From Flavobacterium noncentrifugens (GTDB lineage Bacteria; Bacteroidota; Bacteroidia; Flavobacteriales; Flavobacteriaceae): a DNA stretch of 64,000 bases. This document shows, in pieces, positions 1-64,000 of this stretch (the stretch's first letter is position 1; each line of letters starts with the position of its first letter). The notes beneath the pieces are model-generated. The model saw only the letters and a list, made by a program, of their open reading frames with translations. It searched no databases and was not told the origin of the DNA. The stretch spans positions 372,001 to 436,000 of the forward strand of contig NZ_FNEZ01000001.1 of assembly GCF_900100375.1 (NCBI RefSeq), read 5' to 3'. Position numbers and translations under genes: made by a program.

Positions 1-244
1 CACAATCTACAAACAGTGACATCGACGGTGTAAATGTAAAATTGTGCTTCGCAATGCTGTCGATACACATGAAAGGTTTTCCGTTAAGCGTAAATTTTGC
101 CTGCATAATCGTTCCGGCTTTTCCAGGCCCATTTTCATCATAATAAACCACATTGTCAATTTGGGAAGATTTGAAAATACCAGTATAAAACTGCATTGCT
201 TTTTCAGCAGTTCCTTCAAACATTAAAAAAGTTGTAATTGTCAT
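1..244 (-). CDS. PhnB-like VOC-superfamily protein (3' end missing)
   Basis: The minus-strand reading frame begins at the ATG at 244-242 and runs off the left edge without a stop, so only about the first 81 residues are present. It begins MTITTFLMFEGTAEKAMQFY and continues with a segment containing DNVVYYDENGPGKAGTIMQA. This resembles the first beta-alpha-beta module of the glyoxalase/bleomycin-resistance-like proteins of the PhnB / 3-demethylubiquinone-9 3-methyltransferase domain group, in which 'F.GtAeeAm.fY' is typical. Members are usually small cytoplasmic homodimers, and most have no proven substrate. A TAAATTTG promoter element lies 18 bases upstream. The family call rests on this N-terminal pattern only; no catalytic role is claimed. 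Confidence 0.7.
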   Translation of the reverse strand, partial: MTITTFLMFEGTAEKAMQFYTGIFKSSQIDNVVYYDENGPGKAGTIMQAKFTLNGKPFMCIDSIAKHNFTFTPSMSLFVDC

Positions 245-261
245 TTTTGAAAAGTATAATC

Positions 262-269
262 CAAATTTA
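262..269 (-). promoter_or_regulatory. Bacteroidota -7 element for the VOC gene
   Basis: On the minus strand these bases read TAAATTTG, an exact match to the Bacteroidota -7 consensus TAnnTTTG, 18 bases before the ATG at 244. No convincing -33 TTG was found. Confidence 0.5.
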
Positions 270-309
270 ATGATTTTCATCTTATAATAAATGGTATCGC
301 ATATTTTCA

Positions 310-317
310 TAAATTTG
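310..317 (+). promoter_or_regulatory. Bacteroidota -7 element for the DUF1579 lipoprotein gene
   Basis: TAAATTTG matches TAnnTTTG, 30 bases before the ATG at 348. It is divergent from the VOC-gene promoter at 262-269, so this small intergenic region serves both genes. Confidence 0.5.
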
Positions 318-347
318 GCTAACAAACTAAAAATCAACAATTAAATT

Positions 348-1007
348 ATGAAAAAAATAATGATTTCAATGGCTGCGCTGTTGCTGATGACAGTCGCCTG
401 CAAAAAAAATGAAGAAAAAGCCGCTTATGCCAATGCCGGTTCAACCGACACCACAACAGTAAAATCTGAAGCTGCAGAAGCTGTTGTTCCGATGGATTCT
501 GCTGCGATGGAAAAAGCCTGGATCGCTTATGCAACTCCCGGAGAAGCACACAAAATGCTTGCTATGGATAACGGAAACTGGGATGAAGATCTTACCATGT
601 GGATGAAACCCAACGACCCAAAACCGATGAAAACCAAAATGACCGCATCCAGCAAAATGGTGCTTGGCGGACGTTATCAGGAAATGGTTCACAAAGGAAC
701 CATGATGGGCCAGTCTTTCGAAGGGCACGGAACAGTGGCTTACAACAACGCTTCAAAGAAAATAGAATCGACCTGGATCGACAACATGGGAACCGGAATG
801 ATGTATATGTCTGGCGCTTACGACGGAACGGCAAAAACGATGGAATTAAAAGGTGAAATGGTCGATCCGATGACCGGAAAAAACAAGCCTTGCCGTGAAA
901 CTTTTACCGTCATTGACGACAACACCAGAAAAATAGAAATGTTTGACGTAACCCCTGACGGAAAAGAATACAAATCGATGGAAATCGTGATGACGCGAAA
1001 AAAATAA
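348..1007 (+). CDS. DUF1579-domain lipoprotein
   Basis: 219 residues. The N-terminus (MKKIMISMAALLLMTVACKK) is a lipoprotein signal peptide with the lipobox TVAC, so the mature protein should be lipid-anchored. A low-complexity Ala/Glu/Thr linker follows to about residue 60. The rest fits DUF1579: a start of the type 'pgeaHk.la...G.W', then SSKMVLGGRYQEM, FEGHGTVAYNNASKK, STWIDNMGTGMMYMSGAYD and a final beta strand with KEYKSMEIVMTRKK. This family has a small beta-barrel-like fold and no established biochemical role. The gene is monocistronic, with its own promoter and a bidirectional terminator just downstream. The family assignment comes from motif order, not a search. Confidence 0.75.
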   Translation: MKKIMISMAALLLMTVACKKNEEKAAYANAGSTDTTTVKSEAAEAVVPMDSAAMEKAWIAYATPGEAHKMLAMDNGNWDEDLTMWMKPNDPKPMKTKMTASSKMVLGGRYQEMVHKGTMMGQSFEGHGTVAYNNASKKIESTWIDNMGTGMMYMSGAYDGTAKTMELKGEMVDPMTGKNKPCRETFTVIDDNTRKIEMFDVTPDGKEYKSMEIVMTRKK

Positions 1008-1019
1008 TTTTTTTCAAGA

Positions 1020-1051
1020 AAATCCGCAGCTTCAACTGCGGATTTTTTTTA
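1020..1051. terminator. Bidirectional terminator
   Basis: A perfect 10-bp stem (AAATCCGCAG / CTGCGGATTT) with a six-base loop CTTCAA. It has a T-run on the + side and the complementary A-run on the other, between two convergent genes. Confidence 0.85.
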
Positions 1052-3682
1052 TAATACAAACCTGTAAGTGGCTTTGATCAGGAAAATATTTTCAGGTTTC
1101 TGATCTAAAATCTGCGAATCGAGTCCTCGGAATAAATTGGCCTGCGGATTTGCCGAGCCATCGATGCCCTGCGACCAGACTAAAAATATTTCCGAACCCG
1201 GAATATATTCCCATCTTAAAACCAGGTTTGATCGGTATTGCACGAAAGAAAAATCAGGGTTTTGGATGTTGTAATCTGCCGATCCATACGCATTTTCATC
1301 AACATTATAAACATCAGCCGCCGCATTGAAAGCAATCTGGTTGGGATTGAAAACATTGATTCTGTCTTTATAGGACTTAGCTGTAGGGTTTACAATTTTA
1401 TTGAATGCATTGTAGCGTCCACGTGAAATAAACGGTTGTCCGTAATATTGAATCGTAAGGTTCGGATTGATGTTATAATCCAGCCGAACCGACATGCTCA
1501 ACGTGCGCTGGTCGAGATTTGCCGTAATGTACCTCGGATCATTTCCGAATCTGGTTTGCGTAACATATTGCGTTTTGCTTCCGTTTCTGACGTAGTTAGG
1601 GCTTAATGAAAATGTAAATGCATTGATGGGCTGATACGTAATTCCGGCATCAACCTCAGTGTAAAATCCTGATTTTTCCCTTTCCTGCGACACATACATT
1701 CCGGCATAATACCTGAATTTCTTGCGCGAATCGGAATTGAAATTCGCATACCCGAAAACATCTTCAGAAAACCGGTATCTTGGCCCGCCCTGCAGCATCG
1801 AATTGGTGAAACGCCTGGATTTATACTGCAATTGAAAGTTCGTGTTCCAGTTATTCTTGTAATTCCAATTGCTCGTCATCGTGTACTGCATCCGATTGAA
1901 ATTGCCATCAAAATCATGAAAAGACAACTGCTCCAATCTTGTAAAAATTTTCCGGAATACTTTGAAAGGTTTTAGTGTTTGATAAGTCACCACGCCGTAT
2001 TGCCGGATTTCATCCGCCTGTCTCAAAAACCCTACATCGTTAAGTTCCAGTTCCGGAGAGCGCCAAAGCAGCAAACCGTAATAACGCCAGTTTCCGACGC
2101 TGCCTTTTCCTGCTTCGATTTTCCCGCCGGTTCCAGTAAGAGAAGTCTCGTTTTCATCGACAAAAACATGTTTGGCATCGACGCGTTGGAACAAATGCGT
2201 GAGTTTGCGCTGTGTATTTGTAATGGCTTCCTTGCTTCCACCAACGTGGCTTGCGACGACGCTTCCTGTCATGTAATATTTCCTGTCATTCCAGTTGTGC
2301 TTGAAATCGATGCCAGCAGAATAGGCTTCTTTGTGCAGGAAATCGAGTTCGTTGCCATGCAGATTCCGGTTTGTTGCCGTAAAAATCCCACCAATATAAC
2401 TGTTGCGGTTGTTGAAATCCTTCTGCACACGCGACACGAGATAATTCGTTGTTGGCTCGACCATTTCCTTGCGGCGGCTTCCGTTGTTGTCGATTTCGGC
2501 GAAAGCCTCGTTGGTCACACTTTCGAGAATCCCAAGCGACCAGCCGTTTTTGGTTTTTCCGCTGAATTTTGCCGCGCCGAGAATCGTTGTATTGTCCGGG
2601 ACATCAGCAAATTCGACATTTTCCGTTGCCGGATATGCCTGTGGGCTGCGTCCGATGCGTCGCGAATAGAATAAATTATCCTGTCCATCGGCAAATCGGT
2701 AATCAAAAATATTTTTATTTTCGACAAAAAACGGGCGTTTTTCTTCGAAGAAAATCTGAAAACCATCGAGTGCAATGGCTGCCGGATCGGCTTCTACCTG
2801 CCCGAAATCAGGATTAATGGTTAAGTCTAAAGTCAAGTCGTTTGTAATGCCGACTTTAGCGTCGAGTCCGCCGTTGATTTTAAAATCCTGTCCGTCGCGG
2901 AATGGATTTCCAGGTTCTTTTGGATACGTTTTCAGCTGCGTCACTACGAAAGGCTGGATTTCGAGTTGCTTTTGGGGTTCGAGATCGATGAGTCCGCGGA
3001 GTTCACCAAATTCACTAACCCAGCCCGGCGCATCTTGTGGCACGCGCTGCCAAACCGAACGTTCTTCGGCACGAAAATACCTGCGCGTAGATTGCAGTCC
3101 CCAAATCTGCTCTTTACTGTTGCCGAATTTGAGTTGGCTGAACGGAATTTTGACTTCGGCAGTCCAGCCTTGCTCGTCAATATTGGTTTTCATGTACCAG
3201 ATCGGATTCCAGCTGCTGTCCCAATTGTTTCCATTATCGGAAATAAATTCGTCGCCTTTGACACCTGAAGCCGAAACCGTAAATGAAAATCCGGTGCGCT
3301 TGTCGTTGTAGCTGTCAATATTGAATTCTACCCAATCGCCTTCAAAACCATCGCGGCGCGACAATCTTTTTACGATGCCTTTCGGGTCTTTATCGTAGCA
3401 TCTGAAAGCAAAATAGAGAAATTTTTTATCGTAAATGATCTTGAATTTGGTTTGCTCTGAAGGCGGCGTATTTTCATCGGGCTGGTTTTCGATGTAATCG
3501 CCGGTCCAATCTACAATGTCCCAGCTTTTTTCGTTGATCAATCCGTCAATAACCGGAGATTCTATATCGCCGAGTGCTTTGGTTGTATATACTTTTTTTT
3601 CTATAACGGCTTTATCCTGAGCAATGCCGCATTGGCTTCCAAGCAATAACAAAAAAATACAGCCGGCCGTGAAGAATTTCAT
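1049..3682 (-). CDS. CBM9-like / DUF5916 outer-membrane protein
   Basis: 877 residues starting at the ATG at 3682, with a Sec signal peptide ending near GIAQD. Residues of about 30-230 form a carbohydrate-binding family 9-like sandwich: 'SPVIDGLINEKSWD', then 'FKIIYDKKFLYFAFRCYDKDP' and 'DWVEFNIDSYNDKRTGFSFT'. From about residue 240 to the end comes the DUF5916 region, which starts with FVVTQLKTYP and 'DFGQVEADPAAIAL', includes 'FFEEKRPFFVENKNIFDY', and ends in alternating strands finishing KATYRFVL, as in an outer-membrane beta-barrel. Proteins of this type are common in Bacteroidota and may bind or pass glycans, but the substrate is unknown. No SusC/SusD pair or glycosidase is adjacent. Confidence 0.85.
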   Translation of the reverse strand: MKFFTAGCIFLLLLGSQCGIAQDKAVIEKKVYTTKALGDIESPVIDGLINEKSWDIVDWTGDYIENQPDENTPPSEQTKFKIIYDKKFLYFAFRCYDKDPKGIVKRLSRRDGFEGDWVEFNIDSYNDKRTGFSFTVSASGVKGDEFISDNGNNWDSSWNPIWYMKTNIDEQGWTAEVKIPFSQLKFGNSKEQIWGLQSTRRYFRAEERSVWQRVPQDAPGWVSEFGELRGLIDLEPQKQLEIQPFVVTQLKTYPKEPGNPFRDGQDFKINGGLDAKVGITNDLTLDLTINPDFGQVEADPAAIALDGFQIFFEEKRPFFVENKNIFDYRFADGQDNLFYSRRIGRSPQAYPATENVEFADVPDNTTILGAAKFSGKTKNGWSLGILESVTNEAFAEIDNNGSRRKEMVEPTTNYLVSRVQKDFNNRNSYIGGIFTATNRNLHGNELDFLHKEAYSAGIDFKHNWNDRKYYMTGSVVASHVGGSKEAITNTQRKLTHLFQRVDAKHVFVDENETSLTGTGGKIEAGKGSVGNWRYYGLLLWRSPELELNDVGFLRQADEIRQYGVVTYQTLKPFKVFRKIFTRLEQLSFHDFDGNFNRMQYTMTSNWNYKNNWNTNFQLQYKSRRFTNSMLQGGPRYRFSEDVFGYANFNSDSRKKFRYYAGMYVSQEREKSGFYTEVDAGITYQPINAFTFSLSPNYVRNGSKTQYVTQTRFGNDPRYITANLDQRTLSMSVRLDYNINPNLTIQYYGQPFISRGRYNAFNKIVNPTAKSYKDRINVFNPNQIAFNAAADVYNVDENAYGSADYNIQNPDFSFVQYRSNLVLRWEYIPGSEIFLVWSQGIDGSANPQANLFRGLDSQILDQKPENIFLIKATYRFVL

Positions 3683-3935
3683 AAATAAGAGTTTGGATCA
3701 ATAGACATCATTTATGGGTTTGTGTTACAGTTTTAATCCCTTTTATGTGGATTTAATTCTCTTTTTTTAACAGCTTTAAATCAGCAAATCACATTGTATT
3801 TGCCACAAAATCAATATTTTATATTAAAAAAATAAATTAGAGCTAAATTTCTTTTAACATTGCCGCAACCATTCCTTTTAAAAGCCATCCAAAAGACACA
3901 ACCTTCTAAAACGGCCATTAAAAAACAAATGCAAA

Positions 3936-4838
3936 TTGGAAACTTTAAAAACAATACTTTACTTTTCTGTCTTCAATTATCCGTTGAAAATAGAGGAGAT
4001 CTGCCATTTTTCAGCGGAGAATGACCGGGAAAAAGTAATGAAAGAACTCGAGTTGCTTTTGGAACAGAAAGTCATCATCCAATCGGATGAATTTTACCTG
4101 ATCAAAGCCAATCTCGATCAGATCGAAAAAAGAAAAAAAGGAAATAAAATGGCTGTCAGCGCTTTGGTCAAAGCACAGGAAAGGGCACGGTTTATTTCCA
4201 AATTCCCATTTGTAGAAGCCGTTGGTGTCTCAGGTTCGTTATCCAAAGGCTATTATGACGACAACAGCGATATTGATTTTTTTGTCATTACGAAGCCAGA
4301 AAAAGTCTGGATCTGCAGGACTTTTTTAATGCTTTACAAGAAAATTTTCCTGATGAATTCGCGAAAATATTTCTGCATCAATTATTTTATGTCATCGTGC
4401 CAACTCGAACTGGAAGAGAAAAACCGGTTTACGGCGACTGAAATTAAAACGCTGATCCCATTTCAGGGCAAGCAGGTTTTTGAAGAATTTTACCACAAAA
4501 ACGAATGGGTTCACAATATTTTAGGCGAATTCAAACCCGATTTTAATCAGATACAAAACATCAGCAAACCAAAGCCTGTCAAAGCGCTCGAATATTTATT
4601 GGGTTCGCCGCCGGGAAACCTGATTGACGCTTCTTTCAGAAAAATCACCGTATCTTTCTGGAAAATGAAATTCAGCCAAATGCGGACAGAAGATTTTAAA
4701 GTGGCGCTAAAATCGACCAAAAACATTTCAAAGCATCATCCGTTGAATTTCCAGAAAAAAGTCATCGGATCGCTGAATGAAAAATACGACGAGATCAGGC
4801 GAAACCACAACATCGAATTAACTCCGGAATATGTCTAA
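3936..4838 (+). CDS. Nucleotidyltransferase-fold protein, first gene of the radical SAM locus
   Basis: 300 residues with a TTG start at 3936. The nearby ATG at 3929 is in another frame and stops quickly. Residues of about 1-60 look like a winged-helix-like start (LYFSVFNYPLKIEEICHF). Residues 96-118 hold the minimal nucleotidyltransferase motif: GS at 100-101 (SGSLSKGYYDDNSDIDFF) and the two metal-binding aspartates at 112 and 114. The remainder is helical and basic, with no second recognised domain. The reaction is probably nucleotidyl transfer to a small molecule or polymer, but the substrate cannot be deduced. The gene overlaps the downstream B12-radical SAM gene by 8 bases, so the two are probably translationally coupled. 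Confidence 0.75.
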   Translation: METLKTILYFSVFNYPLKIEEICHFSAENDREKVMKELELLLEQKVIIQSDEFYLIKANLDQIEKRKKGNKMAVSALVKAQERARFISKFPFVEAVGVSGSLSKGYYDDNSDIDFFVITKPEKVWICRTFLMLYKKIFLMNSRKYFCINYFMSSCQLELEEKNRFTATEIKTLIPFQGKQVFEEFYHKNEWVHNILGEFKPDFNQIQNISKPKPVKALEYLLGSPPGNLIDASFRKITVSFWKMKFSQMRTEDFKVALKSTKNISKHHPLNFQKKVIGSLNEKYDEIRRNHNIELTPEYV

Positions 4839-6288
4839 AATCCTTTTTTCACATTCTTATTATTACAAACTCGACCCGAAGCAATGGAAAAACAAAACGC
4901 CATTTCCGCCTTTGGGTACTTTATATGCGGCTTCATTACTACGCAAAAACGGACATGAAGCACGCCTTTTCGATACGAATTTAACCGACAGTCCGGCTGC
5001 TATTTCAGACATGATCGAACTGCACCAGCCCGAATTTCTCGTCATTTACGACGACGGATTTAATTACCTAACCAAAATGTGCCTGACGAACATGCGCGAA
5101 GCGTGTTTTGAAATGATTGCGATCGGAAAAAAAGCCGGTTGCAAGATCATCATCTGCAGTTCAGATTCTACAGATCATGCAGCAGAATATCTGGAAAAAG
5201 GTGCCGATTTCATCATTCTAGGCGAAGGTGAAATGACGTTGCTGGAATTGGTTGAAACCCTTCAGGAAGATGAAAATACGGCAGCAATTTCGGGAATTGC
5301 ATACCTGAAAAATGATCGGCTTCAATCAAACCCGAAACGTCCCGTACTCCAAAATCTTGACGAATTGCCGATGCCTGCCTGGGATTTGGTCAACATCAAT
5401 AAATATAAAAACATCTGGCTTGAAAGCGGCCAGCCATTCACTTTAAATATCGCTACAACGCGCGGCTGCCCTTACAAATGCAACTGGTGCGCGAAACCTA
5501 TTTACGGCAACCGCTACAATTCGCATTCGCCGGAATATATCGCAAAACACATTGCTTTTTTAAAATCTTCGTATGGCGCAGAACGCTTTTGGATGTGCGA
5601 TGATATTTTTGGGCTGAAGCCAAATTGGGTTGGGGAATTCAACGACCAACTCAAAAAACGCGACCTCAACATTAAATATTACATACAAAGCCGCGCAGAT
5701 TTGCTTCTTAAAGAAGACATGATCAATTTGCTCGCAGATTCCGGACTGGAAGAAGTGTGGATTGGTGCCGAAAGCGCTTCGCAGAAAATCCTCGATGCAA
5801 TGGACAAAGGCACCAAAGTAGAGCAAATTTATGAAGCGACGCGGTTGCTGAAAAGCCAAAACATTCGCGTGGCATTCTTTCTTCAATTCGGGTATTTGAA
5901 TGAAAATCAGGACGATATTTTAAAAACGATCGGAATGGTGAAGGAACTGATGCCCGACAATATCGGGATTTCTATTTCGTATCCTTTGCCGGGAACGAAA
6001 TTTTATGAAACCGTAAAATCTGAGCTGAAATTAAAAGCAAACTGGAAAGATTCCGACGATCTCGACATGATGTTCAACGGCACTTTTAAAACCAAATATT
6101 ACAGGAAACTGCAGCGTTTCGTGCATAAAGAATACCGCAAAAGCCAGGGTTTTTTGTACTTGAAGCAAATACTCAAAAATCCGTTTGAATTGTCATTTGG
6201 AAAAATCATATCTGTAGTAAAACTCGGTTATTACATTCCGAGCGCTTTCGTTGATACCTTTCATTTAAAAAGATTGCAAAATGGCTAA
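4831..6288 (+). CDS. B12-binding-domain radical SAM protein (first of three)
   Basis: 485 residues. Residues of about 1-150 are a cobalamin-binding Rossmann-like domain of the kind seen in class B radical SAM proteins (PPLGTLYAASLLRKNGHEA near the start, FIILGEGEMTLLELVE near 130-150). It lacks a clear DxHxxG base-off motif. The radical SAM core follows, with its cluster-binding cysteines at C213, C217 and C220 in RGCPYKCNWC. Later core motifs include WIGAESASQKILDAM and FFLQFGYLNENQDDI. Enzymes of this architecture often methylate unactivated carbons or rearrange rings; the substrate here is unknown. It overlaps its neighbours by 8 bases on each side, which places it firmly in the seven-gene operon 3936-12635. 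Confidence 0.9.
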   Translation: MSKILFSHSYYYKLDPKQWKNKTPFPPLGTLYAASLLRKNGHEARLFDTNLTDSPAAISDMIELHQPEFLVIYDDGFNYLTKMCLTNMREACFEMIAIGKKAGCKIIICSSDSTDHAAEYLEKGADFIILGEGEMTLLELVETLQEDENTAAISGIAYLKNDRLQSNPKRPVLQNLDELPMPAWDLVNINKYKNIWLESGQPFTLNIATTRGCPYKCNWCAKPIYGNRYNSHSPEYIAKHIAFLKSSYGAERFWMCDDIFGLKPNWVGEFNDQLKKRDLNIKYYIQSRADLLLKEDMINLLADSGLEEVWIGAESASQKILDAMDKGTKVEQIYEATRLLKSQNIRVAFFLQFGYLNENQDDILKTIGMVKELMPDNIGISISYPLPGTKFYETVKSELKLKANWKDSDDLDMMFNGTFKTKYYRKLQRFVHKEYRKSQGFLYLKQILKNPFELSFGKIISVVKLGYYIPSAFVDTFHLKRLQNG

Positions 6289-7063
6289 TTCCTTCGATTC
6301 GGCAGCGGCAGTTTACGACGAAACCTTTACCCATTCGGTTATTGGAAAACTGCAACGCGGAATTGTACAGCGTCATTTTCAGAAGATACTCGACATCCAA
6401 AAACCGAAAACCATTCTTGAAATCAATTGTGGAACTGGCGAAGATGCGATTTGGCTGGCGAAGCAAAATTTTAAAGTCACGGCGACCGATCTTTCTGAAA
6501 AAATGATCGCGGTTGCGAAAACTAAGGAAAATCAGCACAAAATTATTTTCAAAAAAGCCGACATCAACGAATTGCCGACTGATTTTACAGATGAAAAATT
6601 CGATTTGATCTTTTCAAATTTCGGCGGGTTGAACTGCCTTTCAGAAATCAGGCTGGAATTGTTTTTTAAAAATGCAGCTGAATTGCTTTCAGAAAACGGC
6701 CATTTGATTTTGGTCATTATGCCGAAAAACACGCTTTGGGAACAATTTTATTTTCTGGCGAAAGCCAATTTTAAAAGTGCTTTCAGAAGAAAAAAACACC
6801 CTGCAATTGCAAATATCAACGGCGAAAAAGTGCTCACCTATTATTACAATCCGATGAAAGTTAAAAACCTGGCAGATGGTTTTTTTAAACTCATAAAACT
6901 TCATCCGGTTGGTTTTTTTGTGCCACCGTCTTATCTAGAGCCTTTTTTCAGGAACAAGCACAGATTGATTTCGGCTTTAAGCCAACTGGAAAACGGCATC
7001 CAAAACCGCAAATCGCTTTCGAGATTTTCCGATCATTATTTTATAGCGCTTCAGAAATTATGA
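6281..7063 (+). CDS. Class I SAM-dependent methyltransferase
   Basis: 260 residues. The SAM-binding motif I is ILEINCGTGEDAIWLA (about residues 45-60), followed by the acidic residue of motif II in VTATDLSEKMI. FDLIFSNFGGLNC is the motif IV region. This is the small UbiE/Methyltransf_11/25-type fold, acting in the cytoplasm on an unknown small-molecule or lipid substrate. It lies between two B12-radical SAM genes, overlapping the first by 8 bases and the next by 4 (ATGA). It probably modifies the same product as those enzymes; that link is inference from context. Confidence 0.85.
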   Translation: MANSFDSAAAVYDETFTHSVIGKLQRGIVQRHFQKILDIQKPKTILEINCGTGEDAIWLAKQNFKVTATDLSEKMIAVAKTKENQHKIIFKKADINELPTDFTDEKFDLIFSNFGGLNCLSEIRLELFFKNAAELLSENGHLILVIMPKNTLWEQFYFLAKANFKSAFRRKKHPAIANINGEKVLTYYYNPMKVKNLADGFFKLIKLHPVGFFVPPSYLEPFFRNKHRLISALSQLENGIQNRKSLSRFSDHYFIALQKL

Positions 7064-8442
7064 GCATTTTACTCACACACGGCTATTATTTATCTGATGA
7101 TCCGAAAGAGCAAAAGATCATGAAACCTTACCCGCCATTGGGTTTGCTGTACATTTCGGGTTATTTGTGGAGCAAAAACATTGCGAATGACGTTTTTGAC
7201 AGCACTTTTTATTCGAAAGAAGCACAATTGGCATTCATCCTTGAAAAAAAGCCTGAAGTCGTTGCCATTTATACGAACCTGATGACGAAAATTGAAGTCG
7301 TCAAACTGATTAAAATTTTAAAAACCACTGCATTCGGTTTTCCGAAAATCATTCTCGGCGGTCCGGATGTTAGTTACAATTTAGACAATTACCTCAGCAC
7401 TGGCGTCGATTTTCTGATCATTGGCGAAGGCGAAGAAACGACATTTGAACTGTATCAGGCGATCCAAAACCAAACCGCTTTTTCAGTCGTCAACGGAATT
7501 GCTTACCTCGAAAACGGAAATCTCGTAAAAACGCTTCCGCGAACGAAATTCCGGGAACTCGACGACTTGCCATTGCCGAACCGCGACGCCATTCCAAACG
7601 AAAAATACCTGCAAACATGGAAAGACAACCACGGCGAAAGCTCGATGACGATTTCGACGCAACGCGGCTGTCCTTATACCTGCAAATGGTGCAGCACTGC
7701 GGTTTATGGACAAAGTTACCGCAGGCGTCCGCCACATCTGGTTGCGCAGGAAATGAAAATGCTGAAGGACAAATACAATCCCGACGCGATCTGGTTTGTC
7801 GATGATGTGTTTACGATCAGCCACAAATGGCTTACTGCTTTTCATGAAGAAGTTGTAATGCAAAACGCACAGATCAGGTTTGAATGCATCACGCGCGCAG
7901 AGAGATTGAATGAGGAAATTTTAAAACTGCTCAAAGAAGCCGGTTGTTTCCGGATCTGGATTGGTGCAGAAAGCGGTTCGCAGAAAGTCATCGATTTAAT
8001 GGACCGCCGTGTGGATGTGAACCATGTGAAGAAAATGATCCAGGACACGAATGCGCTCGGCATTGAAACCGGAACGTTTGTAATGGTGGGTTATCCGGGC
8101 GAAGATGAAAATGACATTTCGGAAACGATTCAATATCTGAAAGAAGCCAATCCGACACATTATACGATTACGATCGCATATCCGATCAAGGGCACTTCTT
8201 TATATGATGAGATCGAAAAAGACATTTTGGTCAAGCCGGATTGGGAACAATCAACGGATCGCGAAATTGATTTCAAGCGCAATTATCCACGGAAATATTA
8301 CGATTACGCTGTTTCGAAAGTCGTGAATGAAGTCGAATTTCATCGGGAATTTTACAAATCCGACCGAAATAATTTAAAGGCTTTGAAGCTTAAAACCAAA
8401 TCGATCCTTGCAGGCACGATGATGACTTTGAATAAATCTTGA
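7060..8442 (+). CDS. B12-binding-domain radical SAM protein (second of three)
   Basis: 460 residues. The layout matches the protein at 4831-6288: an N-terminal B12-binding-like domain (PPLGLLYISGYLWSKNIA, VDFLIIGEGEETTFELYQ) and a radical SAM core with cluster cysteines C204, C208 and C211 in RGCPYTCKWC. These are followed by DAIWFVDDVFTISHKWLTAF and WIGAESGSQKVIDLMDRRVD. The two are clearly homologous but far from identical, so this is an old duplication or paralogue rather than a recent copy. It probably carries out a separate radical step in the same pathway. ATGA overlaps join it to the methyltransferase before and the glycosyltransferase after (TTG start inside the stop). Confidence 0.9.
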   Translation: MSILLTHGYYLSDDPKEQKIMKPYPPLGLLYISGYLWSKNIANDVFDSTFYSKEAQLAFILEKKPEVVAIYTNLMTKIEVVKLIKILKTTAFGFPKIILGGPDVSYNLDNYLSTGVDFLIIGEGEETTFELYQAIQNQTAFSVVNGIAYLENGNLVKTLPRTKFRELDDLPLPNRDAIPNEKYLQTWKDNHGESSMTISTQRGCPYTCKWCSTAVYGQSYRRRPPHLVAQEMKMLKDKYNPDAIWFVDDVFTISHKWLTAFHEEVVMQNAQIRFECITRAERLNEEILKLLKEAGCFRIWIGAESGSQKVIDLMDRRVDVNHVKKMIQDTNALGIETGTFVMVGYPGEDENDISETIQYLKEANPTHYTITIAYPIKGTSLYDEIEKDILVKPDWEQSTDREIDFKRNYPRKYYDYAVSKVVNEVEFHREFYKSDRNNLKALKLKTKSILAGTMMTLNKS

Positions 8443-9965
8443 AAGCCAAAAACAGATATATTCTTTTACTTACAGCACTTTATTTTGCGATAAGTTATGT
8501 TGGCATTTTACATCATGAATTGTGGCTGGATGAAGCGCACCATTGGCTTTTGGCGCGTGACAGCGGCAGTTTTTCTGAACTGGTTCAGGCCACGCGGATC
8601 GAAGGCCATCCCATTTTATGGAATGTTTTGCTGTTTGGAATTACACGGTTTACATGGAACCCATTTTGGATGCAACTCCTAAATGTACTGATTGCGACTG
8701 CTTCGGTTTCTGTATTTTTATGGAAAGCACCGGTTTCGCTACCGTTCAAAATTCTTTTTATTTTCGGGTATTTCATGATTTTCGAATACAATCTGATTAG
8801 CCGAAATTATATGTTGGGCGTTTTATTTTTGTTTTTGGCGTGTGCTGCTTTTCGGGATCGCAAACAAAATTTTGCTTTATTGTGTTTTTGGCTTGCCTTG
8901 GCGGCAAATGTACATTTGATGTTTAGTGTGATTGCCTTCGCTTTGTTGCTGGCTTTGATAGTGGAAAATTATCAGCAACAAAAGTTGTTTGACAAATCAT
9001 ATCTGGTTGGCTACATCATTTTTTCAATTGGAATTTTACTGCTTTTTGTTCAGATTTTAAGCTCGAATTCAGGCTGGTTTTTTGGTTCTATAAATCAAAA
9101 TCCGTTTTCAGAAAAAATCTCAAAAGGACTCATTTCATTCTTTAAAGGAATTGTGTTGCTGCCCGATTTTAGGACATTGCATTTTTGGAATACAAATTTA
9201 ATTGTTGTTTTAAGCCGGAAATTATCCGTTGTTTTAGGTTTGATGATTTATTTTCTTCCGTTGTTTGTTTTTCGGAAAAAGCACGCGCTTTTCTTCGTTT
9301 ACATCGCTTTAATCGGAATGCAGGTTTTCTTTTTTATCACCCAAAGAGCAGCGGCGCGTTTCCATGGGATGGCGTTTCTGATTGTCATTATTGGTTTTTG
9401 GATCGAACATTATTATGTTTCTGATCATTCGAAATTCAAGAATATTTCAATCCGTTTTGATCTTACAAAATTTAAAAAAGCCATACTTTATAGTATTCTC
9501 ATTTTACATTGCTTTTCAGGAATAATAGCTTATTACATTGATTTCACGCAGCCGTTTGCTTCTGCAAAAGAAATAGTGGATTTTGTCAGATCAAAAAAAC
9601 TGGACCAACTTCCAATTATGGCACTAACTTGTGATGGCACTGTTCCCAGCGCTTATTTTGAAAAGAAAATTTGGTTTTTATACGATCATAGTTATCAAAG
9701 CTATTGCCATTGGGATGGAAATTTTCCTTCCAATGTTTCAGCTTCAGAAATTGCAGTATTGATCGGTGATTTCATGAAAAACCACAACCGCGCAGTGTAT
9801 ATTTCTTATGACCCGATCGTTAAAAATTCGGAAACCGGCATCTGGATCCCGATTTCCAATGAGGTGAAAGTGCGATTCTTAAAAGCATTTGTAAACAACG
9901 CTGTGGTGTCCGACAAATATTATATTTTTGAAGTGTCACGAATCACTGAAACAAACCAGCGATGA
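8439..9965 (+). CDS. GT39-type integral membrane glycosyltransferase
   Basis: 508 residues with a TTG start overlapping the previous stop. After the first membrane segment comes HHELWLDEAHHWLLARDSGS, the external loop with the acidic residue that is the catalytic hallmark of the GT-C fold in ArnT/PMT/GT39 proteins, followed by EGHPILWNVLLFGITRF. About ten hydrophobic segments follow, and then a soluble C-terminal domain of about 130 residues. Such enzymes move a sugar from a polyprenyl-phosphate donor to an acceptor on the outer face of the inner membrane. The substrate is unknown. The protein is embedded in the operon (TTGA overlap upstream, ATGA overlap downstream). Confidence 0.8.
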   Translation: MKAKNRYILLLTALYFAISYVGILHHELWLDEAHHWLLARDSGSFSELVQATRIEGHPILWNVLLFGITRFTWNPFWMQLLNVLIATASVSVFLWKAPVSLPFKILFIFGYFMIFEYNLISRNYMLGVLFLFLACAAFRDRKQNFALLCFWLALAANVHLMFSVIAFALLLALIVENYQQQKLFDKSYLVGYIIFSIGILLLFVQILSSNSGWFFGSINQNPFSEKISKGLISFFKGIVLLPDFRTLHFWNTNLIVVLSRKLSVVLGLMIYFLPLFVFRKKHALFFVYIALIGMQVFFFITQRAAARFHGMAFLIVIIGFWIEHYYVSDHSKFKNISIRFDLTKFKKAILYSILILHCFSGIIAYYIDFTQPFASAKEIVDFVRSKKLDQLPIMALTCDGTVPSAYFEKKIWFLYDHSYQSYCHWDGNFPSNVSASEIAVLIGDFMKNHNRAVYISYDPIVKNSETGIWIPISNEVKVRFLKAFVNNAVVSDKYYIFEVSRITETNQR

Positions 9966-11086
9966 AAAAATTCTCCATTCTTTTCGTGTTTTTTTTGCTA
10001 TCGTGTGCGAACAATTCGGCTTCCGATTTGATGGCTGATGCCGATACTTTTGAAACGCTAAACTTAAAATGGAACAAAGCATATCCTGATGACAACATCC
10101 AGAAATCGTCAATCGGGCTTGAATGGGCGCTTTCCTATTGTGGCGCAATTTTACCGAATGCACCAGGCGGAATAAATGTTGGCACTGAAATTATCACACT
10201 TAATTTAAGTGAATTGGGTTTTACAGATGCCGCACTTGAGAAACTGTACAAACTCCACCAAAAAATAAAATCTTCACCCGAATATCAGGCAAACGGAACG
10301 ATCGATCTTGGGCGTTACGTGACTTTATTGCTCGGCGCGCCGGAACATTATTACCGGATTGTGGGCATTCCCGAAAAACTTGACGATGTGCTTTCAAATT
10401 ATAATTTGCTGCCAGAAAAAGGCTACGTCAACCATTCCGGCGTGTCGCTGGAACATCGGATCCTCCGGTTTTCGGAACAAAAAAAGCTTAACCAGGTGTT
10501 TGTTTCTTCAGAAGTCGATTCGGTTTCGGGTGCTGTTTATGAATATGAAACGATAGAAATCATCCCGAACGGACAAATCCGGTTTGGTATTTTTGATGCT
10601 GATGGCAATCGGAAAAACAATGCCGATGCATTGCATTCAAACGCCGGAAAACCTGCAAAATGCATGTGGTGCCACGAATCGATCATTCAACCTTTGTACA
10701 ATGTTCAGGGAAATTTTCCGGAATTCCTGACGTATTTGCAGTTGAAAGAAAAACTAATCAATTTCAATCAATTGCTTCAAAACCAAAAATATGCGCTCAC
10801 AACCGGAGTCGATTTTTCCCAGAACCAGCAAAATACCCTGACCGAATTGCTGTATATTTCTTTTATGGAACCATCGGCAGAACGGCTGGCTTTAGAGTGG
10901 AATTTGCCGCTTGCGAATGTTCAATCCTTGCTTTTGGGATTGCCCACGCATACATACCACGAATTTCCTTTCTTGGGGAATTTATACGACCGAAATATGA
11001 TAGAAAACCTTGCGCCGCATAAAGGTTTGTCTGTTTCTTCAAGTGTTCGCGAAGCTTCTGAAACCGAAGTCAACCACATCAATTAG
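9962..11086 (+). CDS. Lipoprotein with a single haem-c (CxxCH) motif
   Basis: 374 residues. The signal peptide ends in the lipobox LLSC, so a lipid-anchored periplasmic or outer-membrane protein is expected. The only recognisable motif is CMWCH at residues 234-238, which fits covalent attachment of one haem c. No second CxxCH and no obvious distal Met ligand are visible, so cytochrome function is unproven. The rest is not recognised. The 4-base overlaps with the GT39 gene upstream and the one-base gap to the GT87 gene downstream show that it belongs to the same operon, which is unusual for a putative cytochrome. It might instead use CxxC in a thiol reaction. Confidence 0.65.
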   Translation: MKKFSILFVFFLLSCANNSASDLMADADTFETLNLKWNKAYPDDNIQKSSIGLEWALSYCGAILPNAPGGINVGTEIITLNLSELGFTDAALEKLYKLHQKIKSSPEYQANGTIDLGRYVTLLLGAPEHYYRIVGIPEKLDDVLSNYNLLPEKGYVNHSGVSLEHRILRFSEQKKLNQVFVSSEVDSVSGAVYEYETIEIIPNGQIRFGIFDADGNRKNNADALHSNAGKPAKCMWCHESIIQPLYNVQGNFPEFLTYLQLKEKLINFNQLLQNQKYALTTGVDFSQNQQNTLTELLYISFMEPSAERLALEWNLPLANVQSLLLGLPTHTYHEFPFLGNLYDRNMIENLAPHKGLSVSSSVREASETEVNHIN

Positions 11087-11087
11087 T

Positions 11088-12635
11088 ATGAAACAAGCTG
11101 TGCAAAAATATTCTTATTGGATCCCGATTGTGCTGCATTGCGTGTTTTATATTTTCAAAGCGGCTGCCTTTCCTGCGGGTGATTTTGCGAATTATTATTT
11201 TGGAGGGAAATTTTTGGCGGATGGGCATTTTAATGCCGCTGTTTATTTTCCGTACGAATTCAACAAAGCGATCGCCGATTTGGGTTACAGCAACATTTTT
11301 GTGAGTTATGCGCCAAACACGCCGTTCCTGGCTGTTTTATTTGTGCCATTTTCGTTATTGCCATTGGCTGCAGCCAAAATTCTATTCAACTGCATTAGTG
11401 TTTTGCTTTTCCTTTTCAGCCTGAAAAAGATCGTTTTGCATTATAAAATCCCGGATTTTTATGTGCTTCTGATTCCGGTGTTGTTTTTTGTGCCTATAAA
11501 AAATGAATTGCTGTTTGGGCAGGTTTACTTTTTATTGTTCTTTTTGCTGTCCGAAAGCTGGCTGGCTTATGAGAAAAAAATGTTTTTTAAAATGTCGATT
11601 TTGCTGGCCGTTGCCATTTTACTGAAAGTTTTTCCGGCGTTGTTGGTTTTGGTTTTTGTGTTTAAGAAGCAGTTTATACCGTTGCTTTATCTGGTTTTTT
11701 GCGGTTTGTTTTTGATGGCCTTTTCGATGCTTTTTACCGGAATTAACATTTGGGAATTTTATTTTTTTTCGGTTTTACCAAAAGCTTCCAATGGCGAAAT
11801 TGCAGGCGAATATGTGGCCAATTACCAATCGGTTTTTATGTTCCTGAAGCAATTGCTGGTTTATGATAAAACCTGGAATCCGACTGGCTTTGATTTGCCG
11901 GTTTTGTTTGTCGCTTTGTTGTTGGCATTTAAAATCAAACTGGTTGCGATTGGGTTTTACATCAGCAGGAAAGCCAACAATTCGCTTTTTGTGTTGGCGT
12001 ATTGGATTGTAGCGATGGTTTTGATATCGCCTTACGGCAGCACTTACACCTTTATTTTATTGATTTTTCCCGTTTTTGCGTTGGTAAAAAGCCCGTATTC
12101 TACTGTTGTAAAAACCGCTGCTTTTTTGCTGCTGATGCTTGTAAACTTTATTCCGGTCGCGCAATTGGTCGTCCTGCCGTTTCCGGTTTCTTATTTGCGG
12201 TTGTTTGCTTTGTTGGGGTTTTTTGGGATTTTGGTTTGGATGATGATTCGATATGTGAACCTGAAAATCATTTCGGTTGTTGTCGTTGTGCCTTTTCTAT
12301 TGGTTTTGATCCTAAAGAAAAAAGAAATGGTAGTTTCAGATTGCGTGTTGAAAAATCCACCGATTTTGATTTATGATTTTAAAGTTTCGGGCAATGAGCT
12401 GACCTATTATTATTGGAATGAAAATGGGGAAAACCGAAAAACGATTGCATTTGAAGCGAAACACAACATTTCATCCAAAATAAAACACAATCAGGTTTTT
12501 TACAACGGAAAAAAAATGGCTACCGATTCAGGCCATAAATCCAAGGCTTTGGTTATCGATAAAAAAATCCTGTATTTATCAGATTTTGGCCGGGGCATTG
12601 GATTTTATAACTTGAGGATGGTTTCGGTGAAATAA
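11088..12635 (+). CDS. GT87-type (DUF2029) integral membrane glycosyltransferase
   Basis: 515 residues. The ATG at 11088 is chosen because it follows the upstream stop by one base; the longer frame to 11010 only overlaps that gene. After one membrane helix comes AAFPAGDFANYYFGGKFLAD, the aspartate-bearing loop typical of GT87/PimE-like GT-C enzymes, then ISYAP-like 'FVSYAPNTPFLAVLFVPFSLLP'. About ten more hydrophobic stretches follow, and the last ~100 residues are soluble. It probably transfers a sugar (mannose in the characterised relatives) from a polyprenyl-phosphate donor; the actual sugar is unknown. It is the last gene of the operon. Confidence 0.8.
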   Translation: MKQAVQKYSYWIPIVLHCVFYIFKAAAFPAGDFANYYFGGKFLADGHFNAAVYFPYEFNKAIADLGYSNIFVSYAPNTPFLAVLFVPFSLLPLAAAKILFNCISVLLFLFSLKKIVLHYKIPDFYVLLIPVLFFVPIKNELLFGQVYFLLFFLLSESWLAYEKKMFFKMSILLAVAILLKVFPALLVLVFVFKKQFIPLLYLVFCGLFLMAFSMLFTGINIWEFYFFSVLPKASNGEIAGEYVANYQSVFMFLKQLLVYDKTWNPTGFDLPVLFVALLLAFKIKLVAIGFYISRKANNSLFVLAYWIVAMVLISPYGSTYTFILLIFPVFALVKSPYSTVVKTAAFLLLMLVNFIPVAQLVVLPFPVSYLRLFALLGFFGILVWMMIRYVNLKIISVVVVVPFLLVLILKKKEMVVSDCVLKNPPILIYDFKVSGNELTYYYWNENGENRKTIAFEAKHNISSKIKHNQVFYNGKKMATDSGHKSKALVIDKKILYLSDFGRGIGFYNLRMVSVK

Positions 12636-12662
12636 AACCACCTTATACGCGATTATCAACAT

Positions 12663-13188
12663 CTAACTTCCTGCACTATCCACATCCAATCGGAGTTGCT
12701 CCAATTTAGATTCAAGTAATAATTTTTCGAGTCCGAGTATTTCCTGCTTGTGCACTTGTTCGGCGATGAAATCCAAAATTGGTGTTTTGAGCGACTTAGC
12801 CATTTTGATATTTAATATTTCAACTTCCGGTTTCGATCTTATTCCGGTTTCGCGACTGGTGAGAAAATCAGTAAATCGTAACAGCCCGGCCTAAACACCT
12901 TGTTTTTCATAGCGGCAGCAATTTTTTGCGCCGTAAGCATTTGCTGGAATTCGTTTTCGCGCAACTGGCGTTCGAAATGTTGCGTGGCTGCTATTTGCTT
13001 TACCGGGTAAGTTTGTTGCCTGCTGGTTCCGTTTTTTGAATACAAACAAGCATTTCGGCGAAAAGTTGTTTTGTCGATAGCGGTAAATCGCGCTTGCCAA
13101 TTTCAAATATAGACCATTGGCTGCGGGTTATACCGAGTAACGTTGCCATCTCTTCCTGGGTAATGCCAATTAAGGTTTTGATTGGGTG
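12663..13188 (-). pseudogene. Broken HTH (XRE-like) regulator gene, two frameshifts and no start codon
   Basis: Reading the minus strand, one protein is spread over three frames. The first frame (13188 to about 13018) encodes IGITQEEMATLLGITRSQWS and FEIGKRDLPLSTKQLFAEML, a clear helix-turn-helix, then stops at TAA. A second frame (about 13045 to 12839) continues with a coiled-coil-like stretch including QHFERQLRENEFQQML and TAQKIAAAMKNK. A third frame (about 12880 to 12663) carries DFLTSRETG and ends in a Leu/Glu-rich helix before TAG. No start codon exists in the first frame: TAA directly precedes His-Pro-Ile. Small HTH proteins of this shape occur in flavobacteria. The gene lies at the junction between the radical SAM operon and an AT-rich inverted block. 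Confidence 0.7.
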
Positions 13189-13263
13189 TTATTAAATAAT
13201 TATTATAGAAAATGTGTCGCTCTTAGGAAAGCGTTTTATTCGAAAAAGGGCTACAATGCTACT

Positions 13264-14373
13264 TTAAGCAAAGCAACAATCACCGTCTCCAAAATTCATC
13301 CTTGTATTATCAAAATCTGATTTATTGAATACTTTTGAGATAATAGACTGTTTTGTTTTCTTTGTTTTGTACAAAAATATACTTGACTTCTTAAAATTTG
13401 CACAAATAGCTTCTTCATAGCAAATAATTTCACGTGTATTTTGTGTAATGCTCTGGAGTTTTATAACATCTGAAATAACCTTTGTATGTCTATTTTCAAA
13501 ATAAGAAAATAGGACTTTAACAACGTAATTTCTTTTTTGAAGTACTATAAAACCAATTAACGTTCCTTTTTCTTTAATTTTAATATAGCTTATATTAAAT
13601 TCTTTGTCATACATTGAAAATTCATATTTATTTTTGTCAGTGAGTTCAATAAGTGGTGCTTCCTGAACCCAGTTGTATGCTTTAAGCCATTCAAAAAAAG
13701 CAGTTGTTTTATGAGAGATATCTTTTTTATTAAATGTATTTATAAACGTTTCTGTTTCGCTATCAATACTATTTAAATATTCGATTTTAATATTTTTTAG
13801 ACCCTTTTTTATGAATCGCCTTTGAACCGCCAATTTGAAATTAATAAAAAAATTGAAAAATGAATCCGTTATTTGAAATAGTAAATTCAGTGCTTTTGAC
13901 TTAGGAATCAGGACAGGAATCACAAATGTAAGGTTACTTCTTAGTACCGCTTTTACGCCAGTGTTATTTTTAAGTGTTGTAAAATATCCTGATTTGTCAT
14001 AAACCCTTTTAGCACTTGGAGTAAATTGAGAAATTCCAATTTGGCCTTCGTTTTCAGCATACATGGTATCAAGAATTTTTCTTCCGATCCCCGTTCCCTT
14101 TGTTTTTGGATGAACCCACCAAGTAGAAAGCCAGCCTATTTTTTTTTCTATACCATCGATGATGATTTTATCAATGAAAACACCCATATAACCTAACAAT
14201 TCATTATCGATATAAGCTAATAATAACACAATATCATCATCACTTGAATTTGGGTTTTTAGAGTGTGCCAATAAGCGATGTTTGCTAATTGCCAAAAATG
14301 GATGATTCCAAAAACCAGCATCATCAAGCAAACTTTTAATATTTCTTTTGTAAATTTTCTTTACTTCAATCAT
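13264..14373 (-). CDS. GNAT-family N-acyltransferase
   Basis: 369 residues, start ATG at 14373. The N-terminal ~130 residues form a GNAT domain, with IGWLSTWWVHPKTKGTGIGR including the acetyl-CoA pyrophosphate loop (R/Q-x-x-G-x-G/A type: KGTGIGRKIL) and a following IGISQFTPSAKRVYDKSGY helix-strand pair. The C-terminal ~200 residues are Lys/Phe-rich and look like a second, degenerate GNAT-like or FemAB-like half. It may acylate an amino sugar in a surface polysaccharide, inferred from the ATGA overlap with a polysaccharide deacetylase gene. Its base composition is visibly more AT-rich than that of the radical SAM operon, suggesting separate acquisition. Confidence 0.7.
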   Translation of the reverse strand: MIEVKKIYKRNIKSLLDDAGFWNHPFLAISKHRLLAHSKNPNSSDDDIVLLLAYIDNELLGYMGVFIDKIIIDGIEKKIGWLSTWWVHPKTKGTGIGRKILDTMYAENEGQIGISQFTPSAKRVYDKSGYFTTLKNNTGVKAVLRSNLTFVIPVLIPKSKALNLLFQITDSFFNFFINFKLAVQRRFIKKGLKNIKIEYLNSIDSETETFINTFNKKDISHKTTAFFEWLKAYNWVQEAPLIELTDKNKYEFSMYDKEFNISYIKIKEKGTLIGFIVLQKRNYVVKVLFSYFENRHTKVISDVIKLQSITQNTREIICYEEAICANFKKSSIFLYKTKKTKQSIISKVFNKSDFDNTRMNFGDGDCCFA

Positions 14374-15365
14374 TTTCTTTTAATTTGATATTTTCCTGTA
14401 ATCTGATTGAAGCATTTATAGAGATTTTCAGTAACAATGTGCTTTTGAATTTGTTTGGTTGGATTCTCAAATGAAACACGTTGGATAATTCGATTATCAA
14501 TATCCTTTTTTAAACCTGAATTCCCGAACAGTAAGATATTTTGATCATATTGGAAGAGTTCATTTAATAATTTTCTCGAAATATTTTTATCCGAAAACGG
14601 AAAGGCAAACAACGAATAAGATATTCCAAAATTAAGTTTTAGCCATTCGATAGATCCTATTATTTCTGTTTTTTGTTCTTCAACACTTAATTTGTTTAGA
14701 GGCGGATGTGTCATAGTATGCCCGCCAAAAAAGAAGCCATCATTCATCATTTCCTGAATTTGCACCTTTGACACATAGGGCTTTTGTTCTTTTAAATAGG
14801 CTTCAATGTCAAAATTCAATATATGAAAAATGTCATTTATTTTATTGCGTTCTGAGTATGGAATATTTTTGAATTTTGATATAAAGTCTCCGGTAGTCTC
14901 ATAATTAATGTAAAATATTTTGCTTATTTTATCAAGCAAATTTTTATCAAAATTACGCTGTTTCAAGTGACTTATTATAATGCTAATGTAATGTTTGTAT
15001 AAACCAATGTTGTTATCTACATAAACCGGATTTATAAAAAAGATCGCACTTAAACCTTTTTCTTTTAAAATAGGATAAACAACACTATATATTTCTTCTA
15101 AACCGTCATCAAAACTAATCAAAAAAGTATTTTTCTGGGATTTGTGCTGAATCAAATCATCAGGATTTATCGGAGTATAATTCTTTAATAAGACTTCTAA
15201 ATCATTTTTGAACTGAATTGTATTTTTATAGGGATATAAATTTTCAATATGCGCAACCTTATTATCTCTTACAATATGATAGTATGGAAAAAGAAATTGG
15301 TTTTTAAATAAAGGAAGTAGCCTTTTGTTAGATATATGATACAAAGTGTTTTTGATGATTCCCAT
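14370..15365 (-). CDS. NodB-type polysaccharide deacetylase
   Basis: 331 residues, start ATG at 15365. The NodB homology motif 1 is present as FLISFDDGLEEI (the first catalytic/metal Asp pair) and motif 2 as FFFGGHTMTHPPLNKLS (the H-x3-H pair). A later segment, YSLFAFPFSDKN, replaces the usual RxPY/R motif 3. No signal peptide is obvious, so the site of action is uncertain. Metal-dependent N-deacetylation of an acetylated amino sugar is the family reaction. It is coupled to the downstream GNAT gene by a 4-base overlap; a deacetylase followed by an acyltransferase suggests replacement of one acyl group by another on a sugar. The gene is AT-rich like its neighbour. Confidence 0.8.
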   Translation of the reverse strand: MGIIKNTLYHISNKRLLPLFKNQFLFPYYHIVRDNKVAHIENLYPYKNTIQFKNDLEVLLKNYTPINPDDLIQHKSQKNTFLISFDDGLEEIYSVVYPILKEKGLSAIFFINPVYVDNNIGLYKHYISIIISHLKQRNFDKNLLDKISKIFYINYETTGDFISKFKNIPYSERNKINDIFHILNFDIEAYLKEQKPYVSKVQIQEMMNDGFFFGGHTMTHPPLNKLSVEEQKTEIIGSIEWLKLNFGISYSLFAFPFSDKNISRKLLNELFQYDQNILLFGNSGLKKDIDNRIIQRVSFENPTKQIQKHIVTENLYKCFNQITGKYQIKRK

Positions 15366-15465
15366 AACTGTACATTAAACTCAATTTGGTTGAGAGTTTT
15401 GTTTGATTGTAAAAATAACCTTTTTGGTAAATTTAAAACCAAAAAATCCTTACATTAATAATGGC

Positions 15466-16962
15466 CTATTTATAAAATTTATATACCTCGTGAACGTAAA
15501 ACTCTTTTTTGACAGAAGAAATACCTTTATCCAGTTGTAAGTGTTTTATATTTCCTGAAAATTCCCCACCATTTGATAACAAGTAAATTTGATTGTTCTG
15601 CCTTAATTCTGAATTGATATAATTTTGGATTTGTTTGTTATCGGGCCGCAATACTACGAGTTCGAGTTGGTGCTTTTTATCAAACCGGTCAAAATAATAT
15701 TGGTAAAATGTTTTTTTTCGAATGGCCAAGTTCAAATATCCCGGATCAATCTGAAGGTATTCCAGATGCGTTTTCTCCCACGGTTCGCCAATGACAATTA
15801 CTTTTGAATGCTGTGAACCATTTGATCTTACTACATATTCTACGGCTTGTCGCCATTCTTCTCTTTTCGATTTGTAATGTGTAGTGCCTTCGGAAACTAC
15901 AATAATTATTGCCGCAACGATTAAAATATTTTTTGCGCGTTTTGACAAATCGACAAAAGAAAGCAAAACTGCAATCGCCAGTAAAATAAATGGAACCAAT
16001 ATGATGTAATGCCTGTAATAATAAAAATAGGGAATGATTGGCGACCACGCGATAATCAATATGAAAAACAAAGCCAGCAGAAGAATGATGCTGTAAGCTG
16101 ATCTGGTTTTTAAAATCTGAGACCATGAAAAATACACCAGCAAGGGCAAAGCGGCCAAAACTGCAATTGATGCATACTTGCCAATGGTAGAATAGCCAAA
16201 AAACAGCATCGAAATAATTTCTTTTACAATCGTAAAATCCTGGTCGATTAGAAATGACTTGTCGATTTTTAAAATGATCCAAAAATATGGCAGCCACAAC
16301 AATCCGGCGGCAAAAGAAATAAAAACAGCCACAATGAGTTTTTTCAGAATCGAAATCTGCTTGTAATGGCAAACCATCAAAATACCAAACAACAACGCAC
16401 TGACCAGTATTCCGGTATAATGCGTATAAGACGATAAAATGGAAAACACGGTAAAGTACCACAATTTTCTTCGAAAGTTTTTTTCTTCAGGCTGCAATAA
16501 ATCAATAAAACACAGCAATTGCAAAACGGCAAACAGCAACAGCAACCCATAAGCCCTGGCTTCCTGTGCGAAAAACAAAAAACTGTAACTGCAGCCTACG
16601 AGCAATAAAAGTGACTTCCATTCGCCATGATGAAATCTTTTCCTGATGCCGTTAATGAAAAAAAACGAGGCGAGAAGCACAAATATTACAGATGGAAAAC
16701 GTGCCCAGAATTCAGTTGCCGGGAAAATTTTCAGCCAAAACCGCAGGAAAAAGTAATACAGTGGCGGATTCGAGTCATACAAAACCCAGTTTTGAAGAAA
16801 TTTATGATAATTAGGTTCTAAAGCGGCACACACAGAGTACAGTTCATCCAAGGAAAAACTGCGCGATTCCAAATTAAAAAATTTAGCAAAAACTACAATT
16901 ATAATAAAAACAACTGTCGCTATTTTATTTAATTTATAAAAGTTATTGAAGTTTTTCCTCAT
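15466..16962 (-). CDS. GT39-type membrane glycosyltransferase
   Basis: 498 residues from the ATG at 16962; a TTG at 16989 would add nine residues. After the first membrane helix comes NLESRSFSLDELYSVCAALE, with the GT-C acidic loop, and then DSNPPLYYFFLRFWLKIFPA, the 'nPPLyy' signature of GT39/ArnT-like proteins. About ten membrane segments and a ~110-residue soluble C-terminal part follow. The expected reaction is transfer from a polyprenyl-phosphate-linked sugar outside the inner membrane. It lies on the opposite strand to the radical SAM modules, next to the deacetylase and acyltransferase, and is divergent from the flippase at 17066. Confidence 0.85.
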   Translation of the reverse strand: MRKNFNNFYKLNKIATVVFIIIVVFAKFFNLESRSFSLDELYSVCAALEPNYHKFLQNWVLYDSNPPLYYFFLRFWLKIFPATEFWARFPSVIFVLLASFFFINGIRKRFHHGEWKSLLLLVGCSYSFLFFAQEARAYGLLLLFAVLQLLCFIDLLQPEEKNFRRKLWYFTVFSILSSYTHYTGILVSALLFGILMVCHYKQISILKKLIVAVFISFAAGLLWLPYFWIILKIDKSFLIDQDFTIVKEIISMLFFGYSTIGKYASIAVLAALPLLVYFSWSQILKTRSAYSIILLLALFFILIIAWSPIIPYFYYYRHYIILVPFILLAIAVLLSFVDLSKRAKNILIVAAIIIVVSEGTTHYKSKREEWRQAVEYVVRSNGSQHSKVIVIGEPWEKTHLEYLQIDPGYLNLAIRKKTFYQYYFDRFDKKHQLELVVLRPDNKQIQNYINSELRQNNQIYLLSNGGEFSGNIKHLQLDKGISSVKKEFYVHEVYKFYK

Positions 16963-17065
16963 TGGATTTATTTTTTCAAAAATATGCAAATATTAATTAC
17001 TGAAACATTTAGATTTCAAGCAACCTTTCGCCTAAAAATTAATCTACCCATAAAAACAAAAGCAA

Positions 17066-18244
17066 TTGCGTCAAATTCAACTTAAAACTAAAACCATAAA
17101 CAGGATTGGTTTTATTACCGGAAATGCTTTTCGGCAGGTTTTAATAGCTGTTTTTGGAATGACAGTTCCTTTTGTAGTTATTCACAACAGCTCAAAAATA
17201 ATTTGGGGTTCATTTGTTCCATTGTTGTTATTTTCTCTTCTTGCTGCTCAAATCATCAATTGGGGAAATAAAGAATATCTTTTGCGGATTTTTAGCAAAA
17301 CACCTGGGAAAATTAACGTCGCCTATTCACAAAACCTTGTTGCTCGATTGCCCATATTGATTTTTTTTTCTATTTTAACTTGCTTCTATTTTCCCGTTTC
17401 ATTTGGAATATGGATCTCTTTATGGCTTTCAGGCCGGTATTTGCAGCAATCAACAGAAGCACTAATTGTTTATGAAAAGAAATTTTCTGCTTCAATCGTT
17501 ATTGAACTATTTGCCTTCGCAATATTTTGTATAGCTTTCCTACTGTTTAATCAACATGATCTTTATTTCTTATTGATTTTCTACAGTAGCTACCAGATAT
17601 TGAAAGGTTGCAGTTATTTCCTTTTATTTTACGGCTTTTTTAATAAGGCGAATTTGAAACCTGATTTTTCATTTTTTACAGTTTCATTTCCATTTTTCGT
17701 GCTCTCCATTTTAGGTTTTTTGGCTTCAAAGGTTGATGTCTATTTGTTAGCGCATTTGGGAAACAAAATCGCAACTTCTGACTATCAAATCATCAACAGT
17801 TTGCTTGTATTTGTTATGTCACTTTCCGCATTGATCTATGCCCCTTTTACAAAAAATATTTATCGAAACAAAAAATCAGTTATTCAAAAAACTAGAAATC
17901 TATTAGCAATATCTGGATTAGTTCTCGTTCCAATTTCTTTATGTTGCATAACGTTGATCGCTTGTTTTTATTTAGGATTGCATCTTTCGTTTTTATTTTA
18001 TACAATAGCATTTTTTTACATATTCCCCTCATTCCTATATGGGATAGAAGTCATAAATTTATTTCGTTCACACAAAGAAAAAACTGTAGTTGTCATTTTA
18101 TTTTTTGGCGCGACAGCAAATACTATTCTTTCCGGTTTGTTCTTATATTTTGATTTTGGAATGACAGGCGCACTTCTTGGAAGCGCAATTGCACAGCTAA
18201 TGGTATTGTTTCTATTTAAGCTAAATTTGTATTTTGAAAAATAA
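17066..18244 (+). CDS. Wzx/MATE-like oligosaccharide flippase
   Basis: 392 residues, TTG start; no ATG occurs in frame until about residue 29. It has around 12 hydrophobic segments with no hydrolase or transferase motif. The N-terminus NRIGFITGNAFRQVLIAVFG resembles the start of polysaccharide-biosynthesis export proteins, and the middle ASKVDVYLLAHLGNKIATSDYQIINS matches the 'k.D.~ll..~~g...va.Y~i' pattern of Wzx-like flippases. It should flip a lipid-linked saccharide across the inner membrane. It overlaps the following B12-radical SAM gene by 11 bases, which ties membrane export directly to the radical chemistry. Confidence 0.75.
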   Translation: MRQIQLKTKTINRIGFITGNAFRQVLIAVFGMTVPFVVIHNSSKIIWGSFVPLLLFSLLAAQIINWGNKEYLLRIFSKTPGKINVAYSQNLVARLPILIFFSILTCFYFPVSFGIWISLWLSGRYLQQSTEALIVYEKKFSASIVIELFAFAIFCIAFLLFNQHDLYFLLIFYSSYQILKGCSYFLLFYGFFNKANLKPDFSFFTVSFPFFVLSILGFLASKVDVYLLAHLGNKIATSDYQIINSLLVFVMSLSALIYAPFTKNIYRNKKSVIQKTRNLLAISGLVLVPISLCCITLIACFYLGLHLSFLFYTIAFFYIFPSFLYGIEVINLFRSHKEKTVVVILFFGATANTILSGLFLYFDFGMTGALLGSAIAQLMVLFLFKLNLYFEK

Positions 18245-19754
18245 AACCATCCTATTCAACCCACGCAGCGCCAACGGCAAGCACCGGATCCCAAATTCGA
18301 TCCTACAGGTCGGCGCGGCGATCCATGGCAAATACGAATATGTTTTTGTGGATGGAAATCTTGAAAAAAATCCGTGGCAAACGATTGAAAATTACCTCAA
18401 AACAGGCGAATTCAAATATTTCGGGTCTACGGTAATGCCCGGCCCGCAATTGCGACAGGCGATTCCGTTTACGAAAAAGATCAGGGAAATGTTTCCGGAT
18501 GTAATTACGATCTGGGGCGGTTATTTTGCTTCGAACCAATACAAAGTTGCATTAAATTCAAATGTGGTCGATTATGTAATCAATGGCCCCGGCGACAATA
18601 CTTTTCCCGAACTCATCAAAGCGATCGAATCGAACGATCAGGAATCTATTTTCCTAATCAAAAACCTGATCTATAAAAACGACAAAGGCGAAATCACCAA
18701 AACTGCGGTTGAAGCCCTGCTCGATCAGGACAAATTGCCGAAATTCCCATACGAATACCTGGATTCGTTTTATCCGGTGAAAAATTACTTGGCGAAAACG
18801 TTTATGGGCAACAAAACATTGTCGTACCATTCGAGTATGGGCTGCCCGTTTTCGTGTTCATTTTGCGCGGTAGTCCCAATTTACAATGCCAAATGGAAAG
18901 GCATGTCGGCCGCAAGAATTTATGAAGATGTCAAATATTTCAAGGAAAAACACGGCATCGATGCAGTCGAATTTCACGACAACAATTTCTTCACTTCCAA
19001 AAAACGCGTGCTCGAATTTTCGGAACTCATCATGAACGATAACCTCAGTTATTGGGGCGAAGGCCGCATCGATACCATTAATATGTATTCGGATGATGAT
19101 TTGAAGTTAATGAGAAAAGCGGGCTGCAAAATGATTTTTCTCGGTGCCGAAACCGGAAATGATGCGGTGCTAAAGCAGATTAACAAAGGTGGCACGCAAA
19201 CCGGGCAAATGATCAAGGATTTTGTGCTTCGGATGAAAAACGCCGACATTATCCCGGAATTGTCGTTCGTACTCGGAATGCCTGCAAAAACCGAAAAAGA
19301 AGTCTATGACCAGATTTTGTGGGACATCAATTTTATCAAGGAAATCAAAACGATCAATCCAAATGCGGAAATCATCATTTACCTTTTTAGCCCGGTTCCA
19401 ACGGAAGGTTCTGAATTGTACAAGCAGATTTTAGATGCCGGATTTTCATTTCCGCAAACGCTTGACGAATGGATTTCGCCGAGCTGGGAAAATTTCGATT
19501 TGCGGAAAAATCCGCTCACGCCGTGGCTGAAGCCATACATGATCGATACGATCCGGAATTTTGAAACGGTTCTAAACGGTTATTATCCTACGGTTTCCGA
19601 TTTCAGGATCCGCGGATTGAAGAAACAATTGCTGCAGGGCATTTCCGGACTTCGATACAAATCTGGATTTTATCATTATCCGTATGAGATCAAGGCTTTG
19701 CATAAATTCTGGAAGTACAGACAGCCGGAAATTGAGGGATTTTATTCGGAGTAA
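18234..19754 (+). CDS. B12-binding-domain radical SAM protein (third)
   Basis: 506 residues with a TTG start inside the flippase gene. The N-terminal ~160 residues form a B12-binding-like domain (TIWGGYFASNQYKVAL; VDYVINGPGDNTFPELIKA). The radical SAM core has cysteines C204, C208 and C211 in SMGCPFSCSFC, followed by DAVEFHDNNFFTSKKRVLEF and KMIFLGAETGNDAVLKQINK. The C-terminal ~130 residues are typical of longer B12-radical SAM enzymes. It is more distant from the two proteins at 4831 and 7060 than those are from each other. Five bases separate it from the methyltransferase gene at 19759. The substrate is unknown; the context points to a lipid-linked or surface glycan. Confidence 0.9.
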   Translation: MKNKTILFNPRSANGKHRIPNSILQVGAAIHGKYEYVFVDGNLEKNPWQTIENYLKTGEFKYFGSTVMPGPQLRQAIPFTKKIREMFPDVITIWGGYFASNQYKVALNSNVVDYVINGPGDNTFPELIKAIESNDQESIFLIKNLIYKNDKGEITKTAVEALLDQDKLPKFPYEYLDSFYPVKNYLAKTFMGNKTLSYHSSMGCPFSCSFCAVVPIYNAKWKGMSAARIYEDVKYFKEKHGIDAVEFHDNNFFTSKKRVLEFSELIMNDNLSYWGEGRIDTINMYSDDDLKLMRKAGCKMIFLGAETGNDAVLKQINKGGTQTGQMIKDFVLRMKNADIIPELSFVLGMPAKTEKEVYDQILWDINFIKEIKTINPNAEIIIYLFSPVPTEGSELYKQILDAGFSFPQTLDEWISPSWENFDLRKNPLTPWLKPYMIDTIRNFETVLNGYYPTVSDFRIRGLKKQLLQGISGLRYKSGFYHYPYEIKALHKFWKYRQPEIEGFYSE

Positions 19755-19758
19755 TGAT

Positions 19759-20421
19759 ATGAAAGCAATTATTAAACGCATTATTTCACCACTGCTGCAA
19801 AGAGCCAGCCGCGTCTATTTGGCGAAAGCCAGACGCTATTCGTATAAAAATATTTCAGTTTTGGTCGAGCCAACGGTTTTTCCGCCATTTATTACAATCA
19901 GTACGAAATTGCTTTTGGAATTTGTGGAAACACTTCCGCTGAAAGGCAAAACATTTCTCGAACTGGGTTGCGGCTGCGGCATCATTTCGATATTGGCAGC
20001 GCAAAAAGGCGCAACGGCAACGGCAACAGATATCAATCAAATAGCTTTAGACGCTTTGCAGAAAAATGCAGCCGAAAATGGGGTTTCACTCGAAATTTTG
20101 CATTCCGATTTGTTTGACAATTTGGTCAACCGCACGTTTGATTTTATTGTGATCAATCCGCCTTATTATACGAAAGCGCCAAAAAACATTGGTGAAAACG
20201 CTTGGTTTTGCGGGGAAAATTTTGAATATTTCGAGAATCTTTTCAGGCAACTTCCTGATTTTCTACATCCGGAAAATGCAACTTACATGATCTTATCGGA
20301 AGATTGCGAGATCGAAAAAATAAAAGCCATCGCATTAAAAAATGAAATGGCTTTTGAATGGATTTCAGAGCAAAAAGTACTTGCTGAGAAAAATTTTATC
20401 TTCAGGATCGTGAAATTATAA
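19759..20421 (+). CDS. Class I methyltransferase with NPPYY motif
   Basis: 220 residues from the ATG at 19759, five bases after the upstream stop; a longer frame from 19684 merely overlaps that gene. Motif I is FLELGCGCGIISILAAQKGA, the acidic motif II residue is in ATDINQIALDAL, and motif IV is FIVINPPYYTK. The NPPY motif is characteristic of methyltransferases acting on planar nitrogens (PrmC/HemK, RsmC-like), but it also appears in broader small-molecule enzymes. Given the operon with a flippase and a B12-radical SAM protein, N- or O-methylation of a glycan precursor is as likely as protein methylation. Its 3' end overlaps the convergent LacI-type gene by 6 bases. Confidence 0.8.
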   Translation: MKAIIKRIISPLLQRASRVYLAKARRYSYKNISVLVEPTVFPPFITISTKLLLEFVETLPLKGKTFLELGCGCGIISILAAQKGATATATDINQIALDALQKNAAENGVSLEILHSDLFDNLVNRTFDFIVINPPYYTKAPKNIGENAWFCGENFEYFENLFRQLPDFLHPENATYMILSEDCEIEKIKAIALKNEMAFEWISEQKVLAEKNFIFRIVKL

Positions 20422-21438
20422 CTTCTTTGTGGATTCGCGCTGGCGCAATTCGGTTTTGATGACTGTTGTTTTAAATGTGTAATTTTCGTCTTTGCTCTCA
20501 AGTTTTTTGATCAGTAAATCGGCTGCAGCCTCGCCAATTTCCGGGCCGTGTTGGCTGATCGTTGTTAAACTCGGCGTCAATCTTTTAGACCAAACTCCGT
20601 CTGCAATCCCAATAATTGAAAGCTCTTCGGGAATTTTGTAACCTTTTTTAAGTGCGGCTTTAATTCCCATGGTTGATGCATGTTCGTCGATCGCTAAAAT
20701 GCCGTCGATCTTTTGGTTGTCGATGAGTTTTTGCAATTGGAAGTCAAATTCTTCAGAATTGTTGGCACGAACGATCAAATCCTTATCCAGCGAAATTCCG
20801 TTGTCCTTTAATGCTTTTTCATACCCTTGGGCACGCAATTTTCCAACGCTGAGATCATCAATCGCTGAAAGAAATGCGATGTTCTTGCAATTGGTTTTGA
20901 TCAAATGGTTTGTTGCATTGACAACCGAATCAAAGTCGTCAACAACTACTTTATCGCAAGCCACTTCATCGGTGATGCGGTCAAACATGACAATGGGCGT
21001 TCCGTCGTTAATGATTTCTTTGAAATGGCTGAATTCGCCGAGTTTCTGTGCTTCTTCGGAAATTGACAATATAAAACCGTCAATGGTTCCATTGCTGAGC
21101 ATCTCGAGCGTATGGATTTCTTTTTCGAGTGATTCGTTTGAAATACAGGTCAATACGTTGTAGCCTTTTTCTTCTGCTAATTTTTCAATTCCGCTGAACA
21201 CTTTGGCAAAAAACGGATTTAGGATATTTGGAATGATAACTCCAATGGTTTTGGTCTTCCTATTTTTAAGGTTAAGCCCGATAATGTTTGGCTTATAATT
21301 TTTAAGCTTGGCATATTCCTGGACTTTTATTTTTGTTGGTTCACTGATCTCCGGACTGTCGTTCAGCGCTTTGGAAACAGTAGAAACCGATACATTCAGT
21401 TCTTTTGCAATTTGCTTTAAGGTCGCTTTTTCTTTCAT
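20416..21438 (-). CDS. LacI-family transcriptional regulator
   Basis: 340 residues. The N-terminal helix-turn-helix is TLKQIAKELNVSVSTVSKAL (residues 6-25), followed by the hinge region 'YKPNIIGLNLKNRKT' and a periplasmic-binding-like effector domain starting KTIGVIIPNILNPFFAKVFS. Further family motifs are DGFILSISEE, TPIVMFDRI and the C-terminal LTTISQHGPEIGEAAADLLI. It should be a sugar- or nucleoside-responsive DNA-binding dimer. Its target is not evident: no sugar transporter or hydrolase lies beside it, and the divergent neighbour at 21662 encodes a ferritin-like protein. The 3' end overlaps the convergent methyltransferase gene by 6 bases. Confidence 0.92.
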   Translation of the reverse strand: MKEKATLKQIAKELNVSVSTVSKALNDSPEISEPTKIKVQEYAKLKNYKPNIIGLNLKNRKTKTIGVIIPNILNPFFAKVFSGIEKLAEEKGYNVLTCISNESLEKEIHTLEMLSNGTIDGFILSISEEAQKLGEFSHFKEIINDGTPIVMFDRITDEVACDKVVVDDFDSVVNATNHLIKTNCKNIAFLSAIDDLSVGKLRAQGYEKALKDNGISLDKDLIVRANNSEEFDFQLQKLIDNQKIDGILAIDEHASTMGIKAALKKGYKIPEELSIIGIADGVWSKRLTPSLTTISQHGPEIGEAAADLLIKKLESKDENYTFKTTVIKTELRQRESTKKL

Positions 21439-21661
21439 TTAGGTCTGATTTTGTGAATGTAAATTGTACAAAAAAACTGTGAAATTATAGAATAAAAATA
21501 AATGATTAACAACCAACCTTTACAAAACCAATAAAAATAAAACCAAAAGGCCAAATAATTCGAATATGATTTTTGGTAACCGGTTATTAATGAACACAAA
21601 TATAATCATTATCAGTAACAACCAAAAAATTGTATGATTATTAACCTTAAATGTTTTAATT

Positions 21662-22426
21662 ATGAAAAACACAGTAAACGTTCACGAAGTGAATCCGGCA
21701 TTTACGGATAGACGAAGCTTCTTGAAAATCAGCGGTCTTGGCGTAGTAGGCGCAGGATTATTAATGGCGGTTGGATGTAGCGACGACGACGACGCAACTG
21801 GTCCAATCACAGACGATCAATTGCCCGGAGTCAGAAATGGCATTTTCGATTTGGGAGCAGGAGATTTGGGAATTCTTTCTTATGCCTATGCCTTAGAGCA
21901 ACTTGAAGCAGACTTTTATACCAAAGTCGTAAATGCAACAGGCTTTGCGTCTACTTTCAATTCTACAGAACAAACTGTTCTTACAGATTTGTACAAACAT
22001 GAATTAATCCACAGGGATTTCTTTAAAGCTGCCATTACCGGGGCTTTAACCGCTGCAGGCCTTGACCCGAGCGCACGTTTGCTTCCTACTTTAGAATTTA
22101 AATACGGAACGCTGAATTTCAGCAACCGCGACCAGGTTTTAGCAACTTCCAAAGCGCTCGAAGATACTGGTGTCGCCGCCTATAATGGCGCAGGACGTTA
22201 TATCACAAATCCTGATTATTTATTATTGGCAGGAAAAATTGTATCTGTTGAAGCAAGACATGCTTCTGCAATCAGAAGCCTGATCCGCCCTGACTCTGCA
22301 GATTTCGCAGGAGATGATATTGTTGCACCTTCAAATGGACTTGACGCTGCAAAAAAACCTTCAGCGATTATTCCGGTAGCTGCTGGATTCATTAGCACCC
22401 CATTTACAGCACAATTTTTACCATAA
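21662..22426 (+). CDS. Exported ferritin-like protein with Tat-type lipoprotein signal
   Basis: 254 residues. The N-terminus holds a twin-arginine motif, DRRSFLKISG, then a hydrophobic stretch and the lipobox-like MAVGC followed by an acidic run. It is probably Tat-exported and lipid-anchored. The body is a ferritin-like four-helix domain (Ferritin_2 type) with metal-ligand patterns YALEQLEADFY, LYKHELIHRDFF and SVEARHASAIRSL; the last is the ExxRH signature of this group. Physiological function is not established; oxidative or desiccation stress roles are suggested for the family. It pairs with a second ferritin-like gene 24 bases downstream, so the two may form a hetero-oligomer. Confidence 0.8.
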   Translation: MKNTVNVHEVNPAFTDRRSFLKISGLGVVGAGLLMAVGCSDDDDATGPITDDQLPGVRNGIFDLGAGDLGILSYAYALEQLEADFYTKVVNATGFASTFNSTEQTVLTDLYKHELIHRDFFKAAITGALTAAGLDPSARLLPTLEFKYGTLNFSNRDQVLATSKALEDTGVAAYNGAGRYITNPDYLLLAGKIVSVEARHASAIRSLIRPDSADFAGDDIVAPSNGLDAAKKPSAIIPVAAGFISTPFTAQFLP

Positions 22427-22450
22427 TTATAACCATAAAAAAGCATCATC

Positions 22451-23278
22451 ATGAATATAATAAAATTTTTAGAAGCTTTTACCAGCGAAACTTTGACTAC
22501 TGGTACCAGCTCAAGAAGAGAAAGTTTTAGCCAGTTTGGAAAATTTGGTAAAAATATGGCATTGGCTGCAATTCCGTTTGGACTTGCCGCTGTAAGTTCT
22601 AAAGCATTTGCTAACGATATCGGGCCAACACCTGCAACACCAGTTGGGGCATTGCAATTTGCGCTGACTTTGGAATACCTTGAAAACGAATTCTATGCAA
22701 AAGGTTTGGCTTCGGGAGTAATCCCAGGAGGCGGTAGAGAAGAAAAAGTTTTCAAGCAGATTGCAAAACACGAAGCATCGCACGTTACTTTTTTAATTAA
22801 CGGATTAGGCGGCCCAGGAGCAGCAAACGTTCCTGCAAAACCAACATTTGACTTTACTGTTGGCGGTGCTTTTGATCCATTTAATGAAAATGGTATTGGC
22901 GCAGCAACAGCCTATCAGCAATTTCTTGCTTTGGCGCAGGCTTTCGAAGACACCGGCGTTAGAGCATATAAAGGACAAGCAGGAAATTTAATTTCTGAAC
23001 CACAACTTTTAGAGTATGCGCTACAAATTCACTCTGTTGAAGCAAGACACGCTTCTGAAGTGAGAAGAATTCGTGGATTAAAGGGATGGATCACTGGTAT
23101 TGAAAGAGGAGCAGGAATGCCCGAAGCCACACAGGCCGTTTACAACGGAGAAAATGTAACGCTTCAGGCAGGTTTTAACACTGCGACACAATTTGGCCCA
23201 GGCGCCGGAACAGAAGCTTATGACGAACCGCTAAATACACAACAAGTTGTAGATATTGCCAATTTATTCATCGTATAA
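22451..23278 (+). CDS. Exported ferritin-like protein, partner of the preceding gene
   Basis: 275 residues. The N-terminus has SSRRESFSQFGKFGKNMALA, a twin-arginine-like export signal (RR-x-S-F) ending near SKAFAND, without a lipobox. The mature part is a ferritin-like helical bundle: ALTLEYLENEFYAKGLASGV, KHEASHVTFLINGLGGPGAA, a helix with FEDTGVRAYKGQA, and SVEARHASEVRRIRG. The two neighbouring proteins share the helix-four motif VEARHAS, so the genes come from an old tandem duplication. Both should lie outside the cytoplasm. The hairpin at 23300-23328 ends the pair. Confidence 0.8.
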   Translation: MNIIKFLEAFTSETLTTGTSSRRESFSQFGKFGKNMALAAIPFGLAAVSSKAFANDIGPTPATPVGALQFALTLEYLENEFYAKGLASGVIPGGGREEKVFKQIAKHEASHVTFLINGLGGPGAANVPAKPTFDFTVGGAFDPFNENGIGAATAYQQFLALAQAFEDTGVRAYKGQAGNLISEPQLLEYALQIHSVEARHASEVRRIRGLKGWITGIERGAGMPEATQAVYNGENVTLQAGFNTATQFGPGAGTEAYDEPLNTQQVVDIANLFIV

Positions 23279-23299
23279 TATATACGTCTCATAAATTCC

Positions 23300-23328
23300 A
23301 AAGCCATCTTTATAAGGTGGCTTTTTTT
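23300..23328 (+). terminator. Terminator of the ferritin-like gene pair
   Basis: An 8-bp stem AAGCCATC / GGTGGCTT (one T-G wobble) with loop TTTATAA and a T-run. Confidence 0.75.
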
Positions 23329-23377
23329 GTGTTTATTTATGATGATTTTCAGCACTTAAAATAATCTTTTATAGGTG

Positions 23378-23408
23378 TTTGCATTTAAAATAATTATTTG
23401 TACTTTTG
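23378..23408 (+). promoter_or_regulatory. Promoter of rplM-rpsI
   Basis: TTTG at 23378-23381, a 19-base spacer, then TACTTTTG at 23401-23408. This fits the Bacteroidota consensus TTG-N19-TAnnTTTG. It continues into CAACCCC, and a short CCCC/GGGG leader hairpin spans 23412-23425. Confidence 0.75.
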
Positions 23409-23451
23409 CAACCCCTTTATTGGGGATGGAATGTTTAATTAAAATAATATT

Positions 23452-23907
23452 ATGGACGCATTAAGCTACAAGACACAATCAGCAAGCAAAGCCACCGTTA
23501 CAAAAGAGTGGATCGTTGTTGATGCCGAAGGTCATAACTTAGGTCGTCTTGCTTCAAAGGTCGCAATGATCTTGAGAGGCAAGTACAAGCCGAGTTATAC
23601 ACCACACGTCGACTGTGGAGATAACGTAATTGTTATCAACTCAGAAAAAATCAACCTTACAGGAACCAAAATGGACGACAAGATCTACATGCGTCACACC
23701 GGTTACCCAGGAGGACAAAGAACTTTAACCGCTAAAGTATTGCAGTCGAAAAACCCTGCAACCCTAGTGGAAAAAGCTGTAAAAGGGATGTTGCCTAAAA
23801 ACAAATTGGGAGCAGAACTTTTCAGAAATTTAAATGTTGTTGTAGGTTCAGAGCACAAACAAGGCGCTCAAAAACCTAAAACTGTTAACCTAAACGATCT
23901 TAAGTAA
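23452..23907 (+). CDS. rplM: 50S ribosomal protein L13
   Basis: 151 residues. It is recognised by KEWIVVDAEGHNLGRLASKV, LRGKYKPSYTPHVDCGDNVI, MRHTGYPGGQRTLTAK and VKGMLPKNKLGAELFRNLNV, all hallmarks of uL13, an early-assembling protein of the large subunit that binds 23S rRNA. It is slightly longer than the E. coli protein (142 residues) because of an N-terminal extension, as is usual in Bacteroidota. Its TAA stop overlaps the ATG of rpsI by one base (TAATG), so the pair is translationally coupled. The promoter at 23378-23408 should drive both genes. Confidence 0.98.
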   Translation: MDALSYKTQSASKATVTKEWIVVDAEGHNLGRLASKVAMILRGKYKPSYTPHVDCGDNVIVINSEKINLTGTKMDDKIYMRHTGYPGGQRTLTAKVLQSKNPATLVEKAVKGMLPKNKLGAELFRNLNVVVGSEHKQGAQKPKTVNLNDLK

Positions 23908-24293
23908 TGGCAGTAATTCACAAAATCGGCAGAAGAAAAACTGCTGTAGCCCGTGTCTATGTTTCTGAAGGAACTGGAAAAATCACGGTAAACAAAAAAG
24001 AATTCGCAACTTATTTCCCAACAGCTACTTTACAGTACAAAGTAATGCAACCGCTTCAGATGACTGACAACGCTGCAAACTTTGATGTAAAAGTAAATGT
24101 TTACGGAGGTGGTTCTACAGGACAGGCAGAAGCGGTACGTATGGCTTTGGCACGTGTAATGTGTGAAGTTGGCGAAGGAAACAGAGCGATCTTAAAACCT
24201 GAGGGTTTATTAACTAGGGATCCAAGAATGGTTGAGCGTAAAAAATTCGGTCAGAAAAAAGCACGTAAAAGATTCCAGTTCTCTAAACGTTAA
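23907..24293 (+). CDS. rpsI: 30S ribosomal protein S9
   Basis: 128 residues. Signature segments are HKIGRRKTAVARVYVSEGTG, NVYGGGSTGQAEAVRMALAR and the C-terminal DPRMVERKKFGQKKARKRFQFSKR region, whose last Lys-Arg reaches the P-site tRNA in uS9. It is coupled to rplM as in most bacteria. The next gene, rpsB, begins after a 162-base gap and may have its own promoter. Confidence 0.98.
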   Translation: MAVIHKIGRRKTAVARVYVSEGTGKITVNKKEFATYFPTATLQYKVMQPLQMTDNAANFDVKVNVYGGGSTGQAEAVRMALARVMCEVGEGNRAILKPEGLLTRDPRMVERKKFGQKKARKRFQFSKR

Positions 24294-24455
24294 TCGTTTA
24301 ATACTCGAATTATTACACAAATTATTAAAAAGTTATTGTTGCTTCCTCCGGGAAATTAGTTTAGCATCTAAATGGGTTGAAGATTTGAAAGAGTTACATC
24401 TGACATCGAAAAAACACATTGCTAATTCAACAGAACGTAAACTAAAAAATTTAAA

Positions 24456-25307
24456 ATGGCAAACAAAGTAGACGTAAAAGAATTACTGGAAGCTGGTGTT
24501 CACTTCGGACACATGACCAGAAAATGGGATCCAAACATGGCTCCTTACATATACATGGAGCGTAATGGAATTCACATTATCAACCTGTATAAAACTGCAG
24601 CTAAAATTGAAGAGGCTAACGAAGCCATGAAAAAGATCGCTGCATCAGGTCGCAAAATATTATTCGTTGCTACCAAAAAACAAGCAAAAGACATCGTTGC
24701 TGAAAAAGCTAAAGCTGCAAACATGCCTTACATCACTGAAAGATGGCCTGGTGGGATGCTGACTAACTTCGTAACCATCCGTAAAGCTGTTAAAAAAATG
24801 GCTTCTATTGATAAAATGAAGAAAGATGGTACATTCATGACCCTTTCTAAAAAAGAGCGTTTGCAAGTAGACCGTCTTCGTGCAAAATTAGAGAAGAACT
24901 TAGGTTCTATCGCTGATATGTCAAGATTACCTGCTGCACTTTTCGTAGTAGATATCAAAGCTGAACACATCGCCATAAAAGAAGCTCAAAAATTAAACAT
25001 TCCAGTTTTCGCAATGGTGGATACGAACTCTGATCCGCGTGAAGTGGATTACGTGATCCCATCAAACGATGACGCTTCTAAATCAATCGATAAAATTTTA
25101 TCTTTAGTAACTGCTGCCGTTATTGACGGCTTGGCAAACAGAAATTCTGACGCTCCGGCTGAAGATGCTGAAGGCATGGAAACTGCTGCTGCAGAAAAAA
25201 CTGAAGTGGCTGCGCCAGTTGCAGAAGCTGCGCCAGTTGCAGAAGCTGCTCCGGCTGCAGAAGTTGAAGCTCCTGCTGCAGAAGCTGAAACTAAAACTGA
25301 AGAATAA
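24456..25307 (+). CDS. rpsB: 30S ribosomal protein S2 with long Ala/Glu/Pro tail
   Basis: 283 residues. The uS2 core is evident from ELLEAGVHFGHMTRKWDPNM, YIYMERNGIHIINLYKTAAK, FVATKKQAKDIVAEKAKAAN, RWPGGMLTNFVTIRKAVKKM and VDTNSDPREVDYVIPSNDDA. From about residue 230 the protein carries a low-complexity tail built on AAPVAE repeats, encoded by near-identical repeats around 25205-25290. Such tails are common in Flavobacterium S2 and are probably disordered. It lies upstream of tsf, the classic S2-EF-Ts order, but 145 bases with a large inverted repeat separate the two. Confidence 0.98.
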   Translation: MANKVDVKELLEAGVHFGHMTRKWDPNMAPYIYMERNGIHIINLYKTAAKIEEANEAMKKIAASGRKILFVATKKQAKDIVAEKAKAANMPYITERWPGGMLTNFVTIRKAVKKMASIDKMKKDGTFMTLSKKERLQVDRLRAKLEKNLGSIADMSRLPAALFVVDIKAEHIAIKEAQKLNIPVFAMVDTNSDPREVDYVIPSNDDASKSIDKILSLVTAAVIDGLANRNSDAPAEDAEGMETAAAEKTEVAAPVAEAAPVAEAAPAAEVEAPAAEAETKTEE

Positions 25308-25318
25308 AACCAAACATT

Positions 25319-25412
25319 AATTCCAGTTTTTGAATTCCAAAATCCAACTAAATCCCAAATGAAAATTTGACGATTTGATAAAATTGGAGTTTGGAATTTC
25401 GAAACTGGAATT
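25319..25412. repeat. Imperfect inverted repeat between rpsB and tsf
   Basis: The left arm (from 25319, AATTCCAGTTTTTGAATTCC) and the right arm (25390-25412, ending AACTGGAATT) are nearly complementary over about 23 bases, with further pairing inward. The transcript could fold into one long A/U-rich hairpin. No strong T-run follows, so it is more likely a processing site, partial attenuator or mobile palindromic repeat than a full terminator. Confidence 0.6.
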
Positions 25413-25452
25413 TTTACTTTTAAACAAATTATAATCTTAAAAATATCAAACA

Positions 25453-26415
25453 ATGGCAACTATAACTGCTGCAGACGTAAATAAATTAAGAACACAAACA
25501 GGTGCAGGAATGATGGACTGTAAAAAAGCACTTGTTGAAGCTGATGGTGATTTCGACAAAGCCATTGAAAACCTCAGAAAAAAAGGACAAAAAGTTGCTG
25601 ATAACCGTTCTGACCGTGAATCTTCAGAAGGTGCAGCTGCTGCTTTTGTTAACGCCGATAAAACTAAAGGCGCTATCATAACCTTAAACTGCGAAACAGA
25701 TTTCGTAGGTAAAAATGAATCTTTCGTCTCTTTAGCTAAAGAATTGGTTGCAAAAGCGATCAACTTCGCTACTAAAGAAGAATTCCTTGCGTCCGACTTT
25801 AATGGAATCACAGTTGCTGAAAAATTAATTGAGCAAACTGGTGTTATCGGTGAAAAAATTGAAATCGGTGGTTTTGAAATTTTAGAAGGTGCTTTCGTTG
25901 GATCTTATGTTCACATCAACAAAATTGCTGCTCTAACAGCGGTTTCTGCTGTTGTAGACAACGCTGAAGCATTGACTAAAGACATCTCTATGCAAGTCGC
26001 TTCAATGGGAGCCGACACTTTATCTTACAAAGATTTTGATCCTGCATTCGTTGCATCTGAAACGGAAGCGCGTATCGCTATCATCGAAAAAGAAAATGAA
26101 GAAGCAACACGTTTAGGGAAAACATTGAAAAATGTTCCTACATACATTTCTTACGCGCAATTATCTGAAGAAGTTTTAAAACAAGCTGAGGAAGACGCTA
26201 AAGCTGAATTAAAAGCTGAAGGCAAACCAGAACAAATCTGGGATAAAATCCTTCCGGGTAAAATGCAACGTTTCATCTCTGACAACACTACTTTAGACCA
26301 GGAAAAAGCTTTGTTGGATCAGAACTTTATCAAAGATGACAGCAAAAAAGTGAGTGATTATGTTAAAGAATCAAAAGTTGAAATTACAGGTTTCAAAAGA
26401 GTAGCTTTAGGATAA
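25453..26415 (+). CDS. tsf: Translation elongation factor Ts
   Basis: 320 residues. The N-terminal UBA-like domain reads VNKLRTQTGAGMMDCKKALV and EADGDFDKAIENLRKKGQKV, followed by the TDFV motif in LNCETDFVGKNESFVSLAKE, which contacts EF-Tu. The dimerisation domain contains GSYVHINKIAALTAVSAVVD and DISMQVASMGADTLSYKDFD. It releases GDP from EF-Tu in the cytoplasm. Length is normal for Bacteroidota, slightly longer than E. coli. A strong hairpin terminator follows 21 bases after the stop. Confidence 0.98.
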   Translation: MATITAADVNKLRTQTGAGMMDCKKALVEADGDFDKAIENLRKKGQKVADNRSDRESSEGAAAAFVNADKTKGAIITLNCETDFVGKNESFVSLAKELVAKAINFATKEEFLASDFNGITVAEKLIEQTGVIGEKIEIGGFEILEGAFVGSYVHINKIAALTAVSAVVDNAEALTKDISMQVASMGADTLSYKDFDPAFVASETEARIAIIEKENEEATRLGKTLKNVPTYISYAQLSEEVLKQAEEDAKAELKAEGKPEQIWDKILPGKMQRFISDNTTLDQEKALLDQNFIKDDSKKVSDYVKESKVEITGFKRVALG

Positions 26416-26436
26416 TCAATCCTTGCATTTATATTT

Positions 26437-26467
26437 AAAAGCGTCTGAATTTCAGGCGCTTTTTTTT
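26437..26467 (+). terminator. Terminator after tsf
   Basis: The stem GCGTCTGAA / TTCAGGCGC (one wobble), flanked by AAAA and a run of eight T. The family-A repeat begins five bases after the T-run. Confidence 0.85.
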
Positions 26468-26471
26468 ATTT

Positions 26472-26558
26472 GGGCGTTTCCCTCCGGGCCACGCTCTCGG
26501 CTATATGTTTTCCTTCGTTCCTCAGCAAAACGATACCGCCTCCATCGTTAACGCGGGC
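26472..26558 (+). repeat. Family-A intergenic repeat, copy 1
   Basis: Starts GGGCGTTTCCCTCCGGGCC and ends CCATCGTTAACGCGGGC. It is about 80% alike to the copy at 30553-30638, and both directly follow a terminator T-run. The 373-base gap 26416-26788 holds only the terminator, this repeat and the promoter below; no gene was seen. Confidence 0.8.
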
Positions 26559-26671
26559 ATCCAGCGATATAGAAACCCCTGATTAACAATTTGTTCATTT
26601 TAACGATCAAAATTCAAAAAATTATAATCTTATAAAAGCAGGCAAAAGCTTTTATGTTAAATTAATTTTTA

Positions 26672-26679
26672 TATTTTTG
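26672..26679 (+). promoter_or_regulatory. Bacteroidota -7 element for the four-gene secreted cluster
   Basis: TATTTTTG matches TAnnTTTG; it lies 109 bases before the ATG at 26789, giving a long AT-rich leader. No clear -33 element. Confidence 0.45.
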
Positions 26680-26788
26680 TTTTTAACTTTTCTTTTAGAA
26701 TTATTGCCTCCTACGCAATTCAGGTTCACCCCTATCCTATTTAGATCCAAAAAAGAATTTTTAGAACCAAAACAAACAAAACAATAAA

Positions 26789-28003
26789 ATGAACAAATTT
26801 ACCTTGTTAGGCCTGACACTTCTGGCCGCAGTGCAAATCCATGCGCAGTCCAAAAATCCCGAAATTGATTCAAAGTACCGCCGCAGCTCGCTCTACAAAA
26901 TGATGATCGACGACAATTCGCGCTCTTATGCAGATGTCATTAGAAATTCTTTCCTCAACGGCCCGGATCAGGAAAAATTCAACAACCACAATTTAGGATT
27001 GCGTACGATCCCGGCCACCGATGCTAAGGATGAATCGGCAAACATCATCACTTTTATGGAAGCCAACAACATCGCAAGAGATGTTGTGGCCAAATGGTTT
27101 GACCGATCTGCAAAAGGTGGTTTCGACATGGAACTGATCAAAAAACGCGGAAGCTACGATGCGTCTGTACTTGACATTGCAAAAGCAAAATCCAGCAAAC
27201 GCGGACTTGACATGCTTTCAGATGCCGGTGAAGACCTGATCAAAAACACTTTCATTCTTGTAAATGATTTCAAATATGTTTCCAAAGAAGAAGTGGCCAA
27301 AAAAGCCGGCGGATTCATGTCCCTTGCAGGAAATATCGGAGCGGCAGCGGGCGTTTCAGGCGCAAACGAAATGGCAAGCAACGCTACAGAAGCCGTAAAC
27401 GTCGCCGGAAAAGGCTATGTCGTGAAAACCACAGCACACTTGTTCCGCCTGGTTTGGAATGAAGAAACCGCAGCCATTTTCTACAACGATTACTGGGCAG
27501 ATGACAAAACCATCACACCTGAAAGAAAAAAAGCATTCGACGATTCTAAAATCTTCAAACTCGAATACATTGGATCTGATGTTTCATGGGCCGACGTACA
27601 ATCATCAAGCTTCTCACAAAAAACAAACGAACAGCTTATCGAAAGAGCAACAAATAAAGCCATTGATGCCGTAATCGTAAAGCTTCAGAAAGAGCACGAC
27701 GAATTCAAAACCAAAACGCCATTGTTTACCGGCGAACCAATAACTGCTAAAATCGGACTCAAAGAAGGCATTTCCGACAAATCAAAATTCGACGTCATGG
27801 AACAACAACAGGATGCCGATGGGAAAACCAAATATGTGGTCGTAGGAAGCATCAAAATAGATGACAGTTTCCCGATCTGGGACAACCGTTACGGCGCAGC
27901 AGATGAAAATCCGGACAACAAAACCGACAAAACTTACTTCAAAAAAGTCAGCGGAAAAGAATTTTTCCCAGGCATGCTGATCGTTCAGAAAAAAGGAAAA
28001 TAA
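26789..28003 (+). CDS. Exported protein of unknown function, first of a four-gene cluster
   Basis: 404 residues. A Sec signal peptide (MNKFTLLGLTLLAAVQIHAQ) predicts a periplasmic or outer-membrane location. I do not recognise a family. Visible features are a short conserved-looking start (KYRRSSLYKMMIDDNSRSYA), a glycine/alanine-rich stretch near residue 175-200 (GGFMSLAGNIGAAAGVSGAN), a Trp/Tyr-rich part (LVWNEETAAIFYNDYWADDK) and a C-terminal beta-type region with WDNRYGAADENPDNK. No catalytic motif, lipobox or T9SS tail is seen. Three more exported proteins follow with gaps of 30, 17 and 13 bases, so the four are almost certainly co-transcribed and likely act together in the cell envelope. 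Confidence 0.7.
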   Translation: MNKFTLLGLTLLAAVQIHAQSKNPEIDSKYRRSSLYKMMIDDNSRSYADVIRNSFLNGPDQEKFNNHNLGLRTIPATDAKDESANIITFMEANNIARDVVAKWFDRSAKGGFDMELIKKRGSYDASVLDIAKAKSSKRGLDMLSDAGEDLIKNTFILVNDFKYVSKEEVAKKAGGFMSLAGNIGAAAGVSGANEMASNATEAVNVAGKGYVVKTTAHLFRLVWNEETAAIFYNDYWADDKTITPERKKAFDDSKIFKLEYIGSDVSWADVQSSSFSQKTNEQLIERATNKAIDAVIVKLQKEHDEFKTKTPLFTGEPITAKIGLKEGISDKSKFDVMEQQQDADGKTKYVVVGSIKIDDSFPIWDNRYGAADENPDNKTDKTYFKKVSGKEFFPGMLIVQKKGK

Positions 28004-28033
28004 ACAATAGAATTCAACATAAAAACAAGCAAA

Positions 28034-28543
28034 ATGAACAAAAAACTGTTACTATTATTTGTGTTCCTGATCGCCGCTACCGGAATCAATGCACAACAAA
28101 AAAAAGCCGATAAAGCCACCGAAGCATTCCGCTATGAAATCGAATGCGCCGGCATCGGCACCGACGGAACCTATCTGATCAAAGTATGGTCGTATTCAAA
28201 AAACGCAAAATTCGCAGTGACGCAAGCAAAGAAAAATGCAGTCCACGGAATCATCTTCAAGGGATTTTCCGGTGGCGCACAAGGTTGTGTTTCCCAGAAA
28301 CCATTGGCTTCTAGCCCAAACATCGAAGATGAAAAAGCCGATTTTTTCAAGAGCTTTTTTGCGGATGGCGGCGATTACATGAAATATGTATCTGAATCTT
28401 CCGATGGAAACATCGACGCGGCCGACCGCGTAAAAGTAGGCAAAGAGTACAAAATCGGCGTGATCGTATCGGTTTCAAAAGATGCTTTGAGAAGATACCT
28501 CGAAGAATCCGGCGTAGTAAGAGGATTAAGCTCAGGCTTCTAA
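28034..28543 (+). CDS. Small exported protein of unknown function, second of the cluster
   Basis: 169 residues. The signal peptide ends at GINAQ. The mature part begins with a Lys/Ala-rich stretch, then RYEIECAGIGTDGTYLIKVW, KNAVHGIIFKGFSGGAQGC, and a C-terminal DRVKVGKEYKIGVIVSVSKD followed by a short helix. The alternating charged and hydrophobic strands suggest a compact beta-rich domain. Two cysteines (one in each half) could form a disulfide. No family is recognised. Its place between exported proteins, 30 bases after the first and 17 before the third, supports a role as a partner subunit. Confidence 0.65.
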   Translation: MNKKLLLLFVFLIAATGINAQQKKADKATEAFRYEIECAGIGTDGTYLIKVWSYSKNAKFAVTQAKKNAVHGIIFKGFSGGAQGCVSQKPLASSPNIEDEKADFFKSFFADGGDYMKYVSESSDGNIDAADRVKVGKEYKIGVIVSVSKDALRRYLEESGVVRGLSSGF

Positions 28544-28560
28544 TTTTTAAATTTATCCAA

Positions 28561-29517
28561 ATGAAAAAAAATATTATAAAAAATGCTTTAGTCCTGATCG
28601 CATTTTTCAGCATGTCTTTCACTTTTGCACAAGCTAAAAAACCAACGATCATGGTGGTTCCAAGTGATGTTTGGTGCAATACAAACGGTTACATGATGGT
28701 TTTTGACAACCAGGGAACGAAAACCAAAATCCCGGATTACAAAAAAGCATTCCAGGAAAATGCCGACCTTCTTTTGGTCATCGGAAAAATCAACACGATG
28801 ATGGCGGAACGCGGCTTTCCCCTAAAAGACATGGGCGCAGCAATGAAATCCCTTGAAAGTGAAAGTGCCGAAAATTCGATGCTGACTTCAAAAACCGGCT
28901 CCGGAGTTGTTGAAAATCCAATCGACAAATTGAAAAAAGTCGCTAAAGCCGACATCATCATGCAATTGACCTGGACACTAAATACCACCGGCCCAAAAAA
29001 ATCGGTAACGTTCAACTTGCAAGGATTGGATGCTTACACAGACAAACAGGTTGCCGGCGCACAAGGTACAGGCGCGCCATCTTTCTCAGCAGAATTGCCG
29101 GTTTTACTGGAAGAAGCGGTATTGGCACATCTTGACAATTTCAACGCCCAACTCCAGAAACATTTCGACGATTTGTTTGCCAATGGACGCGAAATCACCG
29201 TACGCATCAAAAAATTCGACTCGTGGGCTGATGATCTCGAAACCGAATTCGGCGGAAAAGAACTCAGCGCAGTCATTGAAGACTGGATGGCGGCAAATAC
29301 CGTAAAAGGCCGTTTCAGCACCACCGATTCTACTGAAAACATGATGCTTTTCGAACAAGTCCGCATTCCATTGGCAGACGCTAACGGAAAATCAATCGAT
29401 GCCCGCGGCTTCATAAAAGGCCTTCAGGATTTCCTTAAAAAACCACCTTATGCGATCACAAACAAATTGATGACCAAAGGTTTGGGCCAGGCTACTATCG
29501 TTTTAGGTGAAAAATAA
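28561..29517 (+). CDS. Exported protein resembling DUF6175, third of the cluster
   Basis: 318 residues with a signal peptide ending near FTFAQAK. The mature start KKPTIMVVPSDVWCNTNGYM and the later LNTTGPKKSVTFNLQGLDAY and GTGAPSFSAELPVLLEEAVL recall a Bacteroidota family labelled DUF6175, whose function is unknown; I hold that family name with moderate confidence. The N-terminal strand 'PTIMVVPSD' followed by a helix resembles the start of CsgG/LpoB/TolB-N-like domains, which detect or build envelope complexes. It is likely an envelope-associated component with the three other proteins of the cluster. Confidence 0.6.
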   Translation: MKKNIIKNALVLIAFFSMSFTFAQAKKPTIMVVPSDVWCNTNGYMMVFDNQGTKTKIPDYKKAFQENADLLLVIGKINTMMAERGFPLKDMGAAMKSLESESAENSMLTSKTGSGVVENPIDKLKKVAKADIIMQLTWTLNTTGPKKSVTFNLQGLDAYTDKQVAGAQGTGAPSFSAELPVLLEEAVLAHLDNFNAQLQKHFDDLFANGREITVRIKKFDSWADDLETEFGGKELSAVIEDWMAANTVKGRFSTTDSTENMMLFEQVRIPLADANGKSIDARGFIKGLQDFLKKPPYAITNKLMTKGLGQATIVLGEK

Positions 29518-29530
29518 TCAATAAAGACAC

Positions 29531-30502
29531 ATGAAAAAATTCAACAAAATCTTTTTAAGCCTGTTATTCATAGCAGGTTTAAACTTTTCGCAGGCACAAA
29601 CTGCCGCTAAAAAATCAGCAGATGATTCCGGGAAAATCTCACTTACGGCTTTCGTTCCGGAACAGACTGAAAAAATCCCGGACGGTGCTGCCGGAATGCT
29701 AACCAACAAAATTAACCAGATCCTGAGCCAAAACGGCATGGGTTCTTCGGCCTACAATTCGAGGTTCATCATTACGGCAAACATTGTCGTATTGACGAAA
29801 GACCTTACTGCCACCGCACCGCCAATGACCGCAATGACTTTAGAGGTGACACTTGTGATCGGTGACGGTTTCGAAGGCCGCAAATTCGCAAGCCACACCG
29901 TTACTGTAAAAGGTGTTGGAACGAATGAAAACAAAGGCTATATGGAAGCGATCAAACTAATCAATCCTAAAAATCCTGAAATCCAGTCGTTCGTTGCCAG
30001 CGGAAAATCGAAAATCATCGAATATTACAACAGCAATTGCGCGAACATTATCAAACAGGCCAAAGCATTGGAACAACAAAACAAACTCGACGAAGCGATT
30101 TACATGCTGACTTCCGTTCCTGACGCTTCTGCCGATTGTTTCAACAAAGCGATGGCCGCAGCCGAGCCTTTGTACAAAAAACAAATCGACAAAGAATGCA
30201 AAACGCGTTTGATGGAAGCGACCACTTTATGGAATGCCAACCAAACGGTTGATGCCGCGAACCAGGCAGGCGAATTGCTTTCAGCCATCGATCCGCAATC
30301 GTCTTGTTTTGGTGAAGTAAAGGTGCTTTCGGCTAAAATCGGGAAACGCGTTCAGGAAATCGACAAAAGAGAATGGAAATACAAAGTCGATTCTGAGATC
30401 GGACTCGAAAAAGACCGCATCAAAGCCATTCGCGATATCGGTGTCGCTTACGGAAACGGCCAGCCAAAAACCGTCAATTACAACGTTCGCGGTTGGTGGT
30501 AA
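29531..30502 (+). CDS. Exported protein with LPP20/CsgG-like N-terminal region, fourth of the cluster
   Basis: 323 residues with a signal peptide ending near FSQAQT. Residues of about 35-150 (SLTAFVPEQTEKIPDGAAGM, NKINQILSQNGMGSSAYNSR, FIITANIVVLTKDLTATAPP) show the pattern of a TolB-N/LpoB-like alpha/beta domain: a strand, an amphipathic helix 'L.nkInqil', then 'rFiita'. Residues of about 165-300 are a helical TPR-like part with regular Cys spacing (NSNCANIIKQAKALEQQNKL; DASADCFNKAMAAAEPLYKK), ending with an aromatic-rich VRGWW. This fits a periplasmic scaffold. Function unknown. It is the last gene, followed by a hairpin terminator. Confidence 0.6.
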   Translation: MKKFNKIFLSLLFIAGLNFSQAQTAAKKSADDSGKISLTAFVPEQTEKIPDGAAGMLTNKINQILSQNGMGSSAYNSRFIITANIVVLTKDLTATAPPMTAMTLEVTLVIGDGFEGRKFASHTVTVKGVGTNENKGYMEAIKLINPKNPEIQSFVASGKSKIIEYYNSNCANIIKQAKALEQQNKLDEAIYMLTSVPDASADCFNKAMAAAEPLYKKQIDKECKTRLMEATTLWNANQTVDAANQAGELLSAIDPQSSCFGEVKVLSAKIGKRVQEIDKREWKYKVDSEIGLEKDRIKAIRDIGVAYGNGQPKTVNYNVRGWW

Positions 30503-30522
30503 AATTTAAAAAAAATCACAAA

Positions 30523-30552
30523 ATGTCTGAAGCAATTCAGGCATTTTTTTTT
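30523..30552 (+). terminator. Terminator of the secreted four-gene cluster
   Basis: Stem TGTCTGAA / TTCAGGCA (one wobble), loop GCAA, T-run. It closely resembles the tsf terminator stem, and it too abuts a family-A repeat. Confidence 0.8.
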
Positions 30553-30638
30553 GGCGTTTCCCTGCGGGCCACGCTCTCAGCTTTATGTTTTGTTCCGTTC
30601 CTCCACAAAACAATACCGCCTCGATCGTTAACGCGGGC
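30553..30638 (+). repeat. Family-A intergenic repeat, copy 2
   Basis: Begins GGCGTTTCCCTGCGGGCC and ends CGATCGTTAACGCGGGC. Same orientation and context as copy 1 at 26472-26558. Confidence 0.8.
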
Positions 30639-30705
30639 AGCAATTTCCAAAACTTGAACAGTTGTTAATCATCAGCAGCAATCACAAAACATCCGACAAA
30701 AATTG

Positions 30706-30713
30706 TATTTTTG
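30706..30713 (+). promoter_or_regulatory. Bacteroidota -7 element for the queuosine precursor transporter gene
   Basis: TATTTTTG matches TAnnTTTG, 17 bases before the ATG at 30731. It lies inside the longer frame that starts at 30662, which supports the shorter start. Confidence 0.5.
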
Positions 30714-30730
30714 AATCACAACGAAACACT

Positions 30731-31411
30731 ATGTTCAAAACCAGAAAAGACACCTTATTTGTCATTCTCGCCGGAATTTTCATCACTAACGCCGTAACCG
30801 CCGAACTCATTGGCGGCAAGCTCATCCAGGTTGGCCCGTATGTCATGAGCATTGGGATTTTGCCTTGGCCTATCGTCTTTGTAACCACCGATTTGATCAA
30901 TGAATATTTTGGGCAAAAAGGTGTCAGAAAGCTTTCTATCATTACGGCCTGCCTGATCGCTTATTGTTTTTTCATCTTGTATTTCGCCATAAAAATTCCG
31001 TCTGCAAAAGGCATTTCAAGCGTCACTGACGAACAGTTTTTCGCAGTTTTCGGGCAAAGCATGTGGATCATTATCGGAAGCATTACGGCTTTTATGGTTT
31101 CGCAAATCATCGATGTTTCGATTTTTCATTTCTTCAAAAATAAGACAGGCGAAAAAATGATTTGGCTTAGAAGCACCGGATCAACAGTCATTTCGCAATT
31201 TTTCGATAGTTTTATCGTGCTCGGAATCGCTTTCTGGCTGACGGGAAAAATGTCAACCGAAGTTTTTATCACATCTGCATTTACAGGTTATTTCGTTAAA
31301 CTGATCATTGCAATCGGACTCACGCCTTTGATTTACCTCGGACATGCACTCATCGAAAAATACATCCACGCAAAAGATGATGCAGAAAATAAAAATCTAA
31401 ACAGTGAATAG
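30731..31411 (+). CDS. Queuosine precursor transporter (YhhQ/VUT family)
   Basis: 226 residues from the ATG at 30731; the longer frame from 30662 would start upstream of the promoter. Family motifs are LFVILAGIFITNAVTAELIG, GILPWPIVFVTTDLINEYFG (with the conserved Asp-Leu-x-Asn-Glu), GSTVISQFFDSFIVLGIAFW and YFVKLIIAIGLTPLIYLGHA. Six to seven membrane segments are visible. Members import 7-cyano- or 7-aminomethyl-7-deazaguanine for queuosine tRNA modification. No queuosine biosynthesis gene lies next to it. The start of a likely promoter element 17 bases upstream suggests a monocistronic gene. Confidence 0.9.
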   Translation: MFKTRKDTLFVILAGIFITNAVTAELIGGKLIQVGPYVMSIGILPWPIVFVTTDLINEYFGQKGVRKLSIITACLIAYCFFILYFAIKIPSAKGISSVTDEQFFAVFGQSMWIIIGSITAFMVSQIIDVSIFHFFKNKTGEKMIWLRSTGSTVISQFFDSFIVLGIAFWLTGKMSTEVFITSAFTGYFVKLIIAIGLTPLIYLGHALIEKYIHAKDDAENKNLNSE

Positions 31412-31425
31412 TTACAATTTCAACC

Positions 31426-31460
31426 GTGCGATTTATGTGATCAACGTTCTGAAATCGCAC
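31426..31460. terminator. Hairpin between convergent genes
   Basis: GTGCGATTT / AAATCGCAC, a 9-bp perfect stem with a 17-base loop, between the stop codons of two convergent genes. It has no good T-run, so termination is only probable. Confidence 0.4.
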
Positions 31461-31481
31461 TTCTGAAATCGTAAATCCAAA

Positions 31482-32555
31482 TTACTTCATAATATCCGCA
31501 TATACAATTTCGCCTTTAACGATATTCAATCCTTTTTTTAGGTCTTTGTTTCGGTTGCAGGCTTCTTCCCAACCGAGGTTTGCAATTTTTAAAACATACG
31601 GCAAAGTCACATTCGTAAGCGCCAAAGTTGAAGTATAAGGCACTGCTCCAGGCATATTTGCCACGCAATAATGCACGACATCGTCAATAATATAGGTGGG
31701 ATCTTCGTGGGTTGTGGCTCTCGTGGTCTCAAAGCACCCGCCCTGATCTACAGCAACATCGACCATAACCGTTCCCGGATGCATGTCTTTGAGCATGTCT
31801 CGCGTGATTAATTTTGGTGCTTTCGCACCCGGAATCAATACACCGCCAACAATCAGATCGTGGTTTTTAATATGCCTGCGGATGTTGTATTCGGTTGACA
31901 ATTCGGTAATCACGTGTGGCGGCATCACATCGTTAACATAGCGCAACCTTTTCATATTGATATCGAGAATGGTAACATGTGCGCCCAAGCCTGCAGCCAT
32001 TTTCGCTGCCTGGATTCCGACAACGCCAGCACCAAGAATCAGGACTTTCCCCGGCGGAACACCCGGAACGCCGCCCAATAAAATTCCACGGCCTTTAATG
32101 GGCTTTTCAAGGTATTTGGCGCCTTGCTGGATTGCCATTCTTCCTGCCACTTCAGACATTGGCGTGAGCAGCGGCAAAGTGCCGTCTTCATCTTCAACGG
32201 TTTCGTAAGCAATACAAACCGATTTGCTTTCGATCATTGCCTGAGTCAGTTCATCGCTTGAGGCAAAATGAAAATAGGTAAAAACAATTTGGTTTTCCCT
32301 AATGTATGGATATTCCTCAGCAATGGGTTCTTTGACTTTCACGATCATGTCGCTGAGCGCAAAAACCTCAGCAGCTTTCTCGATCAAAGTCGCGCCCGCT
32401 TCTTCATAATCGGAATCAAAAAAACCGCTTCCTTCACCAGCGGTTTTTTGTATATATACAGTATGATTATTTTTTATAAGTTCAAAAACTCCGGCCGGCG
32501 TTAAACCGACACGGCTCTCATTATTCTTTATTTCTTTAGTTACCCCTATTTTCAT
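31482..32555 (-). CDS. ald: Alanine dehydrogenase
   Basis: 357 residues from the ATG at 32555; the longer frame adds 12 residues unlike the family. It is recognised by MKIGVTKEIKNNESRVGLTP, GSGFFDSDYEEAGA, FTYFHFASSDELTQAMIESK, GRGILLGGVPGVPPGKVLIL with the NAD-binding GAGVVGIQAAKMAAGLGA, and MVDVAVDQGGCFETTRATTH. It catalyses reversible NAD-dependent deamination of L-alanine to pyruvate and ammonia in the cytoplasm. Length is slightly shorter than the usual 370. It is transcribed alone, convergent with the queuosine precursor transporter gene. Confidence 0.96.
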   Translation of the reverse strand: MKIGVTKEIKNNESRVGLTPAGVFELIKNNHTVYIQKTAGEGSGFFDSDYEEAGATLIEKAAEVFALSDMIVKVKEPIAEEYPYIRENQIVFTYFHFASSDELTQAMIESKSVCIAYETVEDEDGTLPLLTPMSEVAGRMAIQQGAKYLEKPIKGRGILLGGVPGVPPGKVLILGAGVVGIQAAKMAAGLGAHVTILDINMKRLRYVNDVMPPHVITELSTEYNIRRHIKNHDLIVGGVLIPGAKAPKLITRDMLKDMHPGTVMVDVAVDQGGCFETTRATTHEDPTYIIDDVVHYCVANMPGAVPYTSTLALTNVTLPYVLKIANLGWEEACNRNKDLKKGLNIVKGEIVYADIMK

Positions 32556-32618
32556 TATGGTGTGATTTATTTTTATCGCAAATATACACAATCAACCATA
32601 TAAATATTAGGGTTAAAT

Positions 32619-33263
32619 TTATTTTAAATCACTTTTCAATATATTTATAAAATCACAACGTTCAATTTCGATACAACCAAGCGTAGCTAAGTGGTCATTA
32701 TAAACCTGACAATCCAATAATTTATAATTTTTGCTTTTCAGATCATTTGCCAATGCAGTAAAGGCAACTTTTGAAGCATTTGAAACTTTCGAGAACATAC
32801 TTTCCCCACAAAAAACATGTCCAAGGTCAATGCCATACAAACCGCCTACGAGTTCGCCATACTGCCAAACCTCAACGGATTTTGCAACGCCGTGTTCGTG
32901 TAGTTTTACATAGGCCTCGACCATTTCATTCGTAATCCAGGTTCCGTTTTGGCCGTCACGCTTGATTTTTTTGCAATTTGAGATCACTTCCCGAAAATTC
33001 CGGTTGAAAGTCACATTAAATATATTCCGGTTTAAAATATTCCGCATGCTTTTAGAAACAACAAGATCATCAAAATACAAAACCATTCGTCGGTTTGGCG
33101 ACCACCAAATAATTGGGTCATCGTCTTCAAACCACGGAAAAATGCCGCTTCGATAGGCCAGGAGCAACCGCTCCGGGAACAGATCTCCACCAACGGCCAA
33201 TATGCCGTCTTCATCTGTTTCAGAAACCGGTGGAAAGTATAATTCTTTGGTTAAAAAATACAC
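32619..33263 (-). CDS. aat: Leucyl/phenylalanyl-tRNA-protein transferase
   Basis: 214 residues from the GTG at 33263; the frame reaches 33320 but that part overlaps a terminator hairpin. The start VYFLTKELYFPPVSETDEDG and the motifs GILAVGGDLFPERLLLAYRS, GIFPWFEDDDPIIWWSPNRR, NGTWITNEMVEAYVKLHEHG, SVEVWQYGELVGGLYGIDLG and FCGESMFSKVSNASKVAF are diagnostic. It adds Leu or Phe to the N-terminus of proteins starting with Arg or Lys, feeding them to ClpS/ClpAP for degradation. Length matches the family. It lies downstream of the DUF3127 gene, separated by a terminator. Confidence 0.96.
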   Translation of the reverse strand: MYFLTKELYFPPVSETDEDGILAVGGDLFPERLLLAYRSGIFPWFEDDDPIIWWSPNRRMVLYFDDLVVSKSMRNILNRNIFNVTFNRNFREVISNCKKIKRDGQNGTWITNEMVEAYVKLHEHGVAKSVEVWQYGELVGGLYGIDLGHVFCGESMFSKVSNASKVAFTALANDLKSKNYKLLDCQVYNDHLATLGCIEIERCDFINILKSDLK

Positions 33264-33283
33264 GAAAAAGCGTTTTAATTGAT

Positions 33284-33332
33284 AAAGCCCCGACTCGAAC
33301 GCCAGTGACAGGCGAAGCAAATTCGGGGCTTT
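33284..33332. terminator. Terminator after the DUF3127 gene
   Basis: AAAGCCCCGA / TCGGGGCTTT forms a perfect 10-bp stem, with an inner CGCC...GGCG stem. The A/T flanks make it usable from both strands, and it separates the DUF3127 gene from aat. Confidence 0.75.
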
Positions 33333-33350
33333 ATATTTAATTTTGGTTTC

Positions 33351-33722
33351 TTAGAAAGGCAAATCGTCGTGCTCTTCCTCAGTAAAGCTTGGCGCTGGCT
33401 GGAAAGCCGGAGCTGCCGGCATTGCAGCAGATTGTGCTGGCGCTTCTGCCTGTTGTTTTTCAATTCTCCAGCCCTGAATGCTATTGAAATATTTGGTTTC
33501 GCCCTGTGGATTTACCCATTCGCGGCCTCTTAAGTTGATCGACACTTTTACAGGTTCTCCCGGATTATAATTGTTCAATAATTCGCATTTATCCTGAGTG
33601 AATTCAATCATGATGTGCTGCGGATATTGCTCATCTGTGGTCACGACCAACTCTCTTTTTTTAAAGCTGGCGCTTACTTGCTGCTCAGCATTAATGACTT
33701 TAATTTTTCCTGTAACTTCCAT
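33351..33722 (-). CDS. DUF3127-family protein with SSB-like C-terminal tail
   Basis: 123 residues. DUF3127 is recognised by MEVTGKIKVINAEQQVSASF, KKRELVVTTDEQYPQHIMIE, GEPVKVSINLRGREWVNPQG and YFNSIQGWRIEK. The fold is expected to be OB-like. After an Ala/Pro-rich linker (about residues 94-115) it ends EEEHDDLPF, an acidic tip that matches the SSB tail found in this same genome (ssb at 57940-58365 ends DLPF). This suggests a single-stranded DNA- or RNA-binding protein that uses the SSB interaction peptide; the suggestion is inference. No function is established for the family. Confidence 0.85.
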   Translation of the reverse strand: MEVTGKIKVINAEQQVSASFKKRELVVTTDEQYPQHIMIEFTQDKCELLNNYNPGEPVKVSINLRGREWVNPQGETKYFNSIQGWRIEKQQAEAPAQSAAMPAAPAFQPAPSFTEEEHDDLPF

Positions 33723-33743
33723 CTTCTTGTATTTATAATTAAC

Positions 33744-34622
33744 TTAAATCTCTTTTGCGAGCAGCATTTTCCAGGCTGCACTGATATCATTTTTGTCGAG
33801 GTATTCTTTGGCTTTCTGGTGTTTTTTCAGAATATCATCGGCACTGAGAACGCCTTTGACTGCAAAGTTCTGCTTTACAAATATATCAATTTCTTCTTCG
33901 GTAGGCAAGGATTCTACGTTGCCTAAAATGCCCAAATCGTTTCCATTGAAAACCGGGCTTTTCTTAACGAAATCTGGAATGGCATCTACTCCGATCCCGA
34001 GTGTTGTCAATGGTTTTGGCACTTCGAACAAACCCACATTCGAACGCGAATACCAGTTTCCGCCGAGTCTCGACACCAGATCGATTTTATGCTGGTCGAT
34101 GAAACCGTTTTTATCGAGTACACTTTCGTGGATGTGGATCTTGAGCACTTCGCAAATTACCAAGTTTCCTGCGCCGCCATTTTCCCCGAGGCTGACAATT
34201 TCGTTGACCTTGCATTCAAATTGTACCGGCGATTCGGCGACACGGAACGGTTTTACGAGATCGGATGCAATTGCCGTCAAGCCTGATTTCAGGAATTCAT
34301 TGACTCCTTCGGCATATTCAGTGCTTGACAATGATGCTTGCTGTACAATGTCATAATTGACAACATTGATCACGACTTCTTTGGTCGCTTCAACGTTTAT
34401 CAAGGTATGTTTTACCGAATTGTCACGAACGCGTCTTGCAGGTGAAAAGATCAAAATTGGCGGATTCGCACTGAACACGTTGAAAAAACTGAACGGAGAC
34501 AAATTCGGTTTTCCATCTGCGCTAATCGTGCTTGCGAAAGCAATCGGGCGCGGTGCGACGGCACTTTGCAGATAACCATGCAGTTGGGCCGTTGAAATGT
34601 CTTTGGGTTCGATGCTGATCAT
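33744..34622 (-). CDS. Flavin reductase-like FMN-binding protein
   Basis: 292 residues from the ATG at 34622. A start at 34634 would leave almost no leader after the -7 element at 34639-34646. Family motifs are AVAPRPIAFASTISADGKPN, LSPFSFFNVFSANPPILIFS, ARRVRDNSVKHTLINVEATK and EFLKSGLTAIASDLVKPFRV, typical of the split-barrel FMN-binding domain. A C-terminal extension of ~90 residues (from about PLTTLGIGVDAIPDFVKK) is specific to a Bacteroidota subgroup. It probably uses NAD(P)H to reduce FMN or a substrate; the substrate is unknown. Confidence 0.85.
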   Translation of the reverse strand: MISIEPKDISTAQLHGYLQSAVAPRPIAFASTISADGKPNLSPFSFFNVFSANPPILIFSPARRVRDNSVKHTLINVEATKEVVINVVNYDIVQQASLSSTEYAEGVNEFLKSGLTAIASDLVKPFRVAESPVQFECKVNEIVSLGENGGAGNLVICEVLKIHIHESVLDKNGFIDQHKIDLVSRLGGNWYSRSNVGLFEVPKPLTTLGIGVDAIPDFVKKSPVFNGNDLGILGNVESLPTEEEIDIFVKQNFAVKGVLSADDILKKHQKAKEYLDKNDISAAWKMLLAKEI

Positions 34623-34638
34623 ACCATTTGTCATGCGA

Positions 34639-34646
34639 CAAAAATA
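34639..34646 (-). promoter_or_regulatory. Bacteroidota -7 element for the flavin reductase-like gene
   Basis: On the minus strand it reads TATTTTTG, matching TAnnTTTG, 17 bases before the ATG at 34622. Confidence 0.5.
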
Positions 34647-34770
34647 GTAAATCGGCTTTTGAAAGTGCGATTTTGTTATGAACACTTATCAACCAATTTA
34701 GAAAACTGCCTTAGCCCCAATTATTTGTATTTTTAGGAAAAACTAAGTTTAAGAATAGATCATTTAAAAC

Positions 34771-34880
34771 CCCTAGCCCCGATTGCAGCGTAAATCCTTT
34801 TGTTTTTAGGATTGCCCGCAGCGCAGGGCAGGGAAATCCTAAAACAAAAGATTGCAGCGGAAATCGGGAAATGGCTCCTA
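34771..34880. repeat. Family-A intergenic repeat, copy 3
   Basis: Starts CCTAGCCCCGATTGCAGCG, contains AAATCCTTTTG and CAAAAGATTGCAGCGGAAAT, and ends GGGAAATGGCTCCTA. It belongs to the 'CCTAGCCCCGAT...' subgroup, with copies at 45290 and 62044. The 378-base gap 34623-35000 holds the promoter, this repeat and the inverted repeat below; no gene was seen. Confidence 0.75.
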
Positions 34881-34890
34881 AAAAATTCCC

Positions 34891-34942
34891 ACGAATTACA
34901 CAAATTTCCACAAATTGGTTCGTGAAAATTCGTGTAATTCGT
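34891..34942. repeat. 21-base inverted repeat
   Basis: Arms ACGAATTACACAAATTTCCAC (34891-34911) and 34922-34942 match at 19 of 21 positions as inverted copies, with a 10-base spacer. It lies 58 bases upstream of the histidine kinase ATG. Confidence 0.7.
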
Positions 34943-35000
34943 TGCCAATAACAATCTTACTGCCGATATTTCGTTATATTTAACCCACAAAAAATATTTT

Positions 35001-36146
35001 ATGCAGTTTTCGGAAAGACGGAATACGACGCGCTGGATTTTGATCGCCGCTTCGTTTGTGATAATCATTTTAATTCTTTGGAATACCTATACTTTTTTCC
35101 AGATCTTCAAGAACGAAGAGCGCGTGAAAATGGAATATTGGGCCGAGGCGCAGAAAACCGTGATCAATGCCGGAGAGTTTACCGATATTGAATTGCCATT
35201 AAAAATCATCAGCCACAACACGACGATCCCGATCATCATGACCGGCGAGAAAGATTCGATCAAAGGCATGACGAATGTTGATGAGCGGATCAGGAAAGAT
35301 CCGAAACTTTCCAAAGCTTTTCTGGCGAAGTTAAAAAAGGAAAATGACCCGATCGTGATTCAGTATGTTCCGGGAAAATTCCAGTATCTGTATTATGGTG
35401 ATTCATCGCTTTTGAACAAACTAAAATATTATCCGATTGCGCTGGTGCTGATCATTGTGCTGTTTGGCGCTTTGGTGTATAATTTTTACAAGAGTACAAA
35501 AATGGCGACGCAGAACAAGCTTTGGGCCGGAATGGCAAAGGAAACGGCACATCAAATTGGAACGCCATTGTCATCATTGATTGGCTGGGTTGAAATCATG
35601 AAAGCCGATGATGTCGATGAAACGACAGTAACTGAAATCGAAAAAGATATTGCGCGCCTGCAGACGATTACGGATCGTTTTTCGAAGATTGGCTCTGAGC
35701 CGGTTTTGGAACAGAAAGATCTCATTAAAGAAACCCAGGAATCGTATGATTATTTGCAGTCGCGGTTTTCAAAACAGGTTGTTTTTAGCTTTAAAGCGCC
35801 GAAAAATCCGATTGTGATTCCGATGAATCCGGCATTGCACAGCTGGACAATTGAAAATTTGGTGAAGAATGCAATTGATGCGATGAAAGGCAAAGGAAAA
35901 TTGTCGGTGAAAATTGAGGAAGACGCGAAATTTGTAAAGATCTTGGTTTCAGACACCGGAAAAGGGATTCCGAAAGCGCAGTTTAAAAGCGTGTTTGAAC
36001 CTGGATTTACGACTAAAAAACGCGGCTGGGGCTTGGGATTGTCATTAACGCGCAGGATTGTGGAAGAATACCACAAAGGAAAAATTAAAGTGTTGCATTC
36101 GGAAGTTGGGAAAGGAACGACGATTCAGGTGAGCTTTAAGAAGTAA
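35001..36146 (+). CDS. Sensor histidine kinase without receiver or HAMP domain
   Basis: 381 residues with two membrane helices (about 13-33 and 144-164) around a ~110-residue periplasmic sensor. The phosphoacceptor is His184 in AKETAHQIGTPLSSLIGWVE. The ATP-binding half has the N box NLVKNAIDAMKGKGK, G1 VSDTGKGIPKAQFKSVFEPG, and G2 GWGLGLSLTRRIVEEYH. It should autophosphorylate on His184 and pass phosphate to a response regulator. There is no HAMP linker and no regulator beside it, so the partner must be elsewhere. It stands alone between the intergenic repeats. Confidence 0.93.
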   Translation: MQFSERRNTTRWILIAASFVIIILILWNTYTFFQIFKNEERVKMEYWAEAQKTVINAGEFTDIELPLKIISHNTTIPIIMTGEKDSIKGMTNVDERIRKDPKLSKAFLAKLKKENDPIVIQYVPGKFQYLYYGDSSLLNKLKYYPIALVLIIVLFGALVYNFYKSTKMATQNKLWAGMAKETAHQIGTPLSSLIGWVEIMKADDVDETTVTEIEKDIARLQTITDRFSKIGSEPVLEQKDLIKETQESYDYLQSRFSKQVVFSFKAPKNPIVIPMNPALHSWTIENLVKNAIDAMKGKGKLSVKIEEDAKFVKILVSDTGKGIPKAQFKSVFEPGFTTKKRGWGLGLSLTRRIVEEYHKGKIKVLHSEVGKGTTIQVSFKK

Positions 36147-36184
36147 AGTTTGGCTAAAAAATAAAAATTGCTGGATCTTTTTTT

Positions 36185-36246
36185 ACCATTAAGGGCATTA
36201 AGTTCATTAAGTGCAATACCTTAATGAACTTAATGCCCTTAATGGT
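36185..36246. repeat. Family-B hairpin repeat, perfect 27-bp stem
   Basis: The arms 36185-36211 and 36220-36246 are perfect inverted copies (ACCATTAAGGGCATTAAGTT ...) with an 8-base loop TGCAATAC. It is flanked by A/T-rich sequence and separates the histidine kinase from the convergent HIT gene. A diverged and longer copy is at 50118-50250. Confidence 0.9.
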
Positions 36247-36277
36247 TCAAATAAAATAAAACGATGCAATCTTAATA

Positions 36278-36667
36278 TTATAAATTGGCGGCAATCGCTG
36301 CTGCCAAAGCTTCAAATTCTTCTTTTTCTAGTTTGACTTTATTCTGGAAACGCATTTCGTCCATTTCGTTTAACGGAATCAGGTGCACATGTGCATGCGG
36401 AACTTCCAATCCGATGACCGCCATTCCGATTCGTTTGCACGGAACGGTTTTTTCGAGTGCAATGGCAACTTTTCGGGAGAATTTCATCAGACCTGCATAT
36501 AACTCTTCATCCATGTCAAAAATCTTGTTGATTTCCTGTTTCGGAATGCAAAGCGTATGTCCTTTTGCGTTTGGATTGACATCTAAAAAGGCGAGAAAAT
36601 TTTCATCCTCGGTGATTTTATAAGCCGGAATTTCGCCGTTGATGATTTTCGTGAATATGGAACTCAT
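36278..36667 (-). CDS. HIT-family nucleotide hydrolase/transferase
   Basis: 129 residues from the ATG at 36667, chosen because the family starts MSSIFTKIINGEIPAYKITE; the longer frame runs into greA. Conserved parts are FLAFLDVNPNAKGHTLCIPK, and the histidine triad HAHVHLIP near the C-terminus, which binds the alpha-phosphate. HIT proteins hydrolyse purine nucleotidyl conjugates such as AMP-lysine. The gene is about 90 bases downstream of greA, so the two may be co-transcribed. Confidence 0.93.
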   Translation of the reverse strand: MSSIFTKIINGEIPAYKITEDENFLAFLDVNPNAKGHTLCIPKQEINKIFDMDEELYAGLMKFSRKVAIALEKTVPCKRIGMAVIGLEVPHAHVHLIPLNEMDEMRFQNKVKLEKEEFEALAAAIAANL

Positions 36668-36755
36668 GAATTTAAAATTTTGTGGTTTATTAAAAGTTGC
36701 CAGTAAATCGAGCAGAAAACTTTGTCTTATGCCTTTATACTTTTGCCTTTCACAA

Positions 36756-37232
36756 TTAATCTCTCGAAATTTCCAAAACTTCAAACTTCAAAACGCCGTT
36801 CGGCACTGTAATTTCAGCAATTTCACCAACAGATTTCCCTAATAATCCTCTTCCAATGGGAGAAGTGACAGAGATTTTTCCTGATTTTAAATCGGCTTCA
36901 CTTTCAGCGACCAAAGTATATTTCATTTCCATGCCGTTCGACTGGTTTTTGATCTTTACATTTGACAGCACCAGCGCTTTTGAAACGTCAAGCTGGGATT
37001 CATCGATCAGTCTTGCATTCGAATGCACTTCTTCGAGCTTGGCAATTTTCATCTCCAACAACCCTTGCGCTTCTTTTGCGGCATCGTATTCTGCATTTTC
37101 AGACAAATCGCCTTTATCTCTTGCTTCTGCTATATCCTGCGATGCTTTTGGGCGCATCACGCTTTTCAAATAATCCAGTTCGTCACGTAATTTTTTTAAT
37201 CCTTCTGCTGTGTAATAAGATACTGCGCTCAT
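36756..37232 (-). CDS. greA: Transcription elongation factor GreA
   Basis: 158 residues. Signatures are YYTAEGLKKLRDELDYLKSV, ARDKGDLSENAEYDAAKEAQ (the coiled-coil tip with the acidic residues that chelate the catalytic Mg) and the FKBP-like C-terminal domain (SPIGRGLLGKSVGEIAEITV). GreA enters the secondary channel of RNA polymerase and stimulates cleavage of backtracked transcripts. A promoter element and a T-run hairpin lie just upstream (37259-37295). The HIT gene follows. Confidence 0.97.
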   Translation of the reverse strand: MSAVSYYTAEGLKKLRDELDYLKSVMRPKASQDIAEARDKGDLSENAEYDAAKEAQGLLEMKIAKLEEVHSNARLIDESQLDVSKALVLSNVKIKNQSNGMEMKYTLVAESEADLKSGKISVTSPIGRGLLGKSVGEIAEITVPNGVLKFEVLEISRD

Positions 37233-37258
37233 AATTTCCTCGTTTATATAAATAGAAA

Positions 37259-37280
37259 AAATCCCATCACGACGGGATTT
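37259..37280 (-). promoter_or_regulatory. Hairpin in the greA leader
   Basis: AAATCCC / GGGATTT with an 8-base loop, immediately downstream of the promoter element at 37288-37295 and followed on the minus strand by a T-run, 26 bases before the greA ATG. It looks like an intrinsic terminator or attenuator at the very 5' end of the transcript. Confidence 0.5.
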
Positions 37281-37287
37281 CTTTTTC

Positions 37288-37295
37288 CAAAGATA
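37288..37295 (-). promoter_or_regulatory. Bacteroidota -7 element for greA
   Basis: On the minus strand it reads TATCTTTG, matching TAnnTTTG. The likely start point would be about 37281, just before the hairpin. No clear -33 TTG. Confidence 0.5.
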
Positions 37296-37358
37296 GTGGT
37301 TATATCGATTAAGTCGATAATTAAATGTTAATCATCTCGAATCCAAAGTTAAATAAAT

Positions 37359-37366
37359 TAAATTTG
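37359..37366 (+). promoter_or_regulatory. Bacteroidota -7 element for the Rieske-like lipoprotein gene
   Basis: TAAATTTG matches TAnnTTTG; it is 30 bases before the ATG at 37396. Confidence 0.5.
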
Positions 37367-37395
37367 TTTGCACTATAGTTTTATTAAATTTTAAA

Positions 37396-37824
37396 ATGAA
37401 AAAACACCTCTTATATTTATTGATTTTTCCTTTGTTTCTGTGCTGTTCAAAAGACGAAAACAAGAGAAATACCAATCCTTTTTTACCCGATTATTCATTC
37501 TCTATCATTATCGATCCTGATTTGCCGCTTTACGCAGAACTTAAAACAGCGATCAATCCGGTTTTGATCACCTCTGCAAATGTGGGCGTCAACGGAATTT
37601 TTGTGATAAAAATTTCAGATACGAATTTCCTGGCCTGGGAAGCCAATTGCCCGAACCAATATCCATCTGAGTGTTCCCGAATGGTCAAATTAAACAATAC
37701 GACGGCAAAATGCAATTGCGACGGCCTTGAATACAGCCTGCTTACCGGCGTTGGCGGCGGAAATTACACTTTAAAACCTTATCGCGTCGAAATATTGGGA
37801 ACTACGATCCGCGTTTACAATTAA
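37396..37824 (+). CDS. Lipoprotein with degenerate Rieske-like fold
   Basis: 142 residues. The signal peptide ends in the lipobox LFLCC, predicting lipid anchoring. The body resembles a small Rieske domain in strand order and glycines: GIFVIKISDTNFLAWEANCP, then VKLNNTTAKCNCDGLEYSLL and a final KPYRVEILGTTIRVYN. In true Rieske proteins the cluster is held by CxH and CxxH. Here the corresponding positions read NCP and CNCD, so both histidines are missing. It therefore probably does not hold a 2Fe-2S cluster of the normal kind; it may use disulfides or have lost the cofactor. It has its own promoter and terminator. Confidence 0.7.
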   Translation: MKKHLLYLLIFPLFLCCSKDENKRNTNPFLPDYSFSIIIDPDLPLYAELKTAINPVLITSANVGVNGIFVIKISDTNFLAWEANCPNQYPSECSRMVKLNNTTAKCNCDGLEYSLLTGVGGGNYTLKPYRVEILGTTIRVYN

Positions 37825-37844
37825 GATAAAAATGTTACCAAATA

Positions 37845-37875
37845 AAAAATCCTGACAATTGCTGCCAGGATTTTT
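37845..37875 (+). terminator. Terminator between the Rieske-like lipoprotein and TonB-receptor genes
   Basis: AAAAATCCTG / CAGGATTTTT, a perfect 10-bp stem with T-run, between convergent genes. It probably acts in both directions. Confidence 0.85.
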
Positions 37876-37896
37876 CGGTTAAAAATGGTTGATTGA

Positions 37897-40269
37897 TTAA
37901 AATTTGAGCGTCAGGCCTGCAAGAACATTGATTCCGGCCTGCGGATAATAGCCTGCCCCGCCGATCGTTTTGACACTTCCCGGATTGGAAAAATCGTCGT
38001 CATACGTATAAAAATACCCGTTGCTTTCGTATTTGTAGTTGAAAATATTATTGACCAATGCGCTGATGACAATTGATTTGAATATGGATTTGGTCTGGAT
38101 CTCATACGACGCATTGAAATCGCTGACAGCATAAGATTTCAGTTTTGACGATTCAAAATCGACATTGCCCATATATTGATCACCGACAAATTTCGACAAT
38201 AGCGCCAATTGCAATCCTTTCACCGGAAGAAATACAAACTGGCTTGCAGCTACAACTGCCGGGGAAAATGCAATTTTTGTATCGCCCAGATTTTGAAGGC
38301 TGCCATCTTTTTCAAAATAGAACTCTTTATTCCTATTTTGGCTGATGGTTAAATTTGGCTTGAAATACAGTTTTCGGTGCAATTTTATCGTCGCATCGAT
38401 TTCGACCCCAACCCTGTAACTGTCGCCCACATTTTCGCGAACCGGCGCGCCCACATCATTCAACGCGCCTGTAAGCACGAGTTGGTTTTTGTATTTCATG
38501 TAATAACCGTTGACATTCAATCGGGCAGTTTCTGAATTGTAGCGCCATCCCAACTCAAAATCGTCGAGCTGTTCCGGTTTCGGGCTGCCGCTTTCATAAT
38601 CGTCGCGGTTGGGTTCACGGTTTGCTTTCGCGTATGAAAAGTACAACGCATTTTTGTCATTGATGTCGAAATTTAAACCTGCTTTCGGATTAAAAAAATT
38701 AAAAACGTCGTCTACCGTTCCGGTTTCCAGGCTGTTTGCTTTATAGCTCACGCGGCGGTATTGCAGGTCGCCGTATAAATTCAGTTTTGATGTTATTTGG
38801 TAGTTTGCTTTTGCGAAAATATTGCCGTCTACTTTAATGGCAGCGTCGTCATAATAACGGTCGCCTGGTTCGTTAGTCGCGCCAAAACGCGTCCAGATGA
38901 CTTTCCCGAAATGCTCGCCTTCATATTTGTTCCAGCCGCCGCCAAGAATGAAATCGAGTTTCTGGCTTTTATAATTTACAGAAAAAGTCGTTCCGTAAAA
39001 ATCATTATCAAGCCATTTCTGGCGTATGAGATCTGTTGTGGCTTCGCCATTTATAGCTTCAAGTCGGTATTCTGAGTACTCGGCATCTTCCTTGAAATTT
39101 TCATAGTAGCCTTTTCCTTTGGTATAATGTAGTGCTAAATTGGTGTTCCAATGTTCTGAAATCCGCTGGTTCCAATGCAATTGATAGTGATCCTGCTGGT
39201 AATTGTCGGTTTCATTGTCGTAGAAATGAACATTTTTATCATCATCTGTATATTGTCCGGAAACATTGTAAGTGCGGTCGTATTCGAGTTTTTCGAGGTC
39301 TTCAAGTCCGTTCCAAGATTGATACGTTTTTTCGGTTCCGCCGAAAGCCAGTGCTTTGATCAAAGTATTTTTCCCTACATAAGTGCCTTGCAGAAAATAC
39401 GATTTCAGGTTGGATTTGGCACGATCGATAAATCCGTAGGAAGCGATGTTTGACAAACGTCCGGCGATCTCAAAATGGTCGTTCATGAGTCCGGTGCTGA
39501 ATTTTACCGTATGCTTTCTCGTATTGAAGCTTCCGAAAGAATTCGAAATTTCGCCGTTTCCTTTTTCAGAAAATGTGTCGGTGAGCATGTTTAAACTCGC
39601 ACCGAAAGCACCGGCACCATTTGTAGATGTTCCAACACCGCGCTGCAATTGCAGGCTTTCTACCGATGACGCAAAATCTGGCATGTTGACCCAGAATGTG
39701 CCGTGGCTTTCAGAATCGTTGTACGGAATTCCGTTAATCGTGACGTTGACACGCGTGGCATCGCTTCCGCGGACGCGGATTCCGGTATAGCCAACGCCAT
39801 TTCCGGCATCTGATGTTGTCACTACAGACGGCATGAAATTCATTAAAATTGGAATGTCCTGGCCAAGATTTCTAAAAGCGATCTCTTTTTTACCTAGGTT
39901 GCTGAAGCTGACCGGCGTTTTCGAATGGGCGCGGATTGCAGAAACCAAAACAGCATCGAGTGCATTGACTTTGGTTGTGTCGGAAGGTTTTTCCTGTGCT
40001 TGGGCGCAAACAGCCGAAAGCATCAATAAATAGAAAACACCGATTTGAAACAGTTTGGTTCCGGCTGGGTTCGCGTTAGCGATTGCAGTGGAAATCCTTT
40101 TTGGGATTGCCGCGGAGCTTGCGGAGCGGAAATCTCCAAAAAGATTGTAACGGAAAGCGCGGCCCGCAGGGACACGAGGCTTAAAAAGCCGACTGCCCGC
40201 AGGGAAACGCCCAAAAAATAAATTTTGTGGCTTTGCCGTTTGGGTGAAATTGTGGAAAAAAGTATTCAT
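37897..40269 (-). CDS. TonB-dependent outer-membrane receptor under a TPP riboswitch
   Basis: 790 residues from the ATG at 40269, which lies in a hairpin downstream of the riboswitch. The signal peptide core LFQIGVFYLLMLSAVCAQAQ is only at residues 73-92. The first 16 residues (MNTFFHNFTQTAKPQN) look normal, but residues of about 18-70 are encoded by a family-A repeat, so the export signal is displaced. The plug (about 105-230) has 'GIRVRGSDATRVNVTINGIP' and 'YNDSESHGTFWVNMPDFASS'. A 22-strand barrel follows, ending GINVLAGLTLKF with the terminal Phe. By genomic association with TPP riboswitches and PnuT it should import thiamine or a precursor. Confidence 0.85.
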   Translation of the reverse strand: MNTFFHNFTQTAKPQNLFFGRFPAGSRLFKPRVPAGRAFRYNLFGDFRSASSAAIPKRISTAIANANPAGTKLFQIGVFYLLMLSAVCAQAQEKPSDTTKVNALDAVLVSAIRAHSKTPVSFSNLGKKEIAFRNLGQDIPILMNFMPSVVTTSDAGNGVGYTGIRVRGSDATRVNVTINGIPYNDSESHGTFWVNMPDFASSVESLQLQRGVGTSTNGAGAFGASLNMLTDTFSEKGNGEISNSFGSFNTRKHTVKFSTGLMNDHFEIAGRLSNIASYGFIDRAKSNLKSYFLQGTYVGKNTLIKALAFGGTEKTYQSWNGLEDLEKLEYDRTYNVSGQYTDDDKNVHFYDNETDNYQQDHYQLHWNQRISEHWNTNLALHYTKGKGYYENFKEDAEYSEYRLEAINGEATTDLIRQKWLDNDFYGTTFSVNYKSQKLDFILGGGWNKYEGEHFGKVIWTRFGATNEPGDRYYDDAAIKVDGNIFAKANYQITSKLNLYGDLQYRRVSYKANSLETGTVDDVFNFFNPKAGLNFDINDKNALYFSYAKANREPNRDDYESGSPKPEQLDDFELGWRYNSETARLNVNGYYMKYKNQLVLTGALNDVGAPVRENVGDSYRVGVEIDATIKLHRKLYFKPNLTISQNRNKEFYFEKDGSLQNLGDTKIAFSPAVVAASQFVFLPVKGLQLALLSKFVGDQYMGNVDFESSKLKSYAVSDFNASYEIQTKSIFKSIVISALVNNIFNYKYESNGYFYTYDDDFSNPGSVKTIGGAGYYPQAGINVLAGLTLKF
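40064..40212. repeat. Family-A repeat, copy 4, inside a reading frame
   Basis: The longest copy, about 150 bases: on the minus strand it starts GGGCGTTTCCCTGCGGGC and ends TCGCTAACGCGAACCC, with an inner AAAAAGGATTTCC stretch. It sits in frame between the start codon and the signal peptide core of the TonB receptor. Confidence 0.8.
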
Positions 40270-40289
40270 TCGTAAAAAATGTTACGAAT
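40268..40289 (-). promoter_or_regulatory. Hairpin holding the TonB-receptor start codon
   Basis: ATTCGTAA / TTACGAAT, a perfect 8-bp stem with a 6-base loop. On the minus strand its last arm contains the first two bases of the ATG at 40269. It is a possible translational switch for the TPP riboswitch upstream. Confidence 0.5.
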
Positions 40290-40351
40290 AAAAGGGGCAA
40301 TTATCCTTGTTAAATTAAAATTGGTTATCGTTGACGCCAGCGTGCACACTG

Positions 40352-40434
40352 TTGTCATTTTTCCTTGGCAGCATTACCTGCCCAGGTTCGTTGGGTATAA
40401 TCTCAGCCCTTGGTAGAGCACCCCTTTGAGACGC
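40352..40434 (-). promoter_or_regulatory. TPP (thiamine pyrophosphate) riboswitch
   Basis: On the minus strand the THI-box core appears in order: GGGGTGC, then GGGCTGAGATTATACCC, then GAACCTGGGCAGGTAATGCTGCCAAGGAAAA. These are the conserved CUGAGA and ACCUG...GGGUAAUGC sections that bind the pyrimidine and pyrophosphate of TPP. It starts directly after the promoter element at 40437-40444 and precedes the TonB receptor gene, a common arrangement in Bacteroidota. A start-codon hairpin downstream suggests translational rather than transcriptional control. Confidence 0.9.
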
Positions 40435-40436
40435 TG

Positions 40437-40467
40437 CAAATGTAGGTTTTCAATTTATAATGGACAA
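40437..40467 (-). promoter_or_regulatory. Promoter of the TPP riboswitch transcript
   Basis: On the minus strand TTG at 40467-40465, a 20-base spacer, and TACATTTG at 40444-40437. The predicted start, near 40430, coincides with the start of the riboswitch. Confidence 0.7.
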
Positions 40468-40494
40468 TGGATAATGGATAATTTTTGCGGGAAT

Positions 40495-40899
40495 TTATTC
40501 GAAATCGGGTTTTCGGCGGGATTGCTTGATGTCGGATAAGCTTTTTTTGTCTTTCAATCTTTTTTTGATAACCGATTTTGGGACTTTTGTCGCTTTTCTG
40601 GGTTTTGGGATGATTAGCGATTTGGTGATAATATCGAGAAACCGTTTGATGACGATGTCTTTGTTTTTGAGCTGGCTTCGGTCTTCGTCACAGTTTAAGA
40701 TCAGGATATTTTCAGACGTTAGCCTTGCAGAAAGTTTGTTGTAGACGATTTCCTTATCTTCTTCAGATAGTGATTTGGAATTTGGGACATCGAAAGACAG
40801 CACGACTTTTGACGACACTTTATTGACGTTTTGTCCGCCGGCACCGCTGCTGCGAATGGCTTTAAAACTGAGTTCTGTTAGGATTTTATCCGTTTCCAT
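40495..40899 (-). CDS. arfB: Peptidyl-tRNA hydrolase ArfB (YaeJ), ribosome rescue
   Basis: 134 residues from the ATG at 40899, which overlaps the upstream stop by one base; a longer frame to 41013 overlaps that gene and is unlike the family. The catalytic GGQ is at 21-23 in RSSGAGGQNVNKVSSKVVLS. The C-terminal tail (KVPKSVIKKRLKDKKSLSDI, then a basic end) enters the mRNA channel of stalled ribosomes. It hydrolyses peptidyl-tRNA on non-stop ribosomes. Length matches the family (about 134-140). It is the last gene of the minus-strand operon 40495-44588. Confidence 0.93.
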   Translation of the reverse strand: METDKILTELSFKAIRSSGAGGQNVNKVSSKVVLSFDVPNSKSLSEEDKEIVYNKLSARLTSENILILNCDEDRSQLKNKDIVIKRFLDIITKSLIIPKPRKATKVPKSVIKKRLKDKKSLSDIKQSRRKPDFE

Positions 40900-43013
40900 T
40901 ATTGTGGCTGGTGCGCAGGTTTTAATAAATCGTTGACGGTTTTCACCGGATTGAAAGTAATCAGCGGTACTTCTACGAAAACGGTGATCCATTTGGCCAT
41001 CGCGCCGTTCCATAATCCCGGAAGCTCGTATGCTTTTAGCGCTTCGCCGTTTTTATTTTTGTTGACGATGAATCCGCTGTTGTGGTCTACGAATTCGTGC
41101 AGGTTGAATTTTTCGCCTTTGAAATTCCGAATCCCACAAACCAAATCTACAGGATTGAAATGCGTAGATGCCGATAAAATCTGTGCTTGCAGAGTGTTTT
41201 CAAGATCGATTTGCGACGTTTCTACGATTTGAAGCGAGGTATTTCCTTTTTGGTCGCGCACCCAAAACGGGCCGCCGCCGGGTTCGCCTTCATTTTTGAC
41301 CATGCCGCAAACGCGGATCGGGCGGTTTAAAATTTCAACAATATAGCTGATTTTATTTTCAAGCGTGTATTTTGAAAAGTCATCAATGACTGAAATATTG
41401 AGTTGCTTTCTGGCAAAATCAATAATGGAATTAATATTTTCGTCTTTGATTAATCCGTTTTCGATTTGCTGCAAATACTCAAAAACCTGGTGCTGCAATT
41501 TGACAAGAATTCCGGCAAGGCCTTTTTTGTAAAGTGCAATTTCATAGATATGGTTCTGGATGACATTGTCGATGTTTTTGATAAAAACGATGTCGGCATT
41601 CAGGTTGTTCAGATTTGAAATTAACGCGCCGTGTCCTGCGGGACGAAAAACCAGCTGGTTGTTTCCGTCTCGGAAAGGAGTGTTCTTCACGTCAACGGCA
41701 ATGGTGTCTGTCGCCCTGTCCTGATAGGTAAAATTGATATTGATTTTTATTTTAGCCTGCTTTTCTACTTTATCTTTCACTGAATTGATGATTTTCACAA
41801 ATTCAGACTGATGGATGTCGGAAATCGTAAAATGTAGGTTTGAGGCCGCATTGGAGCTTGCATAAAAAGCGGTTTCGTTCAGATGTTCTTCAATTGGCGT
41901 CGCGATGTGCGTCGTATATTGATGAAACGGCAGCATGCCTTTTGCTTTATTGCAAAAATCGAAATGGCTGTCGGTCAGCATCGTTTTGATGAACTGGTAA
42001 TTTTTGCGGTCGCTTTCCCAGGAATTAAAATCAGGAAATGCCTTTTTCAGGTGATTGTCGATGTTCTCGAAAAACGGGAATTTCTCCAGTCCGGCGAGAA
42101 ATACCGTTAATGCAGCCGCGTGCTTTCGGTTTACGTAAGCATTAATAGTTTCGTTTTCCACATCGAATTCATTCAAAAATTCACTCAGGAATTTAAACAT
42201 TCTGCTTGCTGCACCTGAAGCGGGAACAAATTTTTTGAGTTTCAGACTGCTTTTTTTCGTATCGAAATAGGATGCAAAAGCTTTAAAATCTTCTGTTGCC
42301 AATTTTAAAATGCCATCTTCTTTTTTTGCCGGGCGGTCGAGAATCGCTTTCTGGATGCCCGATTTAAAAATATTGATGTGCTTTTTTATCGTTTCCGGAC
42401 TGATTCCGTGTTCATAAGTCTGGACAAAATCATACGAAGAAAAACCCATTTCCTTGCAACTAACCAAATCTTCGAGGATTTTTTTTGCTTTGGCTAAGCG
42501 AGTTTCCATGTCACCCGAAAGCATAATAAACGGCTTTTTACTGTCAATCAAAGCTTGTTTGAAAATGGCGAAAATCGCTTCGCGGTCGTCCGGGCGGTCG
42601 CGCAAATCGTCATTTTCCCACGGCACATCGATATCCGTTAAGAAAAACAAATCGTATTTGTGCTTGCGTGCGGCTTTTTCTAAAATCGGATCGCAAAAAT
42701 TATAGTAAATTTCAGAATAGACTTTGGTGACCATCAAACAAGTGTCGGCAAACAGGAATTTATTAGCGACACTCAGTACTTCATTTTCAAGTTTGGTTTG
42801 CCCGACGGCAATTGGCATCAAATCTTCGGGTTCACAAATAATTCCGGCATCGTTGAATTTTTCCTGTAAGTAATCACGCGCAAATTCGGGCGCCCAAACT
42901 GTCTCAAAGTGAGCAGCGAGCTGTTGGGACAAAGTGGTTTTTCCGGTGCTTTCAGGGCCGTAAAGCGCAATTTTTATGATGTCTGCGGACTGTTGCTTAA
43001 GATTTTCCTCCAT
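40899..43013 (-). CDS. NadR-like ATPase fused to DUF4301
   Basis: 704 residues. Residues of about 1-195 are a small P-loop kinase-like domain: Walker A YGPESTGKTT (18-27), FARDYLQEKF, and the lid-region RDRPDDREAI. This resembles the C-terminal ribosyl-nicotinamide kinase domain of NadR. Residues of about 200-704 are DUF4301 (YEHGISPETIKKHINIFKSG, FVPASGAASRMFKFL, PFHQYTTHIATPIEEHL, VFRPAGHGALISNLNNLNAD), which looks like a sugar-nucleotidyltransferase-like fold. It overlaps pnuT by 40 bases. The ATPase half probably phosphorylates the ligand that PnuT imports; this is inference. Confidence 0.8.
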   Translation of the reverse strand: MEENLKQQSADIIKIALYGPESTGKTTLSQQLAAHFETVWAPEFARDYLQEKFNDAGIICEPEDLMPIAVGQTKLENEVLSVANKFLFADTCLMVTKVYSEIYYNFCDPILEKAARKHKYDLFFLTDIDVPWENDDLRDRPDDREAIFAIFKQALIDSKKPFIMLSGDMETRLAKAKKILEDLVSCKEMGFSSYDFVQTYEHGISPETIKKHINIFKSGIQKAILDRPAKKEDGILKLATEDFKAFASYFDTKKSSLKLKKFVPASGAASRMFKFLSEFLNEFDVENETINAYVNRKHAAALTVFLAGLEKFPFFENIDNHLKKAFPDFNSWESDRKNYQFIKTMLTDSHFDFCNKAKGMLPFHQYTTHIATPIEEHLNETAFYASSNAASNLHFTISDIHQSEFVKIINSVKDKVEKQAKIKININFTYQDRATDTIAVDVKNTPFRDGNNQLVFRPAGHGALISNLNNLNADIVFIKNIDNVIQNHIYEIALYKKGLAGILVKLQHQVFEYLQQIENGLIKDENINSIIDFARKQLNISVIDDFSKYTLENKISYIVEILNRPIRVCGMVKNEGEPGGGPFWVRDQKGNTSLQIVETSQIDLENTLQAQILSASTHFNPVDLVCGIRNFKGEKFNLHEFVDHNSGFIVNKNKNGEALKAYELPGLWNGAMAKWITVFVEVPLITFNPVKTVNDLLKPAHQPQ

Positions 43014-43597
43014 TCTATATATGCCAAAATGGCTAAAATTGTAAAAACTATATATTCAAGCGACAAAATCCCCAAACCTCTGTAAGCGTATATCGGAACC
43101 GCAATTAAATCGCCGATGATCCACAACGTCCAGTTCTCGATTTTTTTAAAAGCCATGTACCACATTGCCGTAAAAAATAATCCTGAGGTAAAAATGTCTA
43201 AATAGTTTTCTGTTTTGATTTCGTAACCGAATGCTTTATAAACCGCGAAAATTACGATAATTGTGAGAAGAAACATCCCGAAACCTGTTAATTTTTCATG
43301 TGTGCTGGTTCGTGAGATCGCAACGGCATTTGTATTTTCTTTTTTGATTGACCATTTATACCAGCCGTAAATGCTCATGACCGAATAATAAATGTTAATG
43401 ACCATGTCGCCAAAATAACCTGCGCGGTATAATAAATAAACCGTAATTGTTGTTGCGATCAGTCCTGTTGGATAAACCAAAATATTTTCCTGCTTTGCAT
43501 AATAGACACTTGCAATACCAAAAACGAAAGTGATTGCTTCAAGGATAATGACGATCCATGGTGTGTTTTTGTAGGCTTCTGTGAAGAATTCGATCAT
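42974..43597 (-). CDS. pnuT: PnuC-family vitamin transporter, probably PnuT (thiamine)
   Basis: 207 residues from the ATG at 43597, which overlaps the preceding stop (ATGA). Seven hydrophobic segments are visible. Family signatures are NIYYSVMSIYGWYKWSIKKE, ALTLEAITF-type start, and 'WIIGDLIAVPIYAYRGLGIL' followed by LEYIVFTILAILAYIEWRKI. PnuC proteins take up nicotinamide riboside, PnuT takes up thiamine, and they act by facilitated diffusion plus intracellular trapping by a kinase. The nearby TPP riboswitch and the thiamine-binding-type gene favour thiamine. The substrate is therefore inferred from context, not from residues. Confidence 0.8.
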   Translation of the reverse strand: MIEFFTEAYKNTPWIVIILEAITFVFGIASVYYAKQENILVYPTGLIATTITVYLLYRAGYFGDMVINIYYSVMSIYGWYKWSIKKENTNAVAISRTSTHEKLTGFGMFLLTIIVIFAVYKAFGYEIKTENYLDIFTSGLFFTAMWYMAFKKIENWTLWIIGDLIAVPIYAYRGLGILSLEYIVFTILAILAYIEWRKILSNSPQTS

Positions 43598-43839
43598 AAT
43601 GTGCGGTCGCCTTTGACTAATTTTAGTGTAAAAACGCACATTTCCTCAGTTAAAAATGTTTCCTTCATCGCGCTTTTAAGAAAATCCATTATAGCATCGT
43701 AGTCACCATAAACCTGCGTCGTTAGTGGGTTTTCCAAAACGGCAAAACCTGAATTTCTAGCCTTTTTGATGAATGCAATAATTGGTTCCTCAAAATTTTG
43801 ATTCATTGGATAGAGGCTGATGTCGACGGATACTTTCAT
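43594..43839 (-). CDS. Thiamine-binding-domain (MTH1187/YkoF-type) protein
   Basis: 81 residues. MKVSVDISLYPMNQNFEEPI is the typical start of the small ferredoxin-like thiamine-binding family, with PLTTQVYGDYDAIMDFLKSA in the middle and a C-terminal strand CVFTLKLVKGDR. The family binds thiamine or its pyrimidine in some members. It lies between GGGP synthase (one-base overlap) and pnuT (4-base overlap), and so is translated in step with the transporter. It may act as a cytoplasmic thiamine sensor or carrier. Confidence 0.8.
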   Translation of the reverse strand: MKVSVDISLYPMNQNFEEPIIAFIKKARNSGFAVLENPLTTQVYGDYDAIMDFLKSAMKETFLTEEMCVFTLKLVKGDRTL

Positions 43840-44588
43840 TAATCTTCTGTTTTAAATTCGATTCCCTGGAAAATCTTGTCGAAGAAATCGGGGTCTTTTT
43901 CGAATGCCGTTCCGATGACAACCAGATCGGCCCCAGCATTGTAAGCGTTGTCGATGCTGCGGCTGCTTGTGATTCCGCCGCCAACGACAAGCGGAATGTC
44001 AAGGTTTTCAGCCACGCTTTTAATAATTGCTACAGAAACCGGATTTTTAGCGCCACTGCCCGCTTCCAGATAAATTAATTGTTGCCCGAGCAATTCTCCG
44101 GCGATTGCCGTGGCTGTGATTTCATCAATATCATTGCGGCTTAAAGGCTTGGTATTGCTGACTGTTTCGACAGCCGTTTCGTGGCCGCTTTCGATTAGGA
44201 TATAACCGGTCGGAATGACTTCAAGATTGGACTTTTTCAAGATCGGTGCGGCTTTGACCTGATGCTCGATCAAGTAATCCGGGTTTCTGCCGGAGATTAA
44301 AGACAGGAATAAAATGCCGTTAGCCAAAGTGGAGATCTGTGACGGGTTTCCGGGAAACAAAATGACGGGCAAGTTGCAGTTTTGCCTGAACTGCATGATC
44401 AAATCGTCGATATCGGTGCTGATGACGTGGCTTCCGCCGACGAAAATGTGCGTGGCTGGTGACATGTTGATCTTCGCTACCAGGTTTTCGAGATTGGAAC
44501 GGTCGATTTTATCGGGATCGAGCAGGATCGCCAGCAGTTTTTTATTGGATTTCTTGGCCTGAAGAATGTCAGCGTAAATTTGTTTCAT
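43839..44588 (-). CDS. Geranylgeranylglyceryl/heptaprenylglyceryl phosphate synthase
   Basis: 249 residues from the ATG at 44588; a TTG at 44597 adds three residues. The TIM-barrel family is marked by LLAILLDPDKIDRSNLENLV, THIFVGGSHVISTDIDDLIM, LPVILFPGNPSQISTLANGI, ADGVLFLSLISGRNPDYLIEHQ-type and LIYLEAGSGAKNPVSVAIIK, and PLVVGGGITSSRSIDNAYNA. The enzyme joins a polyprenyl diphosphate to glycerol-1-phosphate, the ether-lipid reaction of archaea. A Flavobacterium homologue has been shown to make geranylgeranylglyceryl phosphate. It overlaps the thiamine-binding gene by one base. Confidence 0.93.
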   Translation of the reverse strand: MKQIYADILQAKKSNKKLLAILLDPDKIDRSNLENLVAKINMSPATHIFVGGSHVISTDIDDLIMQFRQNCNLPVILFPGNPSQISTLANGILFLSLISGRNPDYLIEHQVKAAPILKKSNLEVIPTGYILIESGHETAVETVSNTKPLSRNDIDEITATAIAGELLGQQLIYLEAGSGAKNPVSVAIIKSVAENLDIPLVVGGGITSSRSIDNAYNAGADLVVIGTAFEKDPDFFDKIFQGIEFKTED

Positions 44589-44642
44589 CTGCGGCAAATA
44601 TACGAAGATTGTATTTGTGGCTTTGCGCCAAAAGTTAAGATT

Positions 44643-45272
44643 TTATTTTTCGAGGACGTAAACGAGCGTGAAGTTTTCCATTTCCTCAAAATAGACAGAA
44701 AAAGTCATTCTGGTTTCATTAAAGTTGAGAATGACATCGGTTTGAAGGTGTTGCATTTCGAAAGGCTGCACGAAAATATGGTCGTTGAAACTGATGCCAA
44801 CTTCATTCCGGATTTTGAAAATTGCTTCTTTAACGCCCCAGACCACGGTGAGTTTCCGCATATAATCAGCCGCGTTTTTGTCGAGCCACGTCATTTCGAA
44901 TTCGGCAAATTTGTAATCGAGAATTTTGATTTTATCGCGCTGCTTTTCCATATCGATGCCAATGTTCTGGTCGCTGAAAATAACCGCTGAAAATTCGTGT
45001 GAATGCGTGATCGAAAGGTGTTTCCCGTCTTTAAGATGCGGTTTCCCGAATGCATCGTAAGTCAGGTCAAAATCGGAATAGCCGTTTTCGTGAAGAATTT
45101 TGCGCACACTTAGAAAACCGCGCCGGTGCAATTCGGATTTCATTCCGTTTAAACGGATTTCATTGCGGTCGTTAAGTTGCACTTCCTCTCGAAGCTGGGC
45201 ATACGGCTCGTCGATTTTCCAGATGTAGATCTGCGTTTTCGGACTGAAATTAATGATTTTATATAATGGCAT
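44643..45272 (-). CDS. 4'-phosphopantetheinyl transferase superfamily protein
   Basis: 209 residues. The core has SITHSHEFSAVIFSDQNIGI, the Mg-binding GIDMEK, and the catalytic WGVKEAIFKI (W-x-x-KEA), the two key motifs of Sfp/AcpS-like enzymes. It moves phosphopantetheine from CoA to an acyl or peptidyl carrier protein. Length matches the Sfp-type monomer. It lies 54 bases upstream of the GGGP synthase gene on the same strand and may be the first gene of this operon. Confidence 0.9.
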   Translation of the reverse strand: MPLYKIINFSPKTQIYIWKIDEPYAQLREEVQLNDRNEIRLNGMKSELHRRGFLSVRKILHENGYSDFDLTYDAFGKPHLKDGKHLSITHSHEFSAVIFSDQNIGIDMEKQRDKIKILDYKFAEFEMTWLDKNAADYMRKLTVVWGVKEAIFKIRNEVGISFNDHIFVQPFEMQHLQTDVILNFNETRMTFSVYFEEMENFTLVYVLEK

Positions 45273-45289
45273 CTGGTTTTGCAGGTTTT

Positions 45290-45382
45290 CCTAGCCCCGA
45301 TAGTAGTGGAAATCCTTTTATAAAGTTGTAGCGCAGCGGAAATTTTATAAAAGATTGCAACGGATAGCGGGAATAGCTTCTA
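45290..45382. repeat. Family-A repeat, copy 5
   Basis: Starts CCTAGCCCCGATAGTAGTGG, holds AAATCCTTTTATAAAG and AAAAGATTGCAACGG, and ends GCGGGAATAGCTTCTA. Same subgroup as copies at 34771 and 62044. It fills most of the gap before ahcY. Confidence 0.75.
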
Positions 45383-45480
45383 AAAATTAAAAAATATTTA
45401 TTGATTTGTGTTTCAAAAAGTTAACGCTTTAAACAACTTATAAATTTCGGCAAATCTATTTTAAATAAAAAGGAATTGCG

Positions 45481-45488
45481 TAAATTTG
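45481..45488 (+). promoter_or_regulatory. Bacteroidota -7 element for ahcY
   Basis: TAAATTTG followed by CACG, 34 bases before the ATG at 45522. No clear -33 TTG. Confidence 0.5.
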
Positions 45489-45521
45489 CACGAAAATTTA
45501 AGTTAAAACAAAAATATCATA

Positions 45522-46838
45522 ATGAGTACAACGACAATGCCTTTTGTGGCGTACAAAGTAAAAGACATTTCCTTAGCGGCTTGGGGAAGAAAAGAAATTG
45601 AACTTGCTGAAGCTGAAATGCCAGGATTGATGGCACTTCGCGCAGAATATAACGACGAGCAACCGTTGAAAGGTGCACGCATCGCTGGTTGTTTGCACAT
45701 GACGATTCAGACTGCCGTTTTAATCGAAACTTTGATCGCTTTGGGCGCTGAAGTGACTTGGTCGTCTTGCAATATTTTCTCTACGCAAGATCAGGCTGCG
45801 GCTGCGATTGCTGCTGCAGGAATCCAGGTTTATGCGTGGAAAGGCTTGAATGAGCCTGATTTTGACTGGTGTATTGAGCAGACTTTGTTCTTTGGCGAAG
45901 ACAGAAAACCGTTGAACATGATCCTTGATGATGGTGGCGATTTGACGAATATGGTTTTTGACCGTTATCCGGAATTGGTGGACGGAATCCGTGGATTGTC
46001 TGAAGAAACGACTACCGGAGTTCACCGTTTGTACGAAAGAATGAAAAATGGCACTTTGGTGATGCCTGCGATCAACGTAAATGATTCGGTGACCAAATCT
46101 AAATTTGACAACAAATACGGTTGTAAAGAAAGTGCTGTGGACGCGGTTCGTCGTGCAACAGATTTGATGTTGGCGGGGAAAAGAGTGATCGTTTGCGGAT
46201 ATGGCGATGTGGGTAAAGGAACTGCGGCTTCGTTCCGTGGCGCCGGTTCTATCGTAACGGTTACTGAAATTGACCCGATTTGTGCGCTTCAGGCTGCGAT
46301 GGATGGTTTTGAAGTGAAAAAACTCGATACGGTGATCGCTACTGCGGATATTATCATTACGACTACTGGAAACAAAGACATTGTTTTGGGTTCGCATTTT
46401 GAAAAAATGAAAGACAAAACGGTTGTTTGCAACATTGGACACTTTGACAATGAAATCGATATGGCGTGGCTGAACAAAAACCACGGTGCTTCTAAAATTG
46501 AGATCAAACCGCAGGTTGACAAATATACAATCGCTGGAAAAGACATTATCATTTTGGCTGAAGGGCGATTGGTAAACCTCGGCTGCGCGACCGGACATCC
46601 GAGTTTTGTAATGAGCAACTCGTTTACAAACCAGACTTTGGCGCAAATTGAATTGTGGAAAAACAGCGCGAATTATGACAATGAAGTATATATGTTGCCA
46701 AAACATTTGGATGAAAAAGTAGCTTCTTTGCACTTGGCAAAACTGGGTGTTGAATTGGAAACTTTGAGAGACGACCAGGCTGCTTACATTGGCGTGGACG
46801 TTCAGGGGCCCTTTAAACCGGAATATTACAGATACTAA
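45522..46838 (+). CDS. ahcY: Adenosylhomocysteinase
   Basis: 438 residues. Typical segments are [71 protein letters not shown], [40 protein letters not shown] (the NAD-binding loop) and the C-terminal [20 protein letters not shown] ending PEYYRY. It reversibly hydrolyses S-adenosylhomocysteine to adenosine and homocysteine in the cytoplasm, keeping the methylation cycle running. Length and all motifs are normal. It stands alone with a promoter and terminator. Confidence 0.98.
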
Positions 46839-46864
46839 TCTGATAGAAATTAGATTGACAAATG

Positions 46865-46893
46865 AAACCCTTGCAGCAATGTGAGGGTTTTTT
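46865..46893 (+). terminator. Terminator after ahcY
   Basis: AAACCCT / AGGGTTT stem with a 12-base loop and a run of T. Confidence 0.75.
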
Positions 46894-46936
46894 ATTTGAT
46901 TTTTTCTATATTTATCATTCCAAAAAATTAAACATT

Positions 46937-47377
46937 ATGAAATCAAAAACACAAAACTTAGGAACTGCACTTTTGCTGGCCGGAATTTTATCGTTGACTT
47001 CTTGTAAAAAAGAAACCGTAGAAACTGTGAGTACCGATGTTGATGGCGACACCACGACAGTCGTAACAACTACGACAACTGAAAACGGAGTCGATGTAAA
47101 TACCGATAAAGCGGAAGCCAATCTAAAAGAAGCGCGTGAAAATTTGAAAGAAGCAATTGCCAAAGGCGACAAAAAAGCGCAGGAAGCCGCTCAAAAAACT
47201 GCCGATGAAGCCGAATCAGCCTGGGCAAAACTCAAAGCAAATGTTAAGGAAGGCGCTGATAAAACCAAAGCGTCACTTGAAGAAGCTAAGGACAATACTT
47301 CTGCAAAAATGCAGGAAGCCAAAGAAAACACGAAGGAAAAATACAACGAAGCTTTAGAAAAAGCCAAAGCAAAATAA
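46937..47377 (+). CDS. Coiled-coil lipoprotein with LEA-like repeats
   Basis: 146 residues from the ATG at 46937, because the longer frame runs through the ahcY terminator. The signal peptide ends in the lipobox LTSC, so the protein is probably lipid-anchored. After a Thr/Val-rich linker (about 25-55) the rest is a single long amphipathic Lys/Glu/Ala helix with 11-residue periodicity (KAEANLKEARENLKEAIAKG, EEAKDNTSAKMQEAKENTKE). This is similar to LEA/apolipoprotein-like proteins, which protect membranes or proteins from stress or bind lipids. No specific function can be given. Confidence 0.7.
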   Translation: MKSKTQNLGTALLLAGILSLTSCKKETVETVSTDVDGDTTTVVTTTTTENGVDVNTDKAEANLKEARENLKEAIAKGDKKAQEAAQKTADEAESAWAKLKANVKEGADKTKASLEEAKDNTSAKMQEAKENTKEKYNEALEKAKAK

Positions 47378-47386
47378 ATTAAAAAG

Positions 47387-47412
47387 ACCGTTTCAATTGA
47401 AGCGGTTTTTTA
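47387..47412 (+). terminator. Terminator of the coiled-coil lipoprotein gene
   Basis: ACCGTTTCA / TGAAGCGGT, a 9-bp stem with one wobble, AT loop and T-run. Confidence 0.8.
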
Positions 47413-47451
47413 TTTTTATATTTACGATTCCAACTACTAAACTACATCATT

Positions 47452-49467
47452 TTGAGAAAAATTACCTTCTTCGCGTTATTACTTGCTTCCATTCCATCAT
47501 TTGCACAAATTGTCAACACCGCGCCTTACATTTTAACTGTGGATGAATTGAAATCGTGGACAGAAACCGGTTCAACCGCTTCTACAGATTTAATTGCAAC
47601 GATTCCGTTGGCCGAAAGGTTTACAAATGTTCAAACGCAATTCAACCCCAATTTAAACAACAACCTGCAAATCGCTTATTTGCCTGACGGAATGAACAAT
47701 TTTGGGAATTATTTCGGCGAGCAAAACCAATTTAATTTGTACAATTTTACGCACTGGGCTTATATTGATAAATTCGTGTGGTTTGGCGGCACGTCTTCAC
47801 AAACGATTCAGATTCCGTCATCGCCCTGGGCGAATGCCGCGCATAAAAACGGCGTTAAAATATATGGCGATGTGTTCTTTTCACCAACCGCGTTCGGCGG
47901 ATCGACAACAACGTTGCAAAATTTCCTCGAAAAAGATTCTGAAGGCCATTTTATCGCGCTTCCAAAGATGATCGCAATCATGCAATACTATAAATTTGAC
48001 GGCTGGTTTATCAATCAGGAAACAGCTACGACTCCGGTAGTTGCGGTTTTGATGCAGGAATTTGTAAAAGAATTAACGACTCAGGCCGAAGCGGTCGGAA
48101 AGGAAATTATGTGGTATGATGCCATGATCTTAAACGGAAATGTAGGATGGCAAAACCGATTGAACGCCAATAACAGTCCGTTTTTACAAGCCGATCTTGA
48201 TGGAAATTCAGAAAACGGATTCGAACAACGCGTGAGCAGCAGCATATTTGTCAATTTCTTCTGGAACAATGTGGCACAGGTTATCGCCTCAAGAACACAG
48301 GCGGCAACCATTGGCAGACCTTCTTTTGATGTTTTTACCGGCGCCGATATTTGGCCCGGAAGAAATCAGGGAAATTTTATGACCAACGGCAATACGTTTA
48401 TGACAAAACTTCATGAAACAAACACTTCGATTCCGATTACTTCTTTGGGATTGTTTGCTACTAATTGCGTTTACAACAGTTCGGTTTTTACCAATTTTAA
48501 TAACGACCCGACCGATGTCAATTCGTTTTACGATGCAGAAAATCATTTGTTTGCCGGCTCCGATTCAAATCCGGGAATAGTGGATGCAACCGGTTTTAAA
48601 GGGCTTTCAGCTTGGGTTCCGGAAACTTCAGTGATTTCTGAGCAACTTGCTACAAATTTTAATACCGGACATGGCAAGCAAAAATTTGGACCAGGCGTCG
48701 TAACAAGTACGGAAAGTTGGCATGATATGAATGAGCAAGACATTTTACCAACTTGGCAATGGGCCTTTTCACAAAATGGAATGCTTAACGCAAAATGGGA
48801 TTTTGACGATGCTTTTTACAGTGGAAATTCGCTCAAAATCTCAGGAAACCTTCCTGCCAATACACCAATAGACCTTATGCTGTTTAAAACAAAATTCTCG
48901 GTACCTCAAAATCTTGGAACGCAGACGACGAATGTATTTTTTAAATGTGCAAATCCAGAAAATTCAAAAATGAAACTTCTCGTTGTATTTGCAGATGATC
49001 CGACACAAAAATATGAATTCCCTTTAAATGCGACACCTTGGCCTTTTTTCAATAACTGGGCTTCACAAACCATTGCATTGAGTGATCATGGCGGACGAGA
49101 AGTTGCCATGTTGGGACTTCGTTTTTATTCTGAAACTTCAATCCCGGATTATTCAATAAACATTGGGGAATTTACGAGCCAACAAGCACTTCTCTCCAAT
49201 ACTGAACAATCTGGCAATCCACAATTTGTAATTGTCAGTTATCCAAATAACAATAGCATTTCTTTTACTTTAAATTGGAAAGGAACCGATCATGTAAACT
49301 ATTCTATTTACGACTTGTTGGGAAAGATAGTAAAAACAGATACTATCAAACTCAATAAAACCACACATTACAGTTTGGATACCTCAAGATTAGGTTCAGG
49401 TTCGTACATCGTGAAATTTACAGACAAGAACAATGTTTCTGAAACCAAAAAAATCGTCATCAAGTAA
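47452..49467 (+). CDS. GH85 endo-beta-N-acetylglucosaminidase with T9SS sorting tail
   Basis: 671 residues with a TTG start. After a signal peptide (ends PSFAQ) the GH85 catalytic barrel extends over about residues 40-390, with the catalytic pair Asn188 and Glu190 in FDGWFINQETATTP and the following MWYDAMILNGNVGWQNRLNA. A beta-sandwich region follows. The last ~80 residues (from about NPQFVIVSYPNNNSISFTLN, with YSIYDLLGKIVKTDT and LGSGSYIVKFTDKNN) are a type A T9SS sorting domain. GH85 enzymes cut the chitobiose core of N-glycans. It should be secreted through T9SS and act outside the cell on host- or environment-derived glycoproteins. Confidence 0.88.
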   Translation: MRKITFFALLLASIPSFAQIVNTAPYILTVDELKSWTETGSTASTDLIATIPLAERFTNVQTQFNPNLNNNLQIAYLPDGMNNFGNYFGEQNQFNLYNFTHWAYIDKFVWFGGTSSQTIQIPSSPWANAAHKNGVKIYGDVFFSPTAFGGSTTTLQNFLEKDSEGHFIALPKMIAIMQYYKFDGWFINQETATTPVVAVLMQEFVKELTTQAEAVGKEIMWYDAMILNGNVGWQNRLNANNSPFLQADLDGNSENGFEQRVSSSIFVNFFWNNVAQVIASRTQAATIGRPSFDVFTGADIWPGRNQGNFMTNGNTFMTKLHETNTSIPITSLGLFATNCVYNSSVFTNFNNDPTDVNSFYDAENHLFAGSDSNPGIVDATGFKGLSAWVPETSVISEQLATNFNTGHGKQKFGPGVVTSTESWHDMNEQDILPTWQWAFSQNGMLNAKWDFDDAFYSGNSLKISGNLPANTPIDLMLFKTKFSVPQNLGTQTTNVFFKCANPENSKMKLLVVFADDPTQKYEFPLNATPWPFFNNWASQTIALSDHGGREVAMLGLRFYSETSIPDYSINIGEFTSQQALLSNTEQSGNPQFVIVSYPNNNSISFTLNWKGTDHVNYSIYDLLGKIVKTDTIKLNKTTHYSLDTSRLGSGSYIVKFTDKNNVSETKKIVIK

Positions 49468-49575
49468 ATTCCCCTTATTTAGACTGAATTGGTATTTGCC
49501 CGAAATCAGCCGATTGTAAATATAAAACGCCTACTTTTTAGTACTTTTATATTACAATTAGAAAAAAATAAAGCC

Positions 49576-50106
49576 ATGATATCAAAAACAGTCGAAATAG
49601 CACTCAATAAACAGGTGACCATTGAAGCCGAGTCTTCGCAAATATACCTCGCCATGGCTTGCTGGGCGGAAGCCAAAGGCCTTGAAGGCGTAGCGCAATT
49701 CATGTACAAACAATCGGACGAAGAGCGCGTACACATGCTTAAAATCGTAAAATTCATCAATGAACGTGGCGGAAACGCTTACATTTCTGAACTCAAAGCA
49801 CCAAATGTGTCGTTTAACAACTTCAAGGAAATGTTTCAGGAACTGCATGACCACGAAGTTTTTGTGTCGGAATCGATCAACGATCTCGTTCACATCACAC
49901 TACAGGAACGCGATTATGCGACGCACAACTTCCTGCAATGGTATGTCACCGAGCAAATTGAAGAAGAAGCGCAGGCAAGGGCAATCCTCGATAAAATCAA
50001 CCTCATCGGCGACGACAAAGGCGGATTGTATTTGTTCGACCGCGACATTCAGCAATTAACCGTTTATAATGTGGTTGCTCCGGGAAATACAGGAAATAAA
50101 AATTAA
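49576..50106 (+). CDS. Bacterial non-haem ferritin
   Basis: 176 residues from the ATG at 49576, as ferritins begin close to 'MISKTVEIALNKQVTIEAES'. The ferroxidase glutamates and histidine are visible in IEAESSQIYLAMACWAEAKG, DEERVHMLKIVKFINERGGN and EEEAQARAILDKINLIGDDK. It is an iron-storing 24-mer in the cytoplasm and has normal length. The gap to the GH85 gene is 108 bases and contains a TAcTTTTa near-consensus -7 element. Confidence 0.93.
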   Translation: MISKTVEIALNKQVTIEAESSQIYLAMACWAEAKGLEGVAQFMYKQSDEERVHMLKIVKFINERGGNAYISELKAPNVSFNNFKEMFQELHDHEVFVSESINDLVHITLQERDYATHNFLQWYVTEQIEEEAQARAILDKINLIGDDKGGLYLFDRDIQQLTVYNVVAPGNTGNKN

Positions 50107-50117
50107 TAAAGATTTAA

Positions 50118-50250
50118 ACCATTAAGAACATTTAGTTCATTCAGGTAAACGGATCAAAAAAAATAAATTATTTCAAACAACCCATTCTTCATAGAATGGC
50201 TTGTTTAATAAACATTGGATTGGCATAATGAACTTAATGCCCTCAATGGT
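50118..50250. repeat. Family-B repeat, long diverged copy
   Basis: Outer arms 50118-50144 (ACCATTAAGAACATTTAGTT ...) and 50224-50250 (... TGCCCTCAATGGT) match the family-B arms of 36185-36246 with a few changes. Between them is an extra copy of the terminator stem found at 50279-50311. Confidence 0.75.
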
Positions 50251-50278
50251 TCAAAAAAATCCAAACTGTTCAAACCAA

Positions 50279-50311
50279 AAAAAAGCCATTCTTCACAGAA
50301 TGGCTTTTTTA
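50279..50311. terminator. Terminator between the ferritin and rpmA genes
   Basis: AAAAAAGCCATTCT / AGAATGGCTTTTTT, a long perfect stem with loop TCAC and T-run, between convergent genes. Confidence 0.88.
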
Positions 50312-50329
50312 ATATCAACTAAGTTTCAA

Positions 50330-50590
50330 TTATGCTTCAAAAGCAACAATAGAAACGTATGATTTGTTGTCTTTTTTCTTTTGGAACTGAACAACTCCAT
50401 CTACTCTTGCGTGTAGGGTGTGATCTTTACTGATGTAAACATTTTCACCTGGGTTGTGTTTAGAACCTCTTTGTCTTACGATGATGTTCCCCGCAATAGC
50501 AGCTTGTCCACCAAAAATCTTAACACCTAAACGTTTCGATTCTGATTCTCTACCATTCTTGGAACTACCGACACCTTTCTTGTGAGCCAT
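50330..50590 (-). CDS. rpmA: 50S ribosomal protein L27
   Basis: 86 residues. [40 protein letters not shown] and [20 protein letters not shown] are diagnostic of bL27, whose N-terminus reaches the peptidyl transferase centre. There is no Firmicutes-type N-terminal cleavage extension. It follows rplU by 22 bases and ends just before the shared terminator. Confidence 0.98.
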
Positions 50591-50612
50591 GACGTTATCT
50601 TTTAAATGTTAA

Positions 50613-50996
50613 TTATTCTGCTGTTGGTTCTTCTGTGGTCTCAGTTTTCTTAGCTGCCGCTTTTTTCTTAGGCGCAGCGGCTCCAGGTAAAGTAAATCCT
50701 GAAATCTGAATCTGAGTAAGAGACTGTCTGTGACCGTTTCTCTTTTTGTAACCTTTTCTTCTTTTCTTTTTGAAAACGATTACTTTGTCTCCTTTTAAGT
50801 GTTGTAACACTTTGGCTTCTACTGAAGCACCTTCTACAGCCGGGGCGCCTAAAGTGATTGTTCCATTATCGTCTAACAAAAGAACTTTTGCAAATGAAAT
50901 TGCATCGCCTTCTTTGTCAGCCAAACGGTGAACATAAACCTTTAAGTCTTTGCTTACTTTAAATTGTTGCCCTGCTATCTCTACGATTGCGTACAT
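50613..50996 (-). CDS. rplU: 50S ribosomal protein L21 with C-terminal extension
   Basis: 127 residues. The bL21 core is MYAIVEIAGQQFKVSKDLKV, AKVLLLDDNGTITLGAPAVE and FKKKRRKGYKKRNGHRQSLT. After about residue 102 comes a low-complexity Ala/Lys/Thr/Glu tail, extending the protein beyond the usual 103 residues; such tails are frequent in Bacteroidota. It is the first gene of the rplU-rpmA operon with a strong promoter just upstream. Confidence 0.97.
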   Translation of the reverse strand: MYAIVEIAGQQFKVSKDLKVYVHRLADKEGDAISFAKVLLLDDNGTITLGAPAVEGASVEAKVLQHLKGDKVIVFKKKRRKGYKKRNGHRQSLTQIQISGFTLPGAAAPKKKAAAKKTETTEEPTAE

Positions 50997-51027
50997 AACA
51001 ATGATGTTTAGTTAATTTTTAAGGTTG

Positions 51028-51057
51028 CAAATATACAACTAAATCCCATTCATGCAA
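51028..51057 (-). promoter_or_regulatory. Promoter of rplU-rpmA
   Basis: On the minus strand TTG at 51057-51055, a 19-base spacer, TATATTTG at 51035-51028 and then CAACC. It is an excellent match to TTG-N19-TAnnTTTG. Confidence 0.75.
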
Positions 51058-51138
51058 CTTGTTGGAGAAAAAAAAGTCGAAAGTCTGAACGTCGAAAGGC
51101 GAGCGGTCAAAAATCGCGGATAATTATTGTGTTTTTTT

Positions 51139-51270
51139 GGGCGTGCCGGCGCTTCAGCATTGCACATTTAATTTAGCATTTTACTGCGCCGTCGCGCTGT
51201 CCGCTTTATCTTTTACGGCCTTCGCTGCGCTGCGGCCGCAAAAGGATGCCGCTTCCATCGCTCACGCGTG
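51139..51270 (+). repeat. Family-A repeat, copy 6
   Basis: Starts GGGCGTGCCGGCGCTTCAGC and ends CCATCGCTCACGCGTG, with inner GTCGCGCTGTCCGCTTTATC and CAAAAGGATGCCGC. The 430-base gap 50997-51426 holds the rplU promoter, a short heptad-like stretch (51072-51100) of the family-C type, and this repeat; no gene was seen. Confidence 0.75.
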
Positions 51271-51426
51271 TCTTCACTTCGATAATGCCTAATTTCCTTT
51301 TTACCGTTCGTTTTTCACTTATGTCTTTGCCTCAGTCTTTTCTCTTCAACTAAAAATCCCTACATTTGAATCAACCCAATATCCGGAAACCACACTTACC
51401 GGAATTGCCGCACCTTTTACTAACCA

Positions 51427-52752
51427 ATGAAACAAATATTAATGGCTGTAAGTACTTCACTTTTGCTTGGAGGAACGGTTTCTGCCCAAAAAGTCGCCTT
51501 TGAAGAATTTGACCTCGACAATGGCTTGCACGTCATTTTGCACAACGATCCATCTGCGCCGGTAGTCATCACTTCTGTAATGTATCACGTCGGATCCAAA
51601 GATGAAAGTCCGGATCGCACCGGATTTGCCCACTTTTTTGAACACCTTTTGTTCGAAGGCACCGAAAACATCAAACGTGGCGAATGGTTCAAAATCGTCA
51701 GCGGAAACGGCGGCACCAACAACGCCAATACTTCCGACGACCGAACTTATTATTACGAAGTTTTCCCATCAAATAATTTAGAACTCGCTTTATGGATGGA
51801 ATCCGAGCGCATGCTGCATCCCATCATCAACCAGATCGGCGTTGACACCCAAAACGACGTCATCAAAGAAGAAAAAAGATACGTCTACGACAACAAACCG
51901 TATGGAAATTTCCTGTCGGAAGTCAAAAAACGATTGTTCACCAAACATCCATACCGCTGGAGTGTCATCGGCTCGATGGAACATTTGGACGCTGCGAAAC
52001 TCGAAGAATTCCGGGCTTTCAATAAAAAATTCTACATTCCGAACAACGCGGTTTTAGTAGTTGCAGGTGATTTCGATAAAACCAATGCGAAGAAATGGAT
52101 CTCGCAATATTTCGGCTCGATCCCGAAAGGCGCGCCCATCCAAAAGCAAACGTTTGCCGAAGAACCGATCACAAAAACGATCTCAGCCACTTACGAAGAC
52201 CCAAACATCCAGATTCCTGCAATTGTGGCAGCCTACAGAACACCATCGATGAAAACCCGTGATGCGCGCGCACTCGACATGATCTCGAGTTTACTCAGCG
52301 ACGGCAGAAGTTCGCGTTTGTACAAAAAGCTCGTCGACGATAAGAAAATGGCGCTGCAAATCGGTGCGTTCAACGTCAATCAGGAAGATTACGGTTCGTA
52401 TGTGATTTTCGGATTGCCATTGGAACAAACGCCGACGACCGACATTTTAAAAGAAATTGACGAAGAAATCACCAAACTGCAAACCGACCTGATTTCTGAA
52501 AAGGATTTTGAAAAACTTAGGAACAAATTCGAAAACCAACATGTGAACAGCAACGCAACGATAGAAGGCATTGCTGAAAATCTCGCTTCGTCCTATTTAT
52601 TATTCGGCGATGTAAACCTGATCAATACCGATATCGACATTTACCGTTCGATCACACGCGACGAAATCCGCCAAGCCGCAAAAAAATATTTAAACCCGAA
52701 CCAGCGATTGGTTTTGGATTACATTCCGGCCAAAAGCAAGTCTGCCAACTAA
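51427..52752 (+). CDS. M16 (insulinase-type) metallopeptidase, catalytic subunit
   Basis: 441 residues. A signal peptide (ends GGTVSAQK) predicts export. The zinc-binding inverted motif HFFEH is at residues 69-73 in GFAHFFEHLLFEGTENIKRG, followed by the distal Glu region around VIKEEKRYVYDNKPYGNFLS (about 145-165). The substrate-binding partner motif 'R-Y' lies near 'SSLLSDGRSSRLYKKLVDDK'. It degrades peptides in the periplasm. The next gene, two bases after its stop, encodes a related protein lacking the zinc motif, so the active enzyme is probably a heterodimer. Confidence 0.93.
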   Translation: MKQILMAVSTSLLLGGTVSAQKVAFEEFDLDNGLHVILHNDPSAPVVITSVMYHVGSKDESPDRTGFAHFFEHLLFEGTENIKRGEWFKIVSGNGGTNNANTSDDRTYYYEVFPSNNLELALWMESERMLHPIINQIGVDTQNDVIKEEKRYVYDNKPYGNFLSEVKKRLFTKHPYRWSVIGSMEHLDAAKLEEFRAFNKKFYIPNNAVLVVAGDFDKTNAKKWISQYFGSIPKGAPIQKQTFAEEPITKTISATYEDPNIQIPAIVAAYRTPSMKTRDARALDMISSLLSDGRSSRLYKKLVDDKKMALQIGAFNVNQEDYGSYVIFGLPLEQTPTTDILKEIDEEITKLQTDLISEKDFEKLRNKFENQHVNSNATIEGIAENLASSYLLFGDVNLINTDIDIYRSITRDEIRQAAKKYLNPNQRLVLDYIPAKSKSAN

Positions 52753-52754
52753 AA

Positions 52755-54155
52755 ATGAAAAAGCCTATCTTAATCGTATTGGGCTTATTCCTGACCTTAT
52801 CTATGCAAGCAAAAACAAGACCTCAGCCCAAACCCGGACCGGCTCCGACAATAAAAATCAACAAGCCGCAAACCTTTGAATTGTCAAACGGACTCAAAGT
52901 TTTGGTTGTCGAAAACCACAAATTGCCGCGCGTTTCTTTCAGCCTGAATATTGACGTTGCGCCATATTCCGAAGGCAATAAAAAAGGCGTCGCTTCTTTG
53001 CGTGGACGATTGATGGGAAAAGGCAGCGCCACAATTTCAAAAGATGCATTTAATGAAGAAATTGATTTTCTCGGTGCCAGCCTGAATTTTTATTCCGATG
53101 GCGCAAGCGGAAATTCACTTTCCAAATATGCTGCGCGAATTTTAGAATTGCTTGCCGATGCCGCTTTGCATCCAAATTTTACACCCGAAGAATTCGACAA
53201 GGAAAAAACAAAGTTCATAGAAAGTTTAAAATCTGAAGAGAAAAGCATTCCTGCAACGGCTGAAAGGGTTGAAAATATACTCGCATTCGGAAAAAGCCAT
53301 CCGTTTGGCGAATATGTTTCAGAAACGACTTTAAACAATATGACGCTCGACGACGTCAAAGCGAATTACAACACGTATTTTGTTCCTGAAAATGCCTATT
53401 TGGTGATTGTTGGCGATGTTGATTTTGAACAGGTCAAAGCCAAAGTTTTGGATGTTTTTTCAGATTGGATAAAAGCAGCCGCTCCGGATTTATCGTATTC
53501 CGACCCGAAAAACGTGCAATATTTACAGATCAATTTTGTCGATATGCCGAACGCTGTACAATCGGAAATTGCACTGGTGAATTCAGTCAATCTTAAAATG
53601 ACAGATGCCGATTTTTTTCCGTCAATTGTTACGAACCAGATTCTTGGCGGCGATTTCAACAGTTATTTAAACATGAACCTGCGCGAGGCAAACGGTTGGA
53701 CTTACGGTGCGCGTTCGAACATCGGTTATGGAAAATATGTCGATAAATTCATCGCATCGGCTTCGGTTCGAAATGCGGTAACCGACAGCGCTGTGGTCGA
53801 ATTTGTCAAGGAAATCAAACGCATCCGGACTGAAACGGTCGCTGAAGACAAACTCAACGACATCAAAGCCGGCTATATCGGAAGGTTTGTGATGAACATT
53901 GAAAAACCACAGACGATTGCGCGTTATGCGCTCAACATCCGCACAGAAAATTTGCCTGAAGATTTTTATGAAAATTTCATCAAAAACATCAATGCTGTAA
54001 CTCCGGAAGATATTTTGCGTGTGGCGAACAAATATTTCATGATCGATAACATGCGGATTATCATCACCGGAAAAGCATCGGAAACTGTTCCTAATTTGGA
54101 GAAACTCAAAATCCCGATTTTCTATTTTGACCGTTTTGGAAATTCGGTTCAATAA
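52755..54155 (+). CDS. M16-family non-catalytic partner subunit
   Basis: 466 residues with a signal peptide (ends LSMQAKT). The M16 fold is clear: TFELSNGLKVLVVENHKLPR, ADAALHPNFTPEEFDKEKTK, NTYFVPENAYLVIVGDVDFE and NQILGGDFNSYLNMNLREAN with the substrate-binding WTYGARS. Where the catalytic subunit has HFFEH, this protein reads GVASLRGRLMGKGSATISKD, so the zinc ligands are absent. It corresponds to the non-catalytic half of MPP-like or PqqF-like heterodimers. It is co-transcribed with the catalytic subunit (2-base gap). Confidence 0.9.
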   Translation: MKKPILIVLGLFLTLSMQAKTRPQPKPGPAPTIKINKPQTFELSNGLKVLVVENHKLPRVSFSLNIDVAPYSEGNKKGVASLRGRLMGKGSATISKDAFNEEIDFLGASLNFYSDGASGNSLSKYAARILELLADAALHPNFTPEEFDKEKTKFIESLKSEEKSIPATAERVENILAFGKSHPFGEYVSETTLNNMTLDDVKANYNTYFVPENAYLVIVGDVDFEQVKAKVLDVFSDWIKAAAPDLSYSDPKNVQYLQINFVDMPNAVQSEIALVNSVNLKMTDADFFPSIVTNQILGGDFNSYLNMNLREANGWTYGARSNIGYGKYVDKFIASASVRNAVTDSAVVEFVKEIKRIRTETVAEDKLNDIKAGYIGRFVMNIEKPQTIARYALNIRTENLPEDFYENFIKNINAVTPEDILRVANKYFMIDNMRIIITGKASETVPNLEKLKIPIFYFDRFGNSVQ

Positions 54156-54169
54156 TTAATAATTGTTTC

Positions 54170-54276
54170 GGGCCGCTGTTTGCGTGAGCGATTGAAGTGA
54201 AAAGCCCGGAACGCAGTGAGGACTTGTAACGGAAAGCGCGACAGCGGCATAGCACAGCGGAGCCGGTGGCACGCCC
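54170..54276 (-). repeat. Family-A repeat, copy 7
   Basis: On the minus strand it starts GGGCGTGCCACCGGCTCCGC and ends TCAATCGCTCACGC, then GGCCC. It lies between the M16 partner gene and the convergent EamA transporter gene. Confidence 0.75.
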
Positions 54277-54386
54277 AAAAACCATGACAATTCGAAATTA
54301 TAGAAAGTTTTTACAATTACTTTGATAGAAATTCCACCTTAATGGTTTTAAAAACTCTTATCGGTAAACCCCAAATAATGGTTTTC

Positions 54387-55256
54387 TTATTTTTTTCCAG
54401 ACAAATAAACGCCGCACAAAATAATGCAAGCCCCTAGAAACTGCAACGGCGTAAGCATTTCATTATCGAGCAATCCCCAGAAAAAGGCCACGATCGGAAT
54501 TAAATAAGTGACTGAAGTTGCGAAAACCGGCGTTGACATTTGGATCAATCTATAGAAAAGCAAATTCGCAATTCCGGTTCCGAAAACGCCTAAGATCATA
54601 ATGAATAAAGTCGATGTTTGCACTTCTGGAACATGCATGAATTTGAAATATCCGGTGACATATAAAATCGTTAACGACGGAATCAGCATTGCGGAGAAAC
54701 TTCCGGTTGAAATTGCAAGCGGACTCAAATCGGACAAATATTTCTTGACCAGATTTACATTCGTCCCATAACAAACCGTGGCAATGAAAACGAGGAAAAT
54801 ATAAGTATATTCTGAACTTGCGCCCGAATCTGAGCCTGTAAAAACAAGCAGTAAACTTCCAACCAAGCCAACGCTTACGCCGATGATTTGCGTGCGCTTG
54901 AATTGCAATCCGAAAAACAATCCGCCAAGAACGAGCGCGTTTAAAGGTGTAAAAGAATTGAGCATGCCGCTGATCGAGCTTCCGATCTTGGTTTCAGCAA
55001 TCGCAAACAAATAAGCCGGGAAAAAATTGCCGAGCAACGCTGATAATATAATCAATTTCCATTTGCCGATTGGAATCGTCGGTAGCGTTTTAAATCCGAT
55101 AACCAGCAAAAAACACGCGGCAAAAATCATCCGCAAAGAGCCCAACTGAAACGGATCGAGCCCAACCAAACCTTTCTTGATCAATATGAATGAACTTCCC
55201 CAGATTAGGGAAAGTATCGTCAGGAAAATCCACTTCAATTGTTTGGCGCTCATCAT
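54387..55256 (-). CDS. EamA/DMT-family transporter
   Basis: 289 residues from the ATG at 55256; a TTG upstream and a second ATG at 55253 are alternatives. Ten hydrophobic segments form two EamA repeats: repeat 1 with LTILSLIWGSSFILIKKGLV and LGSLRMIFAACFLLVIGF, repeat 2 starting around YTYIFLVFIATVCYGTNVNL and ending TYLIPIVAFFWGLLDNEMLT. Drug/metabolite transporters export amino acids, metabolites or drugs; the substrate is not predictable. It is divergent from the HMA lipoprotein gene. Confidence 0.88.
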   Translation of the reverse strand: MMSAKQLKWIFLTILSLIWGSSFILIKKGLVGLDPFQLGSLRMIFAACFLLVIGFKTLPTIPIGKWKLIILSALLGNFFPAYLFAIAETKIGSSISGMLNSFTPLNALVLGGLFFGLQFKRTQIIGVSVGLVGSLLLVFTGSDSGASSEYTYIFLVFIATVCYGTNVNLVKKYLSDLSPLAISTGSFSAMLIPSLTILYVTGYFKFMHVPEVQTSTLFIMILGVFGTGIANLLFYRLIQMSTPVFATSVTYLIPIVAFFWGLLDNEMLTPLQFLGACIILCGVYLSGKK

Positions 55257-55375
55257 CAAAATTTTAACACCCAAAATTGTAATAATTTTATGAATAAACG
55301 GGATTTATTTTTGCATTTTTGTAGCCGCTTTCAACACTGTTGATCGTTCTCACGCAAACATTAAACTCACATATT

Positions 55376-55897
55376 ATGAAATTCACCCAATCATTATTCG
55401 CACTTGCTTTATCGGCCGCTTTTCTTACAAGCTGCAAGCAAACGGCAAGCGCACCAAAAACCGAAGCCGGTGCAGTCGCTTCAACTGAAAAAACAAACAC
55501 ACCTGCAGTAAAACCAGAAACGGCAAGCTTTAAGATCGAAGGCATGAGCTGCGCAATTGGCTGTGCAAAAACGATTGAGAAAGAATTGTCGGAAATGGAC
55601 GGCGTTCAAAAAGCATCTGTAGATTTTGATTCCAAAAAAGCGGTGATCGACTTCGACGCAACCAAACAAACTCCGGAAAATTTCGTAAAAGTTGTTGAAG
55701 CGACCGCTGATGGAAAAACGTATAAAGTTTCCGATGTGACTTCTTCAGGAAACCACGCGATGCTTTTCGACCAGGAAAAAGAAAAAGTAGCTGACGCCAA
55801 AAAGTCTAAATCTGATAAAAAAGAAGCTGCAGGAAAAGAGAAAAAATCTTGTTGTTCAGGAAAGAAACATTGTTCCGCTGACGAGAAGAAAGCTTAA
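55376..55897 (+). CDS. Lipoprotein with heavy-metal-associated (HMA) domain
   Basis: 173 residues from the ATG at 55376. The lipobox LTSC predicts lipid anchoring. Residues of about 50-115 are an HMA domain with the metal-binding MSCAIGCAKTIEKELSEMDG, here MxCxxGC instead of the usual MxCxxC, so the second Cys is shifted. The C-terminus is Lys-rich and ends with KKSCCSGKKHCSADEKK, a second cysteine cluster. It probably binds copper or another soft metal outside the cytoplasm. No P-type ATPase is adjacent. Confidence 0.85.
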   Translation: MKFTQSLFALALSAAFLTSCKQTASAPKTEAGAVASTEKTNTPAVKPETASFKIEGMSCAIGCAKTIEKELSEMDGVQKASVDFDSKKAVIDFDATKQTPENFVKVVEATADGKTYKVSDVTSSGNHAMLFDQEKEKVADAKKSKSDKKEAAGKEKKSCCSGKKHCSADEKKA

Positions 55898-55905
55898 TTT
55901 CAGTC

Positions 55906-56046
55906 GAAAGTCTGAAAGTCAAAAGTCTGAAAGGACTAACGGATTGCATAAAAAAAACCAGAAAACGGATTAATTTCGTTCCTGGTTTTTTTTATTTAAT
56001 AGAATCGTTTTCTTTCGACTTTCAGACTTTTGACTTTCAGACTTTC
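55906..56046. repeat. Family-C inverted repeat around a terminator
   Basis: A perfect 28-base inverted repeat: 55906-55933 (GAAAGTCTGAAAGTCAAAAG ...) and 56019-56046. It is built from 7-10-base units of the type GAAAGTC/AAAAGTC, and flanks the terminator at 55951-55994. It ends one base before the gldD stop codon. Confidence 0.8.
55951..55994. terminator. Terminator between the HMA lipoprotein gene and gldD
   Basis: AAAAACCAG / CTGGTTTTT stem, with a long 20-base loop and T-runs on both strands, between convergent genes. Confidence 0.7.
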
Positions 56047-56613
56047 TTATTTCTTCCACTTCAAAGTTTCCATCAACGTCCGCATGTCATCTTTAATGTA
56101 ACTCGCGGCCGGCATCACCGAATCAAAGTTGGGTTTTGCGTAAAAATAAACCGAGCAATCGATAAAATGGCTGATGCTGTCGGTGACGTAAAATTGTGCG
56201 TTTGTAGCGGCATTTCCGTTGACCTGGTAAAACATTCCGTATACTTTGTGGTCTTTGTTTAGAAATGGCTGTTCTAGAATGTCGTCGGCTTTGATCACGT
56301 GTTCGTAAGTCAGTTTTTGCGCGTCGCGAAGCAATGTGTTGATATTGTTCTGAACCGGTTTGTAACTGATGTAAATCGTCGCTTTCATTTTCGGATAATT
56401 GATTTCGAAACTGCAATCGGAATTTCCTTTGATCACTGCATCAGCATTCATATCGAATGAAAACGGGCAATTGTTTTCGAAATGCACATATTCGGCCACA
56501 GGATAATCGAGGCGAAGCTGGCTCGCCGGTTTTGGAAGTACTTCTTTTTTGCAGCCGAAAACCGTTACAAACACCAATGAGAGAACGGAAAACGAAATGA
56601 TTTTTTTTAACAT
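56047..56613 (-). CDS. gldD: Gliding motility lipoprotein GldD
   Basis: 188 residues. The lipobox VFGC marks a lipoprotein. The GldD sequence is recognised by YPVAEYVHFENNCPFSFDMN, CSFEINYPKMKATIYISYKP and VYGMFYQVNGNAATNAQFYV, together with its position directly after gldE. GldD is required for gliding and for T9SS function in Flavobacterium johnsoniae, where its exact role in the envelope is not known. It has normal length and is the last gene of the mutY-ssb-gldE-gldD run. Confidence 0.93.
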   Translation of the reverse strand: MLKKIISFSVLSLVFVTVFGCKKEVLPKPASQLRLDYPVAEYVHFENNCPFSFDMNADAVIKGNSDCSFEINYPKMKATIYISYKPVQNNINTLLRDAQKLTYEHVIKADDILEQPFLNKDHKVYGMFYQVNGNAATNAQFYVTDSISHFIDCSVYFYAKPNFDSVMPAASYIKDDMRTLMETLKWKK

Positions 56614-56619
56614 GGATGT

Positions 56620-57915
56620 TTATTCAATAATTACTTTTATCTGGCGGACGCGTTTTTTATCAACGGTTTCAATCGTAAAACGGTATTTGTCAAAATTTAT
56701 TTTCTGCCCTTTTTTGGGAAAATTGCCTAAGATTTCAAGAATGAATCCGGCAAGTGTTTCGGCTTCGCCTTTGCTTTCGTCGAATAACAATTCGTCAGCA
56801 TCTACAATCCGATAAAAATCTTTCATGCTGATTTTTCCTTCAAATAAGAATGTCTTATCGTCGATTTGGGAGAAATTGATATTTTCATCGTCGAATTCGT
56901 CGCTGATGTCGCCAACGATTTCCTCAATGACATCTTCCAAAGAAACCAAACCTGAAGTGCCGCCATATTCATCGACAACAATGGCCAAATGGCTTTTCAT
57001 CGACTGGAAATCTTTTAATAAATCGTCGAGTTTTTTATTTTCGGGAACGAAAAACGGCTCGCGCAGCAAAGTCGTCCATTCAAAATCATTTTTGCTGATG
57101 TGCGGAATTAAATCTTTGACAAACAACACACCTTCAATCTGGTCGATATTATCACGGTAAACCGGAATTCTTGAAAATCCTTTATCGGTGATTTTCTCCA
57201 TGATTTCGGAAAAACTTTCTTCGATCTCGAGTGCGAATACATCGATGCGCGGACTCATGACTTGTTTCGTATCCGTATTTCCGAAAGAAACAATGCCTTC
57301 GAGGATTTTTTGTTCATGCTGTGAAGTGCCTTCGGAAGAAGTCAGTTCTAAAGCCTGCGACAATTGGTCGACTGAAAAACTCGATTTCTGCTTTCCGAGT
57401 TTTTTATGCAGGAAAACCGTCACCGACCGCATCGGAATGCTGATGGGCGAAAGCAATTTGTCTAATATTGATAACGGATATGCAAAGAAACACGCAAATC
57501 GGACATTATTCCGGCTGGCGTAAATTTTCGGCAACACTTCTCCGAAAAGCAAGATAAAAAATGTGACAACTACGACTTCTACAACGAATTTTAAAACTGG
57601 AGATGCAATCGCTGCGAATAAATTCTGTCCAATGACCGAGAATAAAATCACGACGCCAATGTTGATGAAATTGTTGGCTACGACCAAAGTCGCGAGTAAT
57701 TTTTTAGGCTTTTCGAGTAAGGAAACAATGGTATTTGCAACCGTTGGTTTCGCATTATGGCATTCATCAATATCTTTCGGCGTCAGCGAAAAAAACGCAA
57801 CTTCGGCAGCAGAAACCAGCGCAGAACCAGAAAGCAACACGAAAATGGCTATAAATCCGAAAAGCAAATTCGTGTCTAAAGTGGTGGATAATTGATAACC
57901 GGGCTCAGGGTCCAA
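56620..57915 (-). CDS. gldE: Gliding motility-associated protein GldE (CorC/CNNM-like)
   Basis: 431 residues with a TTG start at 57915 giving MDPEP. The N-terminal DUF21/CNNM membrane domain has four helices with LVSAAEVAFFSLTPKDIDEC and LLATLVVANNFINIGVVILF. Two CBS domains follow (MSPRIDVFALEIEESFSEIM, SRIPVYRDNIDQIEGVLFVK and LAIVVDEYGGTSGLVSLEDV, IEEIVGDISDEFDDE), then a CorC_HlyC-like domain. Overproduced GldE partly suppresses some gldD mutants in F. johnsoniae. It lies 6 bases upstream of gldD. Confidence 0.93.
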   Translation of the reverse strand: MDPEPGYQLSTTLDTNLLFGFIAIFVLLSGSALVSAAEVAFFSLTPKDIDECHNAKPTVANTIVSLLEKPKKLLATLVVANNFINIGVVILFSVIGQNLFAAIASPVLKFVVEVVVVTFFILLFGEVLPKIYASRNNVRFACFFAYPLSILDKLLSPISIPMRSVTVFLHKKLGKQKSSFSVDQLSQALELTSSEGTSQHEQKILEGIVSFGNTDTKQVMSPRIDVFALEIEESFSEIMEKITDKGFSRIPVYRDNIDQIEGVLFVKDLIPHISKNDFEWTTLLREPFFVPENKKLDDLLKDFQSMKSHLAIVVDEYGGTSGLVSLEDVIEEIVGDISDEFDDENINFSQIDDKTFLFEGKISMKDFYRIVDADELLFDESKGEAETLAGFILEILGNFPKKGQKINFDKYRFTIETVDKKRVRQIKVIIE

Positions 57916-57939
57916 ATTCAGTAGGATTAATTAAACAAA

Positions 57940-58365
57940 TCAGAATGGCAGGTCGTTGACCGGCGGATTCTGGGCATCAAAATTAGGGTTTGGCGAACCG
58001 GCAGCCGGACGGTTTCCATCAGTGTCTTTTTTCACGTTCAGGAAAGTGAATTCGGTAACCTGGATCTCGGTCGTATATTTTGTCGAACCGTCTTCAGCCT
58101 GCCATTGGCGCGACTTGATTCGGCCTTCTACATAAATTTTATCGCCTTTCGAAAGGTATTTTTCGCAAATCTCGGCCGCTTTATTTCGCACGACGAGATT
58201 GTGCCATTCTGTAGAAGTAATTTTTTCGTTCGTAGTCTTATTAATATACGTTTCGTTCGTTGCAAGAGGAAATCTTCCGATACAATTCCCACCATCAAAA
58301 TAATGCATTTTCACTTCATCGCCCAAATGGCCTATCAACAGTACTTTATTAATGGTTCCGCTCAT
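57940..58365 (-). CDS. ssb: Single-stranded DNA-binding protein
   Basis: 141 residues. The OB fold is clear: GTINKVLLIGHLGDEVKMHY, TNEKITSTEWHNLVVRNKAA and KGDKIYVEGRIKSRQWQAED. The short linker ends in the interaction tip NDLPF. It binds single-stranded DNA as a tetramer during replication and repair. It lies between mutY and gldE, the conserved flavobacterial order. The DUF3127 protein at 33351-33722 ends in the same DLPF motif. Confidence 0.96.
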   Translation of the reverse strand: MSGTINKVLLIGHLGDEVKMHYFDGGNCIGRFPLATNETYINKTTNEKITSTEWHNLVVRNKAAEICEKYLSKGDKIYVEGRIKSRQWQAEDGSTKYTTEIQVTEFTFLNVKKDTDGNRPAAGSPNPNFDAQNPPVNDLPF

Positions 58366-58410
58366 TTTATTTATAAATTATTGAAATCAAATATAGTAAT
58401 TTTTGAAAAA

Positions 58411-59451
58411 CTACGGCCAATGCTTTTCTATAAAATTAAAAATGACAATCGGGAATGGAAATGTTTTTAGCGTTTCGATTTCGAGCGCGTTTTCGAGCGT
58501 TTCGGTAACGTTTACTTTCCAGAATTTAATGTGCAAATGCTGGTGTGTGAGTTTGTGAATTTGGCTAATTTCGTTAAGTTCGGAGATGGAAGTGATTGGA
58601 TTTTGGATAAAATTCCGACGCAATAATTCATCCGAAAAGACATCAAAATCAATTTCGTTTTCCGATTCAATTAATGGAAATTCGTACAAATTATGCCAGA
58701 TTCCTTTGTCTGACCTTTTTTGGATGATCGAATTCTCATTAGCATCCGAAAAAATCACATAATTAAAGAATCGGTTTTTGGCTTTTGCTTTTTTGGATTT
58801 TACCGGAAGCTGGTTCACTTTGTTTAATTTCAGCGCCAGGCAGCCGGAATTCAAGACACAAATCGAACAATCCGGATTTTTCGGCACACATTGGATCGCG
58901 CCAAATTCCATCATCGCCTGGTTGAAAATCGCCGGGTTGTCTTTTGGCATCAGTTCATACGCCAAAGCGGCAAATTCCTTTTTGGCGGAAGCATTGGCAA
59001 TATCGGTTTCAATGTCGAAATATCTGGACAGAACCCGAAATACATTTCCATCAACTACCGGAACATTTTCATTGAACGAAAACGACGCAATTGCAGCCGC
59101 TGTATAATCGCCGATTCCTTTGAGTTTGATGAGATCGTTGTAGTTATTTGGGAAAATTCCGTCAAGTTCAAAAGCGACATATTGTGCCGTTTGATGCAGG
59201 TTTCTCGCACGCGAATAATATCCGAGGCCTTGCCACAACTTCAGCACCTGTTCTTCAGACGCATTTGCGAGGTCAAAAACCGTTGGAAAAGCACTTGTAA
59301 ATGCAAAATAATACGGCATTCCCTGCGCAACTCTCGTTTGCTGGAGCATAATTTCAGACAGCCAGATGTGATACGGATTTATTGTATGCCGCCAAGGCAA
59401 ATCGCGTTTGTTTTGCAAATACCACGCAATTAGCGACTTAGTTAAATTCAT
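58411..59451 (-). CDS. mutY: A/G-specific adenine glycosylase MutY
   Basis: 346 residues. The helix-hairpin-helix LKGIGDYTAAAIASFSFNEN precedes the catalytic region VPVVDGNVFRVLSRYFDIET. The [4Fe-4S] cysteines are in CVPKNPDCSICVLNSGC (C-x6-C-x2-C-x5-C). The C-terminal NUDIX-like domain, from about residue 230, is also present. It removes adenine opposite 8-oxoguanine. It starts the mutY-ssb-gldE-gldD run and is divergent from the HU gene. Confidence 0.96.
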   Translation of the reverse strand: MNLTKSLIAWYLQNKRDLPWRHTINPYHIWLSEIMLQQTRVAQGMPYYFAFTSAFPTVFDLANASEEQVLKLWQGLGYYSRARNLHQTAQYVAFELDGIFPNNYNDLIKLKGIGDYTAAAIASFSFNENVPVVDGNVFRVLSRYFDIETDIANASAKKEFAALAYELMPKDNPAIFNQAMMEFGAIQCVPKNPDCSICVLNSGCLALKLNKVNQLPVKSKKAKAKNRFFNYVIFSDANENSIIQKRSDKGIWHNLYEFPLIESENEIDFDVFSDELLRRNFIQNPITSISELNEISQIHKLTHQHLHIKFWKVNVTETLENALEIETLKTFPFPIVIFNFIEKHWP

Positions 59452-59509
59452 GATAAAATTTTGGTTAACAAAAGTAAAAGTTTATGTGATTAAATTTTAA
59501 TGATTTAGG

Positions 59510-59541
59510 TTGAATATTTGTTTTTTTAATTCATATATTTG
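59510..59541 (+). promoter_or_regulatory. Promoter of the HU gene
   Basis: TTG at 59510-59512, a 21-base spacer and TATATTTG at 59534-59541, followed by CAACC. Confidence 0.65.
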
Positions 59542-59583
59542 CAACCTCAAAAATTTACACATAAATATTAAATACGAAAGAAA

Positions 59584-59874
59584 ATGACGAAAGCAGATAT
59601 CGTAGCAAAAATTTCAGAAAAATTAGGTCTTGAAAAAGGAGATGTTCAGGCAACTGTTGAATCTTTCATGGATGAAGTAAAAACTTCATTAGAGACTGGC
59701 GACAACGTTTATTTAAGAGGTTTTGGAAGTTTTATCATCAAAACCAGAGCTGAAAAAACAGGTCGTAACATTTCGAAAAACACTACAATTAAAATTCCTG
59801 CCCACAACATTCCGGCTTTCAAACCTGCAAAAGTGTTTGTTGAAGGAGTAAAAACGAATAACGAAGCAAAATAA
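59584..59874 (+). CDS. HU-family DNA-binding protein
   Basis: 96 residues. KADIVAKISEKLGLEKGDVQ, then FMDEVKTSLETGDNVYLRGF, GSFIIKTRAEKTGRNISKNT and IKIPAHNIPAFKPAK form the full HU/IHF beta-arm protein, with the prolines that intercalate DNA replaced by the IPAHNIPAFKP region. It is a nucleoid-bending dimer. It is slightly longer than E. coli HU (90). Thirty bases separate it from the small basic protein gene that follows. Confidence 0.95.
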   Translation: MTKADIVAKISEKLGLEKGDVQATVESFMDEVKTSLETGDNVYLRGFGSFIIKTRAEKTGRNISKNTTIKIPAHNIPAFKPAKVFVEGVKTNNEAK

Positions 59875-59904
59875 ACTTATTAATTAATCACAAAAACTAC
59901 ACCT

Positions 59905-59997
59905 ATGCCAAGTGGTAAAAAAAGAAAGAGACATAAGGTAGCGACCCACAAACGTAAAAAACGTGCGAGAGCTAACCGTCACAAAAAGAAAAAGTAG
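59905..59997 (+). CDS. 30-residue basic ribosomal-type protein (bS22/AURKAIP1-COX24-like)
   Basis: Only 30 residues: it starts MPSGKKRKRHKVATHKRKKR and ends in four lysines. More than half of the residues are Lys, Arg or His. Bacteroidota genomes carry a conserved small protein of this kind in the AURKAIP1/COX24 group, the family of mitochondrial mS38 and mycobacterial bS22. I infer that it binds 16S rRNA on the small subunit. The stop codon is part of the terminator stem at 59989-60020. It is too short for most gene finders and is easily missed. Confidence 0.8.
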   Translation: MPSGKKRKRHKVATHKRKKRARANRHKKKK

Positions 59998-60020
59998 TCT
60001 TCACTACTTTTTTCTTTTTT
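59989..60020 (+). terminator. Terminator overlapping the stop codon of the small basic protein gene
   Basis: AAAAAGTAG / CTACTTTTT with loop TCTTCA and a T-rich tail; the TAG is the stop codon. Confidence 0.8.
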
Positions 60021-60186
60021 AAAGTTCATTGAAATGGAAATACTGATTTTGGGATAGAGATTAAGATACAATCTGCAGCGCTTCATCCGCAATCAGGAAT
60101 TTCACCGGGTACAATACCTGTTAAATTATTGTTTAATCCATCCGAACATTTGGTTGTTTTGTTGAATTTGGATCGTTTGAAGCTTT

Positions 60187-60226
60187 GGCTTTTGACTTTC
60201 TGACTTTTGACTTTCGACTTAAAGTC
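60187..60226 (+). repeat. Family-C heptad-like repeat before the RNase G gene
   Basis: TTTTGACTTTCTGACTTTTG and then ACTTTCGACTTAAAGTC: direct units of the type (T)GACTTT, the complement of the units at 55906. The gap 60021-60244 holds nothing else recognisable; this repeat makes up the N-terminal part of a false longer RNase G frame. Confidence 0.6.
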
Positions 60227-60244
60227 TGGATAAAAATTTACAGT

Positions 60245-61789
60245 GTGAATAAAGAATTAATCATTAGATCAAGTTCTGAAGCCGTAGATTTTGCCTTATT
60301 AAAAGATGGAAAACTAATTGAATTACATAAAGAAGAAGAAAAAAGCAACTTCCAGGTGGGCGATATTTTTATTGCCAAGATCAGGAAACCAGTTGCCGGA
60401 CTCAATGCTGCTTTTGTAAATGTAGGCTTCGAAAAAGATGCCTTTTTGCATTATCACGATCTGGGGCCAAATTTAGCTTCCCAACTGAAATTCATAAAAC
60501 TTGTAAGCGCAGGTAAAATAAAAGATTTCTCCCTGAAAAACTTTCAGTTTGAAAAAGAGATCAACAAAGACGGAGTCATCAGCGACGTGCTGAATTCCAA
60601 CCAGTCGATCTTAGTACAAGTGGTTAAAGAACCAATTTCAACCAAAGGCCCAAGAATTAGTTCTGAACTATCATTGGCCGGACGTTTTATCGTTCTCGTG
60701 CCTTTCTCCGACAGGGTTTCTGTTTCACAAAAAGTAGAATCCAAAGAGGAAAAAGACCGTTTAAAAAAGCTTGTACAATCAATCAAACCGAAAGGATTTG
60801 GTGTTATTGTCCGTACAGTAGCAGAAGGCAAAAATACAGCCGAATTAGAAAAAGACATGGCAAACCTGCTCAGCAGATGGAACGCCATGTGTAAAAAATT
60901 ACCAACTGCCCATCATCCGTCCAAAGTATTAGGCGAGCTCAACCGGGCATCATCGATACTTCGCGACGTTTTTAACGATACCTTTAGCGGTATCCAAATT
61001 GATGATCTGGAGTTGTACAACGAAACAAAGGACTATTTACAGGAAATAGCGCCTACAAAACAATCAATATTAAAGTTTTATCAATCTAAAGACACACCTA
61101 TCTTCGAGAAATATAACATAGAGAGACAGATCAAGACTTCGTTCGGAAAAACCGTTTCGATGGCCAAAGGCGCGTATTTGATTATCGAACATACTGAAGC
61201 GTTGCACGTTATCGACGTGAACAGCGGTAACCGTTCAAACAAAGCCACAAACCAGGAAGACACCGCAATGGAAGTCAACATGATCGCCGCCGCAGAAATC
61301 GCCAGGCAATTGCGCCTTCGTGATATGGGCGGAATCATCGTAGTCGATTTTATCGATATGTCGAATCCCGAAAACAGGAAAGTGCTCTTCGACTTCCTCC
61401 GCGAGGAAATGAGCGACGATAAAGCCAAACACAAAATCCTGCCGCCAAGTAAATTCGGACTGGTGCAAATCACCAGACAACGCGTGCGGCCGGAAGTAAA
61501 TATCAAAACCAGGGAAGAAAATCCAGATAGCGGCGGCGGCGAAATTGAAGCCCCAATTCTAATCATCGACAGGATTACTTCCGATCTGGAAAGAATACTC
61601 AAAATCCACAAAGGCGCGGTGCTTAACGTACATCCGTTTGTGGCTGCATACCTCAGTAAAGGTTTTCCATCATTACGCTCCAAGTGGTTCTTAGAGCATA
61701 AAAAATGGGTGAAAATCATACCACGTGACGCTTACACGTTTCTGGAATATCATTTCTACGACAAACAAGGAAATGCTATAAAAGACTAA
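60245..61789 (+). CDS. rng: Ribonuclease E/G family protein
   Basis: 514 residues from the GTG at 60245; the frame extends to 60185 but is then repeat-coded. The start NKELIIRSSSEAVDFALLKD and the S1-like domain with VGDIFIAKIRKPVAGLNAAF are typical. The catalytic metal residues should be Asp324 (VIDVNSGNRS) and Asp368 (GGIIVVDFIDMSNPENRKVL). The later segment QITRQRVRPEVNIKTREENP replaces the zinc-link CPxCxG of RNase E. It is RNase G-like in size, lacking the long RNase E scaffold. It cleaves single-stranded 5'-monophosphate RNA and matures 16S rRNA. Confidence 0.93.
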   Translation: MNKELIIRSSSEAVDFALLKDGKLIELHKEEEKSNFQVGDIFIAKIRKPVAGLNAAFVNVGFEKDAFLHYHDLGPNLASQLKFIKLVSAGKIKDFSLKNFQFEKEINKDGVISDVLNSNQSILVQVVKEPISTKGPRISSELSLAGRFIVLVPFSDRVSVSQKVESKEEKDRLKKLVQSIKPKGFGVIVRTVAEGKNTAELEKDMANLLSRWNAMCKKLPTAHHPSKVLGELNRASSILRDVFNDTFSGIQIDDLELYNETKDYLQEIAPTKQSILKFYQSKDTPIFEKYNIERQIKTSFGKTVSMAKGAYLIIEHTEALHVIDVNSGNRSNKATNQEDTAMEVNMIAAAEIARQLRLRDMGGIIVVDFIDMSNPENRKVLFDFLREEMSDDKAKHKILPPSKFGLVQITRQRVRPEVNIKTREENPDSGGGEIEAPILIIDRITSDLERILKIHKGAVLNVHPFVAAYLSKGFPSLRSKWFLEHKKWVKIIPRDAYTFLEYHFYDKQGNAIKD

Positions 61790-62039
61790 TTAGAAAACCG
61801 CCTTTCGTGAGATCGGCGGTTTTTTTATGTATTAAACTTACGCTTTTGCTAAAGCAAAAATACCTGACAGCCACTGGCGAAAAACCAAATGTCTACAAGA
61901 CATTCTCCTCTTAATCTCAAATTCCTTTTATTTTCAAATGACAAACAAGGAAATGTATAAAAGACTAAATAAAAAAAACGCCTTTCGTGAAATTGCTTTC
62001 AGCCAGTTCAGCTAGAGCCTCGGGTGGCGGTTTTTTTTC
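61751..62039 (+). repeat. Duplicated 3' end of the RNase G gene with its terminator
   Basis: Copy 1 (61751-61827) and copy 2 (61930-62039) share ACAAACAAGGAAATG, TATAAAAGACTAA, CGCCTTTCGTGA and GGCGGTTTTTTT. Copy 2 has about 35 extra bases in the loop of the stem. The 416-base gap 61790-62205 holds the two copies, an unrelated spacer and one family-A repeat; no gene was seen. Confidence 0.75.
61794..61827 (+). terminator. Terminator of the RNase G gene
   Basis: AAAACCGCC / GGCGGTTTT stem with 12-base loop and a T-run. Confidence 0.8.
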
Positions 62040-62043
62040 TTAT

Positions 62044-62127
62044 TAGGAGCTGTTTCCGGCTATGCGTTTCAATCTTTTGTTTCACTGCGTTACACAAAAG
62101 GATTTCCACTGCTATCCGGGCTAGGGC
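62044..62127. repeat. Family-A repeat, copy 8
   Basis: Starts TAGGAGCTGTTTCCGGCTAT, contains AATCTTTTGTTTC and AAAAGGATTTCCACTGCTATC, ends CGGGCTAGGG. It is the reverse of the subgroup at 34771 and 45290. Confidence 0.75.
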
Positions 62128-62205
62128 TTTTCGTTCCAAAATAAGCCGCTGATTAAAATCCCAAATGAATCGCAATATTTATTCATCCGCTAATTGACTA
62201 ACTAT

Positions 62206-62640
62206 CTAATTCCTTCTCTTCGCAAGATAGTTATCAATACTATAAGCAGGCGAAATCGTACTTAGAAGAAACGAAGCTACCGCAGCCGTAAAAACCGAAT
62301 AATCCAACGGCGTTTTAATCCCAAAACTAAAAGTCATCGCCAGGGCAAAACCCAAAAGCAACAATCCCGAAGCCATCGAAATATACTTTAACCGATAACC
62401 CACAATCAGCAACACCGGTAAAATAATTTCGAGAACCGTTGCCGCAATAGCTAAAAATCCGCCCCATTGCTGCGGCAGAAAACCAACAACACTATTCGTG
62501 TAATTCACAAAATTCTCCCAGTTTCCCCAAGCTATTCCAGTTGTTCCCGGCGCGCCCCAATACCCAAAACGATCGCTCACCGCCGACAAATAAGACGCCG
62601 AAAGCGCCAGCCTCAAGAACAATTGAAATTGCTTTTCCAT
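62206..62640 (-). CDS. DoxX-family membrane protein
   Basis: 144 residues from the ATG at 62640; a frame to 62667 adds nine residues. MEKQFQLFLRLALSASYLSA, with FGYWGAPGTTGIAWGNWENF, and VLEIILPVLLIVGYRLKYIS match the DoxX-like four-helix membrane family. Functions in the family are varied (redox partner, sulfur oxidation, unknown). It follows the PBP1C gene on the same strand by about 100 bases and may be co-transcribed. Confidence 0.8.
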   Translation of the reverse strand: MEKQFQLFLRLALSASYLSAVSDRFGYWGAPGTTGIAWGNWENFVNYTNSVVGFLPQQWGGFLAIAATVLEIILPVLLIVGYRLKYISMASGLLLLGFALAMTFSFGIKTPLDYSVFTAAVASFLLSTISPAYSIDNYLAKRRN

Positions 62641-62737
62641 AAAATATTTTTTTAAAAAGTTCAGCATTATTTAGTTCAAAAACTTAATCTGCTTCAAGAA
62701 ATTCGCTCATCCGCTAATGAACTCATTCGCCAATTAT

Positions 62738-64000
62738 CTAATCATCTTCCCTAAAAACCTCAATTTTCCTCCGGATCTCATTCCCAAATTCATCCACAAC
62801 CGTGACATCATGCACCCCAGCCGCAACATCAATCGGCATTTCATGAAAAGTCTTGGTTGTTCCTTTATAAACTTTATCTACATACCAAAACAATTGTGTT
62901 TCGCGTTGCGAATGTGCCACTTTCAAAATCACAGGCTGCACTTCGCTGTTAAAATCCTTAGTCAGATAAATTTTAGCATTCGCTTTCGGATAAATAAAAT
63001 CCATAGTTGCCGTCTGTGTTCCGGCACAATCATCCCGAAACGGTGGCAAAACCTGGTATTCGATATGCTGGCTTTTATAATACCATTCCATCACCGGCGG
63101 TAAAACAAACCAGGTTTTTGTCACCATATTTTCTACGTTTTCACAACTGCTGTTGACCCGGAATTTTCCGGACTGATCCAAATGAACGATTTTATGATAC
63201 GGACAAATCGATGTTGTTTTTCCCTTCAAAGAAATAAACTGTTTGATTTTCGGGCAATTTTCCTGCGCCAGATGGCCGCTTAAAGCGCAGACTTCGACTT
63301 CTTCAAGATCGTTTAACGGTGCCGCAAACCAACCGCTTCTCGGCAGTAAATTAAAAACATCAAACAAGATTGGCGCAGCACTCGAAACACCGGTTAATGT
63401 TGGCCTGCCCTCGCCCGATGCATTTCCTACCCAAATGCCAACGACATATCGCGAATTCGTTCCGATTGCCCACGCATCGCGATTCCCGAAACTCGTTCCG
63501 GTTTTCCATGCAATTTTAAGCGAACTGTCATAAAACTTCCAAGCTTCGTCGCCTTCGGGACGGTTGACTTGTTCCATCGCGTTGTAGGTCAGCCAAATTG
63601 AACCCGCGCCCAGAATCGTTTTCTGGTAACTTTCTTTTCCAAAATCGGATTTGAAATCCTCCAGATAATTGAGTTCGGCAAATTCTTTCGTCCGGTATTT
63701 TCCTTCATGCGCATTGAAATAATCCACGGTTGATGACAATCCGGCATAAGTCCGGCACAAATCCCACAAATTGCTTTCAGCGCCGCCTAAAATCAGCGAC
63801 AGGCCATAATGATCCGGGGATTTTGAAATGTCTCTGAGTTTAAATTTCTGCAATTCTTCATAAAATTTATTCACGCCAAAATCTTGCAGCATCAACACTG
63901 CGGGAATGTTCAGCGACCGCGACAATGCGCGGTGCGCCGGAACCGCGCCATCAAAAGTCAGATTGAAATTTTGTGGCGTATAACCTGAGATCTGCGTCGG
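62738..64000 (-). CDS. pbpC: Penicillin-binding protein 1C, 5' part missing
   Basis: At least 420 residues; the frame continues off the right edge without a start (YTPQNFNLTFDGAVPAHRAL precedes the first possible internal TTG). The transpeptidase motifs SxN (SRSLNIPAVLM) and KTG (AWKTGTSFGNRDAWAIGTNS) are visible, but the active-site SxxK and the glycosyltransferase domain lie outside the window. The C-terminal ~90 residues (from about YPKANAKIYLTKDFNSEVQP) are a BiPBP_C-like domain, typical of PBP1C. It polymerises and cross-links peptidoglycan in the periplasm; in many Bacteroidota it sits beside an alpha-2-macroglobulin gene, which cannot be checked here. Confidence 0.92.
   Translation of the reverse strand, partial: PTQISGYTPQNFNLTFDGAVPAHRALSRSLNIPAVLMLQDFGVNKFYEELQKFKLRDISKSPDHYGLSLILGGAESNLWDLCRTYAGLSSTVDYFNAHEGKYRTKEFAELNYLEDFKSDFGKESYQKTILGAGSIWLTYNAMEQVNRPEGDEAWKFYDSSLKIAWKTGTSFGNRDAWAIGTNSRYVVGIWVGNASGEGRPTLTGVSSAAPILFDVFNLLPRSGWFAAPLNDLEEVEVCALSGHLAQENCPKIKQFISLKGKTTSICPYHKIVHLDQSGKFRVNSSCENVENMVTKTWFVLPPVMEWYYKSQHIEYQVLPPFRDDCAGTQTATMDFIYPKANAKIYLTKDFNSEVQPVILKVAHSQRETQLFWYVDKVYKGTTKTFHEMPIDVAAGVHDVTVVDEFGNEIRRKIEVFREDD

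Follow-up and report, generated by a model that had tools for sequence, protein, structure and literature searches.

Seven closely packed genes in Flavobacterium noncentrifugens, combining a nucleotidyltransferase, radical SAM enzymes and membrane glycosyltransferases, raise the question of whether they form a biosynthetic unit and, if so, what that unit makes. They lie at positions 3936..12635 of a 64,000-nt stretch (GCF_900100375.1, contig NZ_FNEZ01000001.1, positions 372,001-436,000; hereafter the window, to which all coordinates refer). The seven ORFs described in a first-pass annotation were all found, all on the plus strand. Their reported packing (five overlaps of 4-8 bases, then a 1-base gap) was also confirmed, with measured overlaps of 8, 8, 4, 4 and 4 bases; the 1-base gap before the GT87 gene holds with the ATG start at 11088, the mechanical ORF list using TTG at 11010.

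Extent of the island

The seven-gene set is more than a chance assembly, and it takes in three further genes at 17066-20421, which encode a flippase, another B12-type radical SAM enzyme (rSAM3) and a second methyltransferase (MT2). The boundaries initially drawn were thus wrong, with rSAM3 and MT2, both constant partners, falling beyond 12635: the full island spans 3936-20421, with the seven genes as its left half and the Wzx-like flippase, rSAM3 and MT2 added by its right part (Table 1). Nor is the exact set of seven conserved as a unit. The lipoprotein is absent from 10 of the 22 rSAM3-bearing Flavobacterium genomes, and genes 5-7 were replaced by other genes in all eight of these loci that were read around rSAM3.

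The island sits between polA and lacI-rplM. The corresponding empty site, with polA 0-4 ORFs from lacI-rplM, was found in 10 of 13 island-free genomes. The insertion site also varies in other respects, two ferritin-like genes being present or absent. No structured RNA, B12 riboswitch included, was detected by Rfam at the gathering score in positions 1-30000. Sigma-70-like sites (46, shuffled mean 53.5) and terminator-like sites (15, shuffled mean 18.3) were below the shuffled means, and the Bacteroidota consensus promoter pattern occurred nine times against 5.5 expected (10 of 100 shuffles reached 9). A defence system was considered and rejected, as the 10 proteins matched by PADLOC were hit only by generic models for methyltransferases, radical SAM enzymes and nucleotidyltransferases.

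Table 1. Features of the island and its right boundary (window coordinates; functions are predicted).
Feature	Position	Strand	Description
Gene 1 (NT)	3936..4838	+	Winged-helix plus aminoglycoside-nucleotidyltransferase-like domain; core
Gene 2 (rSAM1)	4831..6288	+	B12-type radical SAM enzyme; core
Gene 3 (MT)	6281..7063	+	Class I SAM methyltransferase, CpaM/UbiE-like; core
Gene 4 (rSAM2)	7060..8442	+	B12-binding radical SAM enzyme; core in Flavobacterium loci
Gene 5	8439..9965	+	Multi-pass membrane protein; exchangeable middle
Gene 6	9962..11086	+	Predicted lipoprotein, one CxxCH motif; exchangeable middle
Gene 7	11088..12635	+	GT87-family membrane glycosyltransferase; exchangeable middle
GNAT-family acetyltransferase	13264..14373	-	Insert in middle, GC 28.9%
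Polysaccharide deacetylase family protein	14370..15365	-	PF01522, 67.3 bits; insert, GC 27.6%
PMT_2-like membrane protein	15466..16989	-	24.9 bits, just under cut-off 26.1; insert
Wzx-like flippase	17066..18244	+	Exchangeable; GC 31.7%
rSAM3	18234..19754	+	Third B12-type radical SAM enzyme; most conserved core gene
MT2	19759..20421	+	NPPY-type N-methyltransferase, PrmC/HemK2-like; core
LacI-family regulator	20416..21438	-	Pfam, empty-site comparison; right island boundary, rplM block next

Conservation of a six-gene core

The core comprises NT, rSAM1, MT, rSAM2, rSAM3 and MT2. Among 21 picked loci, chosen for showing all six of these "chemistry" genes, median identities were 60-87% for the core genes, with rSAM3 the highest (87%), and 26% for the Wzx-like flippase (20 picked loci). 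Co-occurrence was assessed in two unselected samples, 199 Flavobacterium genomes (that of the window included) and 395 Bacteroidota genomes. NT was found in 27 of the Flavobacterium genomes, rSAM3 in 22 and the lipoprotein in 13, and all the rSAM3- and lipoprotein-bearing genomes fell within the 27 with NT. In the phylum sample, 29 genomes carried NT, and these included all 17 with rSAM3; an 18th rSAM3 match (G589, 237 bits) is a distant paralogue and was excluded from the count. Five NT-bearing Flavobacterium genomes had no visible rSAM3: the G292 contig breaks off partway through the cluster, fragmentation or incompleteness affects G272, G316 and G198, and G266 consists of one contig. The NT-bearing genome G425 of the phylum sample (40 contigs) likewise had no rSAM3.

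Rank correlations of pairwise distances across 35 loci, which ignore species relatedness, were 0.79-0.90 between core genes and 0.35-0.52 between core genes and the Wzx-like flippase, the distances of which are near saturation. By this measure, the core genes diverge in parallel. Together with the co-occurrence in unselected samples, this supports the shared pathway originally proposed. A joint search for the genes across Bacteroidota bore out the co-occurrence of the core but not a fixed order: in other families, the core recurs with a different gene order and different neighbours. Each of these observations opposes the view that there is no pathway and that unrelated genes have gathered at an insertion hot spot by polA and rplM, an explanation that would suit the highly variable middle and the other variation at the site, but that we consider very improbable. 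In 23 of 24 picked loci, the core had a higher GC content than the middle, and membrane-protein composition may be partly responsible for the lower values of the middle.

Radical SAM enzymes

The three radical SAM enzymes are predicted to use vitamin B12. Radical_SAM scores were 67.7 (rSAM1), 89.5 (rSAM2) and 60.2 bits (rSAM3). The B12-binding domain (Pfam cut-off 32.1) scored over the cut-off in rSAM2 (34.8 bits), just under it in rSAM1 (29.8) and, in rSAM3, at the cut-off in one scan (32.1) and under it in another (31.5). The CxxxCxxC motif, initially reported as intact in rSAM1 and rSAM2, is indeed retained by all their relatives of at least 400 aa (76/76 and 71/71, respectively), and by those of rSAM3 (83/83). 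The rSAM1 profile aligned with OxsB (5ul2) over 27-373 (E = 3.4e-18) and rSAM2 matched OxsB, CysS and TokK. The best PDB match of rSAM3, with an alignment limited to the radical SAM core, was AprD4, which is not known to use B12. Thirteen loci from other families showed no rSAM2. The genome encodes a B12-dependent methionine synthase (MetH) domain (420 bits), and three of its six B12-binding-domain matches fall in the island.

No named NCBIfam model among those listed matched any of the three enzymes at or above its cut-off; the best candidate equivalog, BchE, scored 154.5, 156.9 and 120.1 bits for rSAM1-3 against a cut-off of 481 and was rejected. The lipid-pathway models HpnJ, HpnR and rSAM_ladder gave 50-140 bits, all far under their cut-offs. 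Such scores would be in keeping with a core devoted to lipid modification (a polyprenyl or other isoprenoid carrier could, for instance, be alkylated or cyclised), with the variable genes merely glycosylating the product. As the BchE model outscores the lipid models for all three enzymes, these scores pick no substrate, and no terpenoid gene was present among the neighbour families scanned (representatives only). We regard a lipid product as rather unlikely.

Nucleotidyltransferase and methyltransferases

NT bears both marks of the pol-beta superfamily, an NTP_transf_2 match over the cut-off (27.4 bits, cut-off 21) and conserved catalytic aspartates, D112 and D114 being invariant across 25 aligned rows. 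The strict GSxSK...DxD pattern was found in 67 of 78 sequences. Its nearest solved structures are KNT/ANT, in a VIA-align comparison that barely covers the C-terminal helical part of NT; these enzymes act on aminoglycoside sugars, which also argues against a modified lipid. A PDB sequence search with NT gave no significant match, and Foldseek no match at E≤0.001.

MT matched Methyltransf_25 (Pfam, 68 bits) and was recognised in 83 of 108 loci. The NPP[YFW] motif of MT2 was conserved in 72 of 72 relatives, and the PrmC and HemK2 models matched 20 of 20 MT2 members, the window's own MT2 scoring under both cut-offs. MT2 was present in 58 of 73 loci and an aminofutalosine-deaminase-like amidohydrolase in eight, with no locus containing both and seven containing neither.

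The exchangeable middle and its glycan context

Judging from comparisons between loci, the flippase and glycosyltransferase genes lying between rSAM2 and rSAM3 are swapped. Gene 5 (8 of 21 picked loci) probably encodes a GT-C-type glycosyltransferase or polymerase. Its earlier GT39 label found no profile support: there was no Pfam GT39/PMT match, no PMT or PMT_2 match at E≤0.1 was obtained for 17 members, and EpsG matched nine of 17 relatives weakly (best E = 7.3e-05). An H-E-x-W-x-D-E stretch near its N-terminus is invariant and resembles GT-C enzymes. Gene 6 (17 of 21 picked loci) has 616 relatives, and the haem-c motif noted in its product is constant, with CxxCH in 82 of the 82 relatives of at least 300 aa. 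Profile scans assigned gene 6 to no known family, with no cytochrome family among 23 members; its fold model, of moderate confidence (pLDDT 75.7), had no structural match at E≤0.001, and a PDB sequence search remained at chance level. The GT87 assignment of gene 7 (16 of 21 picked loci) is sound (PF09594, 86.2 bits against a cut-off of 25). The window's Wzx-like flippase scored 16.8 bits with PF01943, under the cut-off of 28.2; this model matched three of 22 Wzx relatives (best E = 1.5e-16).

The middle and flanking genes of related loci include members of the GT2, GT4, GT9, GT87, Bac_transf, sulfotransferase, NKWYS and polysaccharide deacetylase families. Among 73 loci, 55 had a Wzx-like flippase, nine a PglK-like flippase and nine neither. 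The two types were never found together, a pattern indicative of a sugar intermediate linked to a lipid. In eight of the 64 flippase-bearing loci, over 3 kb separated the flippase from the core, and for the one PglK-like protein scanned, the best NCBIfam model was PglK (247.5 bits, cut-off 1000). The first-pass annotation had suggested a modified surface glycan, glycolipid or polyprenyl lipid, a general idea that is partly supported: the link to surface glycans is upheld by the flippases, glycosyltransferases, sugar transferases, sulfotransferases and deacetylase that these loci contain. A GT2 enzyme resembling polyprenyl-phosphate-sugar synthases was found in 35 of 108 loci, that of the window not being one of them. 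Only 12 of 108 loci had a recognisable initiating transferase of the Bac_transf type, and no initiating polyprenyl-phosphate sugar transferase was recognised in the window locus. In five loci (L136, L139, L141, L142 and L143), NT-rSAM1 occurred without the scanned glycosyltransferase families in the stretch read, so the product is not necessarily a glycan everywhere; these loci would also be compatible with a modified lipid.

The same gene content bears on a third possibility, that the locus directs synthesis of a secreted natural product (a RiPP or another small molecule) and that the glycosyltransferases are incidental. Natural-product clusters commonly hold B12-type radical SAM enzymes and methyltransferases, and ApyD and rSAM_ocin are among the NCBIfam models matched by rSAM1-3. 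No NRPS or PKS family was found among the representative neighbours scanned (80 aa or longer), the exporters are Wzx- or PglK-like proteins that were not found together and the variable genes are of the kinds typical of surface-glycan loci, all of which makes a natural product quite improbable.

Proposed pathway

We favour, with some reserve, the reading that the locus is a mosaic island, similar to O-antigen and capsule loci, in which the core builds an unusual, radical-made unit of a lipid-linked surface glycan and the exchangeable genes extend, flip and decorate it. All enzyme functions discussed here are predictions. NT would attach a nucleoside monophosphate to a hydroxyl group on a sugar-like precursor, in the manner of its KNT/ANT structural relatives acting on aminoglycosides. 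The B12-type radical SAM enzymes could then modify this precursor at unactivated carbons, by methylation, deoxygenation or rearrangement, and MT and MT2 might cap it, the target of MT2 probably being a nitrogen. As NT-rSAM1, usually with MT, is the smallest recurring unit, these enzymes probably make the first intermediate. The polyprenyl-linked product would then cross the inner membrane by way of the flippase; in the periplasm, GT87 and the GT-C-like enzyme may add sugars from polyprenyl-phosphate donors, and the CxxCH lipoprotein may also be active there.

A more specific version, to which we attach little probability, is that NT-rSAM1-MT and rSAM3 make a nucleotide-capped surface-glycan carrier of an apparently undescribed class. 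NT would add AMP to the precursor of the glycan, the carbon skeleton of which would be rebuilt by the radical enzymes, and MT2, the relatives of which include PrmC, N6AMT1 and METTL5, would N-methylate the exocyclic amine of the base; in the eight loci with the aminofutalosine-deaminase-like amidohydrolase in the place of MT2, that enzyme would instead remove this amine.

No title among the top full-text literature matches indicated such a locus, which is weak evidence of absence. What stays constant in known surface-glycan loci is their nucleotide-sugar and assembly genes; in the island, it is a set of radical enzymes from families that can alter unreactive carbon. If the favoured reading is correct, environmental Bacteroidota share an undescribed B12-made glycan or glycolipid unit on a strain-specific sugar background. 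The conserved core, swappable middle and empty site lend themselves to clean genetic tests, and NT-rSAM1-MT provides a three-enzyme entry point for biochemistry.

Comparison with known systems

In the fosfomycin pathway, a cytidylyltransferase step precedes the action of the B12-dependent radical SAM methylase Fom3. A nucleotidylated substrate for a B12-type enzyme of the island would match this logic, although the nucleotidyltransferase domains of the two systems are of different types. NT differs from KNT/ANT(4') in its N-terminal winged-helix domain and its biosynthetic context. With the B12-dependent radical SAM enzymes and their kin (BchE, OxsB, CysS, TokK; AprD4), rSAM1-3 share a B12-binding-like N-terminal region and the CxxxCxxC radical SAM core, with significant sequence matches, but here up to three such enzymes stand together in one glycan-type locus. 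The island resembles Wzx/Wzy- or PglK-type loci for O-antigen, capsule or protein glycans in its constant ends and variable centre, in the glycosyltransferases, single flippase and tailoring enzymes of that centre, and in its fixed chromosomal site and lower central GC content. It differs from them in that an initiating transferase was recognised in few loci (12 of 108) and in that its constant part, instead of nucleotide-sugar or assembly genes, is made up of NT, rSAM1-3, MT and MT2.

Gene content and extent of the island

All seven ORFs of the first-pass annotation were recovered at their positions, with overlaps of 8, 8, 4, 4 and 4 bases and, if translation of GT87 starts at the ATG at 11088, a 1-base gap before gene 7. 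Pfam supported the labels of NT (nucleotidyltransferase), both radical SAM proteins (rSAM1 and rSAM2), the methyltransferase (MT) and GT87, but gave no useful family for gene 5, labeled GT39-like, or gene 6, the CxxCH lipoprotein. The B12 domain attributed to both radical SAM proteins was clear in gene 4 (34.8 bits), but gene 2 fell narrowly under the Pfam cut-off (29.8 versus 32.1 bits). The genome encodes the B12 domain of methionine synthase, and the genome-wide scan gave six B12-binding-domain matches; three lie within the island (genes 2 and 4 and rSAM3), and among these only gene 4 scored above the cut-off.

The named proteins closest to gene 6 are from Flavobacterium. Its CxxCH motif is invariant; the lipobox cysteine was absent, by eye, from five of 22 full-length proteins (alignment A1), and a loose lipobox pattern matched only 40 of 84 ORFs, with uncertain start sites. 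Lipid anchoring of the protein may therefore not extend to every species.

A scan of public genomes identified 126 relatives of gene 6, and the best 80 loci, ranging from Flavobacteriales to Saprospiraceae, Crocinitomix, Chryseolinea and Chitinophaga, were compared with 15 window proteins. NT, rSAM1, MT, rSAM2 and the lipoprotein recurred as neighbors, often with GT87 and a Wzx-like flippase, followed by rSAM3 and MT2. Gene order was rearranged in distant relatives. As the recurring neighbors include rSAM3 and MT2, the seven genes do not form a complete unit, and the unit extends to MT2 (see table). For the GNAT and deacetylase genes of its middle, a search of the other 107 loci found no close relatives; weak deacetylase relatives (27–29% identity) occur in a few. 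The stretch preceding this insert may be a degraded remnant of gene exchange.

Features of the island, its surroundings and two comparison loci
Sequence	Coordinates	Strand	Feature	Remarks
Window	1049-3682	-	DUF5916 protein	243.6 bits; left border of island
Window	3936-20421		Unit, NT to MT2	
Window	3936-12635	+	Genes 1-7	NT, rSAM1, MT, rSAM2, gene 5, gene 6, GT87
Window	12636-13263		628 bases between GT87 and minus-strand insert	No ORF ≥80 aa listed
Window	13264-16989	-	GNAT, polysaccharide deacetylase, PMT_2-like genes	Variable middle of unit
Window	17066-18244	+	Wzx-like flippase	
Window	18234-19754	+	rSAM3	Third radical SAM enzyme
Window	19759-20421	+	MT2	Methyltransferase with NPPY motif
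Window	21662-23278		Two ferritin-like proteins	Between lacI and rplM
L116	7750-9453		MT homologue with fused C-terminal part	Weak, sub-cut-off match to GT29 (sialyltransferase): 20.5 versus 23 bits
L116	13781-15880		Cytidine deaminase- and thymidine kinase-like genes (by eye)	Near rSAM3 and SPASM-type radical SAM
L117	8113-11753		Cytidine deaminase- and thymidine kinase-like genes (by eye)	Near distant rSAM3 paralogue and SPASM-type radical SAM

Gene swapping between constant core genes

The lipoprotein was absent from 10 rSAM3-bearing Flavobacterium. In the eight of these whose loci were read around rSAM3 (L090-L097), rSAM2 and the rSAM3-MT2 pair flank different genes, encoding GT4, a different GT39-like protein, either a PglK-like ABC flippase or a Wzx, an arylsulfotransferase, a SPASM radical SAM protein and an FkbM methyltransferase. 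In 21 loci hand-picked for showing the six core genes, which are therefore present in 21/21 by choice (L011 and L099 are from the same genome), median pairwise identity was 62% for NT, 75% for rSAM1, 61% for MT, 79% for rSAM2, 87% for rSAM3 and 60% for MT2. Among the exchangeable genes, the lipoprotein was present in 17 of these loci, GT87 in 16 and the gene-5 type in eight; Wzx was present in 20, with a median identity of just 26%. Pairwise distances in 35 loci with nine genes, with species relatedness ignored and Wzx distances close to saturation, correlated at 0.79–0.90 between core genes and at 0.35–0.52 between Wzx and the core, with intermediate values for the lipoprotein (0.77–0.80) and GT87 (0.67–0.78). 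In 23 of 24 picked loci, GC content was higher in the core than in the middle; the window values were 41.1% and 35.0%, respectively, with 27.6–31.7% for the Wzx, GNAT and deacetylase genes. Part of this difference may stem from the composition of membrane proteins.

Co-occurrence in genome samples

As the 80 loci had been selected via gene 6, genomes were also sampled independently. In 199 Flavobacterium genomes, including that of the window, NT was found in 27, and all 22 genomes with rSAM3 and all 13 with the lipoprotein fell among these. Five of the 27 had no visible rSAM3: in G292 the contig stops within the cluster, the assemblies of G272, G316 and G198 are incomplete or in fragments, and the finished genome G266 has NT-rSAM1-MT-rSAM2 and a PglK-like flippase. 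Environmental carriers of the island include F. soli DSM 19725 (L015) and F. terrisoli PT-3 (L011). Among 395 Bacteroidota genomes, 29 contained NT and 17 rSAM3, all 17 within the 29, not counting an 18th match (G589, 237 bits) treated as a distant paralogue. G425, from the same genus as the window, contains NT-rSAM1-MT-rSAM2 and lacks rSAM3. The cluster of G622 (L101 and L150) is split across two contigs inside NT, with different neighbors on each side, reflecting either two versions mixed in the assembly or misassembly.

Chromosomal site

In the window's genome, the order is polA, two ORFs, DUF5916, island, lacI and rplM. Of 13 Flavobacterium genomes without the island, 10 have polA within 0–4 ORFs (minimum length 120 aa) of lacI, which adjoins the rplM-rpsB-tsf block, and in eight no ORF separates polA from lacI; in the remaining three, polA was outside the fetched stretch (two genomes) or lacI was elsewhere (one). 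The proximity of polA and lacI in these 10 genomes indicates that the island occupies a fixed, often empty site. DUF5916 relatives flank the island on either side in several further loci (e.g., L011, L016, L030 and L039), so this protein may be a partner of the island rather than a bystander. The ferritin-like pair, present in some Flavobacterium genomes and absent from others, constitutes a second small variable spot adjoining the island.

Proposed product and comparison with known loci

The representative neighbors scanned belonged to the GT2, GT4, GT9, GT87, Bac_transf, NKWYS, sulfotransferase, acetyltransferase and deacetylase families. A GT2 whose closest models, each scoring under its cut-off, were AglJ, PpgS and dolichyl-phosphate hexose transferase was present in 35 of 108 loci, and none was found in the window's locus; such an enzyme would supply GT87-type enzymes. 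Of the distinct loci carrying rSAM3, MT and either rSAM1 or rSAM2, 73 in all, 55 had a Wzx-like flippase, nine a PglK-like flippase, none both and nine neither; in eight of the 64 flippase-bearing loci, the flippase was over 3 kb away from the core. Two alternative flippases serving one role are the strongest sign pointing to a lipid-linked saccharide.

An extra radical enzyme, of the SPASM type, is encoded in 31 of 108 loci (L016, L093, L094, L097 and L111 among others). The deaminase- and kinase-like neighbors in L116 and L117, which belong to different Bacteroidota families, raise a possible nucleoside link.

The favored reading, which we consider somewhat probable, is that the locus makes a polyprenyl-linked surface glycan in which the core enzymes would supply one unusual unit, built by radical chemistry, and the middle genes would add a strain-specific portion. 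The sequences show the gene content, its co-occurrence, the swapping and the chromosomal site, whereas we infer each reaction of this pathway. As far as the open-access literature matches listed extend, a constant B12-radical core inside a mosaic glycan locus is undescribed. The island has the same architecture as known mosaic glycan loci, from which it is distinguished by this constant core.
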